Below, piece by piece: positions 1 to 64,000 of a DNA stretch of 64,000 nucleotides. The stretch lies in NCBI RefSeq assembly GCF_012913485.1, contig NZ_CP051774.1, positions 4,278,001-4,342,000 of the forward strand. Direction: 5' to 3'. The notes under the pieces were generated by a model that was not told where the DNA came from, did no database searches, and was given only the letters and a program-made list of their open reading frames with translations. Positions within the stretch are counted from its first letter, which is position 1, and each line of letters starts with the position of its first letter. The DNA comes from Luteolibacter luteus (GTDB lineage: Bacteria; Verrucomicrobiota; Verrucomicrobiia; Verrucomicrobiales; Akkermansiaceae). A program made the translations under genes and the position numbers.

Positions 1-1
1 C

Positions 2-2413
2 ACTCCGGGTCGTGTCCGCTTCAACGAGATCTGGCCTGCTGGCCTTGGCTTCATCAACCGCACCGTCGGTAAGAAGCAGATGTCCGACGTCATCTGGCGC
101 TGCTACCAAGTGGCTGGCCAGAAGGGCACGGTCCAGACGCTGGATGCGCTGAAGAGCCTCGGTTTCCGCGAAGCTACCCGTTCCGGTACGTCGATCGGTA
201 TCGTGGACATGGTGGTTCCGGAAGAAAAGCCGGCGATCATCAAGGATGCCTACGAGCAGGTCGAGAAGGTCACCAAGCAGTACCGCAACGGTGTGATCAC
301 CGATGGCGAGCGCTACCAGAAGGTCGTCGACATCTGGACGCACGCCACCGACACCATCGCCTCCGCGCTCTATCGCAAGATCGAGTTCAACGACGGCAAG
401 CCGGGCGCGAGCCCGCTGTTCATGATGGTGGACTCCGGTGCACGTGGTAACAAGAGCCAGATCAAGCAGCTCTCCGGGATGCGCGGCCTTATGGCCAAGC
501 CGTCCGGTGAAATTATCGAGCGCCCGATCACCTCGAACTTCCGCGAAGGTCTGTCGGTGCTCGAGTACTTCATCTCGACTCACGGCGCCCGCAAGGGTCT
601 GGCGGATACCGCACTCAAGACGGCGGACTCCGGTTACATGACCCGCAAGCTCGTGGACGTGGCGCAAGACGTCATCGTCACCGTGCAGGATTGCGGCACC
701 GCCAGCGGCATCATCGTGGCGCCGATCTATGACGGCGACGAAGAGGCAGCCTCGCTTGCCACCCGTATCTACGGCCGCACCTCGTGCGAGCAGGTGAAGG
801 ATCCGGTGACCGGCCAGATCGTGCTCGATTACGACCAACTCGTGGACGAAAACTCCGCGAAGGCCGTCGAGCGTATCGGTTACGAGAAGCTCAAGATCCG
901 CTCCGTGCTCACTTGTGAGTCGAAGCGCGGTTGTTGCGCCAAGTGCTACGGCCTGAACCTCGCCACCGGCAAGCCGGTGAAGATTGGTGAAGCCGTGGGT
1001 ATCATCGCCGCCCAGTCGATCGGTGAGCCCGGCACGCAGCTGACGATGCGTACCTTCCACGTCGGTGGTGTGGCTGCCGCAACGTTCAAGCAGCCGATCA
1101 TCAAGGCCAAGAACACCGGCCGCGTGGTTTACAAGGACCTCCGCGTCGTCGAAAGCGCCGAAGGGAAGTGGGTCGTTCTGAACAAGAACGGTTCCATCTC
1201 CATCCGTGACAAGGACGGCCTTGAGCTGGAAAGCCACATGATCGTCATCGGTTCCGTCATCGAGATCAAGGATGGCGACGATGTGAAGAAGGCAGACACG
1301 GTCGCGACCTGGGACCCCTACAACGTGCCGATCCTTACGGAGAAGCCGGGTAAGGTTGAGTTCCGCGACATGATCTCCGGCATCACCGTCACCAACGAGA
1401 CCGACAAGGAAACCGGCAAGAAGGTCATGGTGGTCACCGAGCACAAGGAAGACCTCCATCCGCAGGTGGTGATCGTGGACGAGAAGACCAAGGAAGTCCG
1501 CGCGTCTTACTCGATTCCGGTCGGCGCTCACCTTTCCGTCAAGGAAGGCGAAGTGGTCACGGGGGGCACGCAGCTCGCCAAGACCCCGCGCAAGGTGGCC
1601 CGTACCAAGGACATCACCGGTGGTCTCCCACGTGTTGCCGAGCTCTTCGAAGCCCGCAAGCCGAAGGATGCCTGCGTGATCGCGAAGATCGAGGGTGAGG
1701 TCTCCTTTGGTGGCACCGTCCGCGGCAAGAAGAAGGTCATCGTCACCGACACCGACTCCGGCGAACAGGTCGAGCACCTCGTGCCGATGGGTCGCCACAT
1801 CATCGTGACCGATGGTGACCGCGTGAAGCGTGGTGACCAGATCACGGAAGGTCCCGTGTCTCCGGAAGACCTCCTCGAGGCTTGCGGTGCCCAGGAACTC
1901 CAAGAGCACTTGGTGAACGAGGTGCAGTCCGTTTACCGCGTCCAAGGCGTGGAAATTAACGACAAGCACATCGAGATCATCATCCGCCAGATGCTGCGCA
2001 AGGTGAAGATCACCGACCCGGGCGATGCGGACCAGCTGCTCTGGGGCGACCAGATCGACCGTTCTGCCTTCAACCGGATCAACGAGTCCATCGTGGCCAA
2101 CGGTGGCAAGCCGGCGGAAGCCGAGCCTGTCCTCCTGGGGATCACCAAGGCCTCGCTGGAAACCGACTCCTTCATCTCCGCGGCGTCCTTCCAGGACACC
2201 ACGCGCGTGCTGACGGAAGCGGCGACCCTCGGCAAGGTGGACTACCTCACCGGCTTCAAGGAAAACGTGATCATGGGTCACCTCATCCCGGCTGGCTCCG
2301 GTTTCGAATCGCACCGCGATTCCGACATCGAGTTCACCGTGGAAGAGCCGGAGCCGCTCTTCATTCCGGAAGCCCCGGAATCGGAAGACGCCGTGACGGT
2401 CGAGAGCGCTTGA
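2..2413 (+). CDS. rpoC: DNA-directed RNA polymerase subunit beta', C-terminal part (5' end outside window)
   Basis: This is the beta' subunit of the transcribing core enzyme. The frame is open from base 2, so the first ATG at 80 is internal; 803 codons are visible, somewhat over half of a typical beta'. The visible part starts just before a [11 protein letters not shown] segment. It contains the bridge-helix/trigger-loop region with [20 protein letters not shown] (about residues 141-160), a cysteine cluster of the second zinc site ([12 protein letters not shown], about 305-316) and the highly conserved [20 protein letters not shown] segment. It ends at TGA 2411-2413 with a short acidic tail. 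A strong intrinsic terminator follows 26 bases later, so this is the last gene of its operon, presumably rpoBC. Identification is certain. Confidence 0.98.
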
Positions 2414-2438
2414 TCGCCCGATCCAAGTAAGAATTCAG

Positions 2439-2476
2439 AACCCGGTCGCGCGAAAGTGCGATCGGGTTTTCTTTTT
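2439..2476 (+). terminator. Intrinsic terminator of the rpoC operon
   Basis: A GC-rich hairpin (arms about 2439-2451 and 2455-2467, closed by a GAAA loop, with two G-U pairs) runs directly into a T-rich tract with one C (2466-2476). It begins 26 bases after the rpoC stop. Confidence 0.9.
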
Positions 2477-2650
2477 CCGGGAGGGCGGCAGAAGAAGGCG
2501 GTGGCTCCGGGCACGGGCTAAGCGTGGAAGGTTGCGAATGTCGCGGAGTGCCAAGTCTCAAGGGGTTCTGTCGTGCCGGGCATTTCTTTCGAAGGGCCTG
2601 ACCATCTCCGGGACGAGACGAAGAGAAGGAGTGGGGGGATTGATTCTCAG

Positions 2651-2680
2651 TTGCGGATTGGCCTCAACCGGGCTCATGAT
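2651..2680 (+). promoter_or_regulatory. Possible sigma70-type promoter for the ypfJ-like gene
   Basis: TTGCGG (2651-2656) and CATGAT (2675-2680) are separated by 18 bases and lie 25 bases before the chosen ATG at 2706, downstream of the rpoC terminator. Both boxes are imperfect, so this is only a candidate. The rest of 2477-2705 shows nothing else that I recognise. Confidence 0.25.
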
Positions 2681-2705
2681 AGAGACGGAAAACCCCGAAA
2701 AGATC

Positions 2706-3554
2706 ATGCGCTGGAAAAATCTGCGTCGGAGCGAGAATGTGGACGATCAACGCGGACGCGGCGGTGGTGGAGGAGGAATCGCACTTGGTGGAGTCGGTAC
2801 GCTGGTGCTGATCGTTCTCGCTTTGATTTTCGGATTTGATCCGACGCCCCTGCTCCAGCAGCAGGGCGGGGGAGGAGGGCCGGTCCAAGAGCAATCCATG
2901 TCTCCCGAGGATCAGGAGCGGGTGGAATTCGTGAAGGCGGTCTTGGGAAGTACCGAGGATGTGTGGAATGAGGAGTTTGCCAAGATGGGCAAGCGCTATG
3001 AGGAGCCCAAGCTGATCCTTTTCACAAACCAGGTGCGGAGTGGCTGTGGCTTCGCGGGAGCGCAGATGGGGCCTTTTTATTGTCCGGCGGATCGCACCGT
3101 TTACATCGACCTTTCTTTCTTCCGGGAGTTGCACGAGCGCTTCGGGGCGCCGGGGGATTTCGCCCAAGCTTATGTGATCGCTCATGAAGTGGGACACCAT
3201 GTCCAGAACCTGTTAGGTATTTCGGATCAGGTTCATCAGGCACGCCAGAGGAGCAGCGAAGCGGAGGGAAACCAACTCTCCGTGCGTCTTGAGCTCCAAG
3301 CGGACTTCCTTGCCGGGATGTGGGCCCGGAAGGGGCAACAGCGCTTCGATTTTCTGGAACAAGGAGATCTTGAGGAGGCTCTCAATGCTGCAAATCGCAT
3401 CGGTGACGATACCTTGCAGCGTCAAGCGCAGGGCCATGTCGTGCCGGATTCCTTCACTCACGGCAGCTCGGAGCAGCGAGTCCGCTGGTTCAAGAAAGGA
3501 CTCGAGAGCGATCGCTTCGATCCGAACAATACCTTCCAGACGCGGGACCTTTGA
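2706..3554 (+). CDS. Neutral zinc metallopeptidase, YpfJ/KPN_02809 family
   Basis: This is a membrane-anchored zinc peptidase of unknown substrate, 282 aa. I chose ATG 2706 because it gives the family-typical N-terminus MRWKNLRRSENVDDQRG; the open frame runs upstream to 2532, but that part overlaps the promoter region and is low-complexity. A glycine-rich stretch and one transmembrane helix (about residues 25-48) precede the peptidase domain. The zinc motif HEVGHH (HExxH) sits at about residue 162, with a downstream AEGNQLSVRLELQADFLAGM helix supplying the third ligand. Length and motif order fit the family. It is flanked by the rpoC terminator and a separately spaced oxidoreductase gene, so it is probably monocistronic. 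Confidence 0.9.
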   Translation: MRWKNLRRSENVDDQRGRGGGGGGIALGGVGTLVLIVLALIFGFDPTPLLQQQGGGGGPVQEQSMSPEDQERVEFVKAVLGSTEDVWNEEFAKMGKRYEEPKLILFTNQVRSGCGFAGAQMGPFYCPADRTVYIDLSFFRELHERFGAPGDFAQAYVIAHEVGHHVQNLLGISDQVHQARQRSSEAEGNQLSVRLELQADFLAGMWARKGQQRFDFLEQGDLEEALNAANRIGDDTLQRQAQGHVVPDSFTHGSSEQRVRWFKKGLESDRFDPNNTFQTRDL

Positions 3555-3672
3555 TGGGACCTGGGGTTTGGGGACAGTCTGCTCCAAGTCTTGCCAATAG
3601 CGACAGGTCAGGGAACGGGCTTGCGTATCCACCCGGTTTCCTGAATTCAGGAGAAGATATAACCCGACAACC

Positions 3673-4761
3673 ATGCAACGCCGCCCCTTCCTCGCCACCC
3701 TCGGTGCCACTGCCGCCGCCCTGACCACCGGAGCCCGTGCCCAAGAAGGCGGGGAGAAAAAGCTGGGTTGGGCGTTGGTCGGACTGGGCTCGCTGAGCAC
3801 CCATCAACTGGCTCCTGCATTTGCGAAGACGAAACATTGCAGGCTTTCCTCGATCGTTACCGGCACGCCTGCCAAGGCGGAGGAATGGAAGAAGAAATAC
3901 TCCATCCCGGACAGCCACGTTTACAACTACGAGACCTTCGACAAGATTGCGGAGAATCCCGACGTGGATGTGATCTACGTGGTGCTTCCGAACTCGATGC
4001 ACGAGGAGTTCGTGATTCGCGGGGCCAAGGCGGGAAAGCATGTCTTCTGCGAGAAGCCGATGGCGAACACCGCGGACGAGTGCCGCCGGATGATCGCTGC
4101 GATGAAGGCGGCGGGCAAGCAACTCGGAGTGGGCTACCGCTGCCAGTATGAACCTCACCACCGGGAGTGCATGCGCTTGGCGCGGGAGAAGACATTCGGT
4201 GATCTCAAGTTCATCGATGCCGGTTTCGGTTTTCAGATCGGCGATCCGACCCAATGGCGCCTTCGCAAAAAGCTTGCCGGAGGCGGTGCCCTGATGGACG
4301 TGGGCATCTATGCACTCCAAGCGTGCCGCTACATCGCCGGGGAGGAGCCCGTGGAGGTCATCGCGCAGGAGGTCAAAACAGACCTGCAGAAGTTTGCCGA
4401 GGTGGATGAGACCATCTCGTGGTCAATGAAGTTTGCTTCAGGTGTGGTGGCTTCGGTGATGACTACCTATGCTTTCAACGGAGCGAATTACTTTACCGCG
4501 ACCTGCCAGGGCGGGCGCTTCGGAATGGATCCGGCTTACAGCTATGATGGCTTGAAGGGATGGACTTCGAGGCCGGACGTGAAGATCGAATTTCCCGCGG
4601 TGGATCACTTCGCGACCGAGATGGACGCCTTTGCCGAAGCGGTTATCGCCGGCAAGCCCTTCGCGCCCTCCGGTGAAGAAGGTTTGAAGGATCTGTTGGT
4701 TATTGAGGCGATCTATCAATCGATCAAGGAGGGCAAGGCGGTGAAGGTTGGAGCGGTCTGA
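3673..4761 (+). CDS. Gfo/Idh/MocA-family oxidoreductase, exported (Tat-like signal)
   Basis: This is a 362-aa NAD(P)-dependent oxidoreductase of the glucose-fructose oxidoreductase type. The N-terminus has a twin-arginine-like motif (QRRPFLATLG) and an Ala-rich hydrophobic stretch ending near ARAQ, suggesting Tat export with a pre-bound cofactor, as in classical GFOR. The Rossmann segment WALVGLGSLS (about 34-43) and the family signature HVFCEKPMA (about 124-132) are present, followed by the C-terminal GFO/IDH domain with a GGGALMDVGIYALQ segment. The exact sugar substrate cannot be told. The next gene starts 27 bases downstream and is a glycoside hydrolase, so a shared role in carbohydrate processing is plausible. 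Confidence 0.88.
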   Translation: MQRRPFLATLGATAAALTTGARAQEGGEKKLGWALVGLGSLSTHQLAPAFAKTKHCRLSSIVTGTPAKAEEWKKKYSIPDSHVYNYETFDKIAENPDVDVIYVVLPNSMHEEFVIRGAKAGKHVFCEKPMANTADECRRMIAAMKAAGKQLGVGYRCQYEPHHRECMRLAREKTFGDLKFIDAGFGFQIGDPTQWRLRKKLAGGGALMDVGIYALQACRYIAGEEPVEVIAQEVKTDLQKFAEVDETISWSMKFASGVVASVMTTYAFNGANYFTATCQGGRFGMDPAYSYDGLKGWTSRPDVKIEFPAVDHFATEMDAFAEAVIAGKPFAPSGEEGLKDLLVIEAIYQSIKEGKAVKVGAV

Positions 4762-4788
4762 TCGTCCTGTAGTCCTGCTGCTTTGTAC

Positions 4789-6024
4789 ATGATCACCCGT
4801 TCCGAGTTCCTCAAACTACTCGCGGCGTCTGCCTTTATTCCGAGGCTGTCTGCGGAAGGCTCGCCCTTCCCGCAAGGCGAGTTGGCGAACCGCTTTCGCG
4901 AGGGGATGGCGAAGCTGGACGAGGTTTTTTGGGTGCCCGAGATCGCGAACTGGCTTGATCGTCCCGGTCGCGACCTGCGGGGGCACTTCGATGGCGGGAT
5001 CAATCCGCCCTGGTGGTCCTGTGCCAACGTCGCGGAGGCGATGGTGGATTTCATGAATCTCACTGGCACTGATCTTTACGATTCGCGCTTGCGAGAGATT
5101 CATGCGGGGAACGTCCTGCGGGGAAGCCGCTTGCCCGAGTTGGCGAAAGCCCTGCGTGCCAAGGATGATTGGAACGAGCGGGACGAGCAGAAGCTGAAGC
5201 GGCGCGTGAAGGCGCTGGACCAGAAGCGGGTGCACGACAGCGAATTCCGGAACGAGTATCTGGATGACTCTGCCTGGTGGGGAATCGCGTGGTTGAAATT
5301 CCACGAACGCACCAAGGACGCGCGATACCTGAGGACCGCCCGGGCCATTCATGAGCACATGGCGAACAATTGGCGGAAGGAAGGTGGTGTTTCCTGGGCC
5401 GAAGACGCCGACAAACGGGATCCGAACGCGATTACGAACAGCTTGTTTGTGGTGCTTTCCGCGAGGCTTTACCGGGTGACAAAGCAAAAGGCCTTCCTCG
5501 CTTGGGCGGAGAAAGCCTTGGCTTGGGAGAAGGAAGCGAAGCTCTATGATGGCAGCGGGATCGTGGACAGGCCGGGTCATGTGGCCGACTACTGGACTTA
5601 CAATCAGGGCGCCTATCTTGGCGGTTTGGAAGCCCTTCACGCTGCGACCGGAAAGAAGGAGTATCTCGATGAAGCGGCGGCAATCGCCATGACGATCATC
5701 GGGAAGACCGGTGTGGTGGGCGAGGGTGGTGTATTGTACGAGAAGCTTAGTACCGAGGGCTGGGATGTGGGTCTTTTCAAGGGGATCTGCGTCCGTTATT
5801 TCGGGATCCTTTTGCGAAGCTTCCGGAAGAAGGGTATCCATCCCGAGGCCGCCGATGAATTGGACCGCGTCATCCGCGGGAGCGTGCAGGCGATTTTGAG
5901 AAGCAAGCTCAAGGACGGGCTCTATCCGCTCGAGTGGCAGGAGCCTCCGCGGGCAGAGATCCACAATTTCAACACGCAGCTTTCCGCGCTGATTGCAATC
6001 GAGGCGGCGATGATCCCTTCCTAG
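4789..6024 (+). CDS. Glycoside hydrolase, GH76-like (alpha-1,6-mannanase type)
   Basis: This 411-aa, probably exported (alpha/alpha)6-barrel hydrolase resembles GH76 endo-alpha-1,6-mannanases. The N-terminus TRSEFLKLLAASAF is signal-like. The adjacent Asp pair of GH76 is seen as YLDDSAWWG (D159-D160), matching the family's catalytic DD. Later segments WTYNQGAYLGGLEALH and FKGICVRYFGILLR match the family's repeated barrel helices. The frame could begin at a TTG at 4783, but ATG 4789 is preferred. It lies 27 bases after the Gfo/Idh gene and 1 base before a small unknown gene, so the three may be co-transcribed. GH76 assignment is from motifs; the substrate remains inference. Confidence 0.8.
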   Translation: MITRSEFLKLLAASAFIPRLSAEGSPFPQGELANRFREGMAKLDEVFWVPEIANWLDRPGRDLRGHFDGGINPPWWSCANVAEAMVDFMNLTGTDLYDSRLREIHAGNVLRGSRLPELAKALRAKDDWNERDEQKLKRRVKALDQKRVHDSEFRNEYLDDSAWWGIAWLKFHERTKDARYLRTARAIHEHMANNWRKEGGVSWAEDADKRDPNAITNSLFVVLSARLYRVTKQKAFLAWAEKALAWEKEAKLYDGSGIVDRPGHVADYWTYNQGAYLGGLEALHAATGKKEYLDEAAAIAMTIIGKTGVVGEGGVLYEKLSTEGWDVGLFKGICVRYFGILLRSFRKKGIHPEAADELDRVIRGSVQAILRSKLKDGLYPLEWQEPPRAEIHNFNTQLSALIAIEAAMIPS

Positions 6025-6025
6025 G

Positions 6026-6493
6026 ATGAAGCCCGGGGCAGATGGTGAGGAAGAGCCGCTATTAGCCTTTGTGGGATGGTGGGCCACCCGGATCTGGGGC
6101 TTTCATCTGGAGCATAGCGCCCATCCAATCTCGGTCTATCGCGAGATGAAAGCGTCAGGGCTCAGCGCCGGGCAGCTTCGCGGAGGTATCAGGCAAGCGG
6201 TGCGGGATTGTGTTTCGTCTGCGGCGGACTTGCCCCTTTCGAAGATCGAAGAGATTGATCGCGAGCTTCGTGCGGGGAATCTGCGGACGCTGACCTCGCT
6301 CCGTGCCGAGTTCACACGGAACCTTGCAGGCGTCTTGAAGAGGGGGCGCTTGCGAAGCGAGGAGGATTACTACTTCGCGGTGAACGTGATCGAGGACGGG
6401 GCGATTTCCATGACGGCGGAGGACCGTCGAGCTCTTGCGGAATGGATCGCCTTTTGGGAGGCCTCTTCTTCGGCGGGAGAATCTTCGGCTTGA
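6026..6493 (+). CDS. Hypothetical protein, 155 aa
   Basis: I do not recognise this protein. It is a soluble, mostly helical sequence without signal peptide or membrane segment, with an acidic start (MKPGADGEEEP) and a Trp-rich segment (GWWATRIWGFHLEH, about residues 17-30). Its ATG is separated from the GH76 stop by one base, indicating translational coupling with the hydrolase. It ends 31 bases before the GTG start chosen for the sulfatase. The tight spacing supports its being a real gene. Confidence 0.65.
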   Translation: MKPGADGEEEPLLAFVGWWATRIWGFHLEHSAHPISVYREMKASGLSAGQLRGGIRQAVRDCVSSAADLPLSKIEEIDRELRAGNLRTLTSLRAEFTRNLAGVLKRGRLRSEEDYYFAVNVIEDGAISMTAEDRRALAEWIAFWEASSSAGESSA

Positions 6494-6524
6494 AAGGGGA
6501 GGCGTTTGCTGGCGTAGTAGATCC

Positions 6525-8015
6525 GTGCTGAATCGTCTCGGAAATACTTTAAAAGTGGCTTTAAGTGTCGTTTTTGTGGCGAATAGCCTCGGTGCAGAGA
6601 AGCCGAACGTGGTCTTCATCATAGCTGATGATCTGGGCTATGGGGAGGTCGGTTGTTTCGGTCAGGAGAAGATTCCGACGCCGAATATCGACAAGCTTGC
6701 GGCCGGCGGGATGAAGCTTACCCAGCACTATAGCGGAGCACCGGTCTGTGCGCCGGCGCGCTGTGTGCTGATGAGCGGGAAGCACTTGGGACATGCCGAT
6801 ATCCGCGGCAACCGGCAGGCGAAGGTTTCCTTTCCGCAGTTCAGCGAAGGCCAGCATCCGATAGCGAAGGACACCGTGCTGATACCGGAGCTCTTCAAGA
6901 ACGCGGGCTATGCAACGGCGGCGATCGGCAAGTGGGGACTGGGTCCGGTGGGGAGTACCGGGGATCCTAACCAGCACGGCTTCGATCTTTTCTTCGGCTA
7001 CAATTGCCAGGCGGTCGCCCATAGCTACTACCCGAAATATCTCTGGCGGAATGATCAGCAGGTGGAGATCAACGCCAAGCCGATCCCCGGCCATGTGAAG
7101 CCGATCACGGGTGAAGTGAAGGCGGAGGACTACATCGGGGAGACCTATGCGCCGAAGCTGATGATTTCCGAAGCGGAGAAGTTCATCGCGGACAAGAAGG
7201 GATCGCCTTTCTTCCTCTATCTGGCGTTCATCGAGCCGCACGTGGCGATGCATCCGCCGTTGGAATCGGTGAACAAGTTTCCGAAGGAATGGGATACGGA
7301 GCCGCATCGTGGAGAGGCGGGCTATCTGCCCCATCCGCGGCCGCGTGCGGCGTATGCAGCGATGATTTCAGATCTGGATTCCTATGTGGGACGGGTGGTG
7401 GCGGCCTTGGAGAAGGCGGGGGTTGCGGACCATACGATGATCGTCTTTACCGGTGACAATGGCACCACCATGGAGAGCGGGCCTAAGGCGCGATTCAATG
7501 TCGGTGGTGTGGATGCCAAGTTCTTTAATAGCACGGCAGGGCTGAGAGGCTTCAAAGGGAGCGTGTATGAAGGAGGGCTGCGCGTGCCGACGATCGTGAG
7601 CTATCCCGGCAAGGTGAAGGCCGGCAGCGAGTCGAATGCCCTGGGGTATTTTGCCGACTGGTTCCCGACCTTGTGTGCTGCCGCCGAGATCGAAACTCCT
7701 GCCAAGCTTGATGGGGAGAACCTCTTACCGGTGCTGGAAGGCGGGGCCGTGAAGAAGGATCGCAAGCCTTTGGTCTGGGTCTTTCCGGAGACCTCCGGGC
7801 AAGTGGCCGTGAGAATCGGCGATTATAAGGTGCTGAAGCGCGGCCTTAACCGGAAGCAGTCCGATCCTTGGGAAGTTTACGAGATTCCCGTGGACCGGGC
7901 GGAAACGAAGAACTTGGCAAAGGAGAAGCCGGAGCTCATCGAAGAGGCGGTGCGGATCCTCAAGCAGGAGAGTGCAGAGAATCCGATCTTCCCGGTAAAG
8001 ATTCCGGAGGCTTGA
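6525..8015 (+). CDS. Secreted sulfatase (arylsulfatase A-like, type I)
   Basis: This formylglycine-dependent sulfatase has 496 aa from the chosen GTG 6525. That start leaves a clean signal peptide (LKVALSVVFVANSLGA) directly before the mature KPNVVFIIADDLGYG; the open frame extends upstream to 6435 but overlaps the preceding gene, and a GGGGAGG stretch lies near 6496-6503. The sulfatase signature CAPAR (Cys75, the residue converted to formylglycine) is followed by CVLMSGKHLGHADIRGN. Metal ligands are visible in IIADDLG and VFTGDNGT. Length fits arylsulfatase-type enzymes acting on sulfated glycans. No sulfatase-maturing enzyme is encoded in this window. Confidence 0.93.
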   Translation: MLNRLGNTLKVALSVVFVANSLGAEKPNVVFIIADDLGYGEVGCFGQEKIPTPNIDKLAAGGMKLTQHYSGAPVCAPARCVLMSGKHLGHADIRGNRQAKVSFPQFSEGQHPIAKDTVLIPELFKNAGYATAAIGKWGLGPVGSTGDPNQHGFDLFFGYNCQAVAHSYYPKYLWRNDQQVEINAKPIPGHVKPITGEVKAEDYIGETYAPKLMISEAEKFIADKKGSPFFLYLAFIEPHVAMHPPLESVNKFPKEWDTEPHRGEAGYLPHPRPRAAYAAMISDLDSYVGRVVAALEKAGVADHTMIVFTGDNGTTMESGPKARFNVGGVDAKFFNSTAGLRGFKGSVYEGGLRVPTIVSYPGKVKAGSESNALGYFADWFPTLCAAAEIETPAKLDGENLLPVLEGGAVKKDRKPLVWVFPETSGQVAVRIGDYKVLKRGLNRKQSDPWEVYEIPVDRAETKNLAKEKPELIEEAVRILKQESAENPIFPVKIPEA

Positions 8016-8098
8016 GCTTCGCGGGCGCGGAGGGAAGAACAACTTGCGCGGAGGCCGAGTCGCGTCTCCAATGGGAGGTAGTATTAAACCTCCGAACC

Positions 8099-8452
8099 AT
8101 GATTCATTTTCCCTTTCAGGACCACCGCGCCTCCGGACTTCTTTCCCGTGTGCGCGACGATATTTCCCATCTCCGTCAAGATGTGGCGAATCTGCTGACG
8201 CACACCACCCGCCACACTCTGCCGCGGGGTGCGCGCGAACTGGCTGATAGTGCCCGCAGCCAGCTCTCCGCCGGAGGTTCCTATGCGGCGTCCCGGCTCC
8301 GGGATTTCCGCTCCAGCCCGCCGAAGCAGGCGCTTGGGGTGCTAGGTGGGGCGATTCTCGTGGGGGTGATCGCCGCGGGAATTTATGCGGTCTGCAAGAG
8401 CGACGAAATGCGTGCTGCCGAGGCTGAGGCCGAGGACGAGATCCCGCTCTGA
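8099..8452 (+). CDS. Small membrane-anchored protein, ElaB/YqjD-like architecture
   Basis: This 117-aa protein has an amphipathic helical N-terminal half (SRVRDDISHLRQDVANLL, about residues 15-32) and one C-terminal transmembrane helix (about 82-103), then an acidic tail. That layout resembles the ribosome-associated, membrane-anchored ElaB/YqjD (DUF883) proteins, but similarity is only architectural. I chose ATG 8099 because the open frame upstream (from 7868) overlaps the sulfatase. A GGAGGT (8074-8079) that could act as Shine-Dalgarno can pair with ACCTCC (8088-8093), a 6-bp stem that might modulate translation. Confidence 0.6.
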   Translation: MIHFPFQDHRASGLLSRVRDDISHLRQDVANLLTHTTRHTLPRGARELADSARSQLSAGGSYAASRLRDFRSSPPKQALGVLGGAILVGVIAAGIYAVCKSDEMRAAEAEAEDEIPL

Positions 8453-8525
8453 AGAGACACCGGGAATTTGCGGCGGATTTCCGCTGGTGATTTAGTGGCT
8501 GGTTTGTAGTGTTCATGCGAATAGC

Positions 8526-9749
8526 ATGACGCTCGACCAAAAGCTGGCCATTCTCGCAGACGCCGCGAAATACGACGCTTCCTGCGCCAGCTCTGGCGCA
8601 ACGCGTCGGGATTCTGTTGGGGGTAAGGGCGTGGGGTCTGCGGGAGGTGCGGGGATCTGCCACAGCTATGCACCGGATGGGCGCTGCATTTCGCTGCTGA
8701 AGATCCTGCTGACCAACCGCTGCCTTTACGATTGCCACTATTGCATCAACCGCCGGTCGAGCAATGTGCGCCGGGCTGCGTTCACGCCGGAGGAGGCAAT
8801 TTCCCTGACTCTGGATTTTTACAAGCGGAACTATATTGAGGGGCTTTTCCTGAGTTCCGGGATTATCCGTAGCGCGGATCATACCATGGAGCAGGTGGTG
8901 CAGGTTGCGAAGACCCTGCGGGAGGTTCATGATTTCCGGGGTTACATCCACCTGAAGACCATTCCTGAAGCGTCGCCGGAATTGATCGAGCAGGCGGCGC
9001 GTTACGCGGATCGCATCAGCATCAATCTGGAGCTGCCCAGCCAATGCAGTCTCGACCGGCTTGCGCCGGAGAAGAATCTCGGCCGCACCAAGCAAGCGAT
9101 GGGCCGGATCCGGGTGAAGCTGGAGGATGCGGCGGAGCAAAAGCGAACGGGGGACAAAAAGCTGCGGCACGCCACCGGCCAGAGTACTCAGGTCATCGTG
9201 GGAGCGGATGGCGCGACCGATGCGGATTTCCTCGCGCGCTCCGATGAACTTTATCGGGCGTATCGCCTGAAGAGGGTATATTACTCCGCCTTTAGTCCGA
9301 TCCCGGAACCTTCGTCGGTCTTGCCTCTGGCGGCCCCTCCCTTGGTCCGGGAACACCGTTTGTATCAGGCTGACTGGCTGATGAGATACTATGGATTTCG
9401 TAATTCGGAGATCCTGACCCCGGAGGAGCCGAACCTCGATCTGTCGCTGGATCCGAAGCTCGCTTGGGCGTTGAGGAATCGTCAGGAGTTCCCGGTCGAT
9501 CTGCAGAAGGCTCCGCGTGAGCGGATTCTCCGTATCCCGGGTATCGGGGTGAAGAACGTCGACAGGATCCTGCTTATTCGCCGCCACACTTCGATCCGTC
9601 TGGAAGATCTGGTTCGGCTGCGGATCTCCCTGGAGAAAGTGAAACCCTTCCTGATTACCGCGGATCATCATCCCGCGCGCTATCTTTTAGATAGCGACCG
9701 GCTTCTCGCGCGCTTCCGGCCGAAGCCCACCCAGCTCGAGCTCTTTTGA
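8526..9749 (+). CDS. Putative DNA modification/repair radical SAM protein (TIGR03916 type)
   Basis: This 407-aa radical SAM enzyme carries the [4Fe-4S] motif CLYDCHYC (CxxxCxxC, about residues 66-73), preceded by a Ser/Gly-rich segment containing GICHSYAPDGRCISLLK. The C-terminus has a helix-hairpin-helix DNA-binding element (ILRIPGIGVKNVDRILLIRR, about 337-356). This combination is the TIGR03916 family, whose genes regularly neighbour a DUF4130/UdgX gene, as here. The stop TGA (9747-9749) overlaps the next gene's ATG by one base, so the two are coupled. The chemistry is unknown; DNA repair or modification is inferred from the HhH motif and partner. Confidence 0.9.
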   Translation: MTLDQKLAILADAAKYDASCASSGATRRDSVGGKGVGSAGGAGICHSYAPDGRCISLLKILLTNRCLYDCHYCINRRSSNVRRAAFTPEEAISLTLDFYKRNYIEGLFLSSGIIRSADHTMEQVVQVAKTLREVHDFRGYIHLKTIPEASPELIEQAARYADRISINLELPSQCSLDRLAPEKNLGRTKQAMGRIRVKLEDAAEQKRTGDKKLRHATGQSTQVIVGADGATDADFLARSDELYRAYRLKRVYYSAFSPIPEPSSVLPLAAPPLVREHRLYQADWLMRYYGFRNSEILTPEEPNLDLSLDPKLAWALRNRQEFPVDLQKAPRERILRIPGIGVKNVDRILLIRRHTSIRLEDLVRLRISLEKVKPFLITADHHPARYLLDSDRLLARFRPKPTQLELF

Positions 9750-11185
9750 TGATGCGTTGTGTGGATCCAGGCCCGGGATTTGACACGTGGCGAAGCGCCG
9801 CGCGTCGGCTGATTGGTGAAGGCGTGCCCCCGACAGAAGTGCTATGGGAGAGCGATGGCATGGGCAGTCTCTTTGGTGACGAGGAAGCAGGCGCTCCGGA
9901 AACCATTAAGCTGGTGGTGTCCCCTGCGTTCATCGAACTGGCCCGGGCAGTGTCTTGCCATGCGGACGGAAGGCGTTGGGCTCTGCTTTACCGAATCCTC
10001 TGGCGGATTGCGAAGCTGGGAGAGCGGAGTTTGCTGGAGATTGCAAGTGATCGAGACGTGGCCCAAGCACGGATGATGGCGAAGAACGTGCGGCGTGAGA
10101 TTCACAAGATGCACGCCTTTGTTCGGTTTCGGAAGGCCGGCGAGGATGAAACAGGGCGGGAGTGCTTTGTCGCTTGGTTCGAGCCCGATCATTTTTGTAT
10201 CGAACTCGCGGCAGGCTTTTTCGCGAAGCGATTTGCCAATATGAATTGGTCCATTTTCACGCCGAAAGGGTGTGCCCATTGGATGGGGGAAGAGCTGAAG
10301 TTTTCACCCGGGGTGGAGCGCGATCCCTGCAATGATCCCGATGCAATGGACGCGATCTGGCGGACCTATTATCGCAGTATTTTCAATCCCGCCCGCCTCA
10401 AGCTGAAGGCAATGCAGGCCGAGATGCCGAAACGTTATTGGAAGAATCTGCCCGAGGCGGAATTGATCGAAGAGCTGACAAGGTCGAGTGCCAATCGGAT
10501 GAGCGGCATGATTGCAGAGGAAGCCCGCGTGGTGCGGCCCGTTCCGCGGAATGCCTATTTAGGGCGACTGCAGGATCTGTCCGCAGTGCCGGAGATCAGG
10601 GAACCTGCGGAAGCGTCCATCCAGGAAATCGCGCGGATGGTGCAGGCTTGCCGGCATTGCCCGCTTTGGGAAAACGCGACTTGTGCCGTGGCAGGTGAGG
10701 GGCCGGCGGATGCGCGGCTCATGATCGTGGGTGAACAGCCGGGAGATCGCGAGGATCTGGAAGGGCGCCCTTTCGTTGGTCCGGCTGGCCAATTGCTAGA
10801 CCGAGCGATGAAAGAGGCAGGCTTGGATCGAAATGGGGCGTATATCACGAATGCCGTGAAGCACTTCAAGTGGGTCCCGCGAGGAAAGATCCGCCTGCAC
10901 CAGAAGCCCTCCGCAGGGGAGATCGACGCTTGCAAACCATGGGTGCTCGCGGAGCTAGCTAAGATTTCCCCCGATGCTTTGATCCTGCTCGGTGGTACGG
11001 CCGCACGTTCCTTATTGGGAGCCGGTGTGCAAATTACGAAGATGCGGGGGATCGTCGACGCACCGCATTTGGCGAAGCGGGTGATACTCACCGTGCATCC
11101 ATCTTATCTCCTCCGCTTGCCGGATGAAATGCGGAAGGAGGCTGAGTTCAGGGCCTTTGTGAAGGATCTGAGCCTTGTCCTGTGA
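9749..11185 (+). CDS. DUF4130 (TIGR03915) fused to UdgX-like uracil-DNA glycosylase domain
   Basis: This is a 478-aa two-domain protein. Residues about 1-250 match DUF4130/TIGR03915 (HKMHAFVRFR; FVAWFEPDH; WSIFTPKGCAHW). Residues about 290-478 are a family-4-type uracil-DNA glycosylase: iron-sulfur cysteines in CRHCPLWENATC plus the later CKPWV, motif A in VGEQPGDREDLEGRPFVGPAG, and motif B HPSYLLRLP. A RGKIRLHQKP loop places His384 where UdgX proteins carry KRRIH, whose histidine captures uracil-DNA covalently. Start ATG 9749 overlaps the radical SAM stop; the TTG at 9746 is less likely. It converges on the response-regulator gene 10 bases away. Confidence 0.9.
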   Translation: MMRCVDPGPGFDTWRSAARRLIGEGVPPTEVLWESDGMGSLFGDEEAGAPETIKLVVSPAFIELARAVSCHADGRRWALLYRILWRIAKLGERSLLEIASDRDVAQARMMAKNVRREIHKMHAFVRFRKAGEDETGRECFVAWFEPDHFCIELAAGFFAKRFANMNWSIFTPKGCAHWMGEELKFSPGVERDPCNDPDAMDAIWRTYYRSIFNPARLKLKAMQAEMPKRYWKNLPEAELIEELTRSSANRMSGMIAEEARVVRPVPRNAYLGRLQDLSAVPEIREPAEASIQEIARMVQACRHCPLWENATCAVAGEGPADARLMIVGEQPGDREDLEGRPFVGPAGQLLDRAMKEAGLDRNGAYITNAVKHFKWVPRGKIRLHQKPSAGEIDACKPWVLAELAKISPDALILLGGTAARSLLGAGVQITKMRGIVDAPHLAKRVILTVHPSYLLRLPDEMRKEAEFRAFVKDLSLVL

Positions 11186-11195
11186 AGGACGTGGA

Positions 11196-11873
11196 TCAGG
11201 GTTCCAGGCGATAGCCGACACCTCGCACCGTGATCAGATGCACGGGCTTGGAGGGGTCTTTTTCAAGCTTGGTTCTCAATGCCGCGATGAAGTTGTCGAC
11301 GGTTCTGGTGCTTGGGTAGGCGTTGTATCCCCACACGACATCCAGGAATTTCTCGCGGCTGACGGTTTCTCCCGGATGGCTCGCCAGAAGTCGGAGCATG
11401 CCGGCTTCCTTCGAAGAGATCGGCTGATCCTTGTGATTGCGGTGAAGCATGTTGCGCCCGAAGTCGATTACCGCATCTCCGATCGATAGTTCGTTTCCGA
11501 GGGCGTGCTCCCGTTCCTTTCGGCGGAGCAAGGCTCTCACACGCGCCAACAGCTCGCGGAGGCTGAAGGGCTTCACCAGATAGTCGTCGGCACCGCTGTC
11601 GAGGCCCTCCACCCGGTCATCGACTTGCCCCTTGGCGGTTAACATGAGAACCGGCATGGTTTTTCCCCGCTTGCGAAGTTCCCGGCAGAGCGCGAACCCG
11701 TCTAGCCCTGGCATCATGACATCCAGCAAGGCGAGATCGAAGGGCTCCGTGCATGCAAGCTCGAGTCCCGAGATGCCATCCTCTGCGGCAAGCACGCGGT
11801 AGCCCTCTGCCTTGAGGGTTTCCACCAAGGCGGTACGCATGGGGGCTTCGTCTTCGATGACCAGCAGTCTCAT
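11196..11873 (-). CDS. OmpR/PhoB-family response regulator
   Basis: This 225-aa two-domain transcription factor has an N-terminal receiver with the acidic pair in LVIEDEAP, phospho-acceptor Asp in LALLDVMMPG (about D51), Thr in LMLTAKG and Lys in DDYLVKPFS. A C-terminal winged helix follows, ending TVDNFIAALRTKLEKDP and ITVRGVGYRLEP. Its ATG (11873-11871) overlaps the kinase stop by 4 bases (ATGA), so it is the output of the cognate kinase upstream. Targets cannot be read from the sequence. It is the last gene of a three-gene minus-strand operon. Confidence 0.95.
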   Translation of the reverse strand: MRLLVIEDEAPMRTALVETLKAEGYRVLAAEDGISGLELACTEPFDLALLDVMMPGLDGFALCRELRKRGKTMPVLMLTAKGQVDDRVEGLDSGADDYLVKPFSLRELLARVRALLRRKEREHALGNELSIGDAVIDFGRNMLHRNHKDQPISSKEAGMLRLLASHPGETVSREKFLDVVWGYNAYPSTRTVDNFIAALRTKLEKDPSKPVHLITVRGVGYRLEP

Positions 11874-13465
11874 GCGGAAATGGGGATGCGCAGCGTGAAG
11901 GTGCTGCCTTCGCCGGGCTTGCTCGCTACAATCACGGTGCCGCCGTGGGCTTCGGCGATGGACTTCACCAAGCTGAGGCCGATGCCGGTTCCTTGGGTCT
12001 CGCGGCGGAGTTCGTCGCCCGGTCGATAGAAGCGTTCGAAAATTCTGGCCTGTTCATCCTCCGGAATCCCTGGCCCAGGATCGTTGACGGACAAGGTCCA
12101 ATCATGGAGGACCTCGTCGATCGATAGTGAAGTGAAGATCGTGCTGCCCTTGGGCGAAAACTTGATCGCGTTGTCGAGCAGGTTGACCAGAGCCTGCTGG
12201 ATCGAATCGGCATCGACGCTGGATTCCACGGGGGTGATCCCGGCTTCCAAGGAAATCTCCCTCTCCTTGGCCAGCGGCTCCATCACCCGGAGGGTATTCT
12301 TCACAAGCGCGGCCAGATCGCAGGATTCCATTTTCCAGACCTTCCGGCCTTGCTCGATCCTCGCGTGGTCGAGGACATTTCCTACGAGTGTGGAAAGCCG
12401 TGCTCCCTCCCGTGCGATGAGCCGATGGAATTCCTTCGCCGTTTCAGGCGGGACCTTTTCTTCTTCGAGAGCATCCGCCATCAGTCGGATCGAGGCGACC
12501 GGTGCCCGCAGTTCGTGGGAGACGCTGGCGACGAACTGGCTTTTCATCTCGTTCAGCTTCCGCTCGCGCTGGAGGGTGCGCTGAATCAGCAGCAGTCCCC
12601 AGAGGCAAATGCCTGCCGCAAGTGCGACCAGCGAGATGATACGCCTTTCCTGTCCCCGGGCTGCCGCGGCCACGGACTCGGGAGACTTCAGGCTGACATC
12701 CACCCTGAGTCCCCGGGCAAAGGCGACGGGAGCGGAGCGGAAGGGGGCGCTGGTGGTGCCGGCGCTGTTTTCCAAGGAGAGCCTCGCGAGGAAATCCCGA
12801 TGTTGAAGATTGCCCAGTTCTCCGGAGATCAATCCCTGCACCGTCTCCGGCGCGATGAACTTCGCGCCTTTTTCGTCCCGCTCCAGCCACCAAGGCTTCT
12901 CGCCTTCAAGGATCCATCCGGTGCGCTGTTCGTGGTCCAGGAGCGCCAGAGCCTTTTGGCCACGCCGCCAATGACGGAGGGCTCCGCTACCTTCCGGGTC
13001 GAGCTTTGCCAAACCCGTCTCGGTGAGAATCGATGGGCAGTCGTGGACGAGCAGCTCCTCTAATTCCTTCGGCGGCTGCTCCTGTGGCGCCAGTTCCATG
13101 ATTCTCAGTGTGGCCAAAGCGCGGCGTGGCAGGCCGGCCGGGGAGTTTCCCGCTTCCGGGGAATCCCTGAGGGCCTTCAGCGCCGGGATATCGCTACCAT
13201 CAAGTACGAGATCCATCGGAGATACCGAGCCCGGAGCCGGAGGATCCGGGTAGCGAGGAGCAGTTTCCACTGCCTCCGGCAAGCGGCGAGCCAAGCGGTC
13301 TGCCACCGCCGTCGCGTAGAGTTCCGCTTCCCGACCGAGATCTTCCCATACGGCCCGCTCTTGTGCCCGCGCGCCGCGCCACGCCAGCGCGGCCAGAAGG
13401 GCAAGCGGGACAAGAACGATAAGAAGCTGTCCCACCAAGGAGAGCGATCCGGAAGAGCGCTTCAT
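11870..13465 (-). CDS. Sensor histidine kinase
   Basis: This 531-aa membrane kinase has TM1 at about residues 9-27, a roughly 240-residue extracytoplasmic region without a family I recognise, and TM2 at about 272-290. The DHp domain carries the H box FVASVSHELRAPVASIR (His near 317). The ATPase domain shows the N box (ALVNLLDNAIKFS), G1 (VNDPGPGIPEDEQARIFERF) and G2 (GTGIGLSLVKSIAEAHGG). There is no obvious HAMP domain between TM2 and the H box, only a short linker. It overlaps the upstream ankyrin gene and the downstream regulator gene by 4 bases each, so sensing may involve that secreted protein. Confidence 0.95.
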   Translation of the reverse strand: MKRSSGSLSLVGQLLIVLVPLALLAALAWRGARAQERAVWEDLGREAELYATAVADRLARRLPEAVETAPRYPDPPAPGSVSPMDLVLDGSDIPALKALRDSPEAGNSPAGLPRRALATLRIMELAPQEQPPKELEELLVHDCPSILTETGLAKLDPEGSGALRHWRRGQKALALLDHEQRTGWILEGEKPWWLERDEKGAKFIAPETVQGLISGELGNLQHRDFLARLSLENSAGTTSAPFRSAPVAFARGLRVDVSLKSPESVAAAARGQERRIISLVALAAGICLWGLLLIQRTLQRERKLNEMKSQFVASVSHELRAPVASIRLMADALEEEKVPPETAKEFHRLIAREGARLSTLVGNVLDHARIEQGRKVWKMESCDLAALVKNTLRVMEPLAKEREISLEAGITPVESSVDADSIQQALVNLLDNAIKFSPKGSTIFTSLSIDEVLHDWTLSVNDPGPGIPEDEQARIFERFYRPGDELRRETQGTGIGLSLVKSIAEAHGGTVIVASKPGEGSTFTLRIPISA

Positions 13466-16440
13466 TGGTTGCCGGGGCGAGGCACTGGAGGGGATGGCCG
13501 CGGACGGGGTTGTCGCTGGATCGGCTGTCCGGGCTGTCCTGATGAGACCCGGACAACATCCCCATCCCTTAAGAAGACAGAGTCCGACGACAGGGCTGCT
13601 GAAGTCTCACCACCGCGGGTGATTTGAAGTGAATCAAGAGGCCGATCTCCGCTCAATACGGTGCGGGCCTTCATGCTCTGTGAGCCTGCCGGGGGCTGCA
13701 TGGGAAGCCATCCTGCGGCTGTTTCGATGTAGATGGGTGCCTTGTAGGCGAGTGGCTGCAGAGAGATGTTCCCCTGCGCGTCGACGAGTTGGATTTTCCC
13801 CTCGAGCATCTTCGAGAGCAGGAGTTCTTCCTGCGGGCTGAAGCCCCGCCAATCTTCGGCGGGCCGATCCTTTCTTACGCGAAGCTCCACGACGTCTCCC
13901 GCTTGGAGGATGATATCGAGTTTCTTGCACTCCTCAGCAGGCTGCCCGGCATTCACCTCGGCGATGGCCTTCGACCAATCGATAGCGAGCACTTCCTCCG
14001 TGCCGTCCTCCCGGAGACGCCGAATTCCGATCTGGCCAAGATCCGGGTAAGGAAGCACTGGCATGCTGCGACTTTGCAGGCGGCCCATGAGGATCCCGAG
14101 CGAGCGGATTTCGTCTCCTGAAAAATACCGCGGATCGATCGCGTCCTTTCCCCCGTAGGCCTCCACCAGCAGCTGTGCCAAAGTGGGCAAGCAAGGGACA
14201 GGAGGAAGGTCTTGATCCTGCCGGACGTAGGCTGGGAAGAATGTTCGGTAAGGAAATCCCGGGGCGCATAGTTCCACCACCTGCTTCCGGCGCTCCTTGA
14301 AGCGTGCTTCCATATCGGGCGGGAGTTCGAGGTTCAGTTCATCTCTGTCTTGCAGAGGGAACTTCGATGCTTCCGCGGAGGGGTAGGCCATGCGTAGGAC
14401 GGGCCAGTCTTTCCTTGTCACGGAAATCGTGATCCCTGCGTCGGAAAGCTCGTCGAACTTTGAGAAAGGAGTATTCCACAGGAGATCCACCAACTCTCCC
14501 GCATCGCACCATGGAATCTCATTGCTCGTGACATCGTAGATGAGGCGATTGCCCAGCATCCGGTAGATTTTCTTCTCCCCGCCGATGCCAATGGAAACAG
14601 AGGCAGAAAGATGCCTGTGATAAAGCCAGGACACTTCTTCGTTGCTTCTTGTCGAACGCTGGTCGTCGTCGAATTCAATCACATCTCCCCATTCCAGCAC
14701 GGGAGGCAGCTCGGATTTGGTTAGATTGACCGGGATCTCAAGATAAGAGCCATCCTTCCGGAGACGCATGATCGTCGCGCTTTGAAGCGAGGAAATCCCG
14801 TTCGGCATCGTATTCAGAAGTGTCGCCAGCTTGTCGTAGAAAGAAGCGAATGGTGGCGGGCTAGCTTCGCCCTCTTTCCTCGCGAGTTCATTCTCGCGGT
14901 CATACACGTTCAGGCGGGGCAGGATCGCGGTAATCGCCGGACGGCTGGAGAGCTCGGGATAGACGAAGCGGCGAAGCATCAGCTCCCTGTATCTCGGATT
15001 CACGTTGGGAAAGCGGGACCGGATCGAATCCTCCGAAGGCCTGGCTCCGCGTTCAATCAGCATGGTCAGGAGCGGGATCGGATCCTGATTCTCTAGTTGG
15101 ATCTCCGGGCTGGAGGAAATCAGAGCGTCGATCAAGGGGACCGCGGCCGGGTTGTGGAGGATTGGGAAGGTGTAGGCATTGGGATCCATCCCGGCATCGA
15201 AGAGCAGGCCGAGGATGTCCAGATTGCCTTGAATGGCTGCTTTCTCGAGCAGGCTCTTCCGGTTCACTCCGGCCTTGGCCGCGAGCAGGGCTTCCACCGC
15301 CGCTTTGTTTTCTTTTAACACTGCCATCTCGAGAGGGGTCGCCCGACTCCAACCAGGAATGCCATCATCCCGGTGCCATAGAACCTCCCGGTTTGCATCG
15401 GCTCCCCCGGCCAACAGGCGCTTTACGATCGGAAGCATTTCCGGATCTTGGGAAGATACCGCGTAATGTAGTGGCGAGACATTGTAGTCCGGTGTGGTCA
15501 GATCGGGCTTGGAGCCCTGGTCCAGCAGGTAATTGGTGGCGGGGATATTCCCGCATGCGATCGCTTCGTGAAGAGGCGCTCCCCGCAGCTTGCCCGGTTG
15601 GGTCGATACGGTCGTTTCGGTGGGCATGTCGTTCAGATCCGCGCCGGCTTTTACCAGATCGCTTGTGACCTCGGGATTCCAGTCGGAACTGCTGGCTTTC
15701 ACCGAAGTGGAGAGGGCATGGATTCTGTTAGGTTCGAAGCCTTTGCTGGCAAGGAGCAGCTTCAGGATTTCCACCCGCTTTCCGCGCACGGCATTTTCCA
15801 AGGCCATGTCGGCGATGTCCGCGGGTGGCGAGCCCTTCGCTTCAAGAATTTCCTTGCAGACACTGAGGAAGCCGGCGCTCGCGGCATATGGAAGTGCATT
15901 GGTCTTGTAAGGATCTTGGCCAAGGCCGATGAGATATCCGATTACCTTCGACCATCCCTTTGAAGCGGCTTGCTCCATGATTGATGAATCACGCAGCACG
16001 TCGGGTCCGCTCACCGCCAAGGCTTGCAGACGGCGGAGTTCGGCCATCTCCTCATCCGAGGAGAGATCCCCACTGGCCGGAACCTTCGCACCGAGTGCGG
16101 CGAGGTTCTCAGCGGCGAGCTTGGTCTCGGGTCCGGCGGCGGGAAACTCGCGGATCAGGCGCTGATAGAGTTGGATGGCCTCATCCTTGCGGCCCTGCTT
16201 CCGTCGCACTTCGGCCAAGCGGAAAAGCGCGGTAGCGGCGAAGGCACGTTGCTGATCGAGTTTGTCGAGCAACTCTTCGTACTGCTGTGCAGCCTTGTCG
16301 GGCTCGCGGCTGACTTCCTCCGTATAGAGGGCATCGCGGAGGAGGTTCCGCAGGGATTCGTCCTCGGCTCGCAGGTTGGCGAGGGGAAGCAGCATCGACA
16401 GGGCCATCGGCTTGGAGAAGCGGGTCAGGTTGCTGGACAT
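13462..16440 (-). CDS. Large exported TPR / ankyrin-repeat / SLBB-like protein
   Basis: This is a 992-aa protein with a signal peptide (cleavage likely near LANLRAED). Residues about 30-120 look like TPR helices (RAFAATALFRLAEVRRKQGR; AIQLYQRLIREFPAAG). Residues about 150-500 contain ankyrin repeats with typical hairpin starts such as GAPLHEAIACGNIPATNYLL, SPLHYAVSS and TPLEMAVLKENKAAVEALL. Downstream there are several segments of the form RLRxDG...I/LPV...GDVIEF resembling soluble ligand-binding beta-grasp (SLBB-like) units, including a last one ending FLRDGDVVRVSS. The C-terminus is Pro/Arg-rich. It is first in an operon with a histidine kinase and regulator, so it is a candidate periplasmic input component. 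The SLBB call is tentative. Confidence 0.75.
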   Translation of the reverse strand: MSSNLTRFSKPMALSMLLPLANLRAEDESLRNLLRDALYTEEVSREPDKAAQQYEELLDKLDQQRAFAATALFRLAEVRRKQGRKDEAIQLYQRLIREFPAAGPETKLAAENLAALGAKVPASGDLSSDEEMAELRRLQALAVSGPDVLRDSSIMEQAASKGWSKVIGYLIGLGQDPYKTNALPYAASAGFLSVCKEILEAKGSPPADIADMALENAVRGKRVEILKLLLASKGFEPNRIHALSTSVKASSSDWNPEVTSDLVKAGADLNDMPTETTVSTQPGKLRGAPLHEAIACGNIPATNYLLDQGSKPDLTTPDYNVSPLHYAVSSQDPEMLPIVKRLLAGGADANREVLWHRDDGIPGWSRATPLEMAVLKENKAAVEALLAAKAGVNRKSLLEKAAIQGNLDILGLLFDAGMDPNAYTFPILHNPAAVPLIDALISSSPEIQLENQDPIPLLTMLIERGARPSEDSIRSRFPNVNPRYRELMLRRFVYPELSSRPAITAILPRLNVYDRENELARKEGEASPPPFASFYDKLATLLNTMPNGISSLQSATIMRLRKDGSYLEIPVNLTKSELPPVLEWGDVIEFDDDQRSTRSNEEVSWLYHRHLSASVSIGIGGEKKIYRMLGNRLIYDVTSNEIPWCDAGELVDLLWNTPFSKFDELSDAGITISVTRKDWPVLRMAYPSAEASKFPLQDRDELNLELPPDMEARFKERRKQVVELCAPGFPYRTFFPAYVRQDQDLPPVPCLPTLAQLLVEAYGGKDAIDPRYFSGDEIRSLGILMGRLQSRSMPVLPYPDLGQIGIRRLREDGTEEVLAIDWSKAIAEVNAGQPAEECKKLDIILQAGDVVELRVRKDRPAEDWRGFSPQEELLLSKMLEGKIQLVDAQGNISLQPLAYKAPIYIETAAGWLPMQPPAGSQSMKARTVLSGDRPLDSLQITRGGETSAALSSDSVFLRDGDVVRVSSGQPGQPIQRQPRPRPSPPVPRPGNQ

Positions 16441-16624
16441 GGGACGACAATGCCTGTTTAGGGCCTCCGGTTTGTCATGGAATCGTCATGAGTGCAAGAT
16501 AGGTCCGTGGCCGCTCGATGGAGGGTGCTTGTAGCAGAAAACGCGGAGCATCGCGGGCGGGGTGGTTAGATGAACGGGCGTGGCCGGTGCAGCATGGCTT
16601 TGTTCCGAATTACCGGATTTCCTC

Positions 16625-17569
16625 ATGAAACTCGCCCCAATCCTTGTCCTTTCCTTTTGCCAAGCCTCTCTCGCAGGCACGATCATCACCGCTCCTGAGG
16701 CCGCGCCGATGACTTCCGGCGGTTTTGAAAATGCCCGTCGCCCGATCAGCAATCCGACGCTCTTTGATCTGGCTCTCCCCACGACCAACATTCACCCGAT
16801 CGTGATGTACCAGCGGCTACCCGATGCTGTGAACACCACCTTGGGGCAGCTGCCAATGGGAGGTGACGTTCAGGTCTATGCATTGCAGTTCGAGATCGCC
16901 TTCAACGAGCGGCTCTCGCTGGTCGCGACGAAGGACGGCTACGTCGACATCAATCCAGATACGCAGCCGCTGTGGTCGGATGAGTCCGGCTTCGCCAACC
17001 TCGGAGCGGGTCTCAAATACGCCTTCATCTATGATCCTGCCACTTCCACGGCTTTAAGCGGGACCGTGACCTTCGAGTTCCCGACGGGAAATCATGATGT
17101 CTTCCAAGGGGAAGGCGATGGTGCGGCAAACGTGATCGTTTCCGGGCTAAAGCTCTGGGATGATTTCCAAGTGGCGGGGGCTGCCGGGCTTCATCTGCCT
17201 TTCGATGGCCAAATGGCGACGACCTCATTTGTCAGTGCCCACGCCAGCTATGAAGTCTCGCGATGGTTCATACCGCTGGTCGAGGTAAACTGGCACCACG
17301 TTTTGGAAGCGGGAAATGGGCGCTCCAATTTCTTCAGCCAAGCAGGCGGGGCGGTTCCGGTGGTTGCGGCCTTCGAAGGTGCTGATCTCCTGAACTTCGG
17401 TGCATCCAATGCCTCGCAGAACCGGGACTTTGTCACTGCCGCGGTCGGCTTCCGCTCGCGCGTGAGTGACAGCGTGGATCTGGGTTTCGCCTATGAGGTT
17501 CCGCTTACCAGTGAGGAAGACGGGATCATGAAGGATCGCTTCACCGTGGATCTTGTCTGGAGCTTTTAG
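16625..17569 (+). CDS. Predicted outer-membrane beta-barrel protein
   Basis: This 314-aa protein begins with a signal peptide MKLAPILVLSFCQASLAG; I chose ATG 16625 for that reason, although the frame is open from 16580. The mature part is rich in alternating hydrophobic/polar beta-strands with many Gly/Tyr/Phe residues (for example ANLGAGLKYAFIYDPATSTA, FRSRVSDSVDLGFAYEVPL). It ends in the classic outer-membrane C-terminal pattern with a terminal Phe (TVDLVWSF). This looks like a barrel of the MetA-pathway/transporter-like group, but no specific family is certain. It is preceded by a 184-base gap separating it from the divergent ankyrin gene. Confidence 0.7.
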   Translation: MKLAPILVLSFCQASLAGTIITAPEAAPMTSGGFENARRPISNPTLFDLALPTTNIHPIVMYQRLPDAVNTTLGQLPMGGDVQVYALQFEIAFNERLSLVATKDGYVDINPDTQPLWSDESGFANLGAGLKYAFIYDPATSTALSGTVTFEFPTGNHDVFQGEGDGAANVIVSGLKLWDDFQVAGAAGLHLPFDGQMATTSFVSAHASYEVSRWFIPLVEVNWHHVLEAGNGRSNFFSQAGGAVPVVAAFEGADLLNFGASNASQNRDFVTAAVGFRSRVSDSVDLGFAYEVPLTSEEDGIMKDRFTVDLVWSF

Positions 17570-17629
17570 GTCGCCTGTTCCCAGCGCTTGGTCATTGCCT
17601 CCGGGCCGGGTGTCGATAGCGTCGCCGGT

Positions 17630-18709
17630 GTGAAAGAGAAGGCGATTTCCCTGCTGCAGGAATTGACGGAGGCCCACTCGGTGCCCGGACACGAAGATGA
17701 GGTCCGCGCGATCTTCGTCGACGAACTCGAAGACTGCGGGGAGCTTTCGGCGGATCGCACGGGCAGCGTGTTCTGCGAGCTGCAAGGGGAGGGACCCCGT
17801 GTCCTGGTGGCCGGTCACATGGATGAGGTCGGCTTTTTGGTGCAAAACATCACGCCGGACGGCTTCATCCAATTCCTGCCGGTAGGCGGGTGGTGGGAGC
17901 ACAGCCTTCTTTCCCAGCGTGTCGAGATCCGCACGCGCGCGGGTGAGAAGATCATCGGGGTTGTGGCTTCGCGCCCGCCGCATTTCCTGCCGGAGGCCCA
18001 GCGCCGGCAGGTGATGACGATCGATCAGATGTTCATTGATGTCGGTGCCACCTCACGGCTGGAGGTCGAACAAGAATTCGGCATTTCGCTCGGAGATCCT
18101 GTTGCCCCGTGGTCGCCCTTCACCCCGCTGCAGCGTGAGGATTGGTACATGGCGAAGGCCTTCGACAACCGCGTGGGTATGGCGGGGACCATCCAAGCGG
18201 GGAAGATGCTTTCGGCCGGAGCCCGACCTAACAAAATCATCCTGGCCGGCACGGTGCAGGAAGAAGTAGGCCTGCGGGGGGCGAAGACCGCGGCCGTTCA
18301 TGCCAAGCCGGACGTGGCGATCATTCTCGAGGGTCCACCCGCAGACGATACACCCGGCTTTTCCCGAGCGGAAAGCCAAGGGCGTCTGGGTGGTGGCGTG
18401 CAGATCCGTCTTTTCGATCCCTCCGCGATCATGAATCCGCGCCTCGCCGATCTGGCGATCCGGACCGCGAAGGACGAGGGTATCCCGCATCAGGTGACCG
18501 TGCGCCGGAGCGGTGGGACGGATGCCGGGTCCTTCCATCTTTCCCAGAATGGGGTCCCCTGCGTGGTGCTGGGCGTGCCAGCGCGCTATATTCATTCCCA
18601 CAATGCGATCATCGACCTGAACGACTACCTGCACCTGGTGGCGCTCACCTCGGCTCTGGTCCGTCGCTTGGACGATAGCACGGTGAAGGGGCTGACGAGC
18701 TTCCTCTGA
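17630..18709 (+). CDS. M42-family metallopeptidase (deblocking aminopeptidase/FrvX-like)
   Basis: This cytosolic di-metal aminopeptidase has about 359 aa. Metal and catalytic residues are visible in order: VAGHMDEVGF (HxD), AFDNRVG (bridging Asp), TVQEEVGLRGA (Glu-Glu), ILEGPPADD and YIHSHNAII (final His). GTG 17630 is chosen because it gives the typical MKEKAISLLQELTEAHSVPGHE start; a TTG at 17588 would add 14 residues, and neither has a clear Shine-Dalgarno. It follows the barrel gene by 60 bases. Family members remove N-terminal residues from peptides as large self-compartmentalised complexes. Confidence 0.9.
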   Translation: MKEKAISLLQELTEAHSVPGHEDEVRAIFVDELEDCGELSADRTGSVFCELQGEGPRVLVAGHMDEVGFLVQNITPDGFIQFLPVGGWWEHSLLSQRVEIRTRAGEKIIGVVASRPPHFLPEAQRRQVMTIDQMFIDVGATSRLEVEQEFGISLGDPVAPWSPFTPLQREDWYMAKAFDNRVGMAGTIQAGKMLSAGARPNKIILAGTVQEEVGLRGAKTAAVHAKPDVAIILEGPPADDTPGFSRAESQGRLGGGVQIRLFDPSAIMNPRLADLAIRTAKDEGIPHQVTVRRSGGTDAGSFHLSQNGVPCVVLGVPARYIHSHNAIIDLNDYLHLVALTSALVRRLDDSTVKGLTSFL

Positions 18710-18759
18710 GGTGCGTTCCTTGTCTTGTCATCGGGGCGGCGGCTCCCTAGGCCTCGGGG

Positions 18760-19581
18760 GTGCTTTCCGGCCCCGGTGAACTACTCCTCGCGCTACTTGC
18801 GGCGTTCTGCATCGGGATGTCGAAGGCGGGCTTCAGCGGGATTTCGCTGATCTCGGTCTTCATCATGGCGGAGCTTTACGGCGTGGTGCCTTCCACGGGT
18901 ATCGTGCTGCCGCTGCTGATTTTCGCCGATGTGGCGGTCTATCCGGCTTTCAAAAAGTATGGGAGCTGGAAGCCGGTCTGGAGTCTGCTGCCTGCCACGG
19001 TGGCAGGCCTCGCCATAGGCTGGTGGCTGCTAGGGGTGATTACCTCGGAGCCCACCGCCCGCAGAGTGATCGGTGGCTGCATCTTGGGGATGGTCCTCTT
19101 GCAGGCTCTGCGGATCTGGAAGCCTGCGCTTTCGGATCGGCTCGCGCATTCCCGTTCCTTTGGCTCGGCTGCCGGCGTGGCCGGGGGCATCACCACCATG
19201 CTGGCCAATGCCGCGGGACCGGTGATCCAGCTCTACCTGCTGTCCCGCCGGCTTCCGAAGATGGAACTACTCGGAATCGGAGCGCGCTTTTTCCTGCTGG
19301 TGAACATCATGAAGCTACCGCTCAGCGGAAGCCTCAACCTGATCACTCCGGTGACGCTGATGGACAACGCCAAGTGTGTGCCCGGCGTGGTAGCCGGGAT
19401 CCTCATCGGGAAATGGCTGATCCAGCGGGTCTCCCAACGGGTTTTCGAGTGGATGGTGATCAGCTTTGCTGTCCTTGCCGCGGGGCGTCTCCTGTTCTTT
19501 ACGCCCGACCAGCATCGCTCACGACCGGCGGCGGTGATTCAACTCCTGCCAGTTCTGGAAAGCGAACAAGGCGAGGAATAG
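18760..19581 (+). CDS. TSUP (TauE/SafE) family anion transporter
   Basis: This 273-aa polytopic inner-membrane protein, starting at GTG 18760 behind a purine-rich CGGGGGTG context, has about eight hydrophobic segments. The duplicated TSUP signature is seen near the start as CIGMSKAGFSGISLISV and in the second half as SFGSAAGVAGGITTMLANAAGPVI. Family members export sulfite, sulfoacetate or similar organosulfur anions; linkage to the sulfatase 11 kb away is only suggestive. Its last 63 bases overlap, tail to tail, the 3' end of the M50 peptidase gene on the other strand. Confidence 0.88.
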   Translation: MLSGPGELLLALLAAFCIGMSKAGFSGISLISVFIMAELYGVVPSTGIVLPLLIFADVAVYPAFKKYGSWKPVWSLLPATVAGLAIGWWLLGVITSEPTARRVIGGCILGMVLLQALRIWKPALSDRLAHSRSFGSAAGVAGGITTMLANAAGPVIQLYLLSRRLPKMELLGIGARFFLLVNIMKLPLSGSLNLITPVTLMDNAKCVPGVVAGILIGKWLIQRVSQRVFEWMVISFAVLAAGRLLFFTPDQHRSRPAAVIQLLPVLESEQGEE

Positions 19582-20163
19582 CGCGAAAAAGGGGCCTTTC
19601 CCCGAGGCAAACAAGGCCACCGCCCCGGCAATGGCCACGCCCATGCTGACCTTGAGGCTCAGCTCGATCCGGGACGGGCCGAGGATCGAAACCAGCAAGC
19701 GGCCACCGTCCAAAGGAATGACCGGAATCAAGTTGAGCACTGCCCAGAAGATCGAGATGCCAGCGAGATCCCCGAGGAAGTGAGCGGCGAAGGGGGAAAT
19801 CGTCCCGCGGGTCTTCATGTAGATGAAGAAGAAGATCACCCCGAGGACGATCTGGACGGCTGGTCCTGCCGCCGTGACGAGGAAATCTTGCCAGCGCGAG
19901 AAGCGGGCGGCCGGGAAGATGGCGTAGCCACCGAAGGCATGGAGAGTAATGGCGGTCTGTGCTCCGAATTTCCGGCCGGTGAGTGCGTGGCCCAGTTCGT
20001 GAACCAGAATGGAAATGAAACCTGCCAGAACGAAGAGGAACATCACCAGAATCCCTTCCTGCGTGGCTCCATCCCCGCCACGAGGTGCTCCAAGGATCGC
20101 AAGGGTGATCCAGAACCACGGCTGGATCTCCACTGGAATCCCGAACAATGTAAAACGAACCAT
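19519..20163 (-). CDS. M50-family (site-2-protease-like) membrane metalloprotease
   Basis: This 214-aa integral membrane zinc protease of the compact M50 type has HELGH within SILVHELGHALTGRKFG (about residues 50-66) and the third-ligand motif NLIPVIPLDGGRLLV (about 143-157). ATG 20163 gives the family-like beginning MVRFTLFGIPVEIQPWFW; the frame is open further upstream to 20352, but that stretch has no protein-like character. No PDZ or CBS domain is present, so this is a minimal version. It overlaps the convergent TSUP gene by 63 bases. Its substrate is unknown; relatives cut transmembrane anti-sigma factors. Confidence 0.9.
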   Translation of the reverse strand: MVRFTLFGIPVEIQPWFWITLAILGAPRGGDGATQEGILVMFLFVLAGFISILVHELGHALTGRKFGAQTAITLHAFGGYAIFPAARFSRWQDFLVTAAGPAVQIVLGVIFFFIYMKTRGTISPFAAHFLGDLAGISIFWAVLNLIPVIPLDGGRLLVSILGPSRIELSLKVSMGVAIAGAVALFASGKGPFFALFLALFAFQNWQELNHRRRS

Positions 20164-20247
20164 GTCTGGAAGTAGGTCAGTTGGAGAAACGCTGCAAGGA
20201 TAGTGGAAAATTGCCCAATGATCCCAATGGGCCGGCGATGGCGGGAA

Positions 20248-20285
20248 ACAAAAAGGCCGCCCTTTTTGGAGGCGGCTTCTTCTTT
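20248..20285. terminator. Bidirectional intrinsic terminator
   Basis: A hairpin with arms GCCGCC (20256-20261) and GGCGGC (20271-20276) is flanked by an A-run on the left (20248-20254) and a T-rich run on the right (20277-20285). It can therefore terminate transcripts from either strand. It isolates the M50 gene promoter side from the non-coding stretch that follows. Confidence 0.6.
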
Positions 20286-21008
20286 GTCGAGCAGTCCGCC
20301 CGGCGGATCGGGGAGTTGACCCGCCGGACGGCTGACACACACACACTGACACACGAACTCTGGGGGAAAAGTGGCAGCTTTGATCGGGGGGATTCTCTCG
20401 GCTGCCGGTGTCTCGATGACCTTCTTCGGGATCGGGGGGCGTTCCTTCAGTTGGTCGATGTAGCCCTTTGCGGTCTTACGGGGGGTGGTCGAACCGCTCG
20501 TGGCTTGGTCCCTTGCGGGACGGGCGGAGTCAACGGCTGTTTGCTTTATCTGGCAAGACTTTTCTTGAGAAGAAAATGAGCGATTTCCTATATGATTGCC
20601 ATTTTCCGACAGTCTCGATTTCCATGATCGTCAATCTAACAACTCATTGAGGGACAATGGAATTTTTTCAAGTCGTTAAGAAAAATTAAATACCAACTAA
20701 CTTGGAAAATGCGCAAAAATCGGCTTTGTGTTCATCTAAGTTGTCATCTATGACGGCCAAAATCGGCGATACGAAGTCGATTGAAGCGGAAGCAGAGGCG
20801 AAGGGGCACTACGGCCCCCCGGAAACCACAGCGTTTTGAGCCTCTATCCCACAGGGAAGGGCTCTCGCCACGCATCTCCCGAAGGCTCAAGGAGAGACGC
20901 TTTCTGACGCCGCTACGCCCCTTCTCCGAGCGAAGCGGTTCCGCTGCTCACAGACTCCAGCGTCCAGCCCCAAGCTTCGCGCGCGAAGTGCGAGAGCCTT
21001 CTTTGGGA
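20286..21008. other. Gene-poor stretch with AC microsatellite, inverted repeats and AT-rich island
   Basis: No convincing gene is present between the terminator and topB. Features seen: an imperfect inverted repeat (20291-20305 against 20321-20334), an alternating AC tract interrupted once (about 20334-20354), and a clearly AT-rich island at about 20570-20760, unlike its surroundings. A perfect 14-bp palindrome (20975-20988) lies just after the topB stop. The minus frame at about 20590-20360 reads protein-like (KGYIDQLKERPPIPKK) but has no ATG, GTG or TTG start before it and no stop before the terminator. It could be a decayed small gene or an RNA. Confidence 0.4.
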
Positions 21009-23537
21009 CTACTTCTGCTCCGCGGCACCCTTCTTCGCCTTCGGGGCGCGTTCGGGGAATTCGAAGCCGATCTTGCCGGTGGCAAGGTCGAGCGTCAGGT
21101 GGGCGTCAAAGGGGCGCTTGGTCTTGTTCGAGACGAAGCCCTTGATGAGATCCGTCTTTCCGGACGCCAGAAGCTTGAATGCCTGATCCACGGGGATCTC
21201 CTGTTTCAGGATCGAACGTCCCAAGCGCAGGCCTTCGGGATCGTTCTTGGTCTTCATGTCCGGGACGATGAAGGCCTTTTCCGTTCCGTAAACTTTTACG
21301 CTGCGGCCATCGGCCAGTGTCGCATTGCCAAGCACCATGTCCTCGGTGAGGTCCACGATCTTGTCTTCCTTGCCCTCGAAGACGAAGTTCACCTTGAACT
21401 TGTCATCGAGTTCGAGGCCGGCGTCGAAAGGCTTGTTGAACTTCGACTTGAAGCCTTCCAGCGGGCCGACGAAGCGCTTGCTGAAGAGTTCTGCGGCCTC
21501 TAGTTCGGCAATGAGGCGGCCGGCGATGTACTTCTTCATCTTGAAGCCGCAATCCACGGTCCGGCACTCGTAGGTGTCGTCCGTCTGCTTCAGGCCCTTC
21601 GCGCCGCATTTCGGGCAGGTGGCTTGAAGATCGGGGAAGGCGCGGTTCTTGATTTCAGCGGCGAGGCTCTTGGCGCGGACGACGATGTCGCGCGTGTAGT
21701 CCTCGATCTCTTTCATGAAGGCGGCGCGCTGCAGCTGGCCGTGCTCCATCTGGCGGAGTTTGAACTCCCACTCGCCGGTCATGCCGGGAGAGGTCAGGCC
21801 GACGATCTGCATCTCCTTCAGGATGTGGATCAAACGCATGCCATTCGGAGTGACGTGCAGTTCACGGCCATCGCGGACGATGTATTTCTGGGCGAGCAGG
21901 CCTTCGATGATCGCGGCGCGGGTAGCGGGTGTCCCGAGTCCACGCTCGGACATGGCTTCGCGCAGGGCTTCATCATCGACGAGCTTGCCCGCGCCTTCCA
22001 TGGCGGAAAGCAGGGTAGATTCGGAGAAGCGTGCCGGGGGCTTGGTTTGCTCATGGCGCACCTCGATTTCCCTGGTGTCCGCCTTTTCGCCATCGGCGAC
22101 AGCGGTGAGCTCGTCCTTGCCGGAGGCAACGCCGGGGCGGCGACCGTAGACTTCGAGCCAGCCGGGCTTCACCAGCACGCGGCCATCGGTGCGGAAGGTA
22201 TCCACGGCGTCCGGGCTGGTGATACGGGTCAGGCGGGTCGTCTGCTCATATTCCGCATTCGGGAAGAAGACGGCGATGAAGCGCTTCACGATCATATCGT
22301 AAAGCTTCTCTTCAGCCTCACTGAGCTTGGCGATCTTGCCGGTGGGGATGATCGCGAAGTGATCGGAGACCTTCGAGGAATCGAAAACACGCTTGGATTT
22401 GAAGAAGCGCGGGCCGTTCTCGGCCTTTCCTTCCAGCACGGCACGGGCGTATTGCGCCACGGGCAGGTCGGAGCTCGCGATATCCCGCAGGGTCTCGCGG
22501 ACGGTGTCCCCGTAGTCCTCCGGCAGGTAGCGGGAGTCGGTACGGGGATAGGTGATCATCTTGTGCTTCTCATACAGCGCTTGGGCGAGCTGGAGCGTGC
22601 CCTTGGCGGAGAAGGGGGCCTCACGCTGGAGCGTGGTGAGGTCGTAAAGCTGCGGGACGATTTGGGACTGGGCCTTCTTTTCCTCGGAAACGGCACCTTG
22701 TTTCCCTTCGCAACGGGCCTTGATGGCGTCTGCTTTTTCGAGATCCCAGATGCGCTCCTGGCGACCGTGGGGATTGTCGTCCTTCTTCCACGCCTCGTCG
22801 ATCCAGCGACCGGCGTAGTCACCGGCAGCGACGTCGAAGGTGGCGTGCACTTCATAATAGGGGCTGGGGACGAAGGCTTGGATTTCCGCTTCCCGCTGGG
22901 CGAGGATCGCCAGCGTCGGAGTCTGCACCCGGCCCGCGGCAGTGATATTGAAGCCCCCGTGGCGGGAGCGGAAGCAGGTCAGGGCGCGGGTGGCATTCAG
23001 GCCGACCAGCCAGTCGGACTCGGAGCGGCACTTGGCAGCATCGGCCAGCGGGCGCATTTCCTCGTCGGACCGGAGGCGCTCCCAGGCATCCTGGATGGCC
23101 TGATTGGTCATGGACTGCATCCACAGGCGCTTCACCGGCTTGCTGACGCCGCCGATGTCCATGATGTAGCGGAAAATCAGTTCGCCTTCGCGGCCGGCGT
23201 CGCAGGCATTGACGATCAGGTCGACGTCCTTGCGCTTGGCCAGCTTCAGGACCTGTTTCAATCTCGGCTCGGAGTCCGGGATCGGGTCGAGGTCGAATTG
23301 TTGAGGGATTGCGGGCAGCACGTCGAAATTCCACGGGAGTTTTTTCCCGTTCGGGCCGGTGGGCATGCGGAGCTCCACGAGGTGGCCGACGGCAGAGGTA
23401 ATAATCGCCTCTTCGTTCTCAAACCATGTGTCGCGGGCTTTCCCTTCTTTTTCGAATTTGCCGAAAGTTTTCGCCAATGCCCGGCTGAGGTCGGTCATGA
23501 CGCTAGGTTTCTCGGCGATGATAAGGGTCTTTCCCAT
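21009..23537 (-). CDS. topB: DNA topoisomerase III (type IA)
   Basis: This 842-aa type IA topoisomerase relaxes and decatenates DNA through a 5'-phosphotyrosine link. The Toprim domain is at the N-terminus ([20 protein letters not shown]; acidic motif [15 protein letters not shown] at about residues 107-121). The catalytic tyrosine lies in [16 protein letters not shown] (about 330). The hydrophobic segment [19 protein letters not shown] confirms the topoisomerase III subfamily. A four-cysteine zinc ribbon ([18 protein letters not shown]) and repeated C-terminal domains follow, longer than the E. coli enzyme (653 aa). ATG 23537 begins a perfect family N-terminus. Confidence 0.95.
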
Positions 23538-23710
23538 GGGTTGGTCGGCTGGCTCCGGGCCGAGGGACTAGACGGCGAGGCGGCGGCTTGGCAAGGGGAT
23601 TCCGGGAAGGAATCAGCGATCCCCGTAGGGGATGTTTTTTCAGGGGGGCGAAAAGTGGCGGTTTTTGTGGCTTGGTCCCGAAAGAAAAAATCCGGCGAAA
23701 AAGGGGTCGG

Positions 23711-24187
23711 TCAATCCATCATTCTTTCATCGGCCAGAGCTTCCAGTTCCCATTTGAAGCGTTTCACCTTGAGAAAGTTAAAGAGGTGGGTGGTTGCTAC
23801 GGCGCTGATGATAAACAAGACTTCCAGTAGAAAGGCCCATCCACTTCCCTGGCTGAATGCCTTGATGATGCCGCCCCAGACAAACGACAGGGAGAGGGCG
23901 AAAAGACCCTGAACCCCGAGTTCCAAGCCCAGGCAGGGTGCCAAGTGGCGGGTAGCGATGCGGTAACGGGTCCCGGTGATCAGCAGATCGAAGGCGACAA
24001 TCATCGCGAATCCCAGCAAGGCAGCAACCAAGGCGATCGAGCCTGAAATGAGCCAGTTCGCCTCGATTCGACCTTCCGCGCCAAGCTGGGCTCCCTGAAT
24101 GGCCACCGCGATCCAGCCTCCCGCCCACAGGATTGCTCCCGGCACCCCGATGAATAGACCTGCAAGGTGGCGAATGAAGGGCGGCAT
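23711..24187 (-). CDS. Tandem membrane paralog 5 of 5 (158 aa, unknown family)
   Basis: This small integral membrane protein has three to four hydrophobic segments and a positively charged, helical C-terminal tail. I do not recognise the family. It shares with its four upstream neighbours the N-terminal pattern MPPFIRHLAGLFIGVPGA, an internal motif AFDLLITGTRYRIATRHLAP and a following LGLELGVQ segment; the closest relative is the 25378-25890 copy. It begins 17 bases after the stop of paralog 4, so the two are probably co-transcribed. It is the last gene before topB, 173 bases away. Confidence 0.7.
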   Translation of the reverse strand: MPPFIRHLAGLFIGVPGAILWAGGWIAVAIQGAQLGAEGRIEANWLISGSIALVAALLGFAMIVAFDLLITGTRYRIATRHLAPCLGLELGVQGLFALSLSFVWGGIIKAFSQGSGWAFLLEVLFIISAVATTHLFNFLKVKRFKWELEALADERMMD

Positions 24188-24204
24188 GGCGGAGCGAGGG
24201 CGAC

Positions 24205-24696
24205 CTAATCGGGAAGGTGTGTCTCTGTGGCTTCAAGAGCCTCGTACTCCTTTTCCCATCGCTCGATGCAATCTTTGAGGCGTTGGTAGAGCCGGGTCAT
24301 TCCCAGAATCGCGAGGATCGAAGCGATGGAAAACGCAGCAATGGTTGCCGCATCCCCGGCTCCGATTCTTCCGACCCAGCCCACGGTGAGGCAGAGGGAG
24401 AGGATGGCGGCCAATTGGAGACCCAGTTCCATGCCGATCAATTCCGGGAGATGGTCGCCGACGACCCGGCGGCGGTTTAAAGGGGAAATCATCTCATCTG
24501 CCGCCACCATCAGGTATCCAACGCAGACCGAGACGACCGCCAACCCGAGATTTCGCAATTCCGGGAACGTTGGGGGGCTTACCTTCAGAAAGGCGGTGAA
24601 TCCGAAGAAGGCGCTGCCAATTCCGCCCGCGATCCACAGGAGCGAGCCCGGGATCCCGAGGAAGAGCCGGGTCAGGACTGTAAGGAGAGAGGGTAT
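24205..24696 (-). CDS. Tandem membrane paralog 4 of 5; family-consistent start codon is ATA
   Basis: Aligned to its paralogs, the protein should begin at 24696: ATA CCC TCT, then a segment read as LLTVLTRLFLGIPGSLLW. This matches MPxx...G(I/V)PG...W of the other copies, but the first codon is ATA instead of ATG. An in-frame TGA lies at 24702-24700, and no ATG, GTG or TTG occurs until TTG 24558, which would delete the first transmembrane helix. The remainder (GDHLPELIGMELGLQ, C-terminal charged tail) is intact. Either a rare ATA start is used, or a point mutation or sequence error has removed the start. Coordinates assume the ATA start (163 aa). Confidence 0.6.
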   Translation of the reverse strand: MPSLLTVLTRLFLGIPGSLLWIAGGIGSAFFGFTAFLKVSPPTFPELRNLGLAVVSVCVGYLMVAADEMISPLNRRRVVGDHLPELIGMELGLQLAAILSLCLTVGWVGRIGAGDAATIAAFSIASILAILGMTRLYQRLKDCIERWEKEYEALEATETHLPD

Positions 24697-24818
24697 CCTT
24701 CAGAGGCTATCTCCGGATCGAGGAGAGAAGATGAAGAAGTGCGGAAAATCTTGTCGGCAGTGGCCGCCGCGCGGCCTTGGGGAGGCTCCGTCGCCTTGCC
24801 TGGTGGAAGATGCGTAAG

Positions 24819-25334
24819 TTACACTTGCGACGGTGCCGTGGAGCGTCGGGCCTCTTTCCACGCGCGCAGGGTCGCACTGTGCTCGCGCTCCCACTTCAGC
24901 CGGAGATCGAAGCCGAGCCGATGGAGAAGGAAAGAGAGCGGGATGGAAACCGAACTCACGCCGAGCGGGAGCAGCGCCCCTTTTCCTTCCTGAGCAAGGA
25001 GCTGGTAGCCTCCCGGGATCAAGCAGGATATGGCGATTACTCCCGCGATCTGACCGGCGAGAGCCACCGCATTGATGATCACGAGACGAGAAACCGGCAG
25101 GTGATGCCGGTTTCCATGAATGAAGAGCCTGCAGCCAATGAGCATCCCGGAGCCAAGAGCGGTAGCGAGAACACCGCCAATCGAGATCAGCGCAGCTTCC
25201 TGCCACTGAGAGGAGGCGGCGGAAGCGAGCGCTGCCGCCATCAGGCCGATCGTAATCAGCCCGCCAAGCCAAAGCGCGAGGCCGGGCAGCCCGATAAAAA
25301 TCGTGGCGATCAGGCGAATGGCGGGAGGAGGCAT
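24819..25334 (-). CDS. Tandem membrane paralog 3 of 5 (171 aa)
   Basis: This is an integral membrane protein of the same unknown family. ATG 25334 gives the N-terminus MPPPAIRLIATIFIGLPGLALW; the frame is open to 25487 but that part overlaps paralog 2. It has four predicted hydrophobic segments, a diverged internal motif (CRLFIHGNRHHLPVSRLV, in place of AFDLLxxGxRY) and a basic C-terminal helix (LRLKWEREHSATLRAWKEA). The gap to paralog 2 is 43 bases. Confidence 0.7.
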   Translation of the reverse strand: MPPPAIRLIATIFIGLPGLALWLGGLITIGLMAAALASAASSQWQEAALISIGGVLATALGSGMLIGCRLFIHGNRHHLPVSRLVIINAVALAGQIAGVIAISCLIPGGYQLLAQEGKGALLPLGVSSVSIPLSFLLHRLGFDLRLKWEREHSATLRAWKEARRSTAPSQV

Positions 25335-25377
25335 CGATGGCAAGATGCCAGCAAGGAAGCCCGCCGGTAAAGTCTGC

Positions 25378-25890
25378 TCATTCCGCCGGTAATTCCACCG
25401 ATTGAGTGGACACGTGTGCTGCTTTCCAGCGAGCCCGGAGGCCGAGGGAATACCGGTGGATCCAGATCGCCACCACGCATCCCGCAAATCCGGCGAGGAA
25501 CAGTAATGTAGGCGCCCACGGAGAGATCGTTCCCAAATCCCAGAAGGTCAGGAGCGCGGAAATCGAGATCCCGAAAGAGGTGACCCCCAGAATCTGTAGC
25601 AGCAACTCCATCCCAATGCAGGGGAGGATGTGCTTGCCAGGCAATTGGTATCGGCGTCCGGACGTCAGCAAGTCGAACGCCGCGATCATGGAATGGCCGA
25701 AAGCGATGAGGGCGATAGCGACGCCCATAAATGAGACTTGGATGATAAGGGCATCCGGCGGAGTGCCATTGAAAATCAGCGCAGGAATCGCCGCGGAGTA
25801 GGAAAGCAGCAAGATCGCCCCGAAAAACCACATTGCTGCTCCCGGGAAGACCAAGAAAAAGCCGGCGACGAAACGGACGAAAGAGGGCAT
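25378..25890 (-). CDS. Tandem membrane paralog 2 of 5 (170 aa)
   Basis: This member of the same family starts MPSFVRFVAGFFLVFPGA, has four hydrophobic segments, the well-preserved motif AFDLLTSGRRYQLPGKHILP followed by CIGMELLLQ, and a charged tail containing LRARWKAAH. With paralog 5 it best defines the family consensus. The function is unknown; there are no catalytic motifs. ATG 25890 is supported by alignment of all copies. Confidence 0.72.
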   Translation of the reverse strand: MPSFVRFVAGFFLVFPGAAMWFFGAILLLSYSAAIPALIFNGTPPDALIIQVSFMGVAIALIAFGHSMIAAFDLLTSGRRYQLPGKHILPCIGMELLLQILGVTSFGISISALLTFWDLGTISPWAPTLLFLAGFAGCVVAIWIHRYSLGLRARWKAAHVSTQSVELPAE

Positions 25891-25971
25891 GGATGCGGGC
25901 TGGTTTGCGGGGACGAAAAGAAAGGCAGTCGGTGATGGAGGCTTAACAGTATGTTCCTCATTGCGGAAGAA

Positions 25972-26469
25972 CTACGATCCTTCCTTGTCCGGTCTCCCGG
26001 TCCACTGCTCCTTCCATTCCTGACGTATTCTTTTCTGCAAGCGATCGTCGGAGATCTGGACCGCGATCGAAGCGGCCATGAAGGCCAGCAAGGTCGCCCC
26101 GCTCCGGACGGAAGCGGCGTGGTTGTCCTTTGCGAAAGACGAACAGAGCACGACGACCTGTGAGATAATTCCTGCCAGAAAGATCCAAACGGCGATCGGA
26201 TTGATCAGGCTCAGAATCCAATCCTTTTTGTTTTGGGGAACCCTAAGGGCACCCGTCAGGAGATCGCGGGCCAGCACCATCAATCGACCGATAAGGAACG
26301 CAGCCAACACCACGGGCACGGCTAGAGCTGCAAGAAGGTCGAGCGCCGATCCTCTCGAGGATACTTCTCCCATGGCGGAGATCAGGAAAAACCAAGCGAC
26401 AATCTGGAGCAGTGAGCCGGGGACGCCGAGACACCCATTGAACAAGAAGCTCCGGAGCCTGTCGTTCAT
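25972..26469 (-). CDS. Tandem membrane paralog 1 of 5 (165 aa, most diverged)
   Basis: This is the first gene of the tandem array on the minus strand. It shares the layout (N-terminal GVPGSLLQIVAWFF helix, central LARDLLTGALRVPQNKKD in the position of the AFDLLxxGxRY motif, four hydrophobic segments, charged helical C-terminus LQKRIRQEWKEQW), but identity to the others is low. ATG 26469 is the only sensible start. It lies 81 bases before paralog 2 and 165 bases after the dprA stop, so a promoter may lie in 26470-26634. Confidence 0.65.
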   Translation of the reverse strand: MNDRLRSFLFNGCLGVPGSLLQIVAWFFLISAMGEVSSRGSALDLLAALAVPVVLAAFLIGRLMVLARDLLTGALRVPQNKKDWILSLINPIAVWIFLAGIISQVVVLCSSFAKDNHAASVRSGATLLAFMAASIAVQISDDRLQKRIRQEWKEQWTGRPDKEGS

Positions 26470-26634
26470 ATCCGCCGATCAGCCTGCGGTCTCCCCGGTG
26501 AAAGTGTTGCTCGTGAAGGCTCGCAGCATTTCATGTTCCCTGCTTGGGCGAGAGAGGGGACGGCGATGAGGTAAACGAAGAGTTCCTCCGGTATCCAGGA
26601 AAAGGGTGAAGAGAAGCTGCCCCATGATGTGGAC

Positions 26635-27735
26635 TCAGCGTTTCACGTAGCGGAAGCCTGGCAGCGCACGGACCAACTTCCGCATCTCCAGTTTCATCAA
26701 GGTGGCTGTGACCACCGGGGCAGGAAGGCCGGTGGAGTCGATCAGCCGATCGACACCGGACTCTCCTTCGCCAAGGGCAGTGAAGACCCGGGCCTCTTCC
26801 TCAGGGAGTTCGGGCAGGGCTGCGGCTTCTTCCCCGGACGCAGCGGCAGAGCGCGCGAAAGGGAGCTCGCCAAGGTCATCGATGATATTTCCTCCATCCA
26901 TCACCAGCGTCGCTCCATCGCGGATGAGTTGGTTACAGCCGGCGGAAGAATCCTGATCGATTGGCCCGGGCACCGCGAAGACCGGGCGGCCGTATTCGCT
27001 CGCGAGATTTGCGGTGATAAGCGATCCGGAGCGTTGCGCGCATTCGGTGACCAGCAAGGCACGCGACCAAGCGGCGACGATTCGGTTTCGCTGCGGAAAA
27101 GTCTGTTTGTCCGGCGGGGTATGCAGGGGAAATTCACTGATCACGGCACCGTGTCCGTCCGCGATCTTCTCGGCGAGCGGGAGATTTTCGGCGGGAAAAA
27201 GTTTTGCGAGCCCCGAGCCCAGGACGGCCACGGTGCGACCGTTTGCGGCGAGAGCGGCTTCATGCGCGATGGTGTCGATGCCACGGGCGAGGCCGGAGAT
27301 GATCGTGAAGCCTGCATGGGCGAGCTGGAAGGAGAGCTTCTTCGTCGCTTGTCTCCCGTACATCGTGAAGCGTCGTGTGCCGACCACCCCGATGGCGTGG
27401 CGGTCCCGCTCTTCCAGCTTGCCCCATACGTAGAGGAGGAGCGGGGCATCGTATGCTTCGCGGAGGGCAGGGGGAAAGGACGAGTCGCCGGGTGTGACGA
27501 TCGATAAGCCGCGTTCCTTCACTTCCTGTAGTTCCGCCACGGGGTCCGCGTGGTCTTGCCACTTTGCCAAGATTGCCGCCGTATCCTCGCCGATGCCATT
27601 GATGCGGAGCAGTTGGTCCTTTGATGCCGCGAGGATACTCTCGGGACTCCCGAAATGCTCCAGCAAACGCCGCACCCTTACCGGGCCGATCTTCGGCAGC
27701 AGGTTCAGGGCGACGATGGCTTCGAGCGGGGACAT
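26635..27735 (-). CDS. dprA: DNA-processing protein DprA (Smf)
   Basis: This 366-aa protein loads RecA on incoming single-stranded DNA during natural transformation. Residues about 1-65 form the N-terminal helix-hairpin-helix/SAM-like region (LLPKIGPVRVRRLLEHFG, LLRINGIGEDTAAILAK). The extended Rossmann core contains the signatures GVVGTRRFTMYGRQ, SGLARGIDTIAHEAAL, VLGSGLAKLFPAEN and QRNRIVAAWSRALLVTE, and a winged-helix-like domain closes the C-terminus. Length fits the family. It stands upstream of the membrane paralog array on the same strand. Confidence 0.95.
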   Translation of the reverse strand: MSPLEAIVALNLLPKIGPVRVRRLLEHFGSPESILAASKDQLLRINGIGEDTAAILAKWQDHADPVAELQEVKERGLSIVTPGDSSFPPALREAYDAPLLLYVWGKLEERDRHAIGVVGTRRFTMYGRQATKKLSFQLAHAGFTIISGLARGIDTIAHEAALAANGRTVAVLGSGLAKLFPAENLPLAEKIADGHGAVISEFPLHTPPDKQTFPQRNRIVAAWSRALLVTECAQRSGSLITANLASEYGRPVFAVPGPIDQDSSAGCNQLIRDGATLVMDGGNIIDDLGELPFARSAAASGEEAAALPELPEEEARVFTALGEGESGVDRLIDSTGLPAPVVTATLMKLEMRKLVRALPGFRYVKR

Positions 27736-27851
27736 GGGGAAATCGATGGCGGATACCTAACAAAAAGTCACTCGCTCTTTCTCCATTGCGAGAGCTGCTC
27801 GGGGAAGGGGCATTCCGCGCAGTCGCTGGCGTCTTCCAGGCAGAAGTCCCG

Positions 27852-29141
27852 TTAAATCTGGATCATGGCCTGATGATGTGCCGCCTTCTTCAGCCATGTC
27901 GCCGCGGCTTCCTCGCTGCCGAAGAGCCGGATCGCGCAACGCAACACGTGTTCATTGATCGCGCCTGCCGGGAGCTTCAGGTAGTTCTCGAAAGGCTCAT
28001 CCTCATGCAGGGCGAGGGGAAAGAGATGATTCGCTAGCAGCTCGATGGCACGGGCCTTGCCGAAAAGGGCCACGGGGCGAGCCGTGGTCGTGGAGGAAAG
28101 CGTATGGCGCTTCGTCCAGAAGGGATCATCGAGCTTTGAGAGGTAGCTAATGAGGCCTTTCACATCCAAGGGGCGGGAGAAGGCGAGCTTGCGGAACTTC
28201 GGCCAATCCTTCGCCAACGCGGCAAGCGCGGCGACTCGGCGGTGCGGATGATTGGCCGGGCGCTGTCCGCCTGCTTTCCACGGGATGGCGTGAGACGACT
28301 CCCATCGTCCACGGGCTTTCCACCAGGTATCCCAAAGAGCGCGCAAGTGCTCGCGTGTGTCGGCCGGTGCTTTTTCGTGAAGGTCAGGCGAGAGGAAGCC
28401 TGCGGCGCCAAATAACAACGCTTCGGTTTGGCCATTCGATTCACGCAAGGCGGCGACCGGCATGCGTTGGGCAAGCAGGCGCATTGGCAGGGCATTGGCG
28501 CGATACCCCAAGGTCTCTGCGACTGCCTGATAGAGTGCGGCATCGCGGCCATGGGCATCCGCCGTGCGCAGGAAGCGCGCAGCTTTCAGGGCCGCCCGAT
28601 GGGTCGCGGCTTCCCTCAGGAGCGAGGCGACTGCGATGGCTGGCATGTCTCCGAGCGGCCGCACGCAGCGGCCCGGACGGGCGATGGCGGTTTCACGTCT
28701 CGGGCGGAGCAAGGCTTCTTCGATCTGCTGCCGGGAAATCGTTACCCGGCTCACCCGGCGGTGTCCTGCCGTGCGCGTAAAGCTTTCCGCGCCACTGCTG
28801 CCAAAGACCACGTGCAAAATGGTTTCCTCGAAGGCAGGGTCGGCTCCGTGGCCGTGTGCCTCCCAATCGGAAGGCCGCAGGTCGAGTTCGACGGGGCCTT
28901 CCTTCAGTACCGCGCCGATTTCAGCTGCTGCATGCAGGAAGTCAGGTCCGGCGGAACGGTTCCATTCACCGAATTGTACGATGCGTACCGTAGCTCCGGA
29001 GTCATCCTGGAAATCCCTCCCGAAGGCACCGGAGAACCATAATGCCTGGAGCTCCAGTTCCGCTGGCAAGGGCGGGTGCGGCGACTCGGCCACGGTGACG
29101 GGCCCATCCCATGCAGCGCTGAGGAGACCGCGGTAGTGCAT
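27852..29141 (-). CDS. DUF2851 family protein
   Basis: This is a 429-aa soluble protein of the widespread but uncharacterised DUF2851 family. The family signature is clear near the N-terminus: FGEWNRSAGPDFLHAA, then GPVELDLRPSDWEAHGHGAD and ETILHVVF (about residues 55-115), which looks like a nuclease-type acidic core, although no activity is established. ATG 29141 shares one base with the stop of the upstream TIGR03790 gene, so I prefer it to the GTG at 29144. The rest is helical with many Ala/Arg residues. Confidence 0.85.
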   Translation of the reverse strand: MHYRGLLSAAWDGPVTVAESPHPPLPAELELQALWFSGAFGRDFQDDSGATVRIVQFGEWNRSAGPDFLHAAAEIGAVLKEGPVELDLRPSDWEAHGHGADPAFEETILHVVFGSSGAESFTRTAGHRRVSRVTISRQQIEEALLRPRRETAIARPGRCVRPLGDMPAIAVASLLREAATHRAALKAARFLRTADAHGRDAALYQAVAETLGYRANALPMRLLAQRMPVAALRESNGQTEALLFGAAGFLSPDLHEKAPADTREHLRALWDTWWKARGRWESSHAIPWKAGGQRPANHPHRRVAALAALAKDWPKFRKLAFSRPLDVKGLISYLSKLDDPFWTKRHTLSSTTTARPVALFGKARAIELLANHLFPLALHEDEPFENYLKLPAGAINEHVLRCAIRLFGSEEAAATWLKKAAHHQAMIQI

Positions 29142-30688
29142 CACTTCTTGGGAGCGGGTGGCTCGAGGATATTCAGCCAGGTAGCGGGAGCGGACACTTC
29201 CGGAATGTCGAGGTTCAGCGTTTGGGCACCACGCAGGAGCTTCACGGCGGCTGCATTCCGGCCCGCGGCGCGATCCATGGCGGCGATGTGCATGTCCAGT
29301 CGCAGGCGGTCCGGCTTGGAGGTGTAGAAGAGCTTCGCTTTCTGGAAATCCATGGCGGCGACTCCTGTCTTGTGCTGCTCCACATTCATCAGCCCCACCG
29401 CCTCCATCATCGGGCCGCTCTTCAAGCTGGTGGCCCCGGTGCGCAGCATTTCCTCATACTTCGCAGGGTCATCTTTCCAACGCATTTTTGCGATGCGGAT
29501 GGCGCGGTAGGCGCGGTCTTCTTCAGCGAGTTCTCCCGATCCATCCAGATGCAGGAACGGCCGGTAGAGCGGATCACCTACCACGATGTTCTGCCAGGAA
29601 AGCACGGGCAGCGCCATATAGGCCGCCTCTACCAGCGAGTATCCCGCCATCAGGCGCGCTTCGAAGATATCGAAGTGGTGCGTCATCTGGAGAAATGGTT
29701 CGTAGACATTCCCGAGGGTCGCCGCTGCTCCACGCGTCAGCAGGGGGGCGACCCAGTTTTTCGCGGGATCGCGCAATTGAGCCGCGCTGAAGGAATGCAA
29801 ATGCGCCGCCACGGCTCCCTTCTTGAATTTGAAAGTCGTGTTCAGGAATGGTCCGCTAACATTCCAATCGTACCAGCCGAAATAGATAGCGGTATCTCGC
29901 AGCGGATAGTTCAGGGGCAGCGTCTCCGGAAAGCGATCGGCCATCGTGGGGATCCCTGCCTCGCGATGGTAGCGCACGATGTTTTCCAGGGCGGGATCTC
30001 CTTCCGGCGACTCCGCGAATTTCTTCGAGAAATCAATCACCGCCATTCCCCAGAGGCCGGTTTTCTCGGTCTCAACCGCGTCCCGGATCATGCGCTCGCA
30101 AGTTGCAAGCGAAGGGGAATCGATGCGCCCTACCAGGGTCATCGGCAGGCCTGTTTCGGCGATGCTTTTCTCGACCTTGTAATAAGGGTTGTTTAGTGCT
30201 CCCTTGATGGGAAGGCCTTCCATGCCAAGCAGGGCGAGTTCGGAATCCACCGCTGCCTGGTTTGCCTGCAGGTAGGCTGCCTGATCTTCCGGCTTCGGCA
30301 TCGGCAGGGTGGGATCCGCGGCGACCCTGCTAGGGACGCCCCGCATGCAGACCAGCACGCGGATTTTTGAGTTCAGGGGCACGACCTGCCCCTCCGCGCT
30401 TTTCGAGCGGGTCCACCATTTCCGGAGGTCGTATTCCTTGACCAAGGGGGCCTTCAACAACTTCTCGAAATCCGCGCGGGACATCTCCTCGGCATCCGGC
30501 AGGGGCAGGCCGATGAGATTCTCTTCAGGGATCTTCCTGATCCCGGCGTAGTACTCGGCGAGAGATTTGGAATCCCTCGAAGAGGAGTTATAGAGGATTG
30601 CCACCGACTCGACGTCGAGCGGTGCCGGCGCTGCCTTCAGCGCCAGAGTGAAAGATAACAGAAAACCGAGAATCCGGATCACCCGCAA
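29141..30688 (-). CDS. TIGR03790 family secreted protein
   Basis: This 515-aa exported protein has the signal peptide ILGFLLSFTLALKAAPA. It matches the TIGR03790 family by VAILYNSSSRDSKSLAEYYA directly after the signal, followed by KIPEENLIGLPLP and later YFGWYDWNVSGPF. Function is unknown; the family is common in Verrucomicrobiota, Planctomycetota and some Proteobacteria. A Cys/Lys-rich catalytic motif is not evident. The C-terminal third is helical and TPR-like (FQKAKLFYTSKPDRLRLDMH). It is coupled by a one-base overlap to the DUF2851 gene. Confidence 0.85.
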   Translation of the reverse strand: MRVIRILGFLLSFTLALKAAPAPLDVESVAILYNSSSRDSKSLAEYYAGIRKIPEENLIGLPLPDAEEMSRADFEKLLKAPLVKEYDLRKWWTRSKSAEGQVVPLNSKIRVLVCMRGVPSRVAADPTLPMPKPEDQAAYLQANQAAVDSELALLGMEGLPIKGALNNPYYKVEKSIAETGLPMTLVGRIDSPSLATCERMIRDAVETEKTGLWGMAVIDFSKKFAESPEGDPALENIVRYHREAGIPTMADRFPETLPLNYPLRDTAIYFGWYDWNVSGPFLNTTFKFKKGAVAAHLHSFSAAQLRDPAKNWVAPLLTRGAAATLGNVYEPFLQMTHHFDIFEARLMAGYSLVEAAYMALPVLSWQNIVVGDPLYRPFLHLDGSGELAEEDRAYRAIRIAKMRWKDDPAKYEEMLRTGATSLKSGPMMEAVGLMNVEQHKTGVAAMDFQKAKLFYTSKPDRLRLDMHIAAMDRAAGRNAAAVKLLRGAQTLNLDIPEVSAPATWLNILEPPAPKK

Positions 30689-30748
30689 ACAATGACTGGA
30701 GCACCGCCCGAGGCAAGCCGGGGAGAATGCGAAATCTCCCCTCTTGTC

Positions 30749-31534
30749 TTACCCTCGGATCTTCAATCCGTCATAGGCGACCTGCACGCCATCCGGGAGG
30801 ATCGCCGAGAGCTCGTGGTGGTCACTCTCATGGCTCAGGTGGGTGAGATAGCCGCGCTTCACCCCGGCCTTGGCAATCACCTCAAGGGCCTCGTCCGTCG
30901 ACATGTGGGTGGGGTGCGGCGCTGTCCTGAGAGCGTCGATGATCAGGATGTCCGCCTGGCGGAGCAGCGGCATGGTTTCCTCCGGCACCCGTTTCACATC
31001 GGGAATATAGGCGATCGAGGGATGGCCGGAAGATTGGAAGAGAAAGCCGTTCGTGTCTGCTTTTGCGTGCACCACTGGCAGGGGAGTGATCTCCAGGTGG
31101 CCGAGCGTGAAGGGGCCCTCGATGATCTTCGGTGCGGGTTTGATGTAGCCGCGATAGATGTTCTCCTCCGAGAAGGCCCAGCCAAACATGTTCTTGATCG
31201 TGGCCATGCACTCGGCGGTTGCGTGCAAGGGCAACGGTTCCTCGCGGTGCCAGCAGAAAGCACGGAGTTCATCGAAGCCCACCACGTGATCGACGTGGGA
31301 GTGGGTATAGATCACCGCGTCTACCTTGGTGAGATTCTCACGCAGCGCTTGTTCCCGCAGGTCCGGCCCGGAATCGACCAGAATCGAAAGATCACCGGAG
31401 CGCAGGTGGATCGATGAACGGGTGCGCTTGTTCCGCGGGTCTTCCGAGTGGCAGACCCGGCAGGGGCAACCGATCACCGGCACGCCCACGGAGGTTCCCG
31501 TGCCCAGGAAAGTCAGTTCAAAATCCGCCGCCAT
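30749..31534 (-). CDS. MBL-fold metallohydrolase, PhnP-like
   Basis: This 261-aa metallo-beta-lactamase-fold hydrolase starts at ATG 31534 with MAADFELTFLGTGTSVGVP; the longer open frame to 31696 is rejected as intergenic. A CPCRVCHS cluster right after the first strand is the structural zinc site typical of PhnP-like phosphodiesterases. The di-metal motif is THSHVDHVVG (HxHxDH), with later ligands in YLTHLSHESDH near the C-terminus. Family relatives hydrolyse cyclic phosphates; the substrate here is not determined. It is divergent from recN, with a shared 167-base upstream region. Confidence 0.88.
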   Translation of the reverse strand: MAADFELTFLGTGTSVGVPVIGCPCRVCHSEDPRNKRTRSSIHLRSGDLSILVDSGPDLREQALRENLTKVDAVIYTHSHVDHVVGFDELRAFCWHREEPLPLHATAECMATIKNMFGWAFSEENIYRGYIKPAPKIIEGPFTLGHLEITPLPVVHAKADTNGFLFQSSGHPSIAYIPDVKRVPEETMPLLRQADILIIDALRTAPHPTHMSTDEALEVIAKAGVKRGYLTHLSHESDHHELSAILPDGVQVAYDGLKIRG

Positions 31535-31701
31535 CGATTCTTGGCGGCGAGACTGGCACCGGCCACCGCAGGGGCAAAGGGAAATACGCGGCAGGGACGA
31601 GCCGGGGACCACAGAAATAGTGCATCTGAACAGCTTTGTGGCGCCAGCGCGATTGACTCCCCGCGAGGTCCGCGCATCATGCGCGCGCCTCGGCAACGTC
31701 C

Positions 31702-33357
31702 ATGCTCACGCTTCTCAAAATCCGCAATCTGGCTCTGGTCGATGAACTCGTCTGGGAACTTGGTCCCGGCTTGGTTGGGGTGACGGGGGAGACGGGCGCG
31801 GGCAAGTCCGTCATTGTAGGTGCCCTGAAGCTGGTGCTCGGCGAGCGTGCCGACAAAGGTCTGATCCGGACCGGGGAGGATGCTTGCACGGTGGAGGCGG
31901 TCTTCGAATTGCGAGACGCCGCCGAGGTGAATGCCGTGCTGGCCGAAGGGGGGCTGGAGGCCTGTGAGGATGGTTCACTGATCGTGCGCCGTGTGATTGG
32001 ACAGAGCGCGAACCGCCAATTCGTGAATGATTCCCCGGTAACCTTGGCTTTGCTGAAGCGTCTCGGCGAGCATCTGGTGGATCTGCACGGTCCGCACGAT
32101 CACCAGTCGTTGCTTTCCACCGAACGCCAGCTCTCAATGCTGGATGCCTATGCGGGCAATGATGCCGCTTTGGATGCCTATCGCGCCACCTGGCGAGCCT
32201 GGCGGGACAAGGAAACCGAACTGGAAGATCTGCGCGAGGCGGAGACGGCGAGCACACAGGAGCTGGATTTGCTGCGCCACCAAGTGGCGGAGATCGATGC
32301 CGCAAACCTCAAGCCGGAGGAAGAAGACGAGATTGCCGACCGCTATCGACGTGCGAGCAATTCGACCCGACTTGTTGAGCTGGCAGGTGCTGCCTCCGCG
32401 GCGCTTGGCTCCGATGAAACGGGCGTGCTGACGCATCTTGTGGAGGTGCAGCGGCTTGTTAGGGATCTGGAGAAGCTGGATCCCGGCATCCGGGAGCGGA
32501 CGCAGGGGCTGGAGAATGCGGTGATGGAGCTTCAGGAGCTGGAGCGGTCGCTTGCCGACTACGCGGAGGATCTGGACATCGACCCGTCGGAAGCGGCGCG
32601 GCTGGAAGAACGCGTGAATCTTTTCGAAACGTTGAAGCGCAAGTATGGCGGGGACCTTGCAGCCGTACTGGCCCAGCGGGATCGTGCTGCGGCGCGGCTG
32701 GATTCGGTGGAGAACCGCGGCGAACGTCTGGAACAGCTTTCCGCCGAGGCAGCCCGGCTGCGTGAAGAAACTGACAAGGCAGGCCATGGACTCACCGCCA
32801 AGCGCAAGAAAGCTGCACCGAAGCTGGCGAAGGAGATCGCCTCCCAGCTGAAGGACCTCGGTTTCAAGCAATCTTCCTTCGATGTCCAGGTGCTGCTGCA
32901 CAAGGAGCCGGTGGCTTCCGGCTTGGAAGGCATCGAGTTCCTCTTCGGGCCAAATCCGGGTGAGCCGATGCAGCCACTGCGGCAAATTGCTTCCAGCGGT
33001 GAAATCAGCCGCGTGATGCTGGCGGTGAAGAGCGCACTGGCGGAGCAGGACGCCACACCGCTGATGGTCTTCGACGAAATCGATGCGAACGTCGGCGGTG
33101 AAATTGCCCGAGCAGTGGGCAAGAAGATGGCGGGGCTTGGTTCCCGGCATCAGGTGGTGGCCATCACGCACTTCCCGCAAGTCGCCGCGCTGGCAGCCCG
33201 CCATTACGTGGTGGAAAAGGAGGTGGCTGGTGGTCGCACGCGCTCGCGGATGTTCCCCGTGAATGGGGATGGCCGCATTTCCGAACTCGTCCGCATGCTG
33301 GGCGGAGGAGGGGATTCGGCTCGGGCGATGGCGGCGAGTTTGCTGGCGGAGGCCTGA
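31702..33357 (+). CDS. recN: DNA repair protein RecN
   Basis: This 551-aa SMC-like ATPase of double-strand-break repair shows Walker A in GVTGETGAGKSVIVGAL (about residues 26-42), long coiled coils with heptads (about 150-370), the ABC signature SSGEISRVMLAVKSAL and Walker B TPLMVFDEIDANVGG in the C-terminal head, and the D-loop/H-region AITHFPQVAALA. The start ATG gives MLTLLKIRNLALVDE, the exact family N-terminus. Length is standard. Confidence 0.97.
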   Translation: MLTLLKIRNLALVDELVWELGPGLVGVTGETGAGKSVIVGALKLVLGERADKGLIRTGEDACTVEAVFELRDAAEVNAVLAEGGLEACEDGSLIVRRVIGQSANRQFVNDSPVTLALLKRLGEHLVDLHGPHDHQSLLSTERQLSMLDAYAGNDAALDAYRATWRAWRDKETELEDLREAETASTQELDLLRHQVAEIDAANLKPEEEDEIADRYRRASNSTRLVELAGAASAALGSDETGVLTHLVEVQRLVRDLEKLDPGIRERTQGLENAVMELQELERSLADYAEDLDIDPSEAARLEERVNLFETLKRKYGGDLAAVLAQRDRAAARLDSVENRGERLEQLSAEAARLREETDKAGHGLTAKRKKAAPKLAKEIASQLKDLGFKQSSFDVQVLLHKEPVASGLEGIEFLFGPNPGEPMQPLRQIASSGEISRVMLAVKSALAEQDATPLMVFDEIDANVGGEIARAVGKKMAGLGSRHQVVAITHFPQVAALAARHYVVEKEVAGGRTRSRMFPVNGDGRISELVRMLGGGGDSARAMAASLLAEA

Positions 33358-33397
33358 AAGAAATCGTATCAGTTGGGCTCTAGCCAAACATCCCGTC

Positions 33398-33712
33398 ATG
33401 AAGCTGAGCGAATTGGATGAAATTCACCGGTCTCCCGGGAGCTGGTTCTTGGGCGTGATCTATTTTGCCCCTCGTGATCCCCGGCTCTTGGTCAGGAAGC
33501 GGATCGGATCCCTTGGCTGGACCCTGAATTTCGCGAGGCCGCTGGCCATTCCCTTCTTGGTGGCAAGTATTGCTGCCCTTTGGTTGGGCTTGAATGCGGT
33601 GGCCTCGACGGAATGGTCGGAATCGGCGAAGTGGGGTGCCGCGTTGGGAATGATTGCATCGTTGGTGATTTGTTGGGCTTGGGTGGCGAATCAGCGACGC
33701 TATATCGATTGA
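33398..33712 (+). CDS. Small DUF5808-like membrane protein
   Basis: This 104-aa protein has two transmembrane helices (about residues 48-66 and 79-97). Its N-terminal part, VIYFAPRDPRLLVRKRIG followed by GWTLNFARP, matches the DUF5808 pattern (YxNPDDPRxFVPKRxGxGWTLNF). ATG 33398 follows the recN stop by 40 bases; the open frame further upstream overlaps recN. The function is unknown. It is possibly co-transcribed with recN. Confidence 0.7.
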   Translation: MKLSELDEIHRSPGSWFLGVIYFAPRDPRLLVRKRIGSLGWTLNFARPLAIPFLVASIAALWLGLNAVASTEWSESAKWGAALGMIASLVICWAWVANQRRYID

Positions 33713-33771
33713 TTCGCTCGGCTCTTTGAGAAGGATGTCCGCCCTTCTGTTGCCTCCTTCTTTCCCCCTTC

Positions 33772-34329
33772 ATGAAACGCAAGCCCCGCAGCTTCAAGGC
33801 GACCCCCGTGCTGGTGGACGCGCCTTCCGCTCAAGTGGCCGGGGAGTTGGGCTTGCCGTGGAAACAAGTGGGGATGCCCCGGTTAGTCCTCGGCCGCCGC
33901 GAATGGATCGCCTTGCCAGAATTCGGTGTAGGCCCGCTGAATTCGAAGACCGATACCGGTGCCCGCACTTCCAGCCTTCACGCGGAAGAGATCCAGGTGA
34001 CGCCGGATGGCCAGCGTGTCTATTTCGTCACGAGCGACCATTACGGGCGCCGGGTGACCTGTGAGACCCCCATCGTCAAATCGACGAAGGTGAAAAGCTC
34101 CACGGGGGTCTCGCGCCGGCGCTATGTGATCGAGACGGCGGCGATGCTCGCCGGCGGTTTTACCTGGCGAATCCGTCTTACCTTGGCGAACCGCAAGGAC
34201 ATGAGAAGTCCCCTGCTTTTGGGCCGGCAGGCGCTCTCAGGATATTTTCTGATTGACCCGCAGGGGAATCATTTGAAGGGAGCGCTGCGCGATCTCGAAG
34301 CGCACTTCCCCGGTTGTCACCGCTCATGA
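33772..34329 (+). CDS. RimB-like retropepsin (PF05618, annotated as ATP-dependent zinc protease)
   Basis: This 185-aa single-domain aspartic protease fold has the active-site triad in [15 protein letters not shown] (DTGA, about residue 62) and the closing strand [18 protein letters not shown]. Members next to rimK are known as RimB, which trims the poly-glutamate tail that RimK adds to ribosomal protein S6. Here the stop overlaps the rimK ATG by 4 bases (ATGA at 34326-34329), strong evidence for a functional pair. ATG 33772 begins a basic N-terminus (MKRKPRSFK). Confidence 0.87.
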
Positions 34330-35231
34330 AAATTCTCGTTCTTTCGCGTAATGCGAACCTCTACAGCACCTCCGCTCTCGTCAAAGCCGCGGAGGCCCGA
34401 GGCCACGACGTCCGTGTCGTGGATTACCTGCGCTGCTACATGAACATCACCGCGCACAACCCGAAGATTTTCATCGAGGGTGAGGAGCTGACGGCGGATG
34501 CGGTGATCCCGCGGATCGGAGCCAGCCACACCTTTTACGGCAATGCCGTGGTGCGGCAGTTCGAGATGATGGGGGTTTTCACCGTGAACGATTCGGTGGC
34601 GATCGCTCGCTCCCGCGACAAGCTGCGGAGCATGCAGCTTCTGGCCCGGAAAGGGGTGGGCCTGCCGATCACCGGCTTCGCTCACTCCACCGATGCTACC
34701 GGCGAGCTGATCAAGATGTGCGGCGGTGCGCCGCTGGTGATCAAGCTGCTGGAAGGCACGCAGGGCGTGGGCGTGGTGCTCGCGGAAACTGCCAAGGCGG
34801 CCGAGTCCGTGATCGAGGCTTTCAAGGGCCTGCGCGCTGACATCCTCGTCCAGGAGTTCATCAAAGAGGCGAAGGGAGCTGACATCCGCTGCATCGTGGT
34901 GGACGGCAAGGTGGTCGCTTCCATGAAGCGCCAAGCCGCTGAGGGGGAATTCCGTTCCAATCTTCATCGGGGCGGCACGGCGGAAAAGGTGAAGATCACT
35001 CCGGAGGAGCGCTCCGTGGCGATCCGCGCGGCAAAGATCATGGGGCTCAATTTCGCGGGGGTTGATCTCCTGCGCTCGAACCATGGACCGGTGGTGATGG
35101 AGGTGAACTCCTCGCCGGGCTTGGAAGGCATCGAGAAATCCTCGGGCAAGCCGGTTGCGGACATGGTGATCGATTTCATCGAGAAGGCAGCCGTGAAGCG
35201 CCCGAAGCCGCCGAAGCCGACCGACAAGTGA
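34326..35231 (+). CDS. rimK: RimK alpha-L-glutamate ligase (ATP-grasp)
   Basis: This 301-aa ATP-grasp ligase is the same length as E. coli RimK (300 aa). Conserved blocks include [67 protein letters not shown] and [14 protein letters not shown], ending with the metal-binding [15 protein letters not shown]. The start ATG 34326 overlaps the RimB-like stop; an upstream GTG-type start would only add 4 residues. It adds glutamates to the S6 C-terminus in characterised species. Confidence 0.95.
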
Positions 35232-35235
35232 GCCT

Positions 35236-37401
35236 CTACTTGAGCTCCTTGATCCGGTACATCACGACCTTCGATTTGTAGTCGTCTTCGATCATCACCA
35301 TATATTCGCCATTCTCCCGGCGTTGTGCGGTGATGGTTTCCCGGATGTCCTGGAGGCCGACTTCCCCAATCTCGCTGCCAGGCTCGAGGTGGCCGACAGC
35401 GCTTCCATCGCGGGTGCGGAAGATCTCCACGCGGCCGGTTTTCACGCCCTCCTGTTTGGAAGCCCCCGTGTAAGCGACAAAGATGAAATCACCGGCGACA
35501 TCGAAGCTCATCGGTTCACAGGATTCATGGCCGGAGGAGCCCTTCGCGTAGGGCAGGATTGTTTTCCACGTCAGCTGGTGCTCGCCATTGAGCCAACCAT
35601 CGTAGCGGGCCAGCGCCGGACCCATCGGTTTCCAGTGTTGGTTGGTATCTTCCGCGGTGGTGCCGCCGAGATAGAGGGCGTCCGTTGTCACATCGTAGCG
35701 GATCCGCTTTACCTCCTTGAACTCGGCGGGGTGGGGGAAGCGGATCATTGAGGCGAAATCCCATTTCGGGTTGCCGCGAGGGTCTAGGCCTTGGCAGGGG
35801 AAATAGCGAAGGCCGCTCTGCTCGGTCGCGAGCCAGATGCCTCCGCTGTGATCCACCCACCATCCTTGCGCTGCGGGGAGATCTTGGCCGTCGCCCTTGT
35901 CGAACTCTGCCGGGTCGAAGGCTCCATTACCGTCTTGATCCCGCCAGATCCACGCTCCTTTCCCCGGTTGGAAAGCGGGCCAGGTGTCTTTCGGTTCGAT
36001 CCTTTTCTTTGCAAAGAAACCGGAAGGAATGGCGATTTCACCATCAGTCTCCGGGGCAAAACGATAGACCTGCAGGTGCTCCGCATTCATGTCGTTTACG
36101 AAGAGCAGAGGCTTGTCCTCAATGCGGCGCATCCATGCTCCGGCGGACCAGATGTGGAGGCGCGGGTCTTGGGGATACTTGGTGCGATTGATGGTATAGG
36201 CAGAGTAGGTGGCTTCCTTCCCGGTTCCTTTGCTGAAGTCCATCGAGAAGCGCTCTTCCTTGGTGTAGGCGCTATTGCCATCGAGGTCGGCCATGTCTAC
36301 GAAAGTCAGGCCGAAGAGCCGCCAGTTCAGGGTGGCATCGGCAAGTTGGTAGCTTTCCAGAACCGTTCCTCCTCCACCACTCTGGGCGTCGTGGGCGACG
36401 TATAGATTGTCCTTCGCGTCGCAACCGATGGCACTGACTTGATTGAGCTTCTGGTTTCCGAAGGCCCCCGGCTTTTCCGCGAGGATCCCGCCCGGTTTGC
36501 CGAAGCTGCCGATTTCTATCAGACGGCCCTCTTTCTCCTCGTGGATCCGGATCTGTTGGGAAACGTCGTCCGCCACCAACAGGCGTCCCTTGGAATCGAA
36601 ACAGAAGGCGATTGGGCGGAGATCGTTGGGGAAGCCCTCTATCCGGCTTTGCGAACCGCTGGTGGTGTCGATGCGGAGCATGTGGGCTGGCTTGGCGTCG
36701 GTCGCACGGACGAGCATCCAGAGGTGGAGTTTTTGATCCATAGCAAGAGGACCTGTCTCCCCGGTCGGCCACTCCGCGATGGGTTGCATGGTTTCGGCGT
36801 CGTAGACCTTCAGCGTGGAAGAATAGGGATCAGCGATGAAGAGACGCGTCTCGTCAGCGCAGATACCGCGCAGGGCCCCTTTTAGATCGTCGGACACTTC
36901 GGCGACCACGAGAAATGAGTCCTTGAGCGTGTCGCCCTCGCCTCCTTTTCCTCCGGCGAAGGGTGCATCCCTGGTGATATCGGCACGAGGGCGTCGCGAG
37001 ATGCCGAACCACTGTTTGCCCTTTGGAGGCCACGATTCGGGGTCCTTGAGTCCGCCGCCTTCGTTGCCGACCTGCATGCCTAGATAGAGGTAGCGGGAGT
37101 TTGCAGCCACCACGGTGCCTCCGTTGTTTCCCCAGCCATGGGTATGCATCGCGTAGCGGATCAGTTCACCATCGCGATATTCTCCAGCATTCCCGCCGGC
37201 TTCATCCCACTCGACGTTGGTGAATACGGTGCCATCTCCCATTACGGTAAGCGCAGCGATGTCTTGCTGGATCCACTTCCTTGCTCCGCCGTAGGAGTTC
37301 CCGATCCATGAGCTGACCGCCTCCAAGGGAGGGCTGTTGAATTCCCCGCCCGGAAGCGCCGTGGCAAGGGCGAGCGAAACACCGGCGGACCTGAAGATCA
37401 T
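35236..37401 (-). CDS. Secreted beta-propeller-like (NHL/SMP-30-like) protein
   Basis: This 721-aa protein starts at an ATG with a short signal-like helix (AGVSLALATALPGG). The body repeats short strands typical of a propeller: LRGICADETRLFIADPYSSTLKVYDAET, RPIAFCFDSKGRLLVADDVSQQIRIHE and IGCDAKDNLYVAHDAQ, each reminiscent of NHL repeats. No enzyme motif is recognised, although a DQDGNGAFDPAEFD segment looks like an EF-hand/dockerin-type Ca-binding loop. It is convergent with rimK (4 bases apart) and divergent from the GH20 gene with a shared 102-base upstream region, so the two may be co-regulated. Confidence 0.65.
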   Translation of the reverse strand: MIFRSAGVSLALATALPGGEFNSPPLEAVSSWIGNSYGGARKWIQQDIAALTVMGDGTVFTNVEWDEAGGNAGEYRDGELIRYAMHTHGWGNNGGTVVAANSRYLYLGMQVGNEGGGLKDPESWPPKGKQWFGISRRPRADITRDAPFAGGKGGEGDTLKDSFLVVAEVSDDLKGALRGICADETRLFIADPYSSTLKVYDAETMQPIAEWPTGETGPLAMDQKLHLWMLVRATDAKPAHMLRIDTTSGSQSRIEGFPNDLRPIAFCFDSKGRLLVADDVSQQIRIHEEKEGRLIEIGSFGKPGGILAEKPGAFGNQKLNQVSAIGCDAKDNLYVAHDAQSGGGGTVLESYQLADATLNWRLFGLTFVDMADLDGNSAYTKEERFSMDFSKGTGKEATYSAYTINRTKYPQDPRLHIWSAGAWMRRIEDKPLLFVNDMNAEHLQVYRFAPETDGEIAIPSGFFAKKRIEPKDTWPAFQPGKGAWIWRDQDGNGAFDPAEFDKGDGQDLPAAQGWWVDHSGGIWLATEQSGLRYFPCQGLDPRGNPKWDFASMIRFPHPAEFKEVKRIRYDVTTDALYLGGTTAEDTNQHWKPMGPALARYDGWLNGEHQLTWKTILPYAKGSSGHESCEPMSFDVAGDFIFVAYTGASKQEGVKTGRVEIFRTRDGSAVGHLEPGSEIGEVGLQDIRETITAQRRENGEYMVMIEDDYKSKVVMYRIKELK

Positions 37402-37503
37402 CGTCTTCGCTTACGGCCACAGGACTCGATTCCTCCCAAATTCCCATATACCCTTCGCATTTTCGCGATTGTTCCCGCTGCGGCGATCCGTTGAAGTGCG
37501 ACC

Positions 37504-39513
37504 ATGCGTAAAGCCCTGATTGCCACCGCTCTGCTGTCCGCTGTCGCCTCTGCGGAGCCGACCATCATTCCCTTGCCGAAGGAGATGAAGACGGGCGAAG
37601 GGAGCTTCAAGTTTGGAGACGAGACCGGCATCCGTTTCGATAAGGATCTGGAACCGGTCGCCAAGCTCTTCGCGGATGACTTGAAGGCTCGTTCACAGCA
37701 CGAGGTGAAGCTGGTTCGGGAAGAACTCCGCATCATGCTGCCTTCCGAGATCCGCTTGGACCTCGATGACTCCCTTCCGCTGAAGTCAGGCGGCTACAAG
37801 CTGGAGGTCACTCCGAAAGGCGTGTTGGTAACAGGCAAGGATGTGGCGGGTGCATGGTACGGCACGCGTAGTATTATTCAGATGATGCCCGCGTCGGGCG
37901 CCGAGGTATGGGCCACGACGAAGGGCGTGCCGATTCCTGCTGTCTCCATCACCGATGAGCCGCGCTTTGGCTGGCGCGGGATGCATTTGGATGTCGGGCG
38001 CCATTACTTTCCCGTGGATGACATCAAGGGCTTCATCGATTGGCTCGCCTTTCACAAGATGAACACCTTCCATTGGCACCTGACGGAGGACCAAGGCTGG
38101 CGGATCGAGATCAAGAAGTACCCGAAGCTCACGGAGATTGGGGGCTTCCGCGATTCCTCGCCGCCCTATGGCAACCGCTATGCCGACGACGGCCAGCGCT
38201 ACGGTGGTTTCTATACGCAGGAACAAATCAAGGACGTGGTGGCCTACGCGGCAGCCCGCCAGATCACCATCGTGCCGGAAATCGACATGCCCGGACACAT
38301 GGCCGCGGCGATCGCAGCCTATCCAGAACTGGGCAACTCGGACATCTCCGGCTACGCCCCCAAGGTGCAGACCCGTTGGGGTGTGCATCCTTACACGCTG
38401 GCTCCCACCGAGGAAACCTTCCGTTTTGTGGATGACGTCCTGACCGAGCTCTGCGAGCTCTTCCCCTCGCAATACATCCACATCGGCGGGGATGAGGCAC
38501 CCAAGGACCAATGGGAGTCATCCCCACGCGTGAAGGAGTTGATGAAGAAGGAGAAGATGAAGGATGGGCACGATGTGCAGAGCTACTTCATCAAGCGCGT
38601 GGAAACGATGCTGGAGAAGAAGGGCCGCAAGCTTGTCGGCTGGGATGAGATCCGCGAAGGCGGCCTGTCTCCGAATGCCACCGTGATGTCGTGGCGAGGT
38701 GAGGCCGGGGGAATTGCTTCTGCCAAGGAGGGCCACGACGTGGTGATGGCCTCCAATAGCCATCTTTACTTCGACCACTATCAAGCTCCGGCTGCCGATG
38801 AGACGGCCAAGGGCAAGCAGTTCGAGGCAATCGGAGGCTTCCTCCCCATCTCCAAGGTCTACTCCTACGACCCGGTTCCCAAGGCGCTGACCGCCGAGGA
38901 AGCCCGACATGTCCTCGGAGTGCAGGCCCAGCTCTGGACGGAGTATATGAAGGATTGGGACAAGGTGGAATACATGGCCTTTCCCCGGATCTCAGCTCTG
39001 GCCGAGATCGCCTGGACACCGGTGGAACGAAAGAACTACGATGACTTCCGTGCCCGCTTGGATGGTGTCTTGAAACACTATGATGCCGCCAAGGTGAAGC
39101 GGGCCGAGCCGTTCGATCCGCCGAAGCCCCAGACAAAGGATGGCAGCACGGTCGAGACTTCGCTCGAGAGCTATCAAGAGCACTGGGCGGAACTGGCTTA
39201 CGATGGCAAGCCCGACACCTTCTTCTGGGCTGACCGGTCCTTGAAGGCGGGCGACCACCTTACGCTCACGCTTCGTGCTGCAGTCTCCGGCAAGGCGCGG
39301 GTCATCACGGGCGGCAAGGCCAGTCGGAATGGGGACAAGCTTGGGGAAGGTGTTCTGGAAGCCTCATCGGATGGTAGCAAGTGGGCCGAGGTTGCTTCTT
39401 TCAAGGAGGGCATCGCCGAAGGCCCTCTTCCGCCGGCAACCACCAGCCTGCGCATTCGCGTGACGAAGCCCCAGGAGAATTGGTTGATCATCCACGAGAT
39501 CGAGGTGGAATAA
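37504..39513 (+). CDS. Secreted beta-N-acetylhexosaminidase, GH20
   Basis: This 669-aa exported hexosaminidase cleaves terminal GlcNAc/GalNAc residues by substrate-assisted catalysis. A signal peptide (MRKALIATALLSAVASA) is followed by the GH20b N-terminal domain (about 20-150) and the catalytic TIM barrel (about 152-500). The barrel carries MNTFHWHLTEDQGWRIEIKK and the catalytic pair HIGGDEAPKDQW (D330-E331). The last about 130 residues (SLESYQEHWAELAYDGKPD onward) form an F5/8 type C-like beta-sandwich. The protein fits chitin, glycan or mucin degradation, together with the sulfatase and other hydrolases in the window. Confidence 0.95.
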   Translation: MRKALIATALLSAVASAEPTIIPLPKEMKTGEGSFKFGDETGIRFDKDLEPVAKLFADDLKARSQHEVKLVREELRIMLPSEIRLDLDDSLPLKSGGYKLEVTPKGVLVTGKDVAGAWYGTRSIIQMMPASGAEVWATTKGVPIPAVSITDEPRFGWRGMHLDVGRHYFPVDDIKGFIDWLAFHKMNTFHWHLTEDQGWRIEIKKYPKLTEIGGFRDSSPPYGNRYADDGQRYGGFYTQEQIKDVVAYAAARQITIVPEIDMPGHMAAAIAAYPELGNSDISGYAPKVQTRWGVHPYTLAPTEETFRFVDDVLTELCELFPSQYIHIGGDEAPKDQWESSPRVKELMKKEKMKDGHDVQSYFIKRVETMLEKKGRKLVGWDEIREGGLSPNATVMSWRGEAGGIASAKEGHDVVMASNSHLYFDHYQAPAADETAKGKQFEAIGGFLPISKVYSYDPVPKALTAEEARHVLGVQAQLWTEYMKDWDKVEYMAFPRISALAEIAWTPVERKNYDDFRARLDGVLKHYDAAKVKRAEPFDPPKPQTKDGSTVETSLESYQEHWAELAYDGKPDTFFWADRSLKAGDHLTLTLRAAVSGKARVITGGKASRNGDKLGEGVLEASSDGSKWAEVASFKEGIAEGPLPPATTSLRIRVTKPQENWLIIHEIEVE

Positions 39514-39536
39514 ACCAGTCTGCCCATCGGGCGAGC

Positions 39537-39770
39537 TTACTTCTTTGGAAGCAGTGCAGCCTTCCCCAAGGTCAAGATTGCCAAGGCGGCTCCGAGCGTA
39601 AACCCCGCGATGCTAGGCCAGTGGCCAGCGAGAAGTGCTGGCTTGAAAAGCAAGCAGGCAACGAGAAGGGATGCGAGAGGCAGCATGGCGAGCCGGATGA
39701 GTCCTTGTGACGATGCGTGTTCGCTGCTGGTGCTTCTGGAATCTTTGTCGCCCCAACCCTCGCGCAACAT
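39537..39770 (-). CDS. Small membrane protein, 77 aa
   Basis: The protein has two transmembrane helices (about residues 28-44 and 53-71) and an N-terminal polar segment (MLREGWGDKDSRSTSSEHASS). ATG 39770 is preferred: a GGGGGATC stretch lies just upstream, while the longer frame (to 39959) runs into a terminator. No family is recognised. It converges on GH20 with 23 bases between stops. Confidence 0.5.
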   Translation of the reverse strand: MLREGWGDKDSRSTSSEHASSQGLIRLAMLPLASLLVACLLFKPALLAGHWPSIAGFTLGAALAILTLGKAALLPKK

Positions 39771-39926
39771 CGCAATGATCCCCCGGGGCAATGAGGAATA
39801 GCGCGAAGGTTGCTCCGAAGGGCCCGACCGCTTCCCTGATGAAATCCAGCATCTCCTGCGATCTACTAGGAGATCCGTATGCTCTTGGCGGCGATAAAAT
39901 CGGAAGGAGTTTGTTCGTCGATCATG

Positions 39927-39962
39927 CAAAAAGGGGTGTCCGCGCATCGGTGCCGACACCCC
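39927..39962 (-). terminator. Intrinsic terminator downstream of the SEC-C gene
   Basis: Arms GGGGTGTC (39933-39940) and GACACCCC (39955-39962) form a hairpin. On the minus strand it is followed by a run of five T (complement of 39928-39932). It lies 20 bases after the stop of the frameshifted SEC-C gene. Confidence 0.75.
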
Positions 39963-39982
39963 GGTGAATCAAGAATCACTCC

Positions 39983-40227
39983 CTAAAAGTAGTGGTCCCG
40001 CAGCGCACCATCGTAGTCGCCGGTGCGCATGCAACAGTTCTTGAAATTTGGAACTGGAACCGCAGGGACACGGATCATTCCGGCCGAGCTTTTCACTGAG
40101 TTCCTTGTCTCCGTTGACCACCCGGTGACCGCGCTTCACGCGCGTTTCGGATGGGAAGCCCTTACGGCGCTTGCTGCTGCGTTCATAGAAAGCAGCAGTC
40201 GTCTTGATTTGGTTTTGGTGTCGTCAT
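39983..40227 (-). pseudogene. SEC-C zinc-motif small protein, interrupted by two +1 frameshifts
   Basis: A strong Shine-Dalgarno (AAAGGAGG, 40240-40233) precedes ATG 40227. Read straight, translation stops after 14 codons. Dropping the C at 40206 joins MTTPKPN to [16 protein letters not shown], which runs through [18 protein letters not shown] into CPCGSSSKF. Dropping the C at 40043 continues as [19 protein letters not shown] and a TAG at 39985-39983, restoring a perfect CxC-x8-CC SEC-C zinc knuckle. The total length of 245 bases equals 81 codons plus two extra bases. Both extra bases are the C in a T-C-AAG context. The gene keeps its own ribosome site and terminator. It is either a recent pseudogene, a sequencing artefact, or a +1 recoding case. 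Confidence 0.75.
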
Positions 40228-40299
40228 GGCAACCTCCTTTGTTTTGTTGCGGCGGAGAGCCTGATCTTCCTGTTTCGGAGCTGTCGAGCCTGCTCTCCG

Positions 40300-40333
40300 G
40301 AAAAGAAAAGGGCGGGCATCGCTGCCCGCCCTT
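40300..40333 (-). terminator. Intrinsic terminator of the PA14-type gene
   Basis: A perfect 11-bp hairpin (arms 40308-40318 and 40323-40333, loop of 4) is followed on the minus strand by a T-rich tract (CTTTTCTTTT). It lies 32 bases after the stop of the gene at 40365-41717. Confidence 0.9.
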
Positions 40334-40364
40334 CTCCAGAATGGAAAGATCGACCTGAGGTTCC

Positions 40365-41717
40365 TTAGAACTCCACTTTGCCGCGGCCCTGAACGCGCTT
40401 CCAAACGGGGCCCTTGGGGTCGTAGGGCGGCGCGTTGTCCGCATTGGTGGGTTCCGGCAGGCCACCGTCCAGGCGGAAGAGCGGAAAGATGGGGGATCCG
40501 CTCGGGCTCGACTCATACTTCTGGCCGATTTCCTCGATGAGAAGAGAAGCGCAGAAAAGACCGCCGGGGATTTCGCTGATCAGAATCTCGATCGGGTATT
40601 TCTTGCCGGCTTCCACCTCGAATTCCTTGCCGACCGCGAGTCCGCCGATCGCACCGTTCCAGTTGCGGGTGGTGTCATATTCGTAGAACTTTACCGGGAG
40701 CTTCACCGGGTAGTCACCCTCCTTCAGCTTGGCGAGCATGTTGTCGTCCTCGACTTCTTCCTTGAGCACCTGGATGCCTTTGCCGGAGAGGTGAACTCCT
40801 GTGGTACCGGAGGTGAAGCCGTGGTCGAAGACATGCTTGCCGTTGAAGCGGACCACGAGCACGTCGTCGCCCGCTCCCACGAAGCGGAACTTCCCGCTGC
40901 GGGGCGGGGTCACCATGCCGCGATAGACTACCACCCATAGCCTCGGCTGCACTTCCTTCTCGCAATTGAATGCGGCAGGTGCGCCTTCCGCGGCCATGAT
41001 CGGGATGTAGATCTTGGTCTGATAGAGCTTCTGGGAAGCCTGATAGTAGTCCTTCAGGACGCTCTCCCTCCACCCCCGATTGGTGAATTCCTTGATGATG
41101 TCGCGAATGTTCTCGGTCGTGACCTCGGACTGCTTCTTTTTGTTCGTCTGCTTGAGATCGTAGAAGGTGCCTTCAAGCGCGTTCTCGTTCGGGTTGATCA
41201 TCCCGAAGGGATTGACCAGACCGGTACCGCCGGGAGTCAGGCCCATGCCGGAACCCGAGCCGAATCCTTGGCCTGTTCCATCGCCCTTGCCGCCACCGCT
41301 GCCGGAGCCGCCGAGACCTCCTGCCATGCCGCCCGAGCCGATCTCACCCATTGAAGCCATCTCTGTCATGGCTTCCGGTTCGGGCAGCGTGAATTCGCTC
41401 GCGACATCCTGGGCTACCACGCGCGGCATATTCTGGCGCATCATGTTGGCGCGCTTCTTTTGCTGCGTCTGGCTCTGGGAATCCGGGCTTCCGCCGCCGC
41501 CGCTTGCGGGCATGAAGTCCACCGCCTTTTTGGGCTCCGGAGGAATGATCTGGAATACCCAAACCACCCCGATGGCCAGCAGGATGGCGTGGAGGATGAT
41601 GGAGATCGATAGCGACCCGCCGCCAAGCCTTCTCCAGAAAGACAGCTTGGCCTTCTCATAGATTACGGTCGTCGGTTGCTCGCCTTCGTAGGTGAAATCT
41701 TCTTCTTCTTGATTCAT
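40365..41717 (-). CDS. TonB-like membrane anchor + Gly-rich linker + PA14-like domain protein
   Basis: This is a 450-aa inner-membrane-anchored protein. A cytoplasmic stretch (about 1-33) leads into one transmembrane helix (about 34-54) reading LSISIILHAILLAIGVVWVF. It contains the SxxxH pattern that in TonB supplies the histidine needed for ExbB/ExbD coupling. A VDFMPASGGGG segment, QQKKRA and a long Gly-rich linker (about 125-165) follow. The periplasmic part (about 250-420) resembles a PA14 beta-sandwich (SGKFRFVGAGDDVLVVRFNG). The first about 100 residues are nearly the same as in the neighbouring toroid protein. No TonB C-terminal domain is present. It has its own terminator; a terminator also separates it from the upstream gene. 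Confidence 0.8.
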   Translation of the reverse strand: MNQEEEDFTYEGEQPTTVIYEKAKLSFWRRLGGGSLSISIILHAILLAIGVVWVFQIIPPEPKKAVDFMPASGGGGSPDSQSQTQQKKRANMMRQNMPRVVAQDVASEFTLPEPEAMTEMASMGEIGSGGMAGGLGGSGSGGGKGDGTGQGFGSGSGMGLTPGGTGLVNPFGMINPNENALEGTFYDLKQTNKKKQSEVTTENIRDIIKEFTNRGWRESVLKDYYQASQKLYQTKIYIPIMAAEGAPAAFNCEKEVQPRLWVVVYRGMVTPPRSGKFRFVGAGDDVLVVRFNGKHVFDHGFTSGTTGVHLSGKGIQVLKEEVEDDNMLAKLKEGDYPVKLPVKFYEYDTTRNWNGAIGGLAVGKEFEVEAGKKYPIEILISEIPGGLFCASLLIEEIGQKYESSPSGSPIFPLFRLDGGLPEPTNADNAPPYDPKGPVWKRVQGRGKVEF

Positions 41718-41849
41718 CGGGTGCGTTCCGAGGGGACAAACGCAGGACTTCCCAAACCCTTAGGCCTATTGTCGCGGAATCTTCACAAAAACGTATTTCA
41801 TAGGTCAAAAAGCTCCACGGGATGCCAGTGTCTCGGCACCTTTCGGGAG

Positions 41850-41884
41850 CAAAAAAGAACCCCGGTCATCGCGACCGGGGTTCC
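41850..41884 (-). terminator. Intrinsic terminator of the toroid-domain gene
   Basis: A perfect 11-bp hairpin (41857-41867 with 41873-41883) is followed on the minus strand by six T (complement of 41851-41856). It lies 34 bases past the stop of 41918-43555. Confidence 0.92.
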
Positions 41885-41917
41885 TTGAGATATCTTGTTC
41901 CGTTTCGTTACGGTGAA

Positions 41918-43555
41918 TTAGATGCCGCGCTTCTTGACGGCTCCGCCACCGCTGTCCGTGCTGAGGAAGCGGTAGTAAACCTCCAGCATCAACGTGCAGA
42001 GGGTGGTGCGGTAAAGGCGACCGTCCTCATTGTTGTCCGCGTAGCGGGCGGCCACGGCGCGGATTTGCTGACCACCACCCGGCACCTTCCAAGAACCGTC
42101 GGTTTCCTGGTTTTCCAGCAGCTGATCACGGAAGAGCTTGTTGTATTTCTTCCAAGCCTCGCCGCCCTGCTGCATCATTGCTTGGGACTCATAATAGTGA
42201 CCGTAAAGGTCGCAGAACTTGCCGTTGTACTCGAACTTGGTCTTCTCCAGAATGTAGTCGCCGGCCTTACGGACTTCGGAGCGACCGCCCTTGCCCCACA
42301 TCTGGTGGCAGAGCATGCCCACGCCGGTGAGCGTGTGGTAGTCTAGGCCTCCCGAGGCGTCCTTGTTGCTGTAGCCGAAGCCACCGTCATCAGCCTGGCA
42401 CTTCACGAGATATTCCAGACCGCGGTTGATCGAGCCGTTCATGCCGCGGAACTTGATGCCGGAGTGAGTGCAGGCCTTGAGCGCCTGAATCTGCCAGCCA
42501 GCGATCGAAACGTCGCCGCCGCGATCGCCTTCGGTGTCGTAGGAATAGTCCCAGCCGCCGCTCTTGTGCTGGTTGTCGATGATGTATTGGCCCGCCTTCT
42601 GGGTGACTTCCATCAGGTTCGGGACATCGATCTTGAGGTCCTTGCAGAAGGTGGCGGCTTCGCCCAGCGCGTAGGTGGCGATGCCATGCTCGTAGCTCCA
42701 ATGCTTGTCCCCGAGGTTCTCGGACATCTTGCCCTCGGTCTTCACGCCAAGATTTACCAGATAGACGATGCCCTTCATGCAGGACTCACCGTATTCCTCG
42801 GAGACCGGGGTCTCGCAGTGGCCGAAGTAGGCCAGCAGCGCGAGGCCGGTCATCGCCGTCTGATTGTTGCCACCCCAAGAGCCGTCGGGATTCTGCTTGG
42901 ACTTTAGCCATTGAAGCGCCTTCACCACGGCTTCCTCGCACTGCGGGGTGCCGCCGTTTTCAGAGAGACGCAGGAGGCGGTCCTCCTTCGAGCAACGCTT
43001 GCGCATGGACTCGGGGATCAGGCCGAAAAGCTTGCCTGCACCCGCACCGCCAAAACCGAAGCCATTGCCATCGCCGCGACCGCCGCCGCTGCCCTTGCCA
43101 AAGCCGCTGCCATCACCAGCACCACCGAGGCCGCCGGACATGCCGCCACCGCTCAGGGAGCTCAGGGAGGACATTTCGCCGAAATTGTCGCCCGGATCCG
43201 GGATCGCGAAATTCGAGGTAGCCCCCTCCGCGAAGACGCGCTTCACGTTTGTCGAGGGCGTGATCTGGGCGCGCTTTTTCTGCTGCACGTCATACTGCAT
43301 GCCGCGCTCGCCGCCACCGCCGCCGCCGCCGCCGGAGGGCATGAAGTCCACGTTCTTCTTCGGTTCCTGGATGATCTGGAACACCCAGAACGCTCCGAGG
43401 ACCAGCAGGGCCACGTGGAAAAGGATCGCGATCGAGAGGGCACCGCCGCCGATCCGTTTCCAGAGGCTCAGCTTCTTCTTTTCGAAGATGGTATGGGCGT
43501 GGGCGTGCTCGCCTTCCTCGCTCTGGTAATATTCAAACGATTCGTCGTCGTTCAT
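41918..43555 (-). CDS. TonB-like membrane anchor + Gly-rich linker + prenyltransferase/squalene-cyclase-like toroid
   Basis: This is a 545-aa protein. After an acidic, His-rich N-terminus (HAHAHT) comes one helix, LSIAILFHVALLVLGAFWVF (about residues 40-59), with the TonB-type intramembrane histidine. VDFMPSGGGGG, QQKKRA and a long Gly-rich linker (about 130-180) follow, as in the PA14 neighbour. The C-terminal about 340 residues form an alpha/alpha toroid with repeats such as ALQWLKSKQNPDGSWGG, QYIIDNQHKSGGWDYSYD and YLVKCQADDGGFGYS, the pattern of prenyltransferase/squalene oxidase repeats. The cyclase DxDD motif is not seen, so catalysis is doubtful; it may instead bind glycan or protein. 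It lies downstream of ExbB-ExbD-ExbD. Confidence 0.82.
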   Translation of the reverse strand: MNDDESFEYYQSEEGEHAHAHTIFEKKKLSLWKRIGGGALSIAILFHVALLVLGAFWVFQIIQEPKKNVDFMPSGGGGGGGGERGMQYDVQQKKRAQITPSTNVKRVFAEGATSNFAIPDPGDNFGEMSSLSSLSGGGMSGGLGGAGDGSGFGKGSGGGRGDGNGFGFGGAGAGKLFGLIPESMRKRCSKEDRLLRLSENGGTPQCEEAVVKALQWLKSKQNPDGSWGGNNQTAMTGLALLAYFGHCETPVSEEYGESCMKGIVYLVNLGVKTEGKMSENLGDKHWSYEHGIATYALGEAATFCKDLKIDVPNLMEVTQKAGQYIIDNQHKSGGWDYSYDTEGDRGGDVSIAGWQIQALKACTHSGIKFRGMNGSINRGLEYLVKCQADDGGFGYSNKDASGGLDYHTLTGVGMLCHQMWGKGGRSEVRKAGDYILEKTKFEYNGKFCDLYGHYYESQAMMQQGGEAWKKYNKLFRDQLLENQETDGSWKVPGGGQQIRAVAARYADNNEDGRLYRTTLCTLMLEVYYRFLSTDSGGGAVKKRGI

Positions 43556-43770
43556 GGCTGGGAATGGGTTTTGAAGTTTTCCGGATCCTAACCGGATTTT
43601 GCCGGCTCTTCACGCTTGGAACGCAGGAGCGGCGGGATTTCTTGGAAAGGGATTGAAGGGGGGAGGAGTGGTGATCCGCCTTATTCCGGAGTGCTGGCGG
43701 TAACTCCTGCTTTTCTCAGAGCTAGGGCTAGATGGTGCCTCTAGCTCTTCTGAGTCTCTACAGAAGGCTT

Positions 43771-43817
43771 CATGGGCTGGTGGCTTTTGGGTTTCCCTTG
43801 GATCCTACCAGCCCATG
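43771..43817. repeat. Perfect 11-bp inverted repeat with 25-base loop
   Basis: CATGGGCTGGT (43771-43781) is repeated inverted as ACCAGCCCATG (43807-43817). It sits in the 288-base gap between the second ExbD and the toroid gene. A second, imperfect inverted repeat (CTCAGAGCTAG with CTAGCTCTTCTGAG, about 43716-43754) lies beside it. No T-run follows, so it is not a standard terminator; an operator, attenuator or RNA-processing site is possible. The rest of 43556-43843 shows nothing recognisable. Confidence 0.55.
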
Positions 43818-43843
43818 TGACGAAAGTCGCTTCAGGAAGCGGG

Positions 43844-44302
43844 CTATTCCGGCGCGCCGGCTTGGAAGGTTACGTTGCTGATCTGGGCCCGGGTGAGGGC
43901 ATCCAGAACATCCACCACGCGCTCGTACTTCGCCAGTTCGTTTGCGTAGATGGTCACGAGGACCTTGGTTTTGGTGGCTTCCGAGGCTTCGCGGAGGCCA
44001 TTGAGGGTGCTGGCGAGCTGGGGCAAGTCTTTCGACCCCGGCTCGTCCATCGGCTCCTCGTTCATGTAGATCTGGCCGTCGTCTTCCACCACGATCGAGA
44101 CTTCGTCAGGAAGCTCGACCGCCGTCTCGGACTCGACACTGCCCGGGAGCTGGGTGACGTGGGAATTCTCGACCTGGATATCGCCAGCCTGGACGATGAA
44201 GAAGAGAAGGATCACGAACACCACGTCGATCATCGGCGCGATCTGGAAGCCCAGGTTGACCTCGGAGGAATGCTTCCGCCGGTGACTGCGTTTCTTTTTC
44301 AT
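43844..44302 (-). CDS. ExbD/TolR-family biopolymer transport protein (second ExbD of cluster 1)
   Basis: This 152-aa protein has a short basic cytoplasmic start (MKKKRSHRRKHSS), one transmembrane helix and a periplasmic domain. The functional Asp is in APMIDVVFVILLFFIV (about residues 22-37). ATG 44302 is chosen over an upstream in-frame start at 44356 because that would overlap the preceding ExbD gene. The gap to that gene is 7 bases. It is the last gene of the TPR-ExbB-ExbD-ExbD operon. The periplasmic part differs strongly from the other ExbD, suggesting a heteromeric complex. Confidence 0.9.
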   Translation of the reverse strand: MKKKRSHRRKHSSEVNLGFQIAPMIDVVFVILLFFIVQAGDIQVENSHVTQLPGSVESETAVELPDEVSIVVEDDGQIYMNEEPMDEPGSKDLPQLASTLNGLREASEATKTKVLVTIYANELAKYERVVDVLDALTRAQISNVTFQAGAPE

Positions 44303-44309
44303 GGCAGTG

Positions 44310-44744
44310 TCACTTGTTCGAGGATGCGAAGGCGATGTCGGCGATCCCGGCTTCACCGATCAGGTTCATGGCGCGCTGGATCTCGCCCGCAGGGACATCC
44401 TTGTCGCCACGCACCACGACGCGGAGCTTTTCATCGCGCTTCTTGTTTTCCTGAAGAACCGGCACGAGCTCCTGCCAATCGGTGTAGACCTTGTCGTCCA
44501 CGACCAGGATACCCTTGTTGGTCCCCGCGTCGAAGCGGAGGTTCACGGCATACTCGTGCTTGGCCATTTCCGGCTCCCGCTTCTTCGCATTCGGCGAAAC
44601 GGGAAGCGTGAGGGCTTTGTCGACCTTGAGCACCTCAGCCGAGGTGATCATGACGAAGAACACGAGCAGCACGAGCAACACGTCGATCATCGGAGCGATC
44701 TGGAACTCCGGTTCCCCGTCTCCTCCTCCACCTCCACCGGCCAT
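44310..44744 (-). CDS. ExbD/TolR-family biopolymer transport protein (first ExbD of cluster 1)
   Basis: This 144-aa protein has a Gly-rich start (MAGGGGGGDGEPEF) before the single helix APMIDVLLVLLVFFVMI, with the proton-translocating Asp near residue 20. The periplasmic domain ends with VVRGDKDVPAGEIQRAMNLI, typical of ExbD. It follows the ExbB gene by 50 bases and precedes the second ExbD by 7, in one operon. Together with ExbB it should form a proton-driven stator unit. Confidence 0.92.
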   Translation of the reverse strand: MAGGGGGGDGEPEFQIAPMIDVLLVLLVFFVMITSAEVLKVDKALTLPVSPNAKKREPEMAKHEYAVNLRFDAGTNKGILVVDDKVYTDWQELVPVLQENKKRDEKLRVVVRGDKDVPAGEIQRAMNLIGEAGIADIAFASSNK

Positions 44745-44794
44745 GGGATCAGTTTGTTAAAGGGTTGTTTTTTAAGAATGGGCGTAGACCTGGA

Positions 44795-45577
44795 TCAGCC
44801 TTCCGGGGCGTCGATCCAGTTCGGCAGCGCGGCGTAGGTTTCTTCCTGACCCACGTCCGTGTTCTGGAGATACTCGTAAGGCGCGTTGCGGAACAGGCGC
44901 TCGGAGGTTTCCTGGAGGTGGTGGATGGCACCCTGCAGCTTGTTGCGCAGGAAGTAGAAGGCGGCGAAGGCCGGAATGGCGACGAGAAGACCCGTGGCAG
45001 TAGCCACAAGCACCTCACCGATGTGGCCGGCAAGTTCGCCCACACCACCGGAGAGACCGGTGGAACCAAGGCTACCGAAGGCACCCTTCATACCACCCAC
45101 GGTGCCGAGCAGACCGATCATCGGAGCACACACACCGATAACCGAAAGGTAGTTAATGCGAGTCTGAAGAGTGGAGTTGATCTTGTCGACGGTGGAGTAG
45201 AGGGCCTCTTCGGTGGCATCCTTGCCGTGACCGACGGAACCCAGACCGGCGCGCACCACTTCGGCGAAGGGGCTGATACCCGCCTTCATCGCCTGATAGG
45301 CACCCACGTAGTCACCGGCGCGGAAAAGCTCCTGGGCGGTGGTGACGTCCTCCGGAGGCGTCATCTTCGGACGGTTCGTCCGCATCCAGATGTCAATAAT
45401 GAGCCAGACCATCGCGATCGAGCAGACGAGCAGGACGTGCATGACCCAGCCACCTTCGATGTAGGTGTCGATCAGCGTTTTCTTTTCGCCGGGAGCATGG
45501 GCAGCTTCCGCAGCGGATACGGCCATGGGGACGAGCAGGGCGGCGACAGCGGTGGCTGCCTGGATGGTCTTTTTCAT
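44795..45577 (-). CDS. MotA/TolQ/ExbB proton-channel protein (cluster 1)
   Basis: This 260-aa protein has an N-terminal signal-like segment (ATAVAALLVPMAVSAAEAA) ahead of the usual three helices, which makes the first periplasmic part longer than in E. coli ExbB. The diagnostic core is NYLSVIGVCAPMIGLLGTVGGMKGAF followed by GEVLVATATGLLVAIPAFAAFYF. It precedes the two ExbDs and follows the secreted TPR-type genes in the same direction. It forms the pentameric channel that lets ExbD and a TonB-like partner use the proton motive force. Confidence 0.93.
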   Translation of the reverse strand: MKKTIQAATAVAALLVPMAVSAAEAAHAPGEKKTLIDTYIEGGWVMHVLLVCSIAMVWLIIDIWMRTNRPKMTPPEDVTTAQELFRAGDYVGAYQAMKAGISPFAEVVRAGLGSVGHGKDATEEALYSTVDKINSTLQTRINYLSVIGVCAPMIGLLGTVGGMKGAFGSLGSTGLSGGVGELAGHIGEVLVATATGLLVAIPAFAAFYFLRNKLQGAIHHLQETSERLFRNAPYEYLQNTDVGQEETYAALPNWIDAPEG

Positions 45578-45633
45578 TAGCGAGTTTGTCGATTTAAGAG
45601 GTTTTTGGGTCGAGAGGCGGTGAGGGCGGGGTC

Positions 45634-46497
45634 TTACTTCATGCTTTCCAAAAGCTTCGCGGCTTCGTCGCCGATGCTTGTTCCCTTGGCACCGCGCTCG
45701 GCGGAGGTCAGGAGAGCCACGGCTTCTTCCCGGCGGTTCTTCCCGCTGAGAATCTGGGCTGCGCGCAATTCGGAAGCACTGGTAACGATGATGCCTCCCG
45801 TCGGGTAGAGGCAGCCCACGGTCAGGTAGGCTTGGAACGCCTCGTCAGGACGCTCGTATTGTTGAAGTAGCTTGGCACGGCAGAAGGATGCCACGGCGCT
45901 GATCTCAGCCGGGAGATCCTCTGACACAAGGTCGCCAAAGGCACCGATGCGGTCGGTGGATTTCACGCCCTTGCCCAGTGCCATCGCCTTGCCGAGGCGG
46001 ATGGAAGGGTCGTTACCCTGTTGCGGGGTCGCGTCGGAGATTTCCTTGCCAAGAGTCTCCGCCTTGGCGGGCTCGTTGTACAACGAGTTCGCATAGAGCG
46101 CGGCGCGGGCCGCTTCCACCCAGTAGTTGCCGGGCACGCTGGCAGAGGCCTTCTGGCTCGCGAGGATGGGTTCAAGAAGGGCCAATGCCTCTTTCGGCTT
46201 CTCCTCCAGGACCAAAGCGATGGCCTGATTGATTGCTGCCGGTTTTTCGCCGGAAACATGGCTGGCCGAGTTCAGGGCGAAGGATTGGCCGGCGGCCACA
46301 CCATCGGAATCCTTCTTCAGCACGAACTTGCCACCCTCGACAGCGAGGGCGTCCACGGTGATGCCGCGTCCGTTGGAGAAAACGATCTTCGGATTTTCGA
46401 CTTTGGGGGCGTCCTGCGCTTGCAAGCTGCCACCGATGAAAGAAACGAGAGCGAAGGCCAAGGCGCCGGACCAGCCGGTCGAGGAAAGGTTTTTCAT
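45634..46497 (-). CDS. Secreted helical-repeat protein, 287 aa
   Basis: The signal peptide is ALAFALVSFIGGSLQAQ. The mature part begins with a small beta-rich segment (NGRGITVDALAVEGGKFVL), then TPR-like helical repeats (AINQAIALVLEEKPKEALALLEPILA; ARAALYANSLYNEPAKAETL). No specific family is recognised. It lies 12 bases after the large TPR protein and 56 bases before ExbB, so it is very likely a periplasmic part of the same system, comparable in position to CpoB/YbgF-type partners of Tol systems (inference). Confidence 0.72.
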   Translation of the reverse strand: MKNLSSTGWSGALAFALVSFIGGSLQAQDAPKVENPKIVFSNGRGITVDALAVEGGKFVLKKDSDGVAAGQSFALNSASHVSGEKPAAINQAIALVLEEKPKEALALLEPILASQKASASVPGNYWVEAARAALYANSLYNEPAKAETLGKEISDATPQQGNDPSIRLGKAMALGKGVKSTDRIGAFGDLVSEDLPAEISAVASFCRAKLLQQYERPDEAFQAYLTVGCLYPTGGIIVTSASELRAAQILSGKNRREEAVALLTSAERGAKGTSIGDEAAKLLESMK

Positions 46498-46509
46498 GGG
46501 CCGGGGTGT

Positions 46510-49425
46510 TTATCGGACGAGGGTTTTCGCCTTCTTGGCTTCTTCAGTGTTTTGCAGCTTCGGATTCTCCGCGAGTGCCTTCAGGCACTGCTGTTCCAGC
46601 TCGTTGTTGCCAAGATCCTTGGCGACTTCATAACTCCCCCACAAGGAGCGGGCGAAGAGGTCGGTCTCGCGCTGGTAGGCGCGCCAGACCCTCTCGTAGC
46701 GGGCGTAGGCGGCCTTCAGGGTCGCGATGCTTTCGCTTGGCGGCTGGTCCTTGGCGATCTTGCGCTCGGTATCGGCCCAGATGATGTAGGCCTTTGGAAC
46801 GGCCGGGCCACCCTTGAAGGAGCGGTCCTTGATGATCTTGTCCGCCAGCTCCACGACTTCCTTGTTCTGGCCGAGGTCATACATTGCCTCCAGCTTGCCG
46901 AGGGTCGCTTCCTTGAAGCGCGAGGTGCCATTGTTGTTTTCCAAGGCATCCTTGAAGATGGCCAGGGCTTGGTCCGGCTGCTTGCGAAGCAGGGCGATCT
47001 GGCCCAAGCCCACCGGGCCGGCGTCCGAGAAGGGCGAGTCCTTGTAGCGCTCCGCGAGGCGTTTGAAGTTCTCTTCCGCGCGATCCAAATCGCCGGACTT
47101 CATGAGGATGTCCGCGCAGAGGGCCAAGAGCGTCGGGCTCAGGTCGGCGGCCTTCACGTCGGTGTTCATCGCGAGGTTACGCAGGTAGTCGTTGGCGGTC
47201 TGCGTTTCCTTCAGGATCATCATCATGCGGGCTCGCGCATAGTAGATCCGGGCATAGGTAGTTTGGTTCTCCTTGCCCTCCGCGGCCTTGTCCAGCATGT
47301 CCACGAGCTGCTGCTCAAGGGCCTTCACGTCGAGGTCCTTCGGACGGCGGCGTGGGGTCAGGCTCTTCACGATCTCATCAATGAGGAATTCCACCTGCTC
47401 CTTCGACGGGTCCGCGATGCTCTTCGAGAGCGTCTTGGAAAGGATCTCGGCACCTTCGGCTTCCTTGCCCTGACGGGCCATGGCCTTCGCGACCCAAGTC
47501 GCAGAGATCATCGCCATCTGGTGATTCGGGCGCTTGGAGAGGAACTCCTCGTGAAGCTTCGCCAGTCCGTCCCAGTCCTTGCGGCCCTGAAGGATGGTGG
47601 TGGCCGTTTCCAGGGCGTACTGGATCACGTCGTCCGGGCTGTCGCTCCAGACGGCCTTGATGTAGTTGGCCAGCGCGTTGTCCTCGTAAGTCTTGGCCGT
47701 CGCGGGGTCGTTCGATTTCATCTTCTTCCATGTGTCCGCCATCAGGCAGTACATGGAACCCGCGGCTGCATCGTCCGGCTTCTTTTCAAGGTAATCGCCC
47801 AGGCTCTTGATGATGTTCTGGGACTGGTCCTCCGTCTTGTCGTTGAAATCAACGAAGGCCAGACGGTAAAGCATGTCGCCCGCGTAGCGCCCGTCCGGAT
47901 ACTTGTTCAGGTAATCGCGGCACCAGAAGAGCGTCTTCTCGTAGTTGTTGGTGAGGAAGTAGGCCATCGCGATGCGATAGACGGCGTCCTCCACCATCCG
48001 GTTGTCCGGATAGGTCTTGATGAAGTTCTCGAAGTGGGCGGCGGAGCCTTGGAAGTCCCCGCTCTGGAAGAGCGCCACACCTTGGAAGAAAACGAAGCGG
48101 TCCAGCGAGGGAGAGTTCGGGAAGCGCTTTTCAAGGTCCTGATAGTACTTCAGCACCTGGTCCCACTTGCCCGTCTGCACCAGCACTTCGCCAGCGAGGG
48201 TAGCTACCTGTTCGACGTTCGGAGCGTCCGGATACTTCGTGAGGAACTCGTTTGCCAGCGTCTGGATCTTATCGGTGTCCTTCAGGCCGTTGTAGATCAC
48301 GATTTCGGCATAGGCGGCCGATTGTGCATCCTTGGCGGTCGGATACTTCTCGCGCAGCGTGCGGAAGCAAAGGAGAGCTTCTTCGTTCCGGTCGAGGTAG
48401 TAGAAACAGCGCCCGCGGCGCATCAGCAGGGCGGCGTCGAGGTCAGTGAGCTTCTCGATCGCGGCGATGGCTTCCTCGGTGAGCTTGATGGAGGATTGGG
48501 TCTGGTTGAGGCGCTCGCCGACGTTTGAGCGCTGGCCGAGCGGCTTTTTCTCTTCCGCCTTGGCGAGGTTCTCCAGCTTTCCGAGTTCCTGCTTCTTTGC
48601 TGCCAGCGTAGCGGCCTGGATCTGCAGAATCTGCGCGCGCGGCGGGATCGAGCGATAAATGGCGAGGGCGGCCTCGTAGTTTTCGGCTCCCACAAGTTCA
48701 TCGCCCTTCACGATCACTTGGTTCGAATACCAAGCGATGGCATCGCGGATGCCCGGCTGGTTGATGATCCGATCAAGGTAGGCGATGAGGTCGGCGAGCT
48801 GTCCGGTGTCGGCCAGCAGGCCGATCACTTCCACGGCGGCCTGGGTCTGCTCCGGAGTCTGGATGTCCGAGCCCATCAGGCTGCGGAAGACCTTCAGTGC
48901 TTCCTCGTGCTTGTTGGTGTCCGTGTAAAGCTGGCCGAGCAGGAGGCCTGCCTGGGTGCGGTACTTCGGGTCGAGGGCTGCCTTTCGCAGCGCTTCGGTA
49001 GCCCGGTTCTGCTTTTCCTCGCCGCCTTGCTTGATGGCCGCGGTGCCGACACCCAGATAGCAACGGGAGGTGTACTCGCCGTTCGGGAATTTAACGATGC
49101 AGTCTGTAAAGGCTTTCTCCGCCGCCTCGTAGTTCTCGGCCAGCAGGTGTGCCAGACCGAGATTGAAATGAAGCATTTCCGAAGAAGCTTCCTTCTTGTT
49201 GCCGAGGGCTTTCAGCAATTCGTCGATTTTGGCGGCGGCGGTCGCGTAATCTTTGCTAGCGAAGGCAGCTTCGGCGTCTTCGAACAGCTTGTTGAGGACA
49301 GCCGGGGCTACCGTCTGTCCCGCCGGGGCGGGTGCTGGCTCCTGGGCCATCACCCAAACGGGTGACGCCGATAGCAGGAAGGCGCTCAGCAAATGACGGG
49401 GGACGGTGAGTTTTTCCATTCGCAT
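46510..49425 (-). CDS. Large secreted TPR protein, 971 aa
   Basis: This exported protein (signal LLSAFLLSASPVWVMAQ) is made almost entirely of tetratricopeptide repeats. Examples: HFNLGLAHLLAENYEAAEKAF, VFRSLMGSDIQTPEQ, YPDNRMVEDAVYRIAMAYF and ENFKRLAERYKDSPFSD. Typical W/L/G/Y/A/F/A/P positions recur about every 34-38 residues. It starts the operon that continues with the 287-aa protein, ExbB and two ExbDs. The start could be ATG 49425 or the in-frame ATG 49419 two codons later. It is probably a periplasmic scaffold binding the energised complex. The long antisense frame on the other strand is a composition artefact. Confidence 0.85.
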   Translation of the reverse strand: MRMEKLTVPRHLLSAFLLSASPVWVMAQEPAPAPAGQTVAPAVLNKLFEDAEAAFASKDYATAAAKIDELLKALGNKKEASSEMLHFNLGLAHLLAENYEAAEKAFTDCIVKFPNGEYTSRCYLGVGTAAIKQGGEEKQNRATEALRKAALDPKYRTQAGLLLGQLYTDTNKHEEALKVFRSLMGSDIQTPEQTQAAVEVIGLLADTGQLADLIAYLDRIINQPGIRDAIAWYSNQVIVKGDELVGAENYEAALAIYRSIPPRAQILQIQAATLAAKKQELGKLENLAKAEEKKPLGQRSNVGERLNQTQSSIKLTEEAIAAIEKLTDLDAALLMRRGRCFYYLDRNEEALLCFRTLREKYPTAKDAQSAAYAEIVIYNGLKDTDKIQTLANEFLTKYPDAPNVEQVATLAGEVLVQTGKWDQVLKYYQDLEKRFPNSPSLDRFVFFQGVALFQSGDFQGSAAHFENFIKTYPDNRMVEDAVYRIAMAYFLTNNYEKTLFWCRDYLNKYPDGRYAGDMLYRLAFVDFNDKTEDQSQNIIKSLGDYLEKKPDDAAAGSMYCLMADTWKKMKSNDPATAKTYEDNALANYIKAVWSDSPDDVIQYALETATTILQGRKDWDGLAKLHEEFLSKRPNHQMAMISATWVAKAMARQGKEAEGAEILSKTLSKSIADPSKEQVEFLIDEIVKSLTPRRRPKDLDVKALEQQLVDMLDKAAEGKENQTTYARIYYARARMMMILKETQTANDYLRNLAMNTDVKAADLSPTLLALCADILMKSGDLDRAEENFKRLAERYKDSPFSDAGPVGLGQIALLRKQPDQALAIFKDALENNNGTSRFKEATLGKLEAMYDLGQNKEVVELADKIIKDRSFKGGPAVPKAYIIWADTERKIAKDQPPSESIATLKAAYARYERVWRAYQRETDLFARSLWGSYEVAKDLGNNELEQQCLKALAENPKLQNTEEAKKAKTLVR

Positions 49426-50216
49426 GGGGAAAGAAATTCTTTCGCTCCCTCCCCCCTTGTCAAGCGGGAGTTCGGGAGCATTTGAGGGATTCGAAGGGCC
49501 GTGGAACCGGCTTGGTACAAGGCTTTGCCGCCTTTCGATACACCCTGTAAAGACACCGTGGAGCGGTGTCCGGTGAAGTGCGTCATCAGCCTCAAGGGGT
49601 ATGAGAAGGGGGTAAGCCTTCGAACCTTCGTGTCAAACGGGTTTATAGGAGCGGCTCCGATCCGGACTGGAATCGGGCCTGAGGATTTTGGGGTGGTTTT
49701 TTTCGCGGGTGGTCCCGACGCGGGTGAATTTTTGAGGCAGCCTGCCAACACGGAGATTGGCGGATGATCCTTTCTCCGTGGAAAGTTTTTTTTGAGGGGA
49801 CACGGAAGGGGGGACTTGCCGGGAGGAGCTGAAATCGGGGCGGGCAGCCGGTTTCCGGGGCGATCGGGAGGCTTGGTCATCTCTGCTTCCTGCCGCTGCG
49901 TGGCGGAAAGGAAAGCCCGCCGTCGCGGCAATTGAAAGCTGACCGGCTGCTAGGCGCCCGGGGTGCCAGCGGCTTTGCGAGGGGGTGATCCACAACTGTC
50001 ATGGAGTTCGGGAGGATGCTCTCGCTCGCGGGTTTGCCGAGGTGGCGTATCCCGATCGGCTAAGCTGGCACCATTTCGGGGTCGGCCTCCGAAAAATGAA
50101 GCTAGCGATAGGACGATGATGGCCGCTCTTGTGCGAGCGGCCATTACGCGATCATGTTTCCCTCGGTGCGACCGGCCTCGCCGCGCACCCGGATCCCACG
50201 AGCCGATCTGAGCGGC
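49426..50216. other. Non-coding stretch between the two Exb clusters
   Basis: No convincing gene is visible in these 791 bases. A hairpin with 7-bp arms (49552-49558 and 49564-49570) lies 127 bases before the TPR gene start and could be part of its leader. Two homopolymer-rich tracts (T-run near 49697-49703 and 49787-49794) occur on the plus strand. A plus-strand GTG frame at 49501-49767 could encode 88 aa, but lacks a ribosome site and family resemblance. The segment presumably carries the promoter of the TPR-ExbB operon. Confidence 0.45.
50119..50144. terminator. Hairpin after the second Exb cluster, possible terminator
   Basis: Perfect 10-bp arms ATGGCCGCTC (50119-50128) and GAGCGGCCAT (50135-50144) are separated by 6 bases. 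The hairpin lies 73 bases after the last gene of the TonB-ExbB-ExbD-coiled-coil operon on the minus strand. No T-run follows on either side, so its role as terminator is uncertain. Confidence 0.4.
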
Positions 50217-50681
50217 TCAGCGGGCCCCCGCCTTCTTCAGTTGCTCCACCGCCTCGTTGAGACGATTGCGGGTAGAGACCAAGCTCTCATTCAACTGCTT
50301 AATCTTGGTGTCTCGGTCCGCGATCGCTTCGTCACGGGCCTTCAGAGCCTCTTCCCACTCTTTCACCTTGGTCTGGGCGTCCACGATGTTGGCGTTGAGT
50401 GCCTCCACTTCCTTGGATTTCTCTTCCAGATCCTTGGTGTTCTCCTCGGATTCCTTGCGGATCGAATCGATCGAAATCTTCAAGCCATCGACGTCCGCCT
50501 GGAGCTTCTTCTTGTCGAATTCCAAGCTGGTCCGGGTGTTCTCCTCTTGGATCAGCTTGGTCTCCAGCTCGTGCAGCTTCTTGCTGAGGGCGGTGCCACC
50601 GACCCACTGGACGAGAATGAAGGCGACCAGAACGGCGCAGCCCACGGCATTGATGATCGGCAGCAGTCGGGCGGCGGTCAC
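50217..50681 (-). CDS. Membrane-anchored coiled-coil protein, last gene of the TonB cluster
   Basis: This 154-aa protein has one N-terminal helix (LLPIINAVGCAVLVAFILVQW, about residues 6-26) and then an almost uninterrupted coiled coil to the C-terminus (LHELETKLIQEENTRTSLEF, KDLEEKSKEVEALNANI). Its ATG overlaps the ExbD stop by 4 bases, so it is translated with that complex. It may be a spacer or structural partner in the periplasm. No family is recognised. Confidence 0.75.
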   Translation of the reverse strand: MTAARLLPIINAVGCAVLVAFILVQWVGGTALSKKLHELETKLIQEENTRTSLEFDKKKLQADVDGLKISIDSIRKESEENTKDLEEKSKEVEALNANIVDAQTKVKEWEEALKARDEAIADRDTKIKQLNESLVSTRNRLNEAVEQLKKAGAR

Positions 50682-51103
50682 TGGGCGGGTGCTTTGGTTT
50701 CAAAGGCAGCCTTGTCGACCTTCGCAGCCTTCACGGCATCGAGGACGGCCATGGCCTGGCCCATGTTACAACTGGTATCGGCAGCGATCAGGACCTTGGT
50801 GTCCGGGGTTACCGGCAGGGAAATCAGTCGATCCGTGATCTCGGTGGGGGTCACGATTTTTGCGTCCCAAGTGATCACCCCGTGGCTATCGATCGCGAGA
50901 TGGATCGGAGGAGCCTTCTGGGTTTGCTCGGAGGCGGCAGCCACCGGCAGCTTGATGTTGACCCGGTTGATCTGGGTCATGCTCAGGCTCACCATCATGA
51001 AGCTGGCGAGAAGGAAGAACATGATGTCGATCAGGGGCACGATCTCGATCCGTGCGTCCTCCTCATGGTCGTCGCCACCGCTACTCTGGAGTTTGATCGG
51101 CAT
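50678..51103 (-). CDS. ExbD/TolR-family protein (cluster 2)
   Basis: This 141-aa protein has the functional Asp in IVPLIDIMFFLLASFMMV (about residues 21-38) and a periplasmic domain ending in TSCNMGQAMAVLDAVKAAKV. It follows ExbB by 6 bases. It is distinct in sequence from both cluster 1 ExbDs. Together with the ExbB and TonB genes just upstream it makes a conventional energised transducer. Confidence 0.92.
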   Translation of the reverse strand: MPIKLQSSGGDDHEEDARIEIVPLIDIMFFLLASFMMVSLSMTQINRVNIKLPVAAASEQTQKAPPIHLAIDSHGVITWDAKIVTPTEITDRLISLPVTPDTKVLIAADTSCNMGQAMAVLDAVKAAKVDKAAFETKAPAQ

Positions 51104-51109
51104 GCCGGA

Positions 51110-51778
51110 TCAGCGCTTGTTGAGATGGCGGTCGTTCGCGAAGACTTCCAGATCGTGACCGTGAGCTTTGGCCGATTGAGCCAGCAGTTCGGCATGGTTG
51201 ATCCAGCGCTCAAAGGCGCCGCGCAGGGTGGACACCCGCTTGCGGAAATAATTGTAGGGAAGCAGGCAGCCGATCGCGATGGCCAAGCCGCAGGCGGTAG
51301 CGATGAGGGCTTCGGCGATGCCGCCGGTCACCTTTGTCACGCCGAGCTGTTCATCGCCAAGGGATGCAAAGGAGCCCATCAGGCCGACCACGGTGCCAAG
51401 CAGGCCGAGCAGGGGGGCGAGGGTGATGATGGTGCCAAGCACCCACATCCGGGCTTCGGATTTTTCGATCCAGTGGGTGGCATGAATGTGCATCGCCGCC
51501 AGCATGGATGTGTGCGCGTGGGACATGCCTTCGTTGAGATTCACAAGGAAGGGATCCTTGTTCTGCTCCCCGAGCTGCCAGGCTGCGTTGAAATTGCCAG
51601 TCCCCAGAGCCTCACGGGCTTGTTCCTGGGCATCGGGGCGTAGGGACTTTTTCCAAGCGACCCACCAGATGGTGCGCTCCAAGAGGACACAAACGGCAAG
51701 GAAGAAGGTGGCGGCCACGGGCCACATGATCCAGCCCCCTTCATGGAAATACTTTACGACAACGTTGGCGAGGACCAT
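51110..51778 (-). CDS. MotA/TolQ/ExbB proton-channel protein (cluster 2)
   Basis: This 222-aa protein has three helices: the first at about residues 14-34 (GGWIMWPVAATFFLAVCVLLE), then the core LGTIITLAPLLGLLGTVVGLMGSF and GGIAEALIATACGLAIAIGCLL. It has no extra signal segment, unlike the cluster 1 ExbB. It begins 3 bases after the TonB stop and lies 6 bases before ExbD. Confidence 0.93.
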   Translation of the reverse strand: MVLANVVVKYFHEGGWIMWPVAATFFLAVCVLLERTIWWVAWKKSLRPDAQEQAREALGTGNFNAAWQLGEQNKDPFLVNLNEGMSHAHTSMLAAMHIHATHWIEKSEARMWVLGTIITLAPLLGLLGTVVGLMGSFASLGDEQLGVTKVTGGIAEALIATACGLAIAIGCLLPYNYFRKRVSTLRGAFERWINHAELLAQSAKAHGHDLEVFANDRHLNKR

Positions 51779-51781
51779 GGA

Positions 51782-52576
51782 TCAGGAATTCAAACGGAAT
51801 AAGACAGACTTGGTCGCGGTGGCGCGTGTGCCCGGGGGGTATTTCGCCCGGCGGGCGCATCGGATGACTTCTGCGTCGAGCGAAGCATTTCCAGAAGAAC
51901 CGCGGATCGACGCATCCACCACGTTGCCGCGTTCATCGACAGTCAGGAAAACCACCACACGTCCTTCGATGCCCGCCCTCCGTGCTTCGGCAGGGTAGTT
52001 CGGCTTGGGAAAGCGACCGCCGGCAAAACGCGCGGAGCCCATCGGGCTGGATCCGCCGCCTGCCACATTGCCAGCACCGGAACCGGTTCCAGCACCGCTT
52101 TGACCGCTGGAGGAAGCCTTGCGCGCACCCGGAGTACTTTCCTTGGCTTTGCCACTGGTATTTCGAGCGACAACCTTCGGCTTGGGGGCCGACTCCGGTG
52201 CTTTCACTGCCGGCTTCTGTGGGGTCGGTTGAGGAAAATCAGGAATCTCGGGCAGCGGCTCCATTTCCGCCACGTCGGGGATTTCCGGGAGTGCTTCGTC
52301 CGGAACCTCGGGAAGCTCGGCCTCGGCCACCTGTTCTTCAGGCACGCTTTCTTGGTCGGTGACTTCTTCGGTCGGATCCGAAGCGGGAGCCGAGCCTTGC
52401 GACATATCACTCAGATCCACCTCGGTGCCAATATCGGCATCAATGAGCTGCCCCATGGAGATCAATTCCGGGAGGCGCTCGGAGAGGTGGATCGTGCAGG
52501 CCACCGTGCTCGCGCCTGCCACCGTCAGCCATGTGGCGAAGGTGCCAATGTTGAGTGCGTAGATGAAGGGGCTCAC
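51782..52576 (-). CDS. TonB-family energy transducer
   Basis: This 264-aa protein has an N-terminal helix (NIGTFATWLTVAGASTVACTIH, about residues 9-30), a Pro/Glu-rich periplasmic spacer (ELPEVPDEALPEIPDV, LPEIPDFPQPTPQKP) and the TonB C-terminal fold FPKPNYPAEARRAGIEGRVV with VFLTVDERGNVVDASI. It is the first gene of the TonB-ExbB-ExbD-coiled-coil operon, transcribed on the minus strand from the gap at 52577-52724. It should energise outer-membrane transport, but no TonB-dependent receptor lies in this window. Confidence 0.93.
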   Translation of the reverse strand: MSPFIYALNIGTFATWLTVAGASTVACTIHLSERLPELISMGQLIDADIGTEVDLSDMSQGSAPASDPTEEVTDQESVPEEQVAEAELPEVPDEALPEIPDVAEMEPLPEIPDFPQPTPQKPAVKAPESAPKPKVVARNTSGKAKESTPGARKASSSGQSGAGTGSGAGNVAGGGSSPMGSARFAGGRFPKPNYPAEARRAGIEGRVVVFLTVDERGNVVDASIRGSSGNASLDAEVIRCARRAKYPPGTRATATKSVLFRLNS

Positions 52577-52724
52577 GGCGATCGAGGTGTTATTGAGAAT
52601 GAATCTCAGCTGCGGGAAGTGAAGAACTGTGGGCAGGCAGTGTCAAAAGCATTTTTGAGCCAGATCCGCCCGGAAGCAGAAAGACCCGGATCCTGGCATT
52701 GCCGGACGGAGGGAGACAGGCAGG

Positions 52725-52889
52725 ATGTCATCAATGAGAATGCTCCTGATGTCTGGCGCGCTGCTTTTTGCGGGAATGTCTGGTGGTTGCTTGGTGCGCG
52801 AGACCGTGACCGCTGAGGACGGAGAGGTGATCTCGGACCGGTACAAGGTGGAGGATCCACTGCACAAGCAGGGGAATACGGGAAGCTGA
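52725..52889 (+). CDS. Small lipoprotein candidate, 54 aa
   Basis: An open frame from ATG 52725 (or ATG 52734) has a hydrophobic signal segment MLLMSGALLFAGMSGGC, in which SGGC could serve as a weak lipobox. The mature part is short and charged (RETVTAEDGEVISDRYK). A GGAGGGAG-like Shine-Dalgarno sits 11-17 bases upstream. Genes on both sides are on the other strand, so it would be monocistronic and divergent from tonB. Length and signal pattern fit the many tiny lipoproteins of Gram-negatives, but there is no family match. Confidence 0.5.
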   Translation: MSSMRMLLMSGALLFAGMSGGCLVRETVTAEDGEVISDRYKVEDPLHKQGNTGS

Positions 52890-52919
52890 GTCGGCGGAAC
52901 AGCGCGTGTACCGGAGGGG

Positions 52920-55900
52920 CTAGGGGCGTGTCACCTCGAGGCGGATGAACTGCCGCGGATTGCTGCTGATCGGCTCCGCGCTACGGACTTTGACGGTCTC
53001 CGTGCCATCCCCGTTATTGACCGGATAGCCGGGGAGTTCGACCGCGGGTGCCCAGATTCCGGAGGCTAGATCGAAGTTGGTGCGGTGCACCAAGGAGATT
53101 CCGCCCAGTACCGGACGAGGCCTTTTGTACGTGAGCGTGAGGTAGCTCTGTCCCTCGATGATTTCGGTCTTCGCTGTCGGAAGGAGGGAGGAATCTCCAG
53201 TGGCCGGACTTCCCCCAAGTGCTGCTTCCATTAGCACGCTCAGCCCGTCCGCATCTCCGTCGGCAGCATCGTCAGCGTCGGCTTCTTGGGCGGCGGCGAT
53301 GCTGCCGAAGCTTGAGGCTTTCCACTGGTTGAGCGGAGAATCCAGCACCTGCGCTTGAGCGCTGCTGTTGCTGCCCAAAATGTAGCCGGTCGATTCCGCC
53401 ATCGTGATCTGCGCCGTCAGCGGGCCGGTGACCAAGCTGCGATCCAAGGGATTGACTAAAAGGGTTGCGGAGCTCTGACCGGCGGGAATCGCGAAGCCAG
53501 TCTGCGCAGGGCTGAGCGAAAAATCCGCCCCCGGGATGCCGTAGCCGGCACCACTGGTCGTGATCAGCCCCACTTGGACGGCGCTATCGGTCGCGCCGCT
53601 GCGGGTGATGGTGAAGGCCGCCGTGTTCGTGGTGCCTTTCTGCGCGACGCCATCGGCCACGGTGATATTCACCTCGCCCGCTTGGGCGGCGAGAAGGGCG
53701 ATTTCATCCGCCGCCAGCGCGCGGGCGTAGATGCGCACGTCGTCGAGGTCCCCATGGAAATGATCGCCCTCGGGAGCGTTGGTCGTCTTGGTGCCGATGT
53801 TCAGCGCGTTGTTAGAGGTGCCGATTTCACCGCCGGCTTCCTGGCTGAGTACCTCGCTGCCATTCACGTAGAGGCGCATCATGGTCCCCTCATAAGTTGC
53901 GGCGATGTGGAACCATTGGTTTGTCTCCGGCAAAGTGGCTTCAAGGCGTCCGACATTGGCAAGATGCCAGACCAGCTTCCCTCCCTCCGCGAGGAGCCGG
54001 TACTGATTATCGGTATTGCCTTTCTGAACGATGCGCCGGTTGCCGTCCCAATCGAGTGCCTTTGCCCAAGCGCTGATGGTGATCGCGTCGGTGAGATTGA
54101 GAGAAGCATGGTTTCCCACGACGACGCCTTGGCCGGATTCGCCGGTGAAGCGTAGAGCTCCGCCGAAGTGTCCTTCGGAATTCCAGAGGGGTGGCGGTGC
54201 ATTGAGATTGCCGGTGCGCCCCGATCCGGTGGCGTCGGCGGCCGAGGTGCCCGTGGTCTCGTCGAATTTCCACCATCCGACGAGATCCTGTGCGACTCCG
54301 CTGCCAGTGATCGCGAAGGTGAAGCTACCTTCGTCCGGGTCATTCGAGCTGATCGTCACGGTCGCGTTTTTGGTACCCGTCCCTTGCGGGCTGAAACGAA
54401 TCTGGAAATTGAAATTGCCGGGGCCTGGGAGGCTGGCCGCGGGCTGACCCAGGACCGCGAAGGAAGTCGAATGGGGGCCGGTGATGGCGATGCGCGGGGC
54501 GCCGTTCAGAAGGAGCGGGGAGTTGCCGATGTTTTCGATCGTGAACGTGCGGGTGGCAGTGGCAGGTGGCATGACGACGCGGAAGTCGGTGCCGTCTTCG
54601 TAGGTGGGGGTAGTGTCGCCTTTCAGGATGATGCGGCCGTTTCCAAGCAGGCGAATTTCCGGGGAGGGCGGACCGATGTCCGTGACCGCGGAGGCCACAT
54701 TGGACGGCGTGGAATAGACGTACTTCCCGAACGAGCGGATCCTATAGTAGTTCGTCGAGAAGGGCTCGGCGCTGGTGTCGCTAAAGCTGGTCACGTTTGC
54801 CTCGGCGATGGCGTGGATCTCGAAATTCAGTCCATCGATCGAACGCTCCACCGCAAAGCCCGCTTCATTGTCGGAGTGATCCTGCCAAGTGAGGTCGACC
54901 TGTGAATGGGACACGGCAACTGCGACCAAGGTATCCGGGCCTTCGACTGCTTCCGCTTCGAGCGATTGGATCCATTGCCGCAGGACGTCGACACCTGCGT
55001 GATCGACCATGTTCCTCGCAATCGGGGGCATCTGGTGTTCTCCGGTGATGCTGACACGGTGATAGAGGATGGATTTCTCCAAGTCTTGCGGTACTACCAC
55101 GCGCGCATCCGGAATGCCGAGGTCATCGCCCACGGTGCCGTAGTAAATATTCTGATCCACGAAGGGCGTCTCGTAGCGGCCGTCCCAGAAGGCATGCACG
55201 CCACCAGGGCGGTGGCAGTAAGAGCAGTTCGCATCCAGATAGGAGCGCGCTCGATCTTCCAGCGAGGCGGAGACGTTGGTGTGATGGGCCAGTTTCTCCA
55301 GGGCGGGGATGTTCGCTTCCGCGGGACCATTATCGAAAAGGCCGACATGATTCCAAGCGCGGAGCTGGTTGTCGGTCACGCCGCTGGATGGAAAGAGGAG
55401 GTCCCTGTTGAGTTGACGCGTGCTCAGGCCGAGCACCCCGCCTGCTTGCGTGTTGTGGCAGGTGACGCAGTTCTGGCGGCTCGGGTAGAACCAGGGTTGG
55501 CGGCGTGTCTCGATCTGGAACTTTGCGGTAGTGCGCGGGGATGCGGTGTGTGCCGTGACCGCCATGCCGAAGTGGATTTCCGCGGGCAGCACCATCGTGG
55601 TCCGGGCGTACTCGGTCCACGTGAAGCCATCCGAGCCGGAGTAGGCGATGAAGGTGTCTCCCTCCCGCTTCATCCGCAGCCAAGTCTCCGGGTAGTTTAC
55701 GCGCGGCTGTGGCTGCGGTGGATAGAGAGCAGTCGCGTTGCCGCCAGTGCTGGCACGGTATTGGAATTCGTAGCCGCCGTCGTTGTTGTTGCGCGCCGCA
55801 TTGCTGGGGAAGACGAGCGCCATGATGTGCCGTGCGTTTGCTGCCAGGGATTCCCGGACCATGAGGCCGGTCTTCGTGTAAAGGTCCGCCTGAACGACCG

Positions 55901-57878
55901 ACTCCACGCGCACAGAGATGTCGAAGTCGCCATTGCGCAATTGATGGGCGAAGTGGAATTGGTCGGTGTTGCCCCAGATATCGGTACCACCTGCGGTAAT
56001 GGTGACCATGTTGCCATCGCGAGCGGTTGATCCGCTGAGGGCGGGGCTGCCGATGTCCTCGCCGGTGAAGGTCCCGAGCGAAGCGGTCGTGATCGGGATG
56101 TTCTCCGTAAGGGAACCATCCAGAAGATCGGCGTCGCTTTGATCCGGGCGCCATTTGTAGGTGGCTCCATAGACCGAACCGTCCTGCTTCTTCACGATGA
56201 AGCGCGTTTCGAGGCGGCGTTTCGCATTCGGATCCACGTCATTCACCGGCAAGTCGAAGTGCTTCACGAAAACGCTGCCCTCGGGAAAGGTCCAATCGCC
56301 CGTTGCCTGGAAGCCCACATTGCTGCCGTTCGGAACTGCAGCGAAACGCTTCTTTACCGCGTTGTCGGACCAGAAGGGCGCATTGATATCATAGGGAAGC
56401 AGGCGATCGCTCGGCGTGAGGGTGGCGAGGTTACTGAAAAATCCCGTAGCGCTGAGAGTCGGGGGCAAGGGCGTGCCCGGTGCCGCTCCGCCGCGCTGCA
56501 GCTTATAGATACGCCCTTCCGTACTGCTCAGGCGGCAGATGTAGAGTTCACCGCTGGCATCCAGCCCGAAGGAGCCGAGGCCCCGGTAGTCGTTTCCGGA
56601 ATTCGGGCCAGGCCCATCGGGTAATGTGGCGAGCAATTTCTTGGTGGCTGGCACCGTGGATTCATCCAAGTACCAGATCCGGCCGCTCATGTTGTCCCCG
56701 AAGATGTATTTGCCGATCAATTCCGGAAATTGCGTGCCGCGATAGACATAGCCGCCGACCACGCAACTGCCGTCATCGGTGCCGTGCGGGTAGTCGATGA
56801 TCGGACTCTTGCTTGTGCCGACATACGGCGGCGTGAGATTCCCTCCGAGGCCTTCAATCCGGCTCCACTGGAAATTCAGGCCGGCGGGATCATTCGGCTC
56901 GATCACACTGATCTCCTCGCGCGAGGACGCGCCGACATCGCCGATGAAGATGCGGTTCGTCACCGGATCGATGCTCATGCGGTGCGGGCTCCGCAGGCCG
57001 GTCGCGTAGATTTCTTCGAGGGCGTTTGCCTGGCCCACGAAGGGATTGTCATTCGGGATGAAATAGCGCGGCCAATTCGGGGAGACTTCGTTTTGCGGTC
57101 GCAGCGTAGGCGCATGGCTGATCGTTCCGCCGCGCTGATCGACATCGACGCGGATCACGCAGGAGAATAGCGAGCGATCGACGCGCTGGGAGTTATCGGT
57201 ATTGGTGTCATCCCCGTTGGTGATGTAGAGGAAGCCGTTCTGCGGGTGGAAGAACATCCCGCCGCCGTTGTGCCAGACGGAAGTATCCTTCTGGTCGATG
57301 ACCACATGCTCGTTCGCCTTGGCTGCTTGGAAATTGCTGTCGAGCGTGAAGCGGGAAAGCCGGTTGCGTGTGGGGGTGCCAGTTGGCGGGCGATTGTCGG
57401 CGTCTCCCAGCACCGGACCATTGTCGCCGGTGCCGCCCGTGACACCTCCGCGCCAATTGTACCAAAGAAAGATCTGCCGGTTGTTTGCGAAGTCCGGGTG
57501 CACCGCCACGCCGAGCATACCGGAGTCATCCCAGCCTTGGGTGTTTGGAGACATGTCGACGACCAGGGTCTTGGTGCTTGTTGCCGGGGTATTGTCAAAG
57601 ACCCAGATCTTCCCCTCGCGTTCCCAGACGATGAGCTTGTTGGTTCCGGGGATGGCGGTCAGGCCGACGGGGTTAAGGAAGGTGAGATTCGGGAACGCGA
57701 GCACCGTGGACCAGTCCGATGCGACCACGGGCTCCTGCGGAGGGAAGGTCCCGTCATAGTAGGCATCCACGTCCGGCCTGGCGGACAAGCCGTAGGCTTG
57801 GGCATGGGCGTTCGAAGCGAGTCCCGAAATCAGAAACAAGGCCGGTGCGGCCATCCGAAGAAACCGGGTGGATCTCAT
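52920..57878 (-). CDS. Giant secreted sugar-dehydrogenase-like / cytochrome c / FnIII / LamG protein
   Basis: This 1652-aa exported protein starts at ATG 57878 with the signal AAPALFLISGLASNAHAQ; the frame is open to 57953. Domain order is as follows. A glucose/sorbosone dehydrogenase-like propeller (about 50-450; GMLGVAVHPDFANNRQ, WHNGGGMFFHP) comes first. A LamG/DUF1349-like sandwich (about 620-790) follows. A heme c region has CVTCH (C804) and CSYCH (C885). Next are a FnIII-like domain (about 970-1065), a choice-of-anchor D domain (about 1080-1200; FSPQGTGTKNATVTISSNDP), a LamG domain (about 1205-1400; WWKFDETTG), a Calx-beta-like segment and a C-terminal tail. It is probably a periplasmic or surface PQQ/heme oxidoreductase acting on a carbohydrate. 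Confidence 0.82.
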   Translation of the reverse strand: MRSTRFLRMAAPALFLISGLASNAHAQAYGLSARPDVDAYYDGTFPPQEPVVASDWSTVLAFPNLTFLNPVGLTAIPGTNKLIVWEREGKIWVFDNTPATSTKTLVVDMSPNTQGWDDSGMLGVAVHPDFANNRQIFLWYNWRGGVTGGTGDNGPVLGDADNRPPTGTPTRNRLSRFTLDSNFQAAKANEHVVIDQKDTSVWHNGGGMFFHPQNGFLYITNGDDTNTDNSQRVDRSLFSCVIRVDVDQRGGTISHAPTLRPQNEVSPNWPRYFIPNDNPFVGQANALEEIYATGLRSPHRMSIDPVTNRIFIGDVGASSREEISVIEPNDPAGLNFQWSRIEGLGGNLTPPYVGTSKSPIIDYPHGTDDGSCVVGGYVYRGTQFPELIGKYIFGDNMSGRIWYLDESTVPATKKLLATLPDGPGPNSGNDYRGLGSFGLDASGELYICRLSSTEGRIYKLQRGGAAPGTPLPPTLSATGFFSNLATLTPSDRLLPYDINAPFWSDNAVKKRFAAVPNGSNVGFQATGDWTFPEGSVFVKHFDLPVNDVDPNAKRRLETRFIVKKQDGSVYGATYKWRPDQSDADLLDGSLTENIPITTASLGTFTGEDIGSPALSGSTARDGNMVTITAGGTDIWGNTDQFHFAHQLRNGDFDISVRVESVVQADLYTKTGLMVRESLAANARHIMALVFPSNAARNNNDGGYEFQYRASTGGNATALYPPQPQPRVNYPETWLRMKREGDTFIAYSGSDGFTWTEYARTTMVLPAEIHFGMAVTAHTASPRTTAKFQIETRRQPWFYPSRQNCVTCHNTQAGGVLGLSTRQLNRDLLFPSSGVTDNQLRAWNHVGLFDNGPAEANIPALEKLAHHTNVSASLEDRARSYLDANCSYCHRPGGVHAFWDGRYETPFVDQNIYYGTVGDDLGIPDARVVVPQDLEKSILYHRVSITGEHQMPPIARNMVDHAGVDVLRQWIQSLEAEAVEGPDTLVAVAVSHSQVDLTWQDHSDNEAGFAVERSIDGLNFEIHAIAEANVTSFSDTSAEPFSTNYYRIRSFGKYVYSTPSNVASAVTDIGPPSPEIRLLGNGRIILKGDTTPTYEDGTDFRVVMPPATATRTFTIENIGNSPLLLNGAPRIAITGPHSTSFAVLGQPAASLPGPGNFNFQIRFSPQGTGTKNATVTISSNDPDEGSFTFAITGSGVAQDLVGWWKFDETTGTSAADATGSGRTGNLNAPPPLWNSEGHFGGALRFTGESGQGVVVGNHASLNLTDAITISAWAKALDWDGNRRIVQKGNTDNQYRLLAEGGKLVWHLANVGRLEATLPETNQWFHIAATYEGTMMRLYVNGSEVLSQEAGGEIGTSNNALNIGTKTTNAPEGDHFHGDLDDVRIYARALAADEIALLAAQAGEVNITVADGVAQKGTTNTAAFTITRSGATDSAVQVGLITTSGAGYGIPGADFSLSPAQTGFAIPAGQSSATLLVNPLDRSLVTGPLTAQITMAESTGYILGSNSSAQAQVLDSPLNQWKASSFGSIAAAQEADADDAADGDADGLSVLMEAALGGSPATGDSSLLPTAKTEIIEGQSYLTLTYKRPRPVLGGISLVHRTNFDLASGIWAPAVELPGYPVNNGDGTETVKVRSAEPISSNPRQFIRLEVTRP

Positions 57879-58228
57879 GCGCAGGGTGTTTTTTGGCCGG
57901 GGAGCCGGTGGGGTTTTTGAGAAGCTGAAACACCTCCCGCCGGCACCGTTCACGGCTCCGTGCGGGGTGGAGCGATTTCTCCACGGGTGACAAACGTGGA
58001 ATAAGCGTCCGGGGTTTAGTATGAGCGCCTCACGAAAGGTGACAATTTCGTTTCAGAGTCGCGCTCCCGGTTTCTGGAGGCTCCGTCGCGTCGCTTCCCG
58101 CCCGAATCAATGGGGTGAAGAAAAGATCCCTCGCAGCCGGGGATCCTCCACCGGAAGCCTTCCTCACGAGGTCGCGCTCGTCCTGACGGGGCTATCAGGA
58201 CGATCTGGACTTTCGTGGTCCTCGTCTC
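57879..58228. other. Intergenic region upstream of the giant protein
   Basis: No gene is visible. It contains the DUF1552 terminator (58119-58145). The remainder presumably holds the promoter and leader of the giant protein gene. The small plus-strand frame at 58021-58389 overlaps the terminator and the DUF1552 3' end and is not credible. Confidence 0.4.
58119..58145 (-). terminator. Intrinsic terminator of the DUF1552 operon
   Basis: Arms GATCCC (58125-58130) and GGGATC (58140-58145) form a hairpin. On the minus strand it is followed by a TTTTCTTC tract (complement of 58117-58124). It lies 83 bases after the DUF1552 stop. Confidence 0.65.
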
Positions 58229-59635
58229 CTACCCGATCCCCTTCAAAGGCGTCGTCGCGTCTCCAAGTTCCTTCGCCTTCACTCCGGCCTTGTCCAGCAT
58301 GCCCAGCCACAGAGAACAGAGCGGCGTGCCTTCCTCATAGACCTCGTGCGTTCCGGTTTTCAGCCCGGCCTTGGAGCCACCGGCGATGACGACCGGGACA
58401 TTCTTTGGATCGTGCGAATTGCCATCCCGGATCGGCGAGCCGAAAGTCACCATGGAGTGTTCGAGCAAGGTGCCATCGCCCTCCTTGATCTCCTTCATCC
58501 GGTCGAGCATGTAGCCATACTGCTGCACGTGCCAGTGGTTGATCTTCTCATACTGGTCGAGCTTGCTGCCGTCGTTGCTGTGATGGGAAAGATCATGGTG
58601 TCCTCCGTTCACACCTTCGAGGAAGGAGAAATTCCGGCCGGTCACGTCGTTGCCGAACATGAAGGACGAGACACGGGTCGAGTCCGACCAGAAGGCGAGC
58701 ACCATCAGGTCCATCATGATCTGGCAGTGCTCGGAATGATCGAAACGAGGACGCGAGTTCAGTTCTTCCTCGCGGCTAGCCTTGCCCATCGCCTTGGAGA
58801 TCCGCTTGTCCAGCACGTCGAGCTGCTTGAGAAGCTCGGGCGGCAAGTTCTCTCCGGCACCGAGCATGGCGGCCTCCGCCTCGATGCGGCGTTCCACCTC
58901 GCGGATCGATTCCAGATACTGCTCCAGCTTGTGCTTGTCGGCTTGGCCTAGCTTTGATTGCAGGCGCTTGGCATCGGTGCTCACCAGATCCAGCACCGAC
59001 TTGTCATCGGCTGCCTGCTTCTCCCCGTCCTTCGAGCGGCTGCGGAAAAGGCGGTCGAAGGCCACACGAGGATTGATCTCGCAGGGCAGGGGCACGGTCG
59101 ATGTCTTCCAGGAAATGTGGGACGCGTAGAGGCGCGTGTAGTTCACATTGGTATCGATGCCGGTGGCCACCGGTTCGGTACCCAGTTCGAGCGAGGGGAG
59201 CTTGGTATCCCGCCCGATCTGCTGGGCTGCGATCTGGTCCATGGAAACGCCGCCTGCCGCGATGTCGGAGCCCGTGGTCTTCGTGATCGTGGTGCCGGTT
59301 AGCCATCCGCCGGTCTTCACGTAGTGTCCGTCGCCGGTGAAGGATGCCTTGTTCTGCAGCCCGGTGAGGATAAGCAGGTCTTCGCGATGTTTCTCAAGCG
59401 GGGAGAGGATCGGCGAGAGCTTGAAACCCTTGCCCTTGCCATCCGGTGTCCAACGGTCGGCACGCACGCCATTCGGCATGTAGAGCAGCGCGATGCGGAT
59501 CGGGATCGAGCCCGGTGAGCCTGCCGCCATCAATGGCCGCATCGCATCAAGGAAAGGCAAGGCAAGCGTGGCACCGGTTCCACGGAGGAAGGCGCGGCGC
59601 GGCATGAGCCACTTCTGGGATTGGATGTTAGCCAT
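58229..59635 (-). CDS. DUF1552 family protein, Tat-exported
   Basis: This 468-aa protein has a twin-arginine signal (MPRRAFLRGTGATLALPFL). It contains the family motif HxxSHH in GGHHDLSHHSND, an alkaline-phosphatase-superfamily-like ending (MVTFGSPIRDGNSHDPKNVP) and conserved Trp/Gly near the start (VRADRWTPDG). ATG 59635 is chosen over 59689 because it leads into the signal. DUF1552 proteins regularly pair with DUF1592/DUF1588 cytochromes, encoded 0.5 kb upstream here. The biochemical role is unknown; the pair is typical of Planctomycetota and Verrucomicrobiota. Confidence 0.92.
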   Translation of the reverse strand: MANIQSQKWLMPRRAFLRGTGATLALPFLDAMRPLMAAGSPGSIPIRIALLYMPNGVRADRWTPDGKGKGFKLSPILSPLEKHREDLLILTGLQNKASFTGDGHYVKTGGWLTGTTITKTTGSDIAAGGVSMDQIAAQQIGRDTKLPSLELGTEPVATGIDTNVNYTRLYASHISWKTSTVPLPCEINPRVAFDRLFRSRSKDGEKQAADDKSVLDLVSTDAKRLQSKLGQADKHKLEQYLESIREVERRIEAEAAMLGAGENLPPELLKQLDVLDKRISKAMGKASREEELNSRPRFDHSEHCQIMMDLMVLAFWSDSTRVSSFMFGNDVTGRNFSFLEGVNGGHHDLSHHSNDGSKLDQYEKINHWHVQQYGYMLDRMKEIKEGDGTLLEHSMVTFGSPIRDGNSHDPKNVPVVIAGGSKAGLKTGTHEVYEEGTPLCSLWLGMLDKAGVKAKELGDATTPLKGIG

Positions 59636-59696
59636 GGTTTCAGCGGGTAGAGGGTTGAGGGAAGACGGGACGGATGAGGGGAAGATCAATCAAATC

Positions 59697-60119
59697 TCAC
59701 TGCTTCTCCGGTTTTGGGACGCGGTGAACCTTGTCTTCAATAATCCGGTAGGGGCCTGGTTCAGATACCAGTCGAGCGGCGGCCCCCGTTCCTTGGAAGG
59801 TCCAGCGGCGGTCGGTATTCGATGCAAGACGAACCGCAATGCGATCCTCGCGAGTCCAGTCCACGTAGCCAATGCAGGTCTTATAAAAATCGATCGGCTT
59901 GAGACCAGTATAGGCAATGTGAACTTTCAGGTCGGATGCCGTGGTAACCTTCCCTGGAACGGCCCCCTTGATCCAAAGATCACGGTGCATGGCAAGCGGT
60001 CCTCCGGCGCGGTGCGAAATGGTCAGGGACTGGTCCGGGTGAACAAATACCTTCGTCGAAGAGCATGATGCCAGCAGCGGCAGGGCAGCGAGGGAAAGGA
60101 ACTGGATCTTTGAAGGCAT
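59697..60119 (-). CDS. Lipoprotein of unknown function, between DUF1592 and DUF1552 genes
   Basis: This is a 140-aa lipoprotein candidate. The N-terminus MPSKIQFLSLAALPLLASC ends in a good lipobox (LLAS-C), and the mature part is beta-rich (VHPDQSLTISHRAG, DLKVHIAYTGLKPIDF). ATG 60119 lies one base from the stop of the DUF1592 gene; the longer frame to 60134 overlaps it. The gap to the DUF1552 ATG is 61 bases. Operon position suggests an accessory role for the pair. No family is recognised. Confidence 0.7.
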   Translation of the reverse strand: MPSKIQFLSLAALPLLASCSSTKVFVHPDQSLTISHRAGGPLAMHRDLWIKGAVPGKVTTASDLKVHIAYTGLKPIDFYKTCIGYVDWTREDRIAVRLASNTDRRWTFQGTGAAARLVSEPGPYRIIEDKVHRVPKPEKQ

Positions 60120-60120
60120 T

Positions 60121-61977
60121 TTAACGATTGGCACTGCGGTTCTGGAAAGGGTGGCTCTCGACGATGGAAAGGATGAGCGTCTGCATCTTCAGGTCATCCT
60201 TGCGAAGCTTTGCGACGAGATCGGCGACCACCGCCTCATCGTAATATTCCAGCGGGCGACCCAAGGAGTAGGCGAGCATTTTCCGGGCGAGGTTCCGCAG
60301 GAAAAGTTCATCCGAGCCCAGCAGGATTTTCTTCAGTTCGGCAGGCGTGGAGAAGCTGATGTCGCCGGGGAGCGTGGCTTTCGAATCGATCGGCTTGCCA
60401 TTCGCATCCGTGGTCCGCCAGCGGCCGATGGCATCGAAATTCTCCAGGCCGAAGCCCAAGGGGTCGATCTTCGAGTGACAACCGGCGCAAGAAGCCTTCG
60501 TGCGGTGGACCTCCAGCATTTCCCGGAAAGAAAGGCCCTCGGTCGATTTGTCATCACCGGGCAGCACGCCTGCATCGGGCGGGGGAGGTGGTGGCGGGGT
60601 GCCGAGAAGGGTATCCAGGATCCACTTGCCGCGCTTTACCGGGCTCGTGCGCAGCGGCATCGAGGTGGCGGTGAGAATGGATGCCTGGCCGATCACTCCA
60701 CCGCGATTTGGATCGTTGAGCGTCACCCGCTGCATCTCGCTGCCGCTGATCCCTTCGATCCCGTAGTGCTTTGCCAGTTCCGCGTTCGCGAAAGTGTAGT
60801 TCGCATTCAGCAGTTCGAGGGCGGGCCGGTTCTCCCGGATGAGGTTATTAAAGAACTCCACCGACTCCCGGTACATCGCGACCCGGAGGCTCTGCGTGAA
60901 AGTGGGGAAGCGCTGTTGGTCCGGCTCGGCATTTTCGCGCAGATCCTCGAAGCCGAGCCACTGTCCCGCGAAGTGACGGGAAAGGCTCTCGGCGCGCTTG
61001 TCGGTGAGCATGCGCATCGTTTCCGCACGCAGGGTGGCCGGATCGGAAAGCTTGCCCTCATCCGCCAGCTTCAGTAGCCGCCGGTCCGGCATGGATGCCC
61101 AGAGGAAATAGGAAAGCCTTGTCGCGAGTTCGAAGTCGCCCACCCGCCATTCGCCCTTGCCCGCTTGATCCTCTTCCACGCGGAACAGGAAAGAAGGATG
61201 CACGAGAAGTGCCTGCAGAGGCGTCCGAAGCGCGGCTTCGTAGCTTTCTCCAGCGGCGAGTCGCTTCGCGAACATCTCCAGGAGAGGAGCCAGATCCTCG
61301 TCGCTTACCCGCCGGCGGAATGCCAGCGAAGCATGCGAGAGCAGAGTGGTGCGCGCTGCTTTCTCCGGCGGCGTCCTGTCACCGGGCTTTGCGGTCATCA
61401 CTCGCTCCAGCTTCTTCGGGTCATCGTAGAGCGTGGCGATGACCTTCTTCGACGCGGTGAGATACTTCTCCATCAGCGATGGCTGGACGAAGAGGGCATC
61501 GCCTACGTTGTCGAAGCCCTCTCCGCCCGCCCCGTCAGAGGGGAAATCGCTACCTGCCTGGAAATCGATGCCGAAGAGATCGCGGACGGTGTTGTTGTAT
61601 TCGTTGCGATTGAGGCGGCGCACGGTGGTCCGGCCCGGGTTGCGCGGGAAGTCGCCGGTCTCCAGCTTCTTCAAGACGCCGCGGATCTCTTCCACCAGCA
61701 GCTTGCGCTCTTCATCCGTCGGGAGGACATCCTCATCGTCCGGCGGCATGTCGCCATCCGCCACCTGCTTGGCGATGTTTTCCAGAAAGCGGTGCTGTCT
61801 GAGCGCCGCATCGGTGGAGTCCAGATGGTGAACCTCGATCCCCCCCTTCTGCTTCTTCTCGCCGTGGCAGTCGTAGCAATATTTCGCGAGCAGGGGCGTC
61901 GCCTTTTCCGAAAACTCGTCCGCAGCGACCATCAAGGTGCTGGCAATGAAAAGCGGAATGGCAGGGCGGAACGACAC
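60121..61977 (-). CDS. DUF1592/DUF1588/DUF1585-type protein with c-type heme motifs
   Basis: This 618-aa exported protein (GTG start at 61977, two codons after an in-frame stop) has the signal PAIPLFIASTLMVAADE. CYDCH (C34-H38) starts the cytochrome c-like DUF1587-type part (PRNPGRTTVRRLNRNEYNNT). Then come DUF1595, DUF1592 (RLSYFLWASMPDRRLL) and DUF1588 (RGGVIGQASILTATSMPLR) parts. A second CAGCH (near SKIDPLGFGLENFDAIG) precedes the DUF1585 tail (FLRNLARKMLAYSLGRPLE). This is the classical domain series (PSD1-5) of Planctomycetota/Verrucomicrobiota. Electron transfer is likely; the substrate is unknown. It begins the three-gene operon ending at the DUF1552 gene. Confidence 0.93.
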   Translation of the reverse strand: MSFRPAIPLFIASTLMVAADEFSEKATPLLAKYCYDCHGEKKQKGGIEVHHLDSTDAALRQHRFLENIAKQVADGDMPPDDEDVLPTDEERKLLVEEIRGVLKKLETGDFPRNPGRTTVRRLNRNEYNNTVRDLFGIDFQAGSDFPSDGAGGEGFDNVGDALFVQPSLMEKYLTASKKVIATLYDDPKKLERVMTAKPGDRTPPEKAARTTLLSHASLAFRRRVSDEDLAPLLEMFAKRLAAGESYEAALRTPLQALLVHPSFLFRVEEDQAGKGEWRVGDFELATRLSYFLWASMPDRRLLKLADEGKLSDPATLRAETMRMLTDKRAESLSRHFAGQWLGFEDLRENAEPDQQRFPTFTQSLRVAMYRESVEFFNNLIRENRPALELLNANYTFANAELAKHYGIEGISGSEMQRVTLNDPNRGGVIGQASILTATSMPLRTSPVKRGKWILDTLLGTPPPPPPPDAGVLPGDDKSTEGLSFREMLEVHRTKASCAGCHSKIDPLGFGLENFDAIGRWRTTDANGKPIDSKATLPGDISFSTPAELKKILLGSDELFLRNLARKMLAYSLGRPLEYYDEAVVADLVAKLRKDDLKMQTLILSIVESHPFQNRSANR

Positions 61978-62102
61978 GATTCAGAACCGAAACGGCCTCC
62001 AGATGATCAGGCTTTCAAGGTTTTTGGCCGGCCAGAGAGGGCGAATGGGTTTGACAGCAGGGAGACCGCCCCATACGCGGATTTCTGGAATCCGGAGTTA
62101 TC

Positions 62103-63089
62103 ATGAAATGGATCTTTCCTATCTTCTTCGTCGCCGGTGGGATGCTGGCTCCGCTGGCCGCGCAGGACAGCTTTGCAAGCGTCCAGAAGTCCTTTGACGC
62201 GCAGCATCAGGAGATCGACGCGGCGTATCGCGCGGATCTGGTGAAGCTGAAAGAGCAGCTTGTCGTCGCGTTGGGAAAAAGCCGGGAGAATGTGAAGAAA
62301 ACCGGCGACTTGGATGCGGTGAAGATCCTCGATGCCGAACTCGTGCGCTGGAAAGAAGAAGGGGACCTTCCTTTGGTGGAGCCGGAGCTTCCGGAGATCG
62401 CGAAGCTTTACCAGGTTTACCGGACCGCGCAGGTGGGACGCTTGCTCAAGAAGCAGCGTGCCGTCGTGGCGTGGTTCCAAGCCTACGACATCCGGCTCTC
62501 CGCACTCGAGAAGCAGTTGGTAGCGACGGACAAGATCGAGGACGCGGAAGCAGTGCGCTCGGAGCGTGATTCCCGCAGGGAAAGCATGGAACTAGCCGAG
62601 GCTCGGGAGGCGGTGAAAGCGGCTGACACGGGTGAGGCCGCAGTCGTCAAACAAGCGCCCCGTAATCTGAAGAATGCTTGGCAGGATCTGAAAAAGCGGG
62701 ATTGGAAATCGGCCGAGGGCGGCAAGTATTTCAAGCAATACTTTGGGAGATGGCAGAAAGTCATTACCTTGGATGGCAAGGAACTCGAAGATCGCCGGTT
62801 TCTCTATGCCCATGCACCGAGCCGGTACGAGTATGAATTCCCGAAACCGGTGACCGGTTTCCGTGCGGTGGTGCTTATTCCCAAGGAGGCTCCCGGTGGC
62901 GCCAGTGCCATCTTTTCAATTTTGTCCGACGAAGGTGAGGTCTTCCGGAGCAAGGAGATCAGTGCATCCAATCCGAAGGAGGAGATCGAGATCTCCTTCA
63001 AGCCGAGCAAGAAGCTCGTTCTGGTTGTGGATGAGAACGGGGACGACGAGTCGGATTGGACCTTCTGGGTCGATCCGCAGTATCAGTGA
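62103..63089 (+). CDS. Secreted coiled-coil protein with NPCBM-like C-terminal domain
   Basis: This 328-aa protein has the signal MKWIFPIFFVAGGMLAPLAAQ and then a charged helical part (about 25-195; QEIDAAYRADLVKLKEQL, KKQRAVVAWFQAYDIRLSA). The C-terminal about 120 residues resemble an NPCBM-type carbohydrate-binding domain (GGASAIFSILSDEGEVFRSK, KKLVLVVDENGDDESDWTFW). ATG 62103 follows an AG-rich stretch. It may tether to cell-surface or substrate glycans. It converges on galK. Confidence 0.7.
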   Translation: MKWIFPIFFVAGGMLAPLAAQDSFASVQKSFDAQHQEIDAAYRADLVKLKEQLVVALGKSRENVKKTGDLDAVKILDAELVRWKEEGDLPLVEPELPEIAKLYQVYRTAQVGRLLKKQRAVVAWFQAYDIRLSALEKQLVATDKIEDAEAVRSERDSRRESMELAEAREAVKAADTGEAAVVKQAPRNLKNAWQDLKKRDWKSAEGGKYFKQYFGRWQKVITLDGKELEDRRFLYAHAPSRYEYEFPKPVTGFRAVVLIPKEAPGGASAIFSILSDEGEVFRSKEISASNPKEEIEISFKPSKKLVLVVDENGDDESDWTFWVDPQYQ

Positions 63090-63098
63090 GGTCCAAGT

Positions 63099-63123
63099 GG
63101 CGGGACGAGCCGATCGTCCCGCC
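63099..63123. terminator. Hairpin between convergent genes
   Basis: Perfect 10-bp arms GGCGGGACGA (63099-63108) and TCGTCCCGCC (63114-63123) enclose a 5-base loop. A second smaller hairpin (63133-63138 with 63144-63149) follows at once. Both sit between the convergent coiled-coil and galK genes and probably act as a bidirectional terminator, although T-runs are weak. Confidence 0.5.
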
Positions 63124-63156
63124 GTAGGGTTAAGGGATTTTCGATCCCTCCAATGA

Positions 63157-64000
63157 TCACACCAAGTGCGCGCCGATCGAGGGTCGGGACGCGAAGATCT
63201 GCGGCGTGATGCCGGTGGCTTCCTTGTATTTCTCTGCAAGTGTCGCCGCAATCTCAGGGGCCTTGCGGGATTCGCAAAGCGTCACGGTCGAGCCACCGAA
63301 GCCGCCGCCGGTCATGCGGGCACCGATCACGCCCCCATTGCGGCCGATCGCACGCGCGATCTCGACCATGATGTCGAGTTCCTTGCAGGAGACCTCGAAG
63401 TCGTCCCGCAGGGAATCGTGGCTCGCAGCCATGAGCGGTCCCAGGGCTTCGTAGTCGTTCTTCGCGAGAGCTTCCGCCGCCGCGATCGTGCGGGCGATTT
63501 CACCGACCACGTGGCGGGAGCGGCGGTTCACAGGTTCGCCCAAGCGATCCCATGATTCTTCCACCTCGCCGATCAATACATCGCGCCAGGACTTCTTGCC
63601 CAGGATGGCGAGGCCGTCTTCGGTGTTCTTGCGGCGGGCTGCATAGCCGCCGTCGGAAAGTTCGTGGTGCACCATCGTGTTCGAGATGATGACCGTGAGG
63701 TCCGGATTTTCGAAGGGCACCAACTCGGGCTCGCCGCTCTGGCAATCGATCAGGATCAGGCGGTTCGCCTTGCCGAAAGCGGAGGCGAACTGATCCATGA
63801 TACCGCAGGGTACGCCGGCGAAGTCATGCTCCGCCTTCTGGCAGAGCAGCGCCTTTTCCTTGGTGTCGAGCACTGTGTCCACCAGGCCTTCAAGCAAGGT
63901 GGCCACGCAGCACTCCAGCGCCGCAGAAGAGGAGAGGCCTGCACCGCCGGGGACGGAGGAAATGATGTAGGCGTCGAAACCGGGAAGATGATGGCCGCGA
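63157..64000 (-). CDS. galK: Galactokinase, C-terminal part (5' end outside window)
   Basis: This GHMP-family kinase phosphorylates galactose to galactose 1-phosphate. The frame is open from the right edge (about 280 codons seen), so a GTG at 63906 is internal. The GHMP ATP-binding loop GGAGLSSSAALE is visible near the edge, followed by GIMDQFASAFGKANRLILID. The C-terminal GHMP motif RMTGGGFGGSTVTL comes near the end. It belongs to the Leloir pathway; the rest of the operon lies beyond the window. Confidence 0.95.
   Translation of the reverse strand, partial: RGHHLPGFDAYIISSVPGGAGLSSSAALECCVATLLEGLVDTVLDTKEKALLCQKAEHDFAGVPCGIMDQFASAFGKANRLILIDCQSGEPELVPFENPDLTVIISNTMVHHELSDGGYAARRKNTEDGLAILGKKSWRDVLIGEVEESWDRLGEPVNRRSRHVVGEIARTIAAAEALAKNDYEALGPLMAASHDSLRDDFEVSCKELDIMVEIARAIGRNGGVIGARMTGGGFGGSTVTLCESRKAPEIAATLAEKYKEATGITPQIFASRPSIGAHLV

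Follow-up and report, generated by a model that had tools for sequence, protein, structure and literature searches.

Two genes on the minus strand of the 64,000-nucleotide stretch of the Luteolibacter luteus genome analysed here (the window), recognised from their open reading frames, Pfam matches and structure models, encode probable transducers built from a membrane anchor, a glycine-rich linker and a large C-terminal domain. The protein encoded at 40365..41717 (450 amino acids) combines an anchor (residues 1-119, 41361-41717) carrying His43 with a PA14 tail (residues 173-450, 40365-41201), and that encoded at 41918..43555 (545 amino acids) combines an anchor (residues 1-124), carrying His47 and an alanine at position -4 from it, with a squalene-hopene-cyclase-like toroid (residues 183-545, 41918-43009) that lacks the DxDD motif. 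As an earlier note on this DNA had stated, an ExbB-ExbD-ExbD cluster lies directly upstream on the same strand. It consists of an ExbB/TolQ-like channel subunit (44795..45577), whose first transmembrane helix (TM1) contains a serine that covaries with the anchor histidine, a first ExbD/TolR-like subunit recognised from its open reading frame and domain matches (44310..44744), and a second one (43844..44356) whose transmembrane aspartate is invariant among 17 aligned sequences. The minus strand further encodes p287 (45634..46497), an operon-conserved, weakly TPR-like and probably periplasmic protein, and, as the first gene of the conserved operon, a large TPR protein with YbgF/CpoB/PorW-like repeats (46510..49425); both have starts that resemble signal peptides by eye. 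A canonical TonB is encoded at 51782-52576. Promoter and terminator scans gave results at chance level, and RNA families had no match in 39000-53000.

The N-termini of the two proteins are 49% identical over 120 columns (pairwise alignment, E 2e-26), which bears out the claim of a shared module of about 100 residues; the common part, of some 120 residues, contains a single membrane helix with a histidine, and four further copies of it are present in the L. luteus genome. Across the family, 132 of the 136 anchors in the helix alignment retain the histidine, both window proteins among them; a further anchor, that of locus L122, is a gap there. A serine at position -4 is found in 118/135 anchors. 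Of the two window proteins only the PA14 protein has the SxxxH pattern, the toroid protein having alanine at that position. The later leucine and serine of the TonB SHLS motif are absent at the TonB spacing, position +7 being mostly A, G or F and position +11 mostly V, I or T. Neither window protein has a TonB or TolA C-terminal domain by Pfam or NCBIfam; the TolA model matches residues 35-103 of the PA14 protein weakly (15.5 bits, cut-off 59.45), and a PDB sequence search with the same protein matched mostly the linker region (Epa1 at E 0.66). Median linker length is similar in the five head classes, between 105.5 and 111 residues, although individual lengths range widely (51-128 over 87 proteins).

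The identity of the two C-terminal domains, or heads, is agreed upon by Pfam, structure models and fold searches, as had been proposed. The PA14 match is marginal (24.6 bits, cut-off 24), the SQHop_cyclase_C match is clearer (33.8 bits, cut-off 26.1), and the models reach a pLDDT of 94.1 for the PA14 domain and 85.5 for the toroid. Foldseek places 6m8m first for the PA14 head (E 6.6e-07); the toroid head aligns with squalene-hopene cyclase (2sqc) over 283 residues (Z 26.2, rmsd 2.8) and shows an alpha-alpha toroid fold with three to four QW-like motifs. The lack of DxDD, already remarked upon, recurs in 16 of the 17 aligned toroids, the exception being a single DGDD at L081. A D-[DN] pair, which we take to be the calcium site of PA14 lectins, is present in 31 of 32 PA14 heads, and together with the modelled fold it makes glycan, one of the ligands that the earlier note had suggested in place of TonB-dependent receptors, a plausible one for the PA14 heads only.

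The gene order TPR - p287 - ExbB - ExbD - ExbD - anchor is conserved and widespread in the sampled Verrucomicrobiota, which answers the question, raised earlier, of whether the neighbourhood persists. What changes is the head: in 62 slots after the last ExbD the same anchor carries vWA (45), toroid (11) or PA14 (4) domains or is cut (2). The vWA head occupies most operons seen and the toroid is found in the host's order, while PA14 is the head of certain lineages and of numerous lone paralogues. The earlier note had treated a module found mostly without nearby ExbB/ExbD as evidence against its reading. Gene by gene, this is what is seen, as 67/92 close anchors are lone genes away from the operon; genome by genome it is not, since an operon-type ExbD is present in each of the 31 genomes that carry an anchor, 14 of them independently of the ExbD profile, whose rows came from the other 17. 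No partner gene for the 67 lone anchors was found among their neighbours within 6 kb, where a single family, sulfatase-like as judged from its start, recurs in at least four genomes (five). Among 44 genomes sampled in the host's order, 14 have both a close anchor and a close operon-type ExbD and 30 have neither. Six of the latter were inspected, and each encodes two more distant ExbDs in tandem, together with weak matches to the anchor profile elsewhere, so that the "neither" status may partly reflect divergence. The best match of the broad anchor profile (A7) in these six relatives, which lack a close operon-type ExbD, is 9.4e-7 (G316); none lies beside the tandem ExbDs, and these weak matches may be of a toroid type whose helix lacks the histidine.

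A link between anchor and motor can be read from the few anchors that have lost the histidine: the three real losses all coincide with loss of one serine in ExbB TM1. In the 62 operons with a slot anchor, both residues are present in 58, the histidine without the serine in one (L148), neither in three and the serine without the histidine in none (Fisher 1.06e-4, the ExbB serine being read from an alignment column and Fisher values taking no account of relatedness). In the ExbB tree the three losses fall on separate rows, one of them within an unresolved fork, and inside a 20-row clade the covariation persists (p 0.0035). Among 219 variable ExbB columns, this serine ranks first for covariation with the anchor histidine. 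The anchor serine at -4 does not covary with the ExbB serine (p 0.19), and these ExbBs do not conserve an equivalent of TolQ Trp32, 37/92 of them having W or Y one residue later. Excluded from the count were 23 of 85 operons that had no anchor in the slot by the rule used: in three (L047, L052, L122) the anchor is upstream of the TPR gene, in ten (L128, L130, L131, L132, L161, L174, L180, L184, L186, L198) the close anchor of the genome is elsewhere, one (L189) ends at a contig end, and in the other nine no anchor was recognised. The pick at L151 is possibly in the wrong frame, and of 80 operon loci 36 were without a recognised slot anchor, some of them also without a recognised ExbB. The covarying serine is the one touched by the TonB and TolA histidines in cryo-EM structures: according to PMC12215075, E. 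coli TonB Ser16/His20 is in contact with ExbB Ser34/Trp38 and TolA His22 with TolQ Ser28.

The toroids provide a control, as they occur both behind the helix with the histidine and behind one without it. An ExbD lies within 2.5 kb of the toroid gene in 36/42 cases with the His helix versus 0/23 with the His-less helix, and within 500 bp on the same strand in 35/42 versus 0/23; four His-less toroid genes have an ExbD on the opposite strand, 2.9-4.5 kb away. In Haloferula sp. BvORR071 (L203) a toroid gene of the His type adjoins ExbD and is followed by a gene for a PA14 anchor protein.

Because the histidine is nearly invariant and covaries with an ExbB serine, the operon is conserved and the His-less toroids set the control, the proposal of TonB/TolA-like, motor-coupled proteins holds up well, and we consider it likely that the two window proteins are force transducers of such a proton motor, docked by their helix and directed to a target by their head. 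Starting from the anchor, the operon, the head swaps and the His-Ser covariation, all of which lie in the sequences themselves, we infer how docking, force, partner and ligand might be arranged. ExbB, a pentamer by analogy, and two different ExbDs would form the motor, and the single helix of the transducer would dock onto ExbB TM1 via its histidine, usually with the serine. Proton flow at the ExbD aspartate would drive the movement, and the disordered linker of about 110 residues would pass the pull to the periplasmic head, so that the vWA, toroid or PA14 domain would determine what is pulled. The TPR protein and p287 of the operon would be the likeliest shared partners, and the PA14 heads would probably hold glycan.

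The prevalence of lone genes (67/92 anchors) and heads unrelated to those of TonB and TolA would also suit a shared N-terminus that is a mere membrane anchor with a flexible linker, displaying unrelated periplasmic domains beside ExbB and ExbD by coincidence. We regard this as very improbable: such an anchor has no known need for a buried histidine in 132/136 helices or for covariation with one ExbB serine, and a separate His-less toroid anchor does exist, with a same-strand ExbD adjacent in 0/23 cases. It is also unlikely, if less so, that the heads act as sensors or gates which, on binding a ligand, open the proton channel or control the motor without pulling on an outer-membrane target. Many heads per few motors would fit sensing, and PMC12215075 presents the Ser-His network in TonB and TolA as a hypothesised signal to the channel; the linker, which measures about 110 residues whichever head class it belongs to, fits mechanical reach across the periplasm instead, a point that is suggestive only.

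The likeliest of the alternatives, although we remain doubtful of it, is that the operon is a divergent Tol-Pal-like or gliding machine serving envelope upkeep, division or motility, with the PA14 and toroid proteins binding peptidoglycan or outer-membrane proteins and not nutrients. The YbgF/CpoB- and PorW-like repeats of the TPR protein speak for it, as does the suggestion, in section 8 of PMC12204202, that vWA relatives perhaps act in gliding. On the other side, TolB and Pal models match no gene of the window's operon, and the close form is missing from 30/44 genomes of the order, which suits an essential envelope role poorly unless a divergent form substitutes for it.

If the transducer reading is correct, many Verrucomicrobiota seem to fit varied periplasmic heads (sugar-binding-like, ring-shaped, adhesion-like) on one motor-docking anchor. 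A broader proposition, which we regard as evenly balanced, is that of a general platform in which up to about ten transducers, with one docking helix in common, similar linkers and interchangeable vWA, toroid or PA14 heads, draw on one or a few proton motors in each genome, each lone paralogue representing a new target for the same motor. TonB and TolA are the textbook routes by which inner-membrane energy reaches the outer membrane; a motor shared by many heads would make the energy-driven work of the envelope much more diverse than this pair. The His-Ser covariation, moreover, offers a sequence test of motor coupling for any candidate transducer.

Among known systems, the family shares with TonB a single transmembrane helix with Ser-X3-His, which in TonB contacts ExbB TM1 (PMC12215075), the window toroid protein having alanine for the serine; unlike TonB, the window proteins are without its C-terminal domain and the SHLS leucine and serine. 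TolA is resembled in the SxxxH helix, seen family-wide and in the window PA14 protein, and in the weak model match of the latter, whereas the TolA C-terminal domain is lacking and no TolB or Pal accompanies the genes of the window's operon. The toroid has the fold and QW-like motifs of squalene-hopene cyclase, but no DxDD, and is attached to a membrane helix through a linker. The PA14 head shares its fold and Asp-Asp/Asn pair with sugar-binding domains such as 6m8m, Epa1 and Flo5 at only about 10-15% identity, and it sits on a motor anchor, not a surface adhesin. An Akkermansia mucin-uptake locus was reportedly described in a 2023 paper; no link to it is drawn because genus g2, inferred to be Akkermansia, has no close anchor and only more distant ExbDs. 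Closest are the inner-membrane-anchored vWA force transducers of the PVC group (Williams-Jones et al. 2025, PMC12204202, Fig. 4a/b), encoded after a TPR gene, a tolQ-like gene and a tolR-like pair and built, according to section 8 of that paper, from a transmembrane helix with a conserved histidine and a domain II that is disordered and about 100 residues long. The window proteins match them in the conserved-His helix, in following a TPR gene, a tolQ-like gene and a tolR-like pair, and in the linker length of the family, and differ in carrying PA14 and toroid heads in place of vWA. Section 8 of the same paper contains neither these heads nor the lone paralogues, and the terms "PA14", "prenyltransferase" and "toroid" are absent from its main text. 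The vWA version of the operon is already described in the 2025 publication; what is new relative to these parts of it is the occurrence of PA14 and toroid versions and of lone paralogues.

On the minus strand of the window, a TPR gene (46510-49425) opens an operon that continues with the gene for a conserved operon protein, p287 (45634-46497), followed by ExbB (44795-45577) and two ExbD genes (44310-44744, then 43844-44356), behind which lie the genes for a 545-residue protein with a toroid domain (41918-43555) and a 450-residue protein with a PA14 domain (40365-41717). The intergenic gaps are 288 bp between ExbD and the toroid gene and 200 bp between the toroid and PA14 genes; the gene after ExbD follows within less than 70 bp in four loci from sampled genomes (L048, L063, L070 and L081). 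The earlier note had described the N-termini of these two proteins as alike, and this is borne out by 49% identity over ~120 columns (E = 2e-26), beyond which they have no significant match to each other. The shared module, with one TonB/TolA-like, His-bearing membrane helix, is here called the anchor, and the domains that follow it behind a Gly-rich linker are called heads. A canonical TonB-ExbB-ExbD set (50678-52576) lies just upstream; it is directly adjacent to the operon together with a coiled-coil protein (50217-52576, minus strand), an arrangement also seen in L046. A GH20 hexosaminidase gene (37504-39513, plus strand) adjoins the PA14 gene, and a DUF1552 and Planctomycete cytochrome C/DUF1592 gene pair is present at 58229-61977.

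The model of the PA14 head (pLDDT 94.1) has as its best Foldseek match 6m8m (E = 6.6e-07), the PA14 sugar-binding domain of an RTX adhesin, to which it is alike in fold, and a D-[DN] pair is retained in 31 of 32 PA14 heads; one might guess at a glycan as ligand. The toroid head, modelled at pLDDT 85.5, aligns with squalene-hopene cyclase 2sqc over 283 residues (Z = 26.2), ahead of sugar-active toroid enzymes at Z of about 21-23. As previously noted for the window protein, the DxDD motif is missing, here in 16 of 17 toroids, and cyclase activity is therefore unlikely; the toroids may have some other activity. The stretch between helix and head is of similar length in the five head classes, whose medians lie at 105.5-111 residues; across the 87 proteins measured it spans 51-128.

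A profile search detected six anchor copies in the 6.41 Mb one-contig source genome, four with PA14 heads, one with a toroid and one (L011) with a vWA domain recognised by Pfam. At a threshold of E = 0.001 or better, a close anchor is present in 31 of 387 sampled genomes of the phylum, Verrucomicrobiota as judged from named relatives, and in 20 of 197 genera, with up to 11 copies per genome; these copy numbers may be minima, since at most 13 candidates were scored per genome. From the stretches around the profile matches we extracted 92 anchor ORFs, with tails comprising PA14 (38), toroid (18), vWA-like groups of 18, 10 and 5, and three truncated; the label of the 18-member group is a reading of its DVSGSM start, and two members examined had no Pfam match. 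Two further toroid proteins of the source genome, L013 6901-7887 and L014 7508-8692, are 30% identical to the window toroid; they do not match the anchor and contain a signal-peptide-like stretch.

The operon is conserved: 25 of the 92 anchors adjoin TPR-p287-ExbB-ExbD-ExbD, in 21 loci from 21 genomes, with the anchor upstream of the TPR gene in three; in L117, on a short contig, TPR and p287 were not seen. The remaining 67 anchors are lone, that is, away from the operon. Two of these, with PA14 heads (L009 9005-10327; L012 8982-10283), lie ~8 kb from the ExbB (18116-18811 and 17929-18627, respectively) of another ExbB/ExbD pair, which may be chance, and the source genome has a further ExbB-ExbD-ExbD cluster (G000:C1 4759497-4760729). 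An operon-type ExbD scores 4.6e-43 or better in every one of the 31 anchor-bearing genomes, 14 of them independently, as 17 contributed rows to the ExbD profile; by hand count, 81 of the remaining 356 genomes reach 1e-36. Within the order (38 + 6 genomes), the close forms of anchor and operon-type ExbD co-occur in 14 genomes and are both missing from 30, and a single genus is divided three to three between these states. In each of six re-examined genomes with neither, two more distant ExbDs stand in tandem, so that divergence rather than loss is possible.

Among 80 further operon loci added to the sample, the gene after the last ExbD, referred to as the slot, encodes an anchor-like membrane helix in 44 (tails: vWA 41, PA14 2, one cut by the contig end); no slot anchor was recognised in the other 36. 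Over the 62 operons with a slot anchor, the tails (vWA 45, toroid 11, PA14 4, cut 2) require four changes on the ExbB tree; thus heads have been swapped on a constant anchor and motor.

A natural control is provided by the toroids. A scan of named genomes yielded 498 toroid relatives, of which the best 80 loci were retained (Akkermansiaceae, Verrucomicrobiaceae, Haloferula, Luteolibacter, Prosthecobacter and others); of their 89 toroid ORFs, 17 with less than 3 kb upstream and 7 that were partial or lacked a clear helix were excluded, leaving 65. A second toroid family (L222 8566-10062, L262 8566-10026, L277, L278 and other rows) has a distinct, His-less N-terminal helix but resembles the first in its Pro/Ser-rich juxtamembrane stretch and Gly-rich linker. 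ExbD lies within 2.5 kb of 36 of 42 His-helix toroids, six being without one, versus none of 23 His-less toroids (Fisher 2e-12, relatedness not corrected for); at a 500 bp limit the counts are 35/42 and 0/23. No same-strand ExbD was found out to 8 kb from any of the 23 His-less genes; an opposite-strand ExbB/ExbD pair occurs near four (L222, L257 and two in L275), with ExbD 2.9-4.5 kb away. In the four His-less loci whose genes were inspected individually, no motor gene directly flanks the toroid gene. Hence, the same head occurs on two anchors, and the His goes with the motor.

When all 136 anchors (92 + 44) are aligned together, the His is kept in 132; the exceptions are one gap and single L, Y and T residues. 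The Ser four residues before the His is present in 118 of 135. According to PMC12215075 (see also PMC12905483), in E. coli TonB Ser16 and His20 contact ExbB Ser34 and Trp38, and TolA Ser18 and His22 contact TolQ Ser28 and Trp32. In 92 ExbBs from operon loci, the Ser aligned to the contact Ser is retained in 82 and the contact Trp is not conserved. Anchor His and ExbB Ser are found together in 58 of the 62 slot-anchor operons; L148 has His without Ser, L137, L147 and L153 have neither, and Ser never occurs without His (Fisher 1.06e-4). On the ExbB tree the three losses of His do not group: L153 lies among His-bearing rows in a supported clade, L137 falls at an unresolved fork, and L147 has as its supported sister L148, in which Ser is lost but His kept. 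As a control, no other of the 219 variable ExbB columns pairs with the His as well as this Ser does (runner-up p = 0.0058), and the association holds within the surrounding 20-row clade (p = 0.0035); that between the anchor Ser and the ExbB Ser is not significant (p = 0.19). This covariation, amounting to about three events, is the strongest evidence here for the predicted docking.

By analogy with TonB and TolA, an ExbB pentamer with an ExbD pair would act as the motor, on which the anchor would dock, the pull being transmitted along the linker; the TPR protein and p287 might, as a guess, be partners. TonB has Leu and Ser at +7 and +11 from the His, whereas the anchors mostly have A/G/F and V; this Leu-Ser part of the SHLS motif is described as less conserved in Ton (PMC12215075, PMC12905483). 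Transducers with vWA domains in this operon, with predicted His docking, were described by Williams-Jones et al. 2025 (PMC12204202), the main text of which has no occurrence of PA14, prenyltransferase or toroid, and literature searches, judged by titles and abstract starts, returned no other paper recognised as dealing with such heads. Beyond the vWA work, the present analysis adds slot proteins with PA14 or toroid heads, a large number of lone paralogues, the control offered by His-less toroids, and the covariation of the anchor His with the ExbB Ser.
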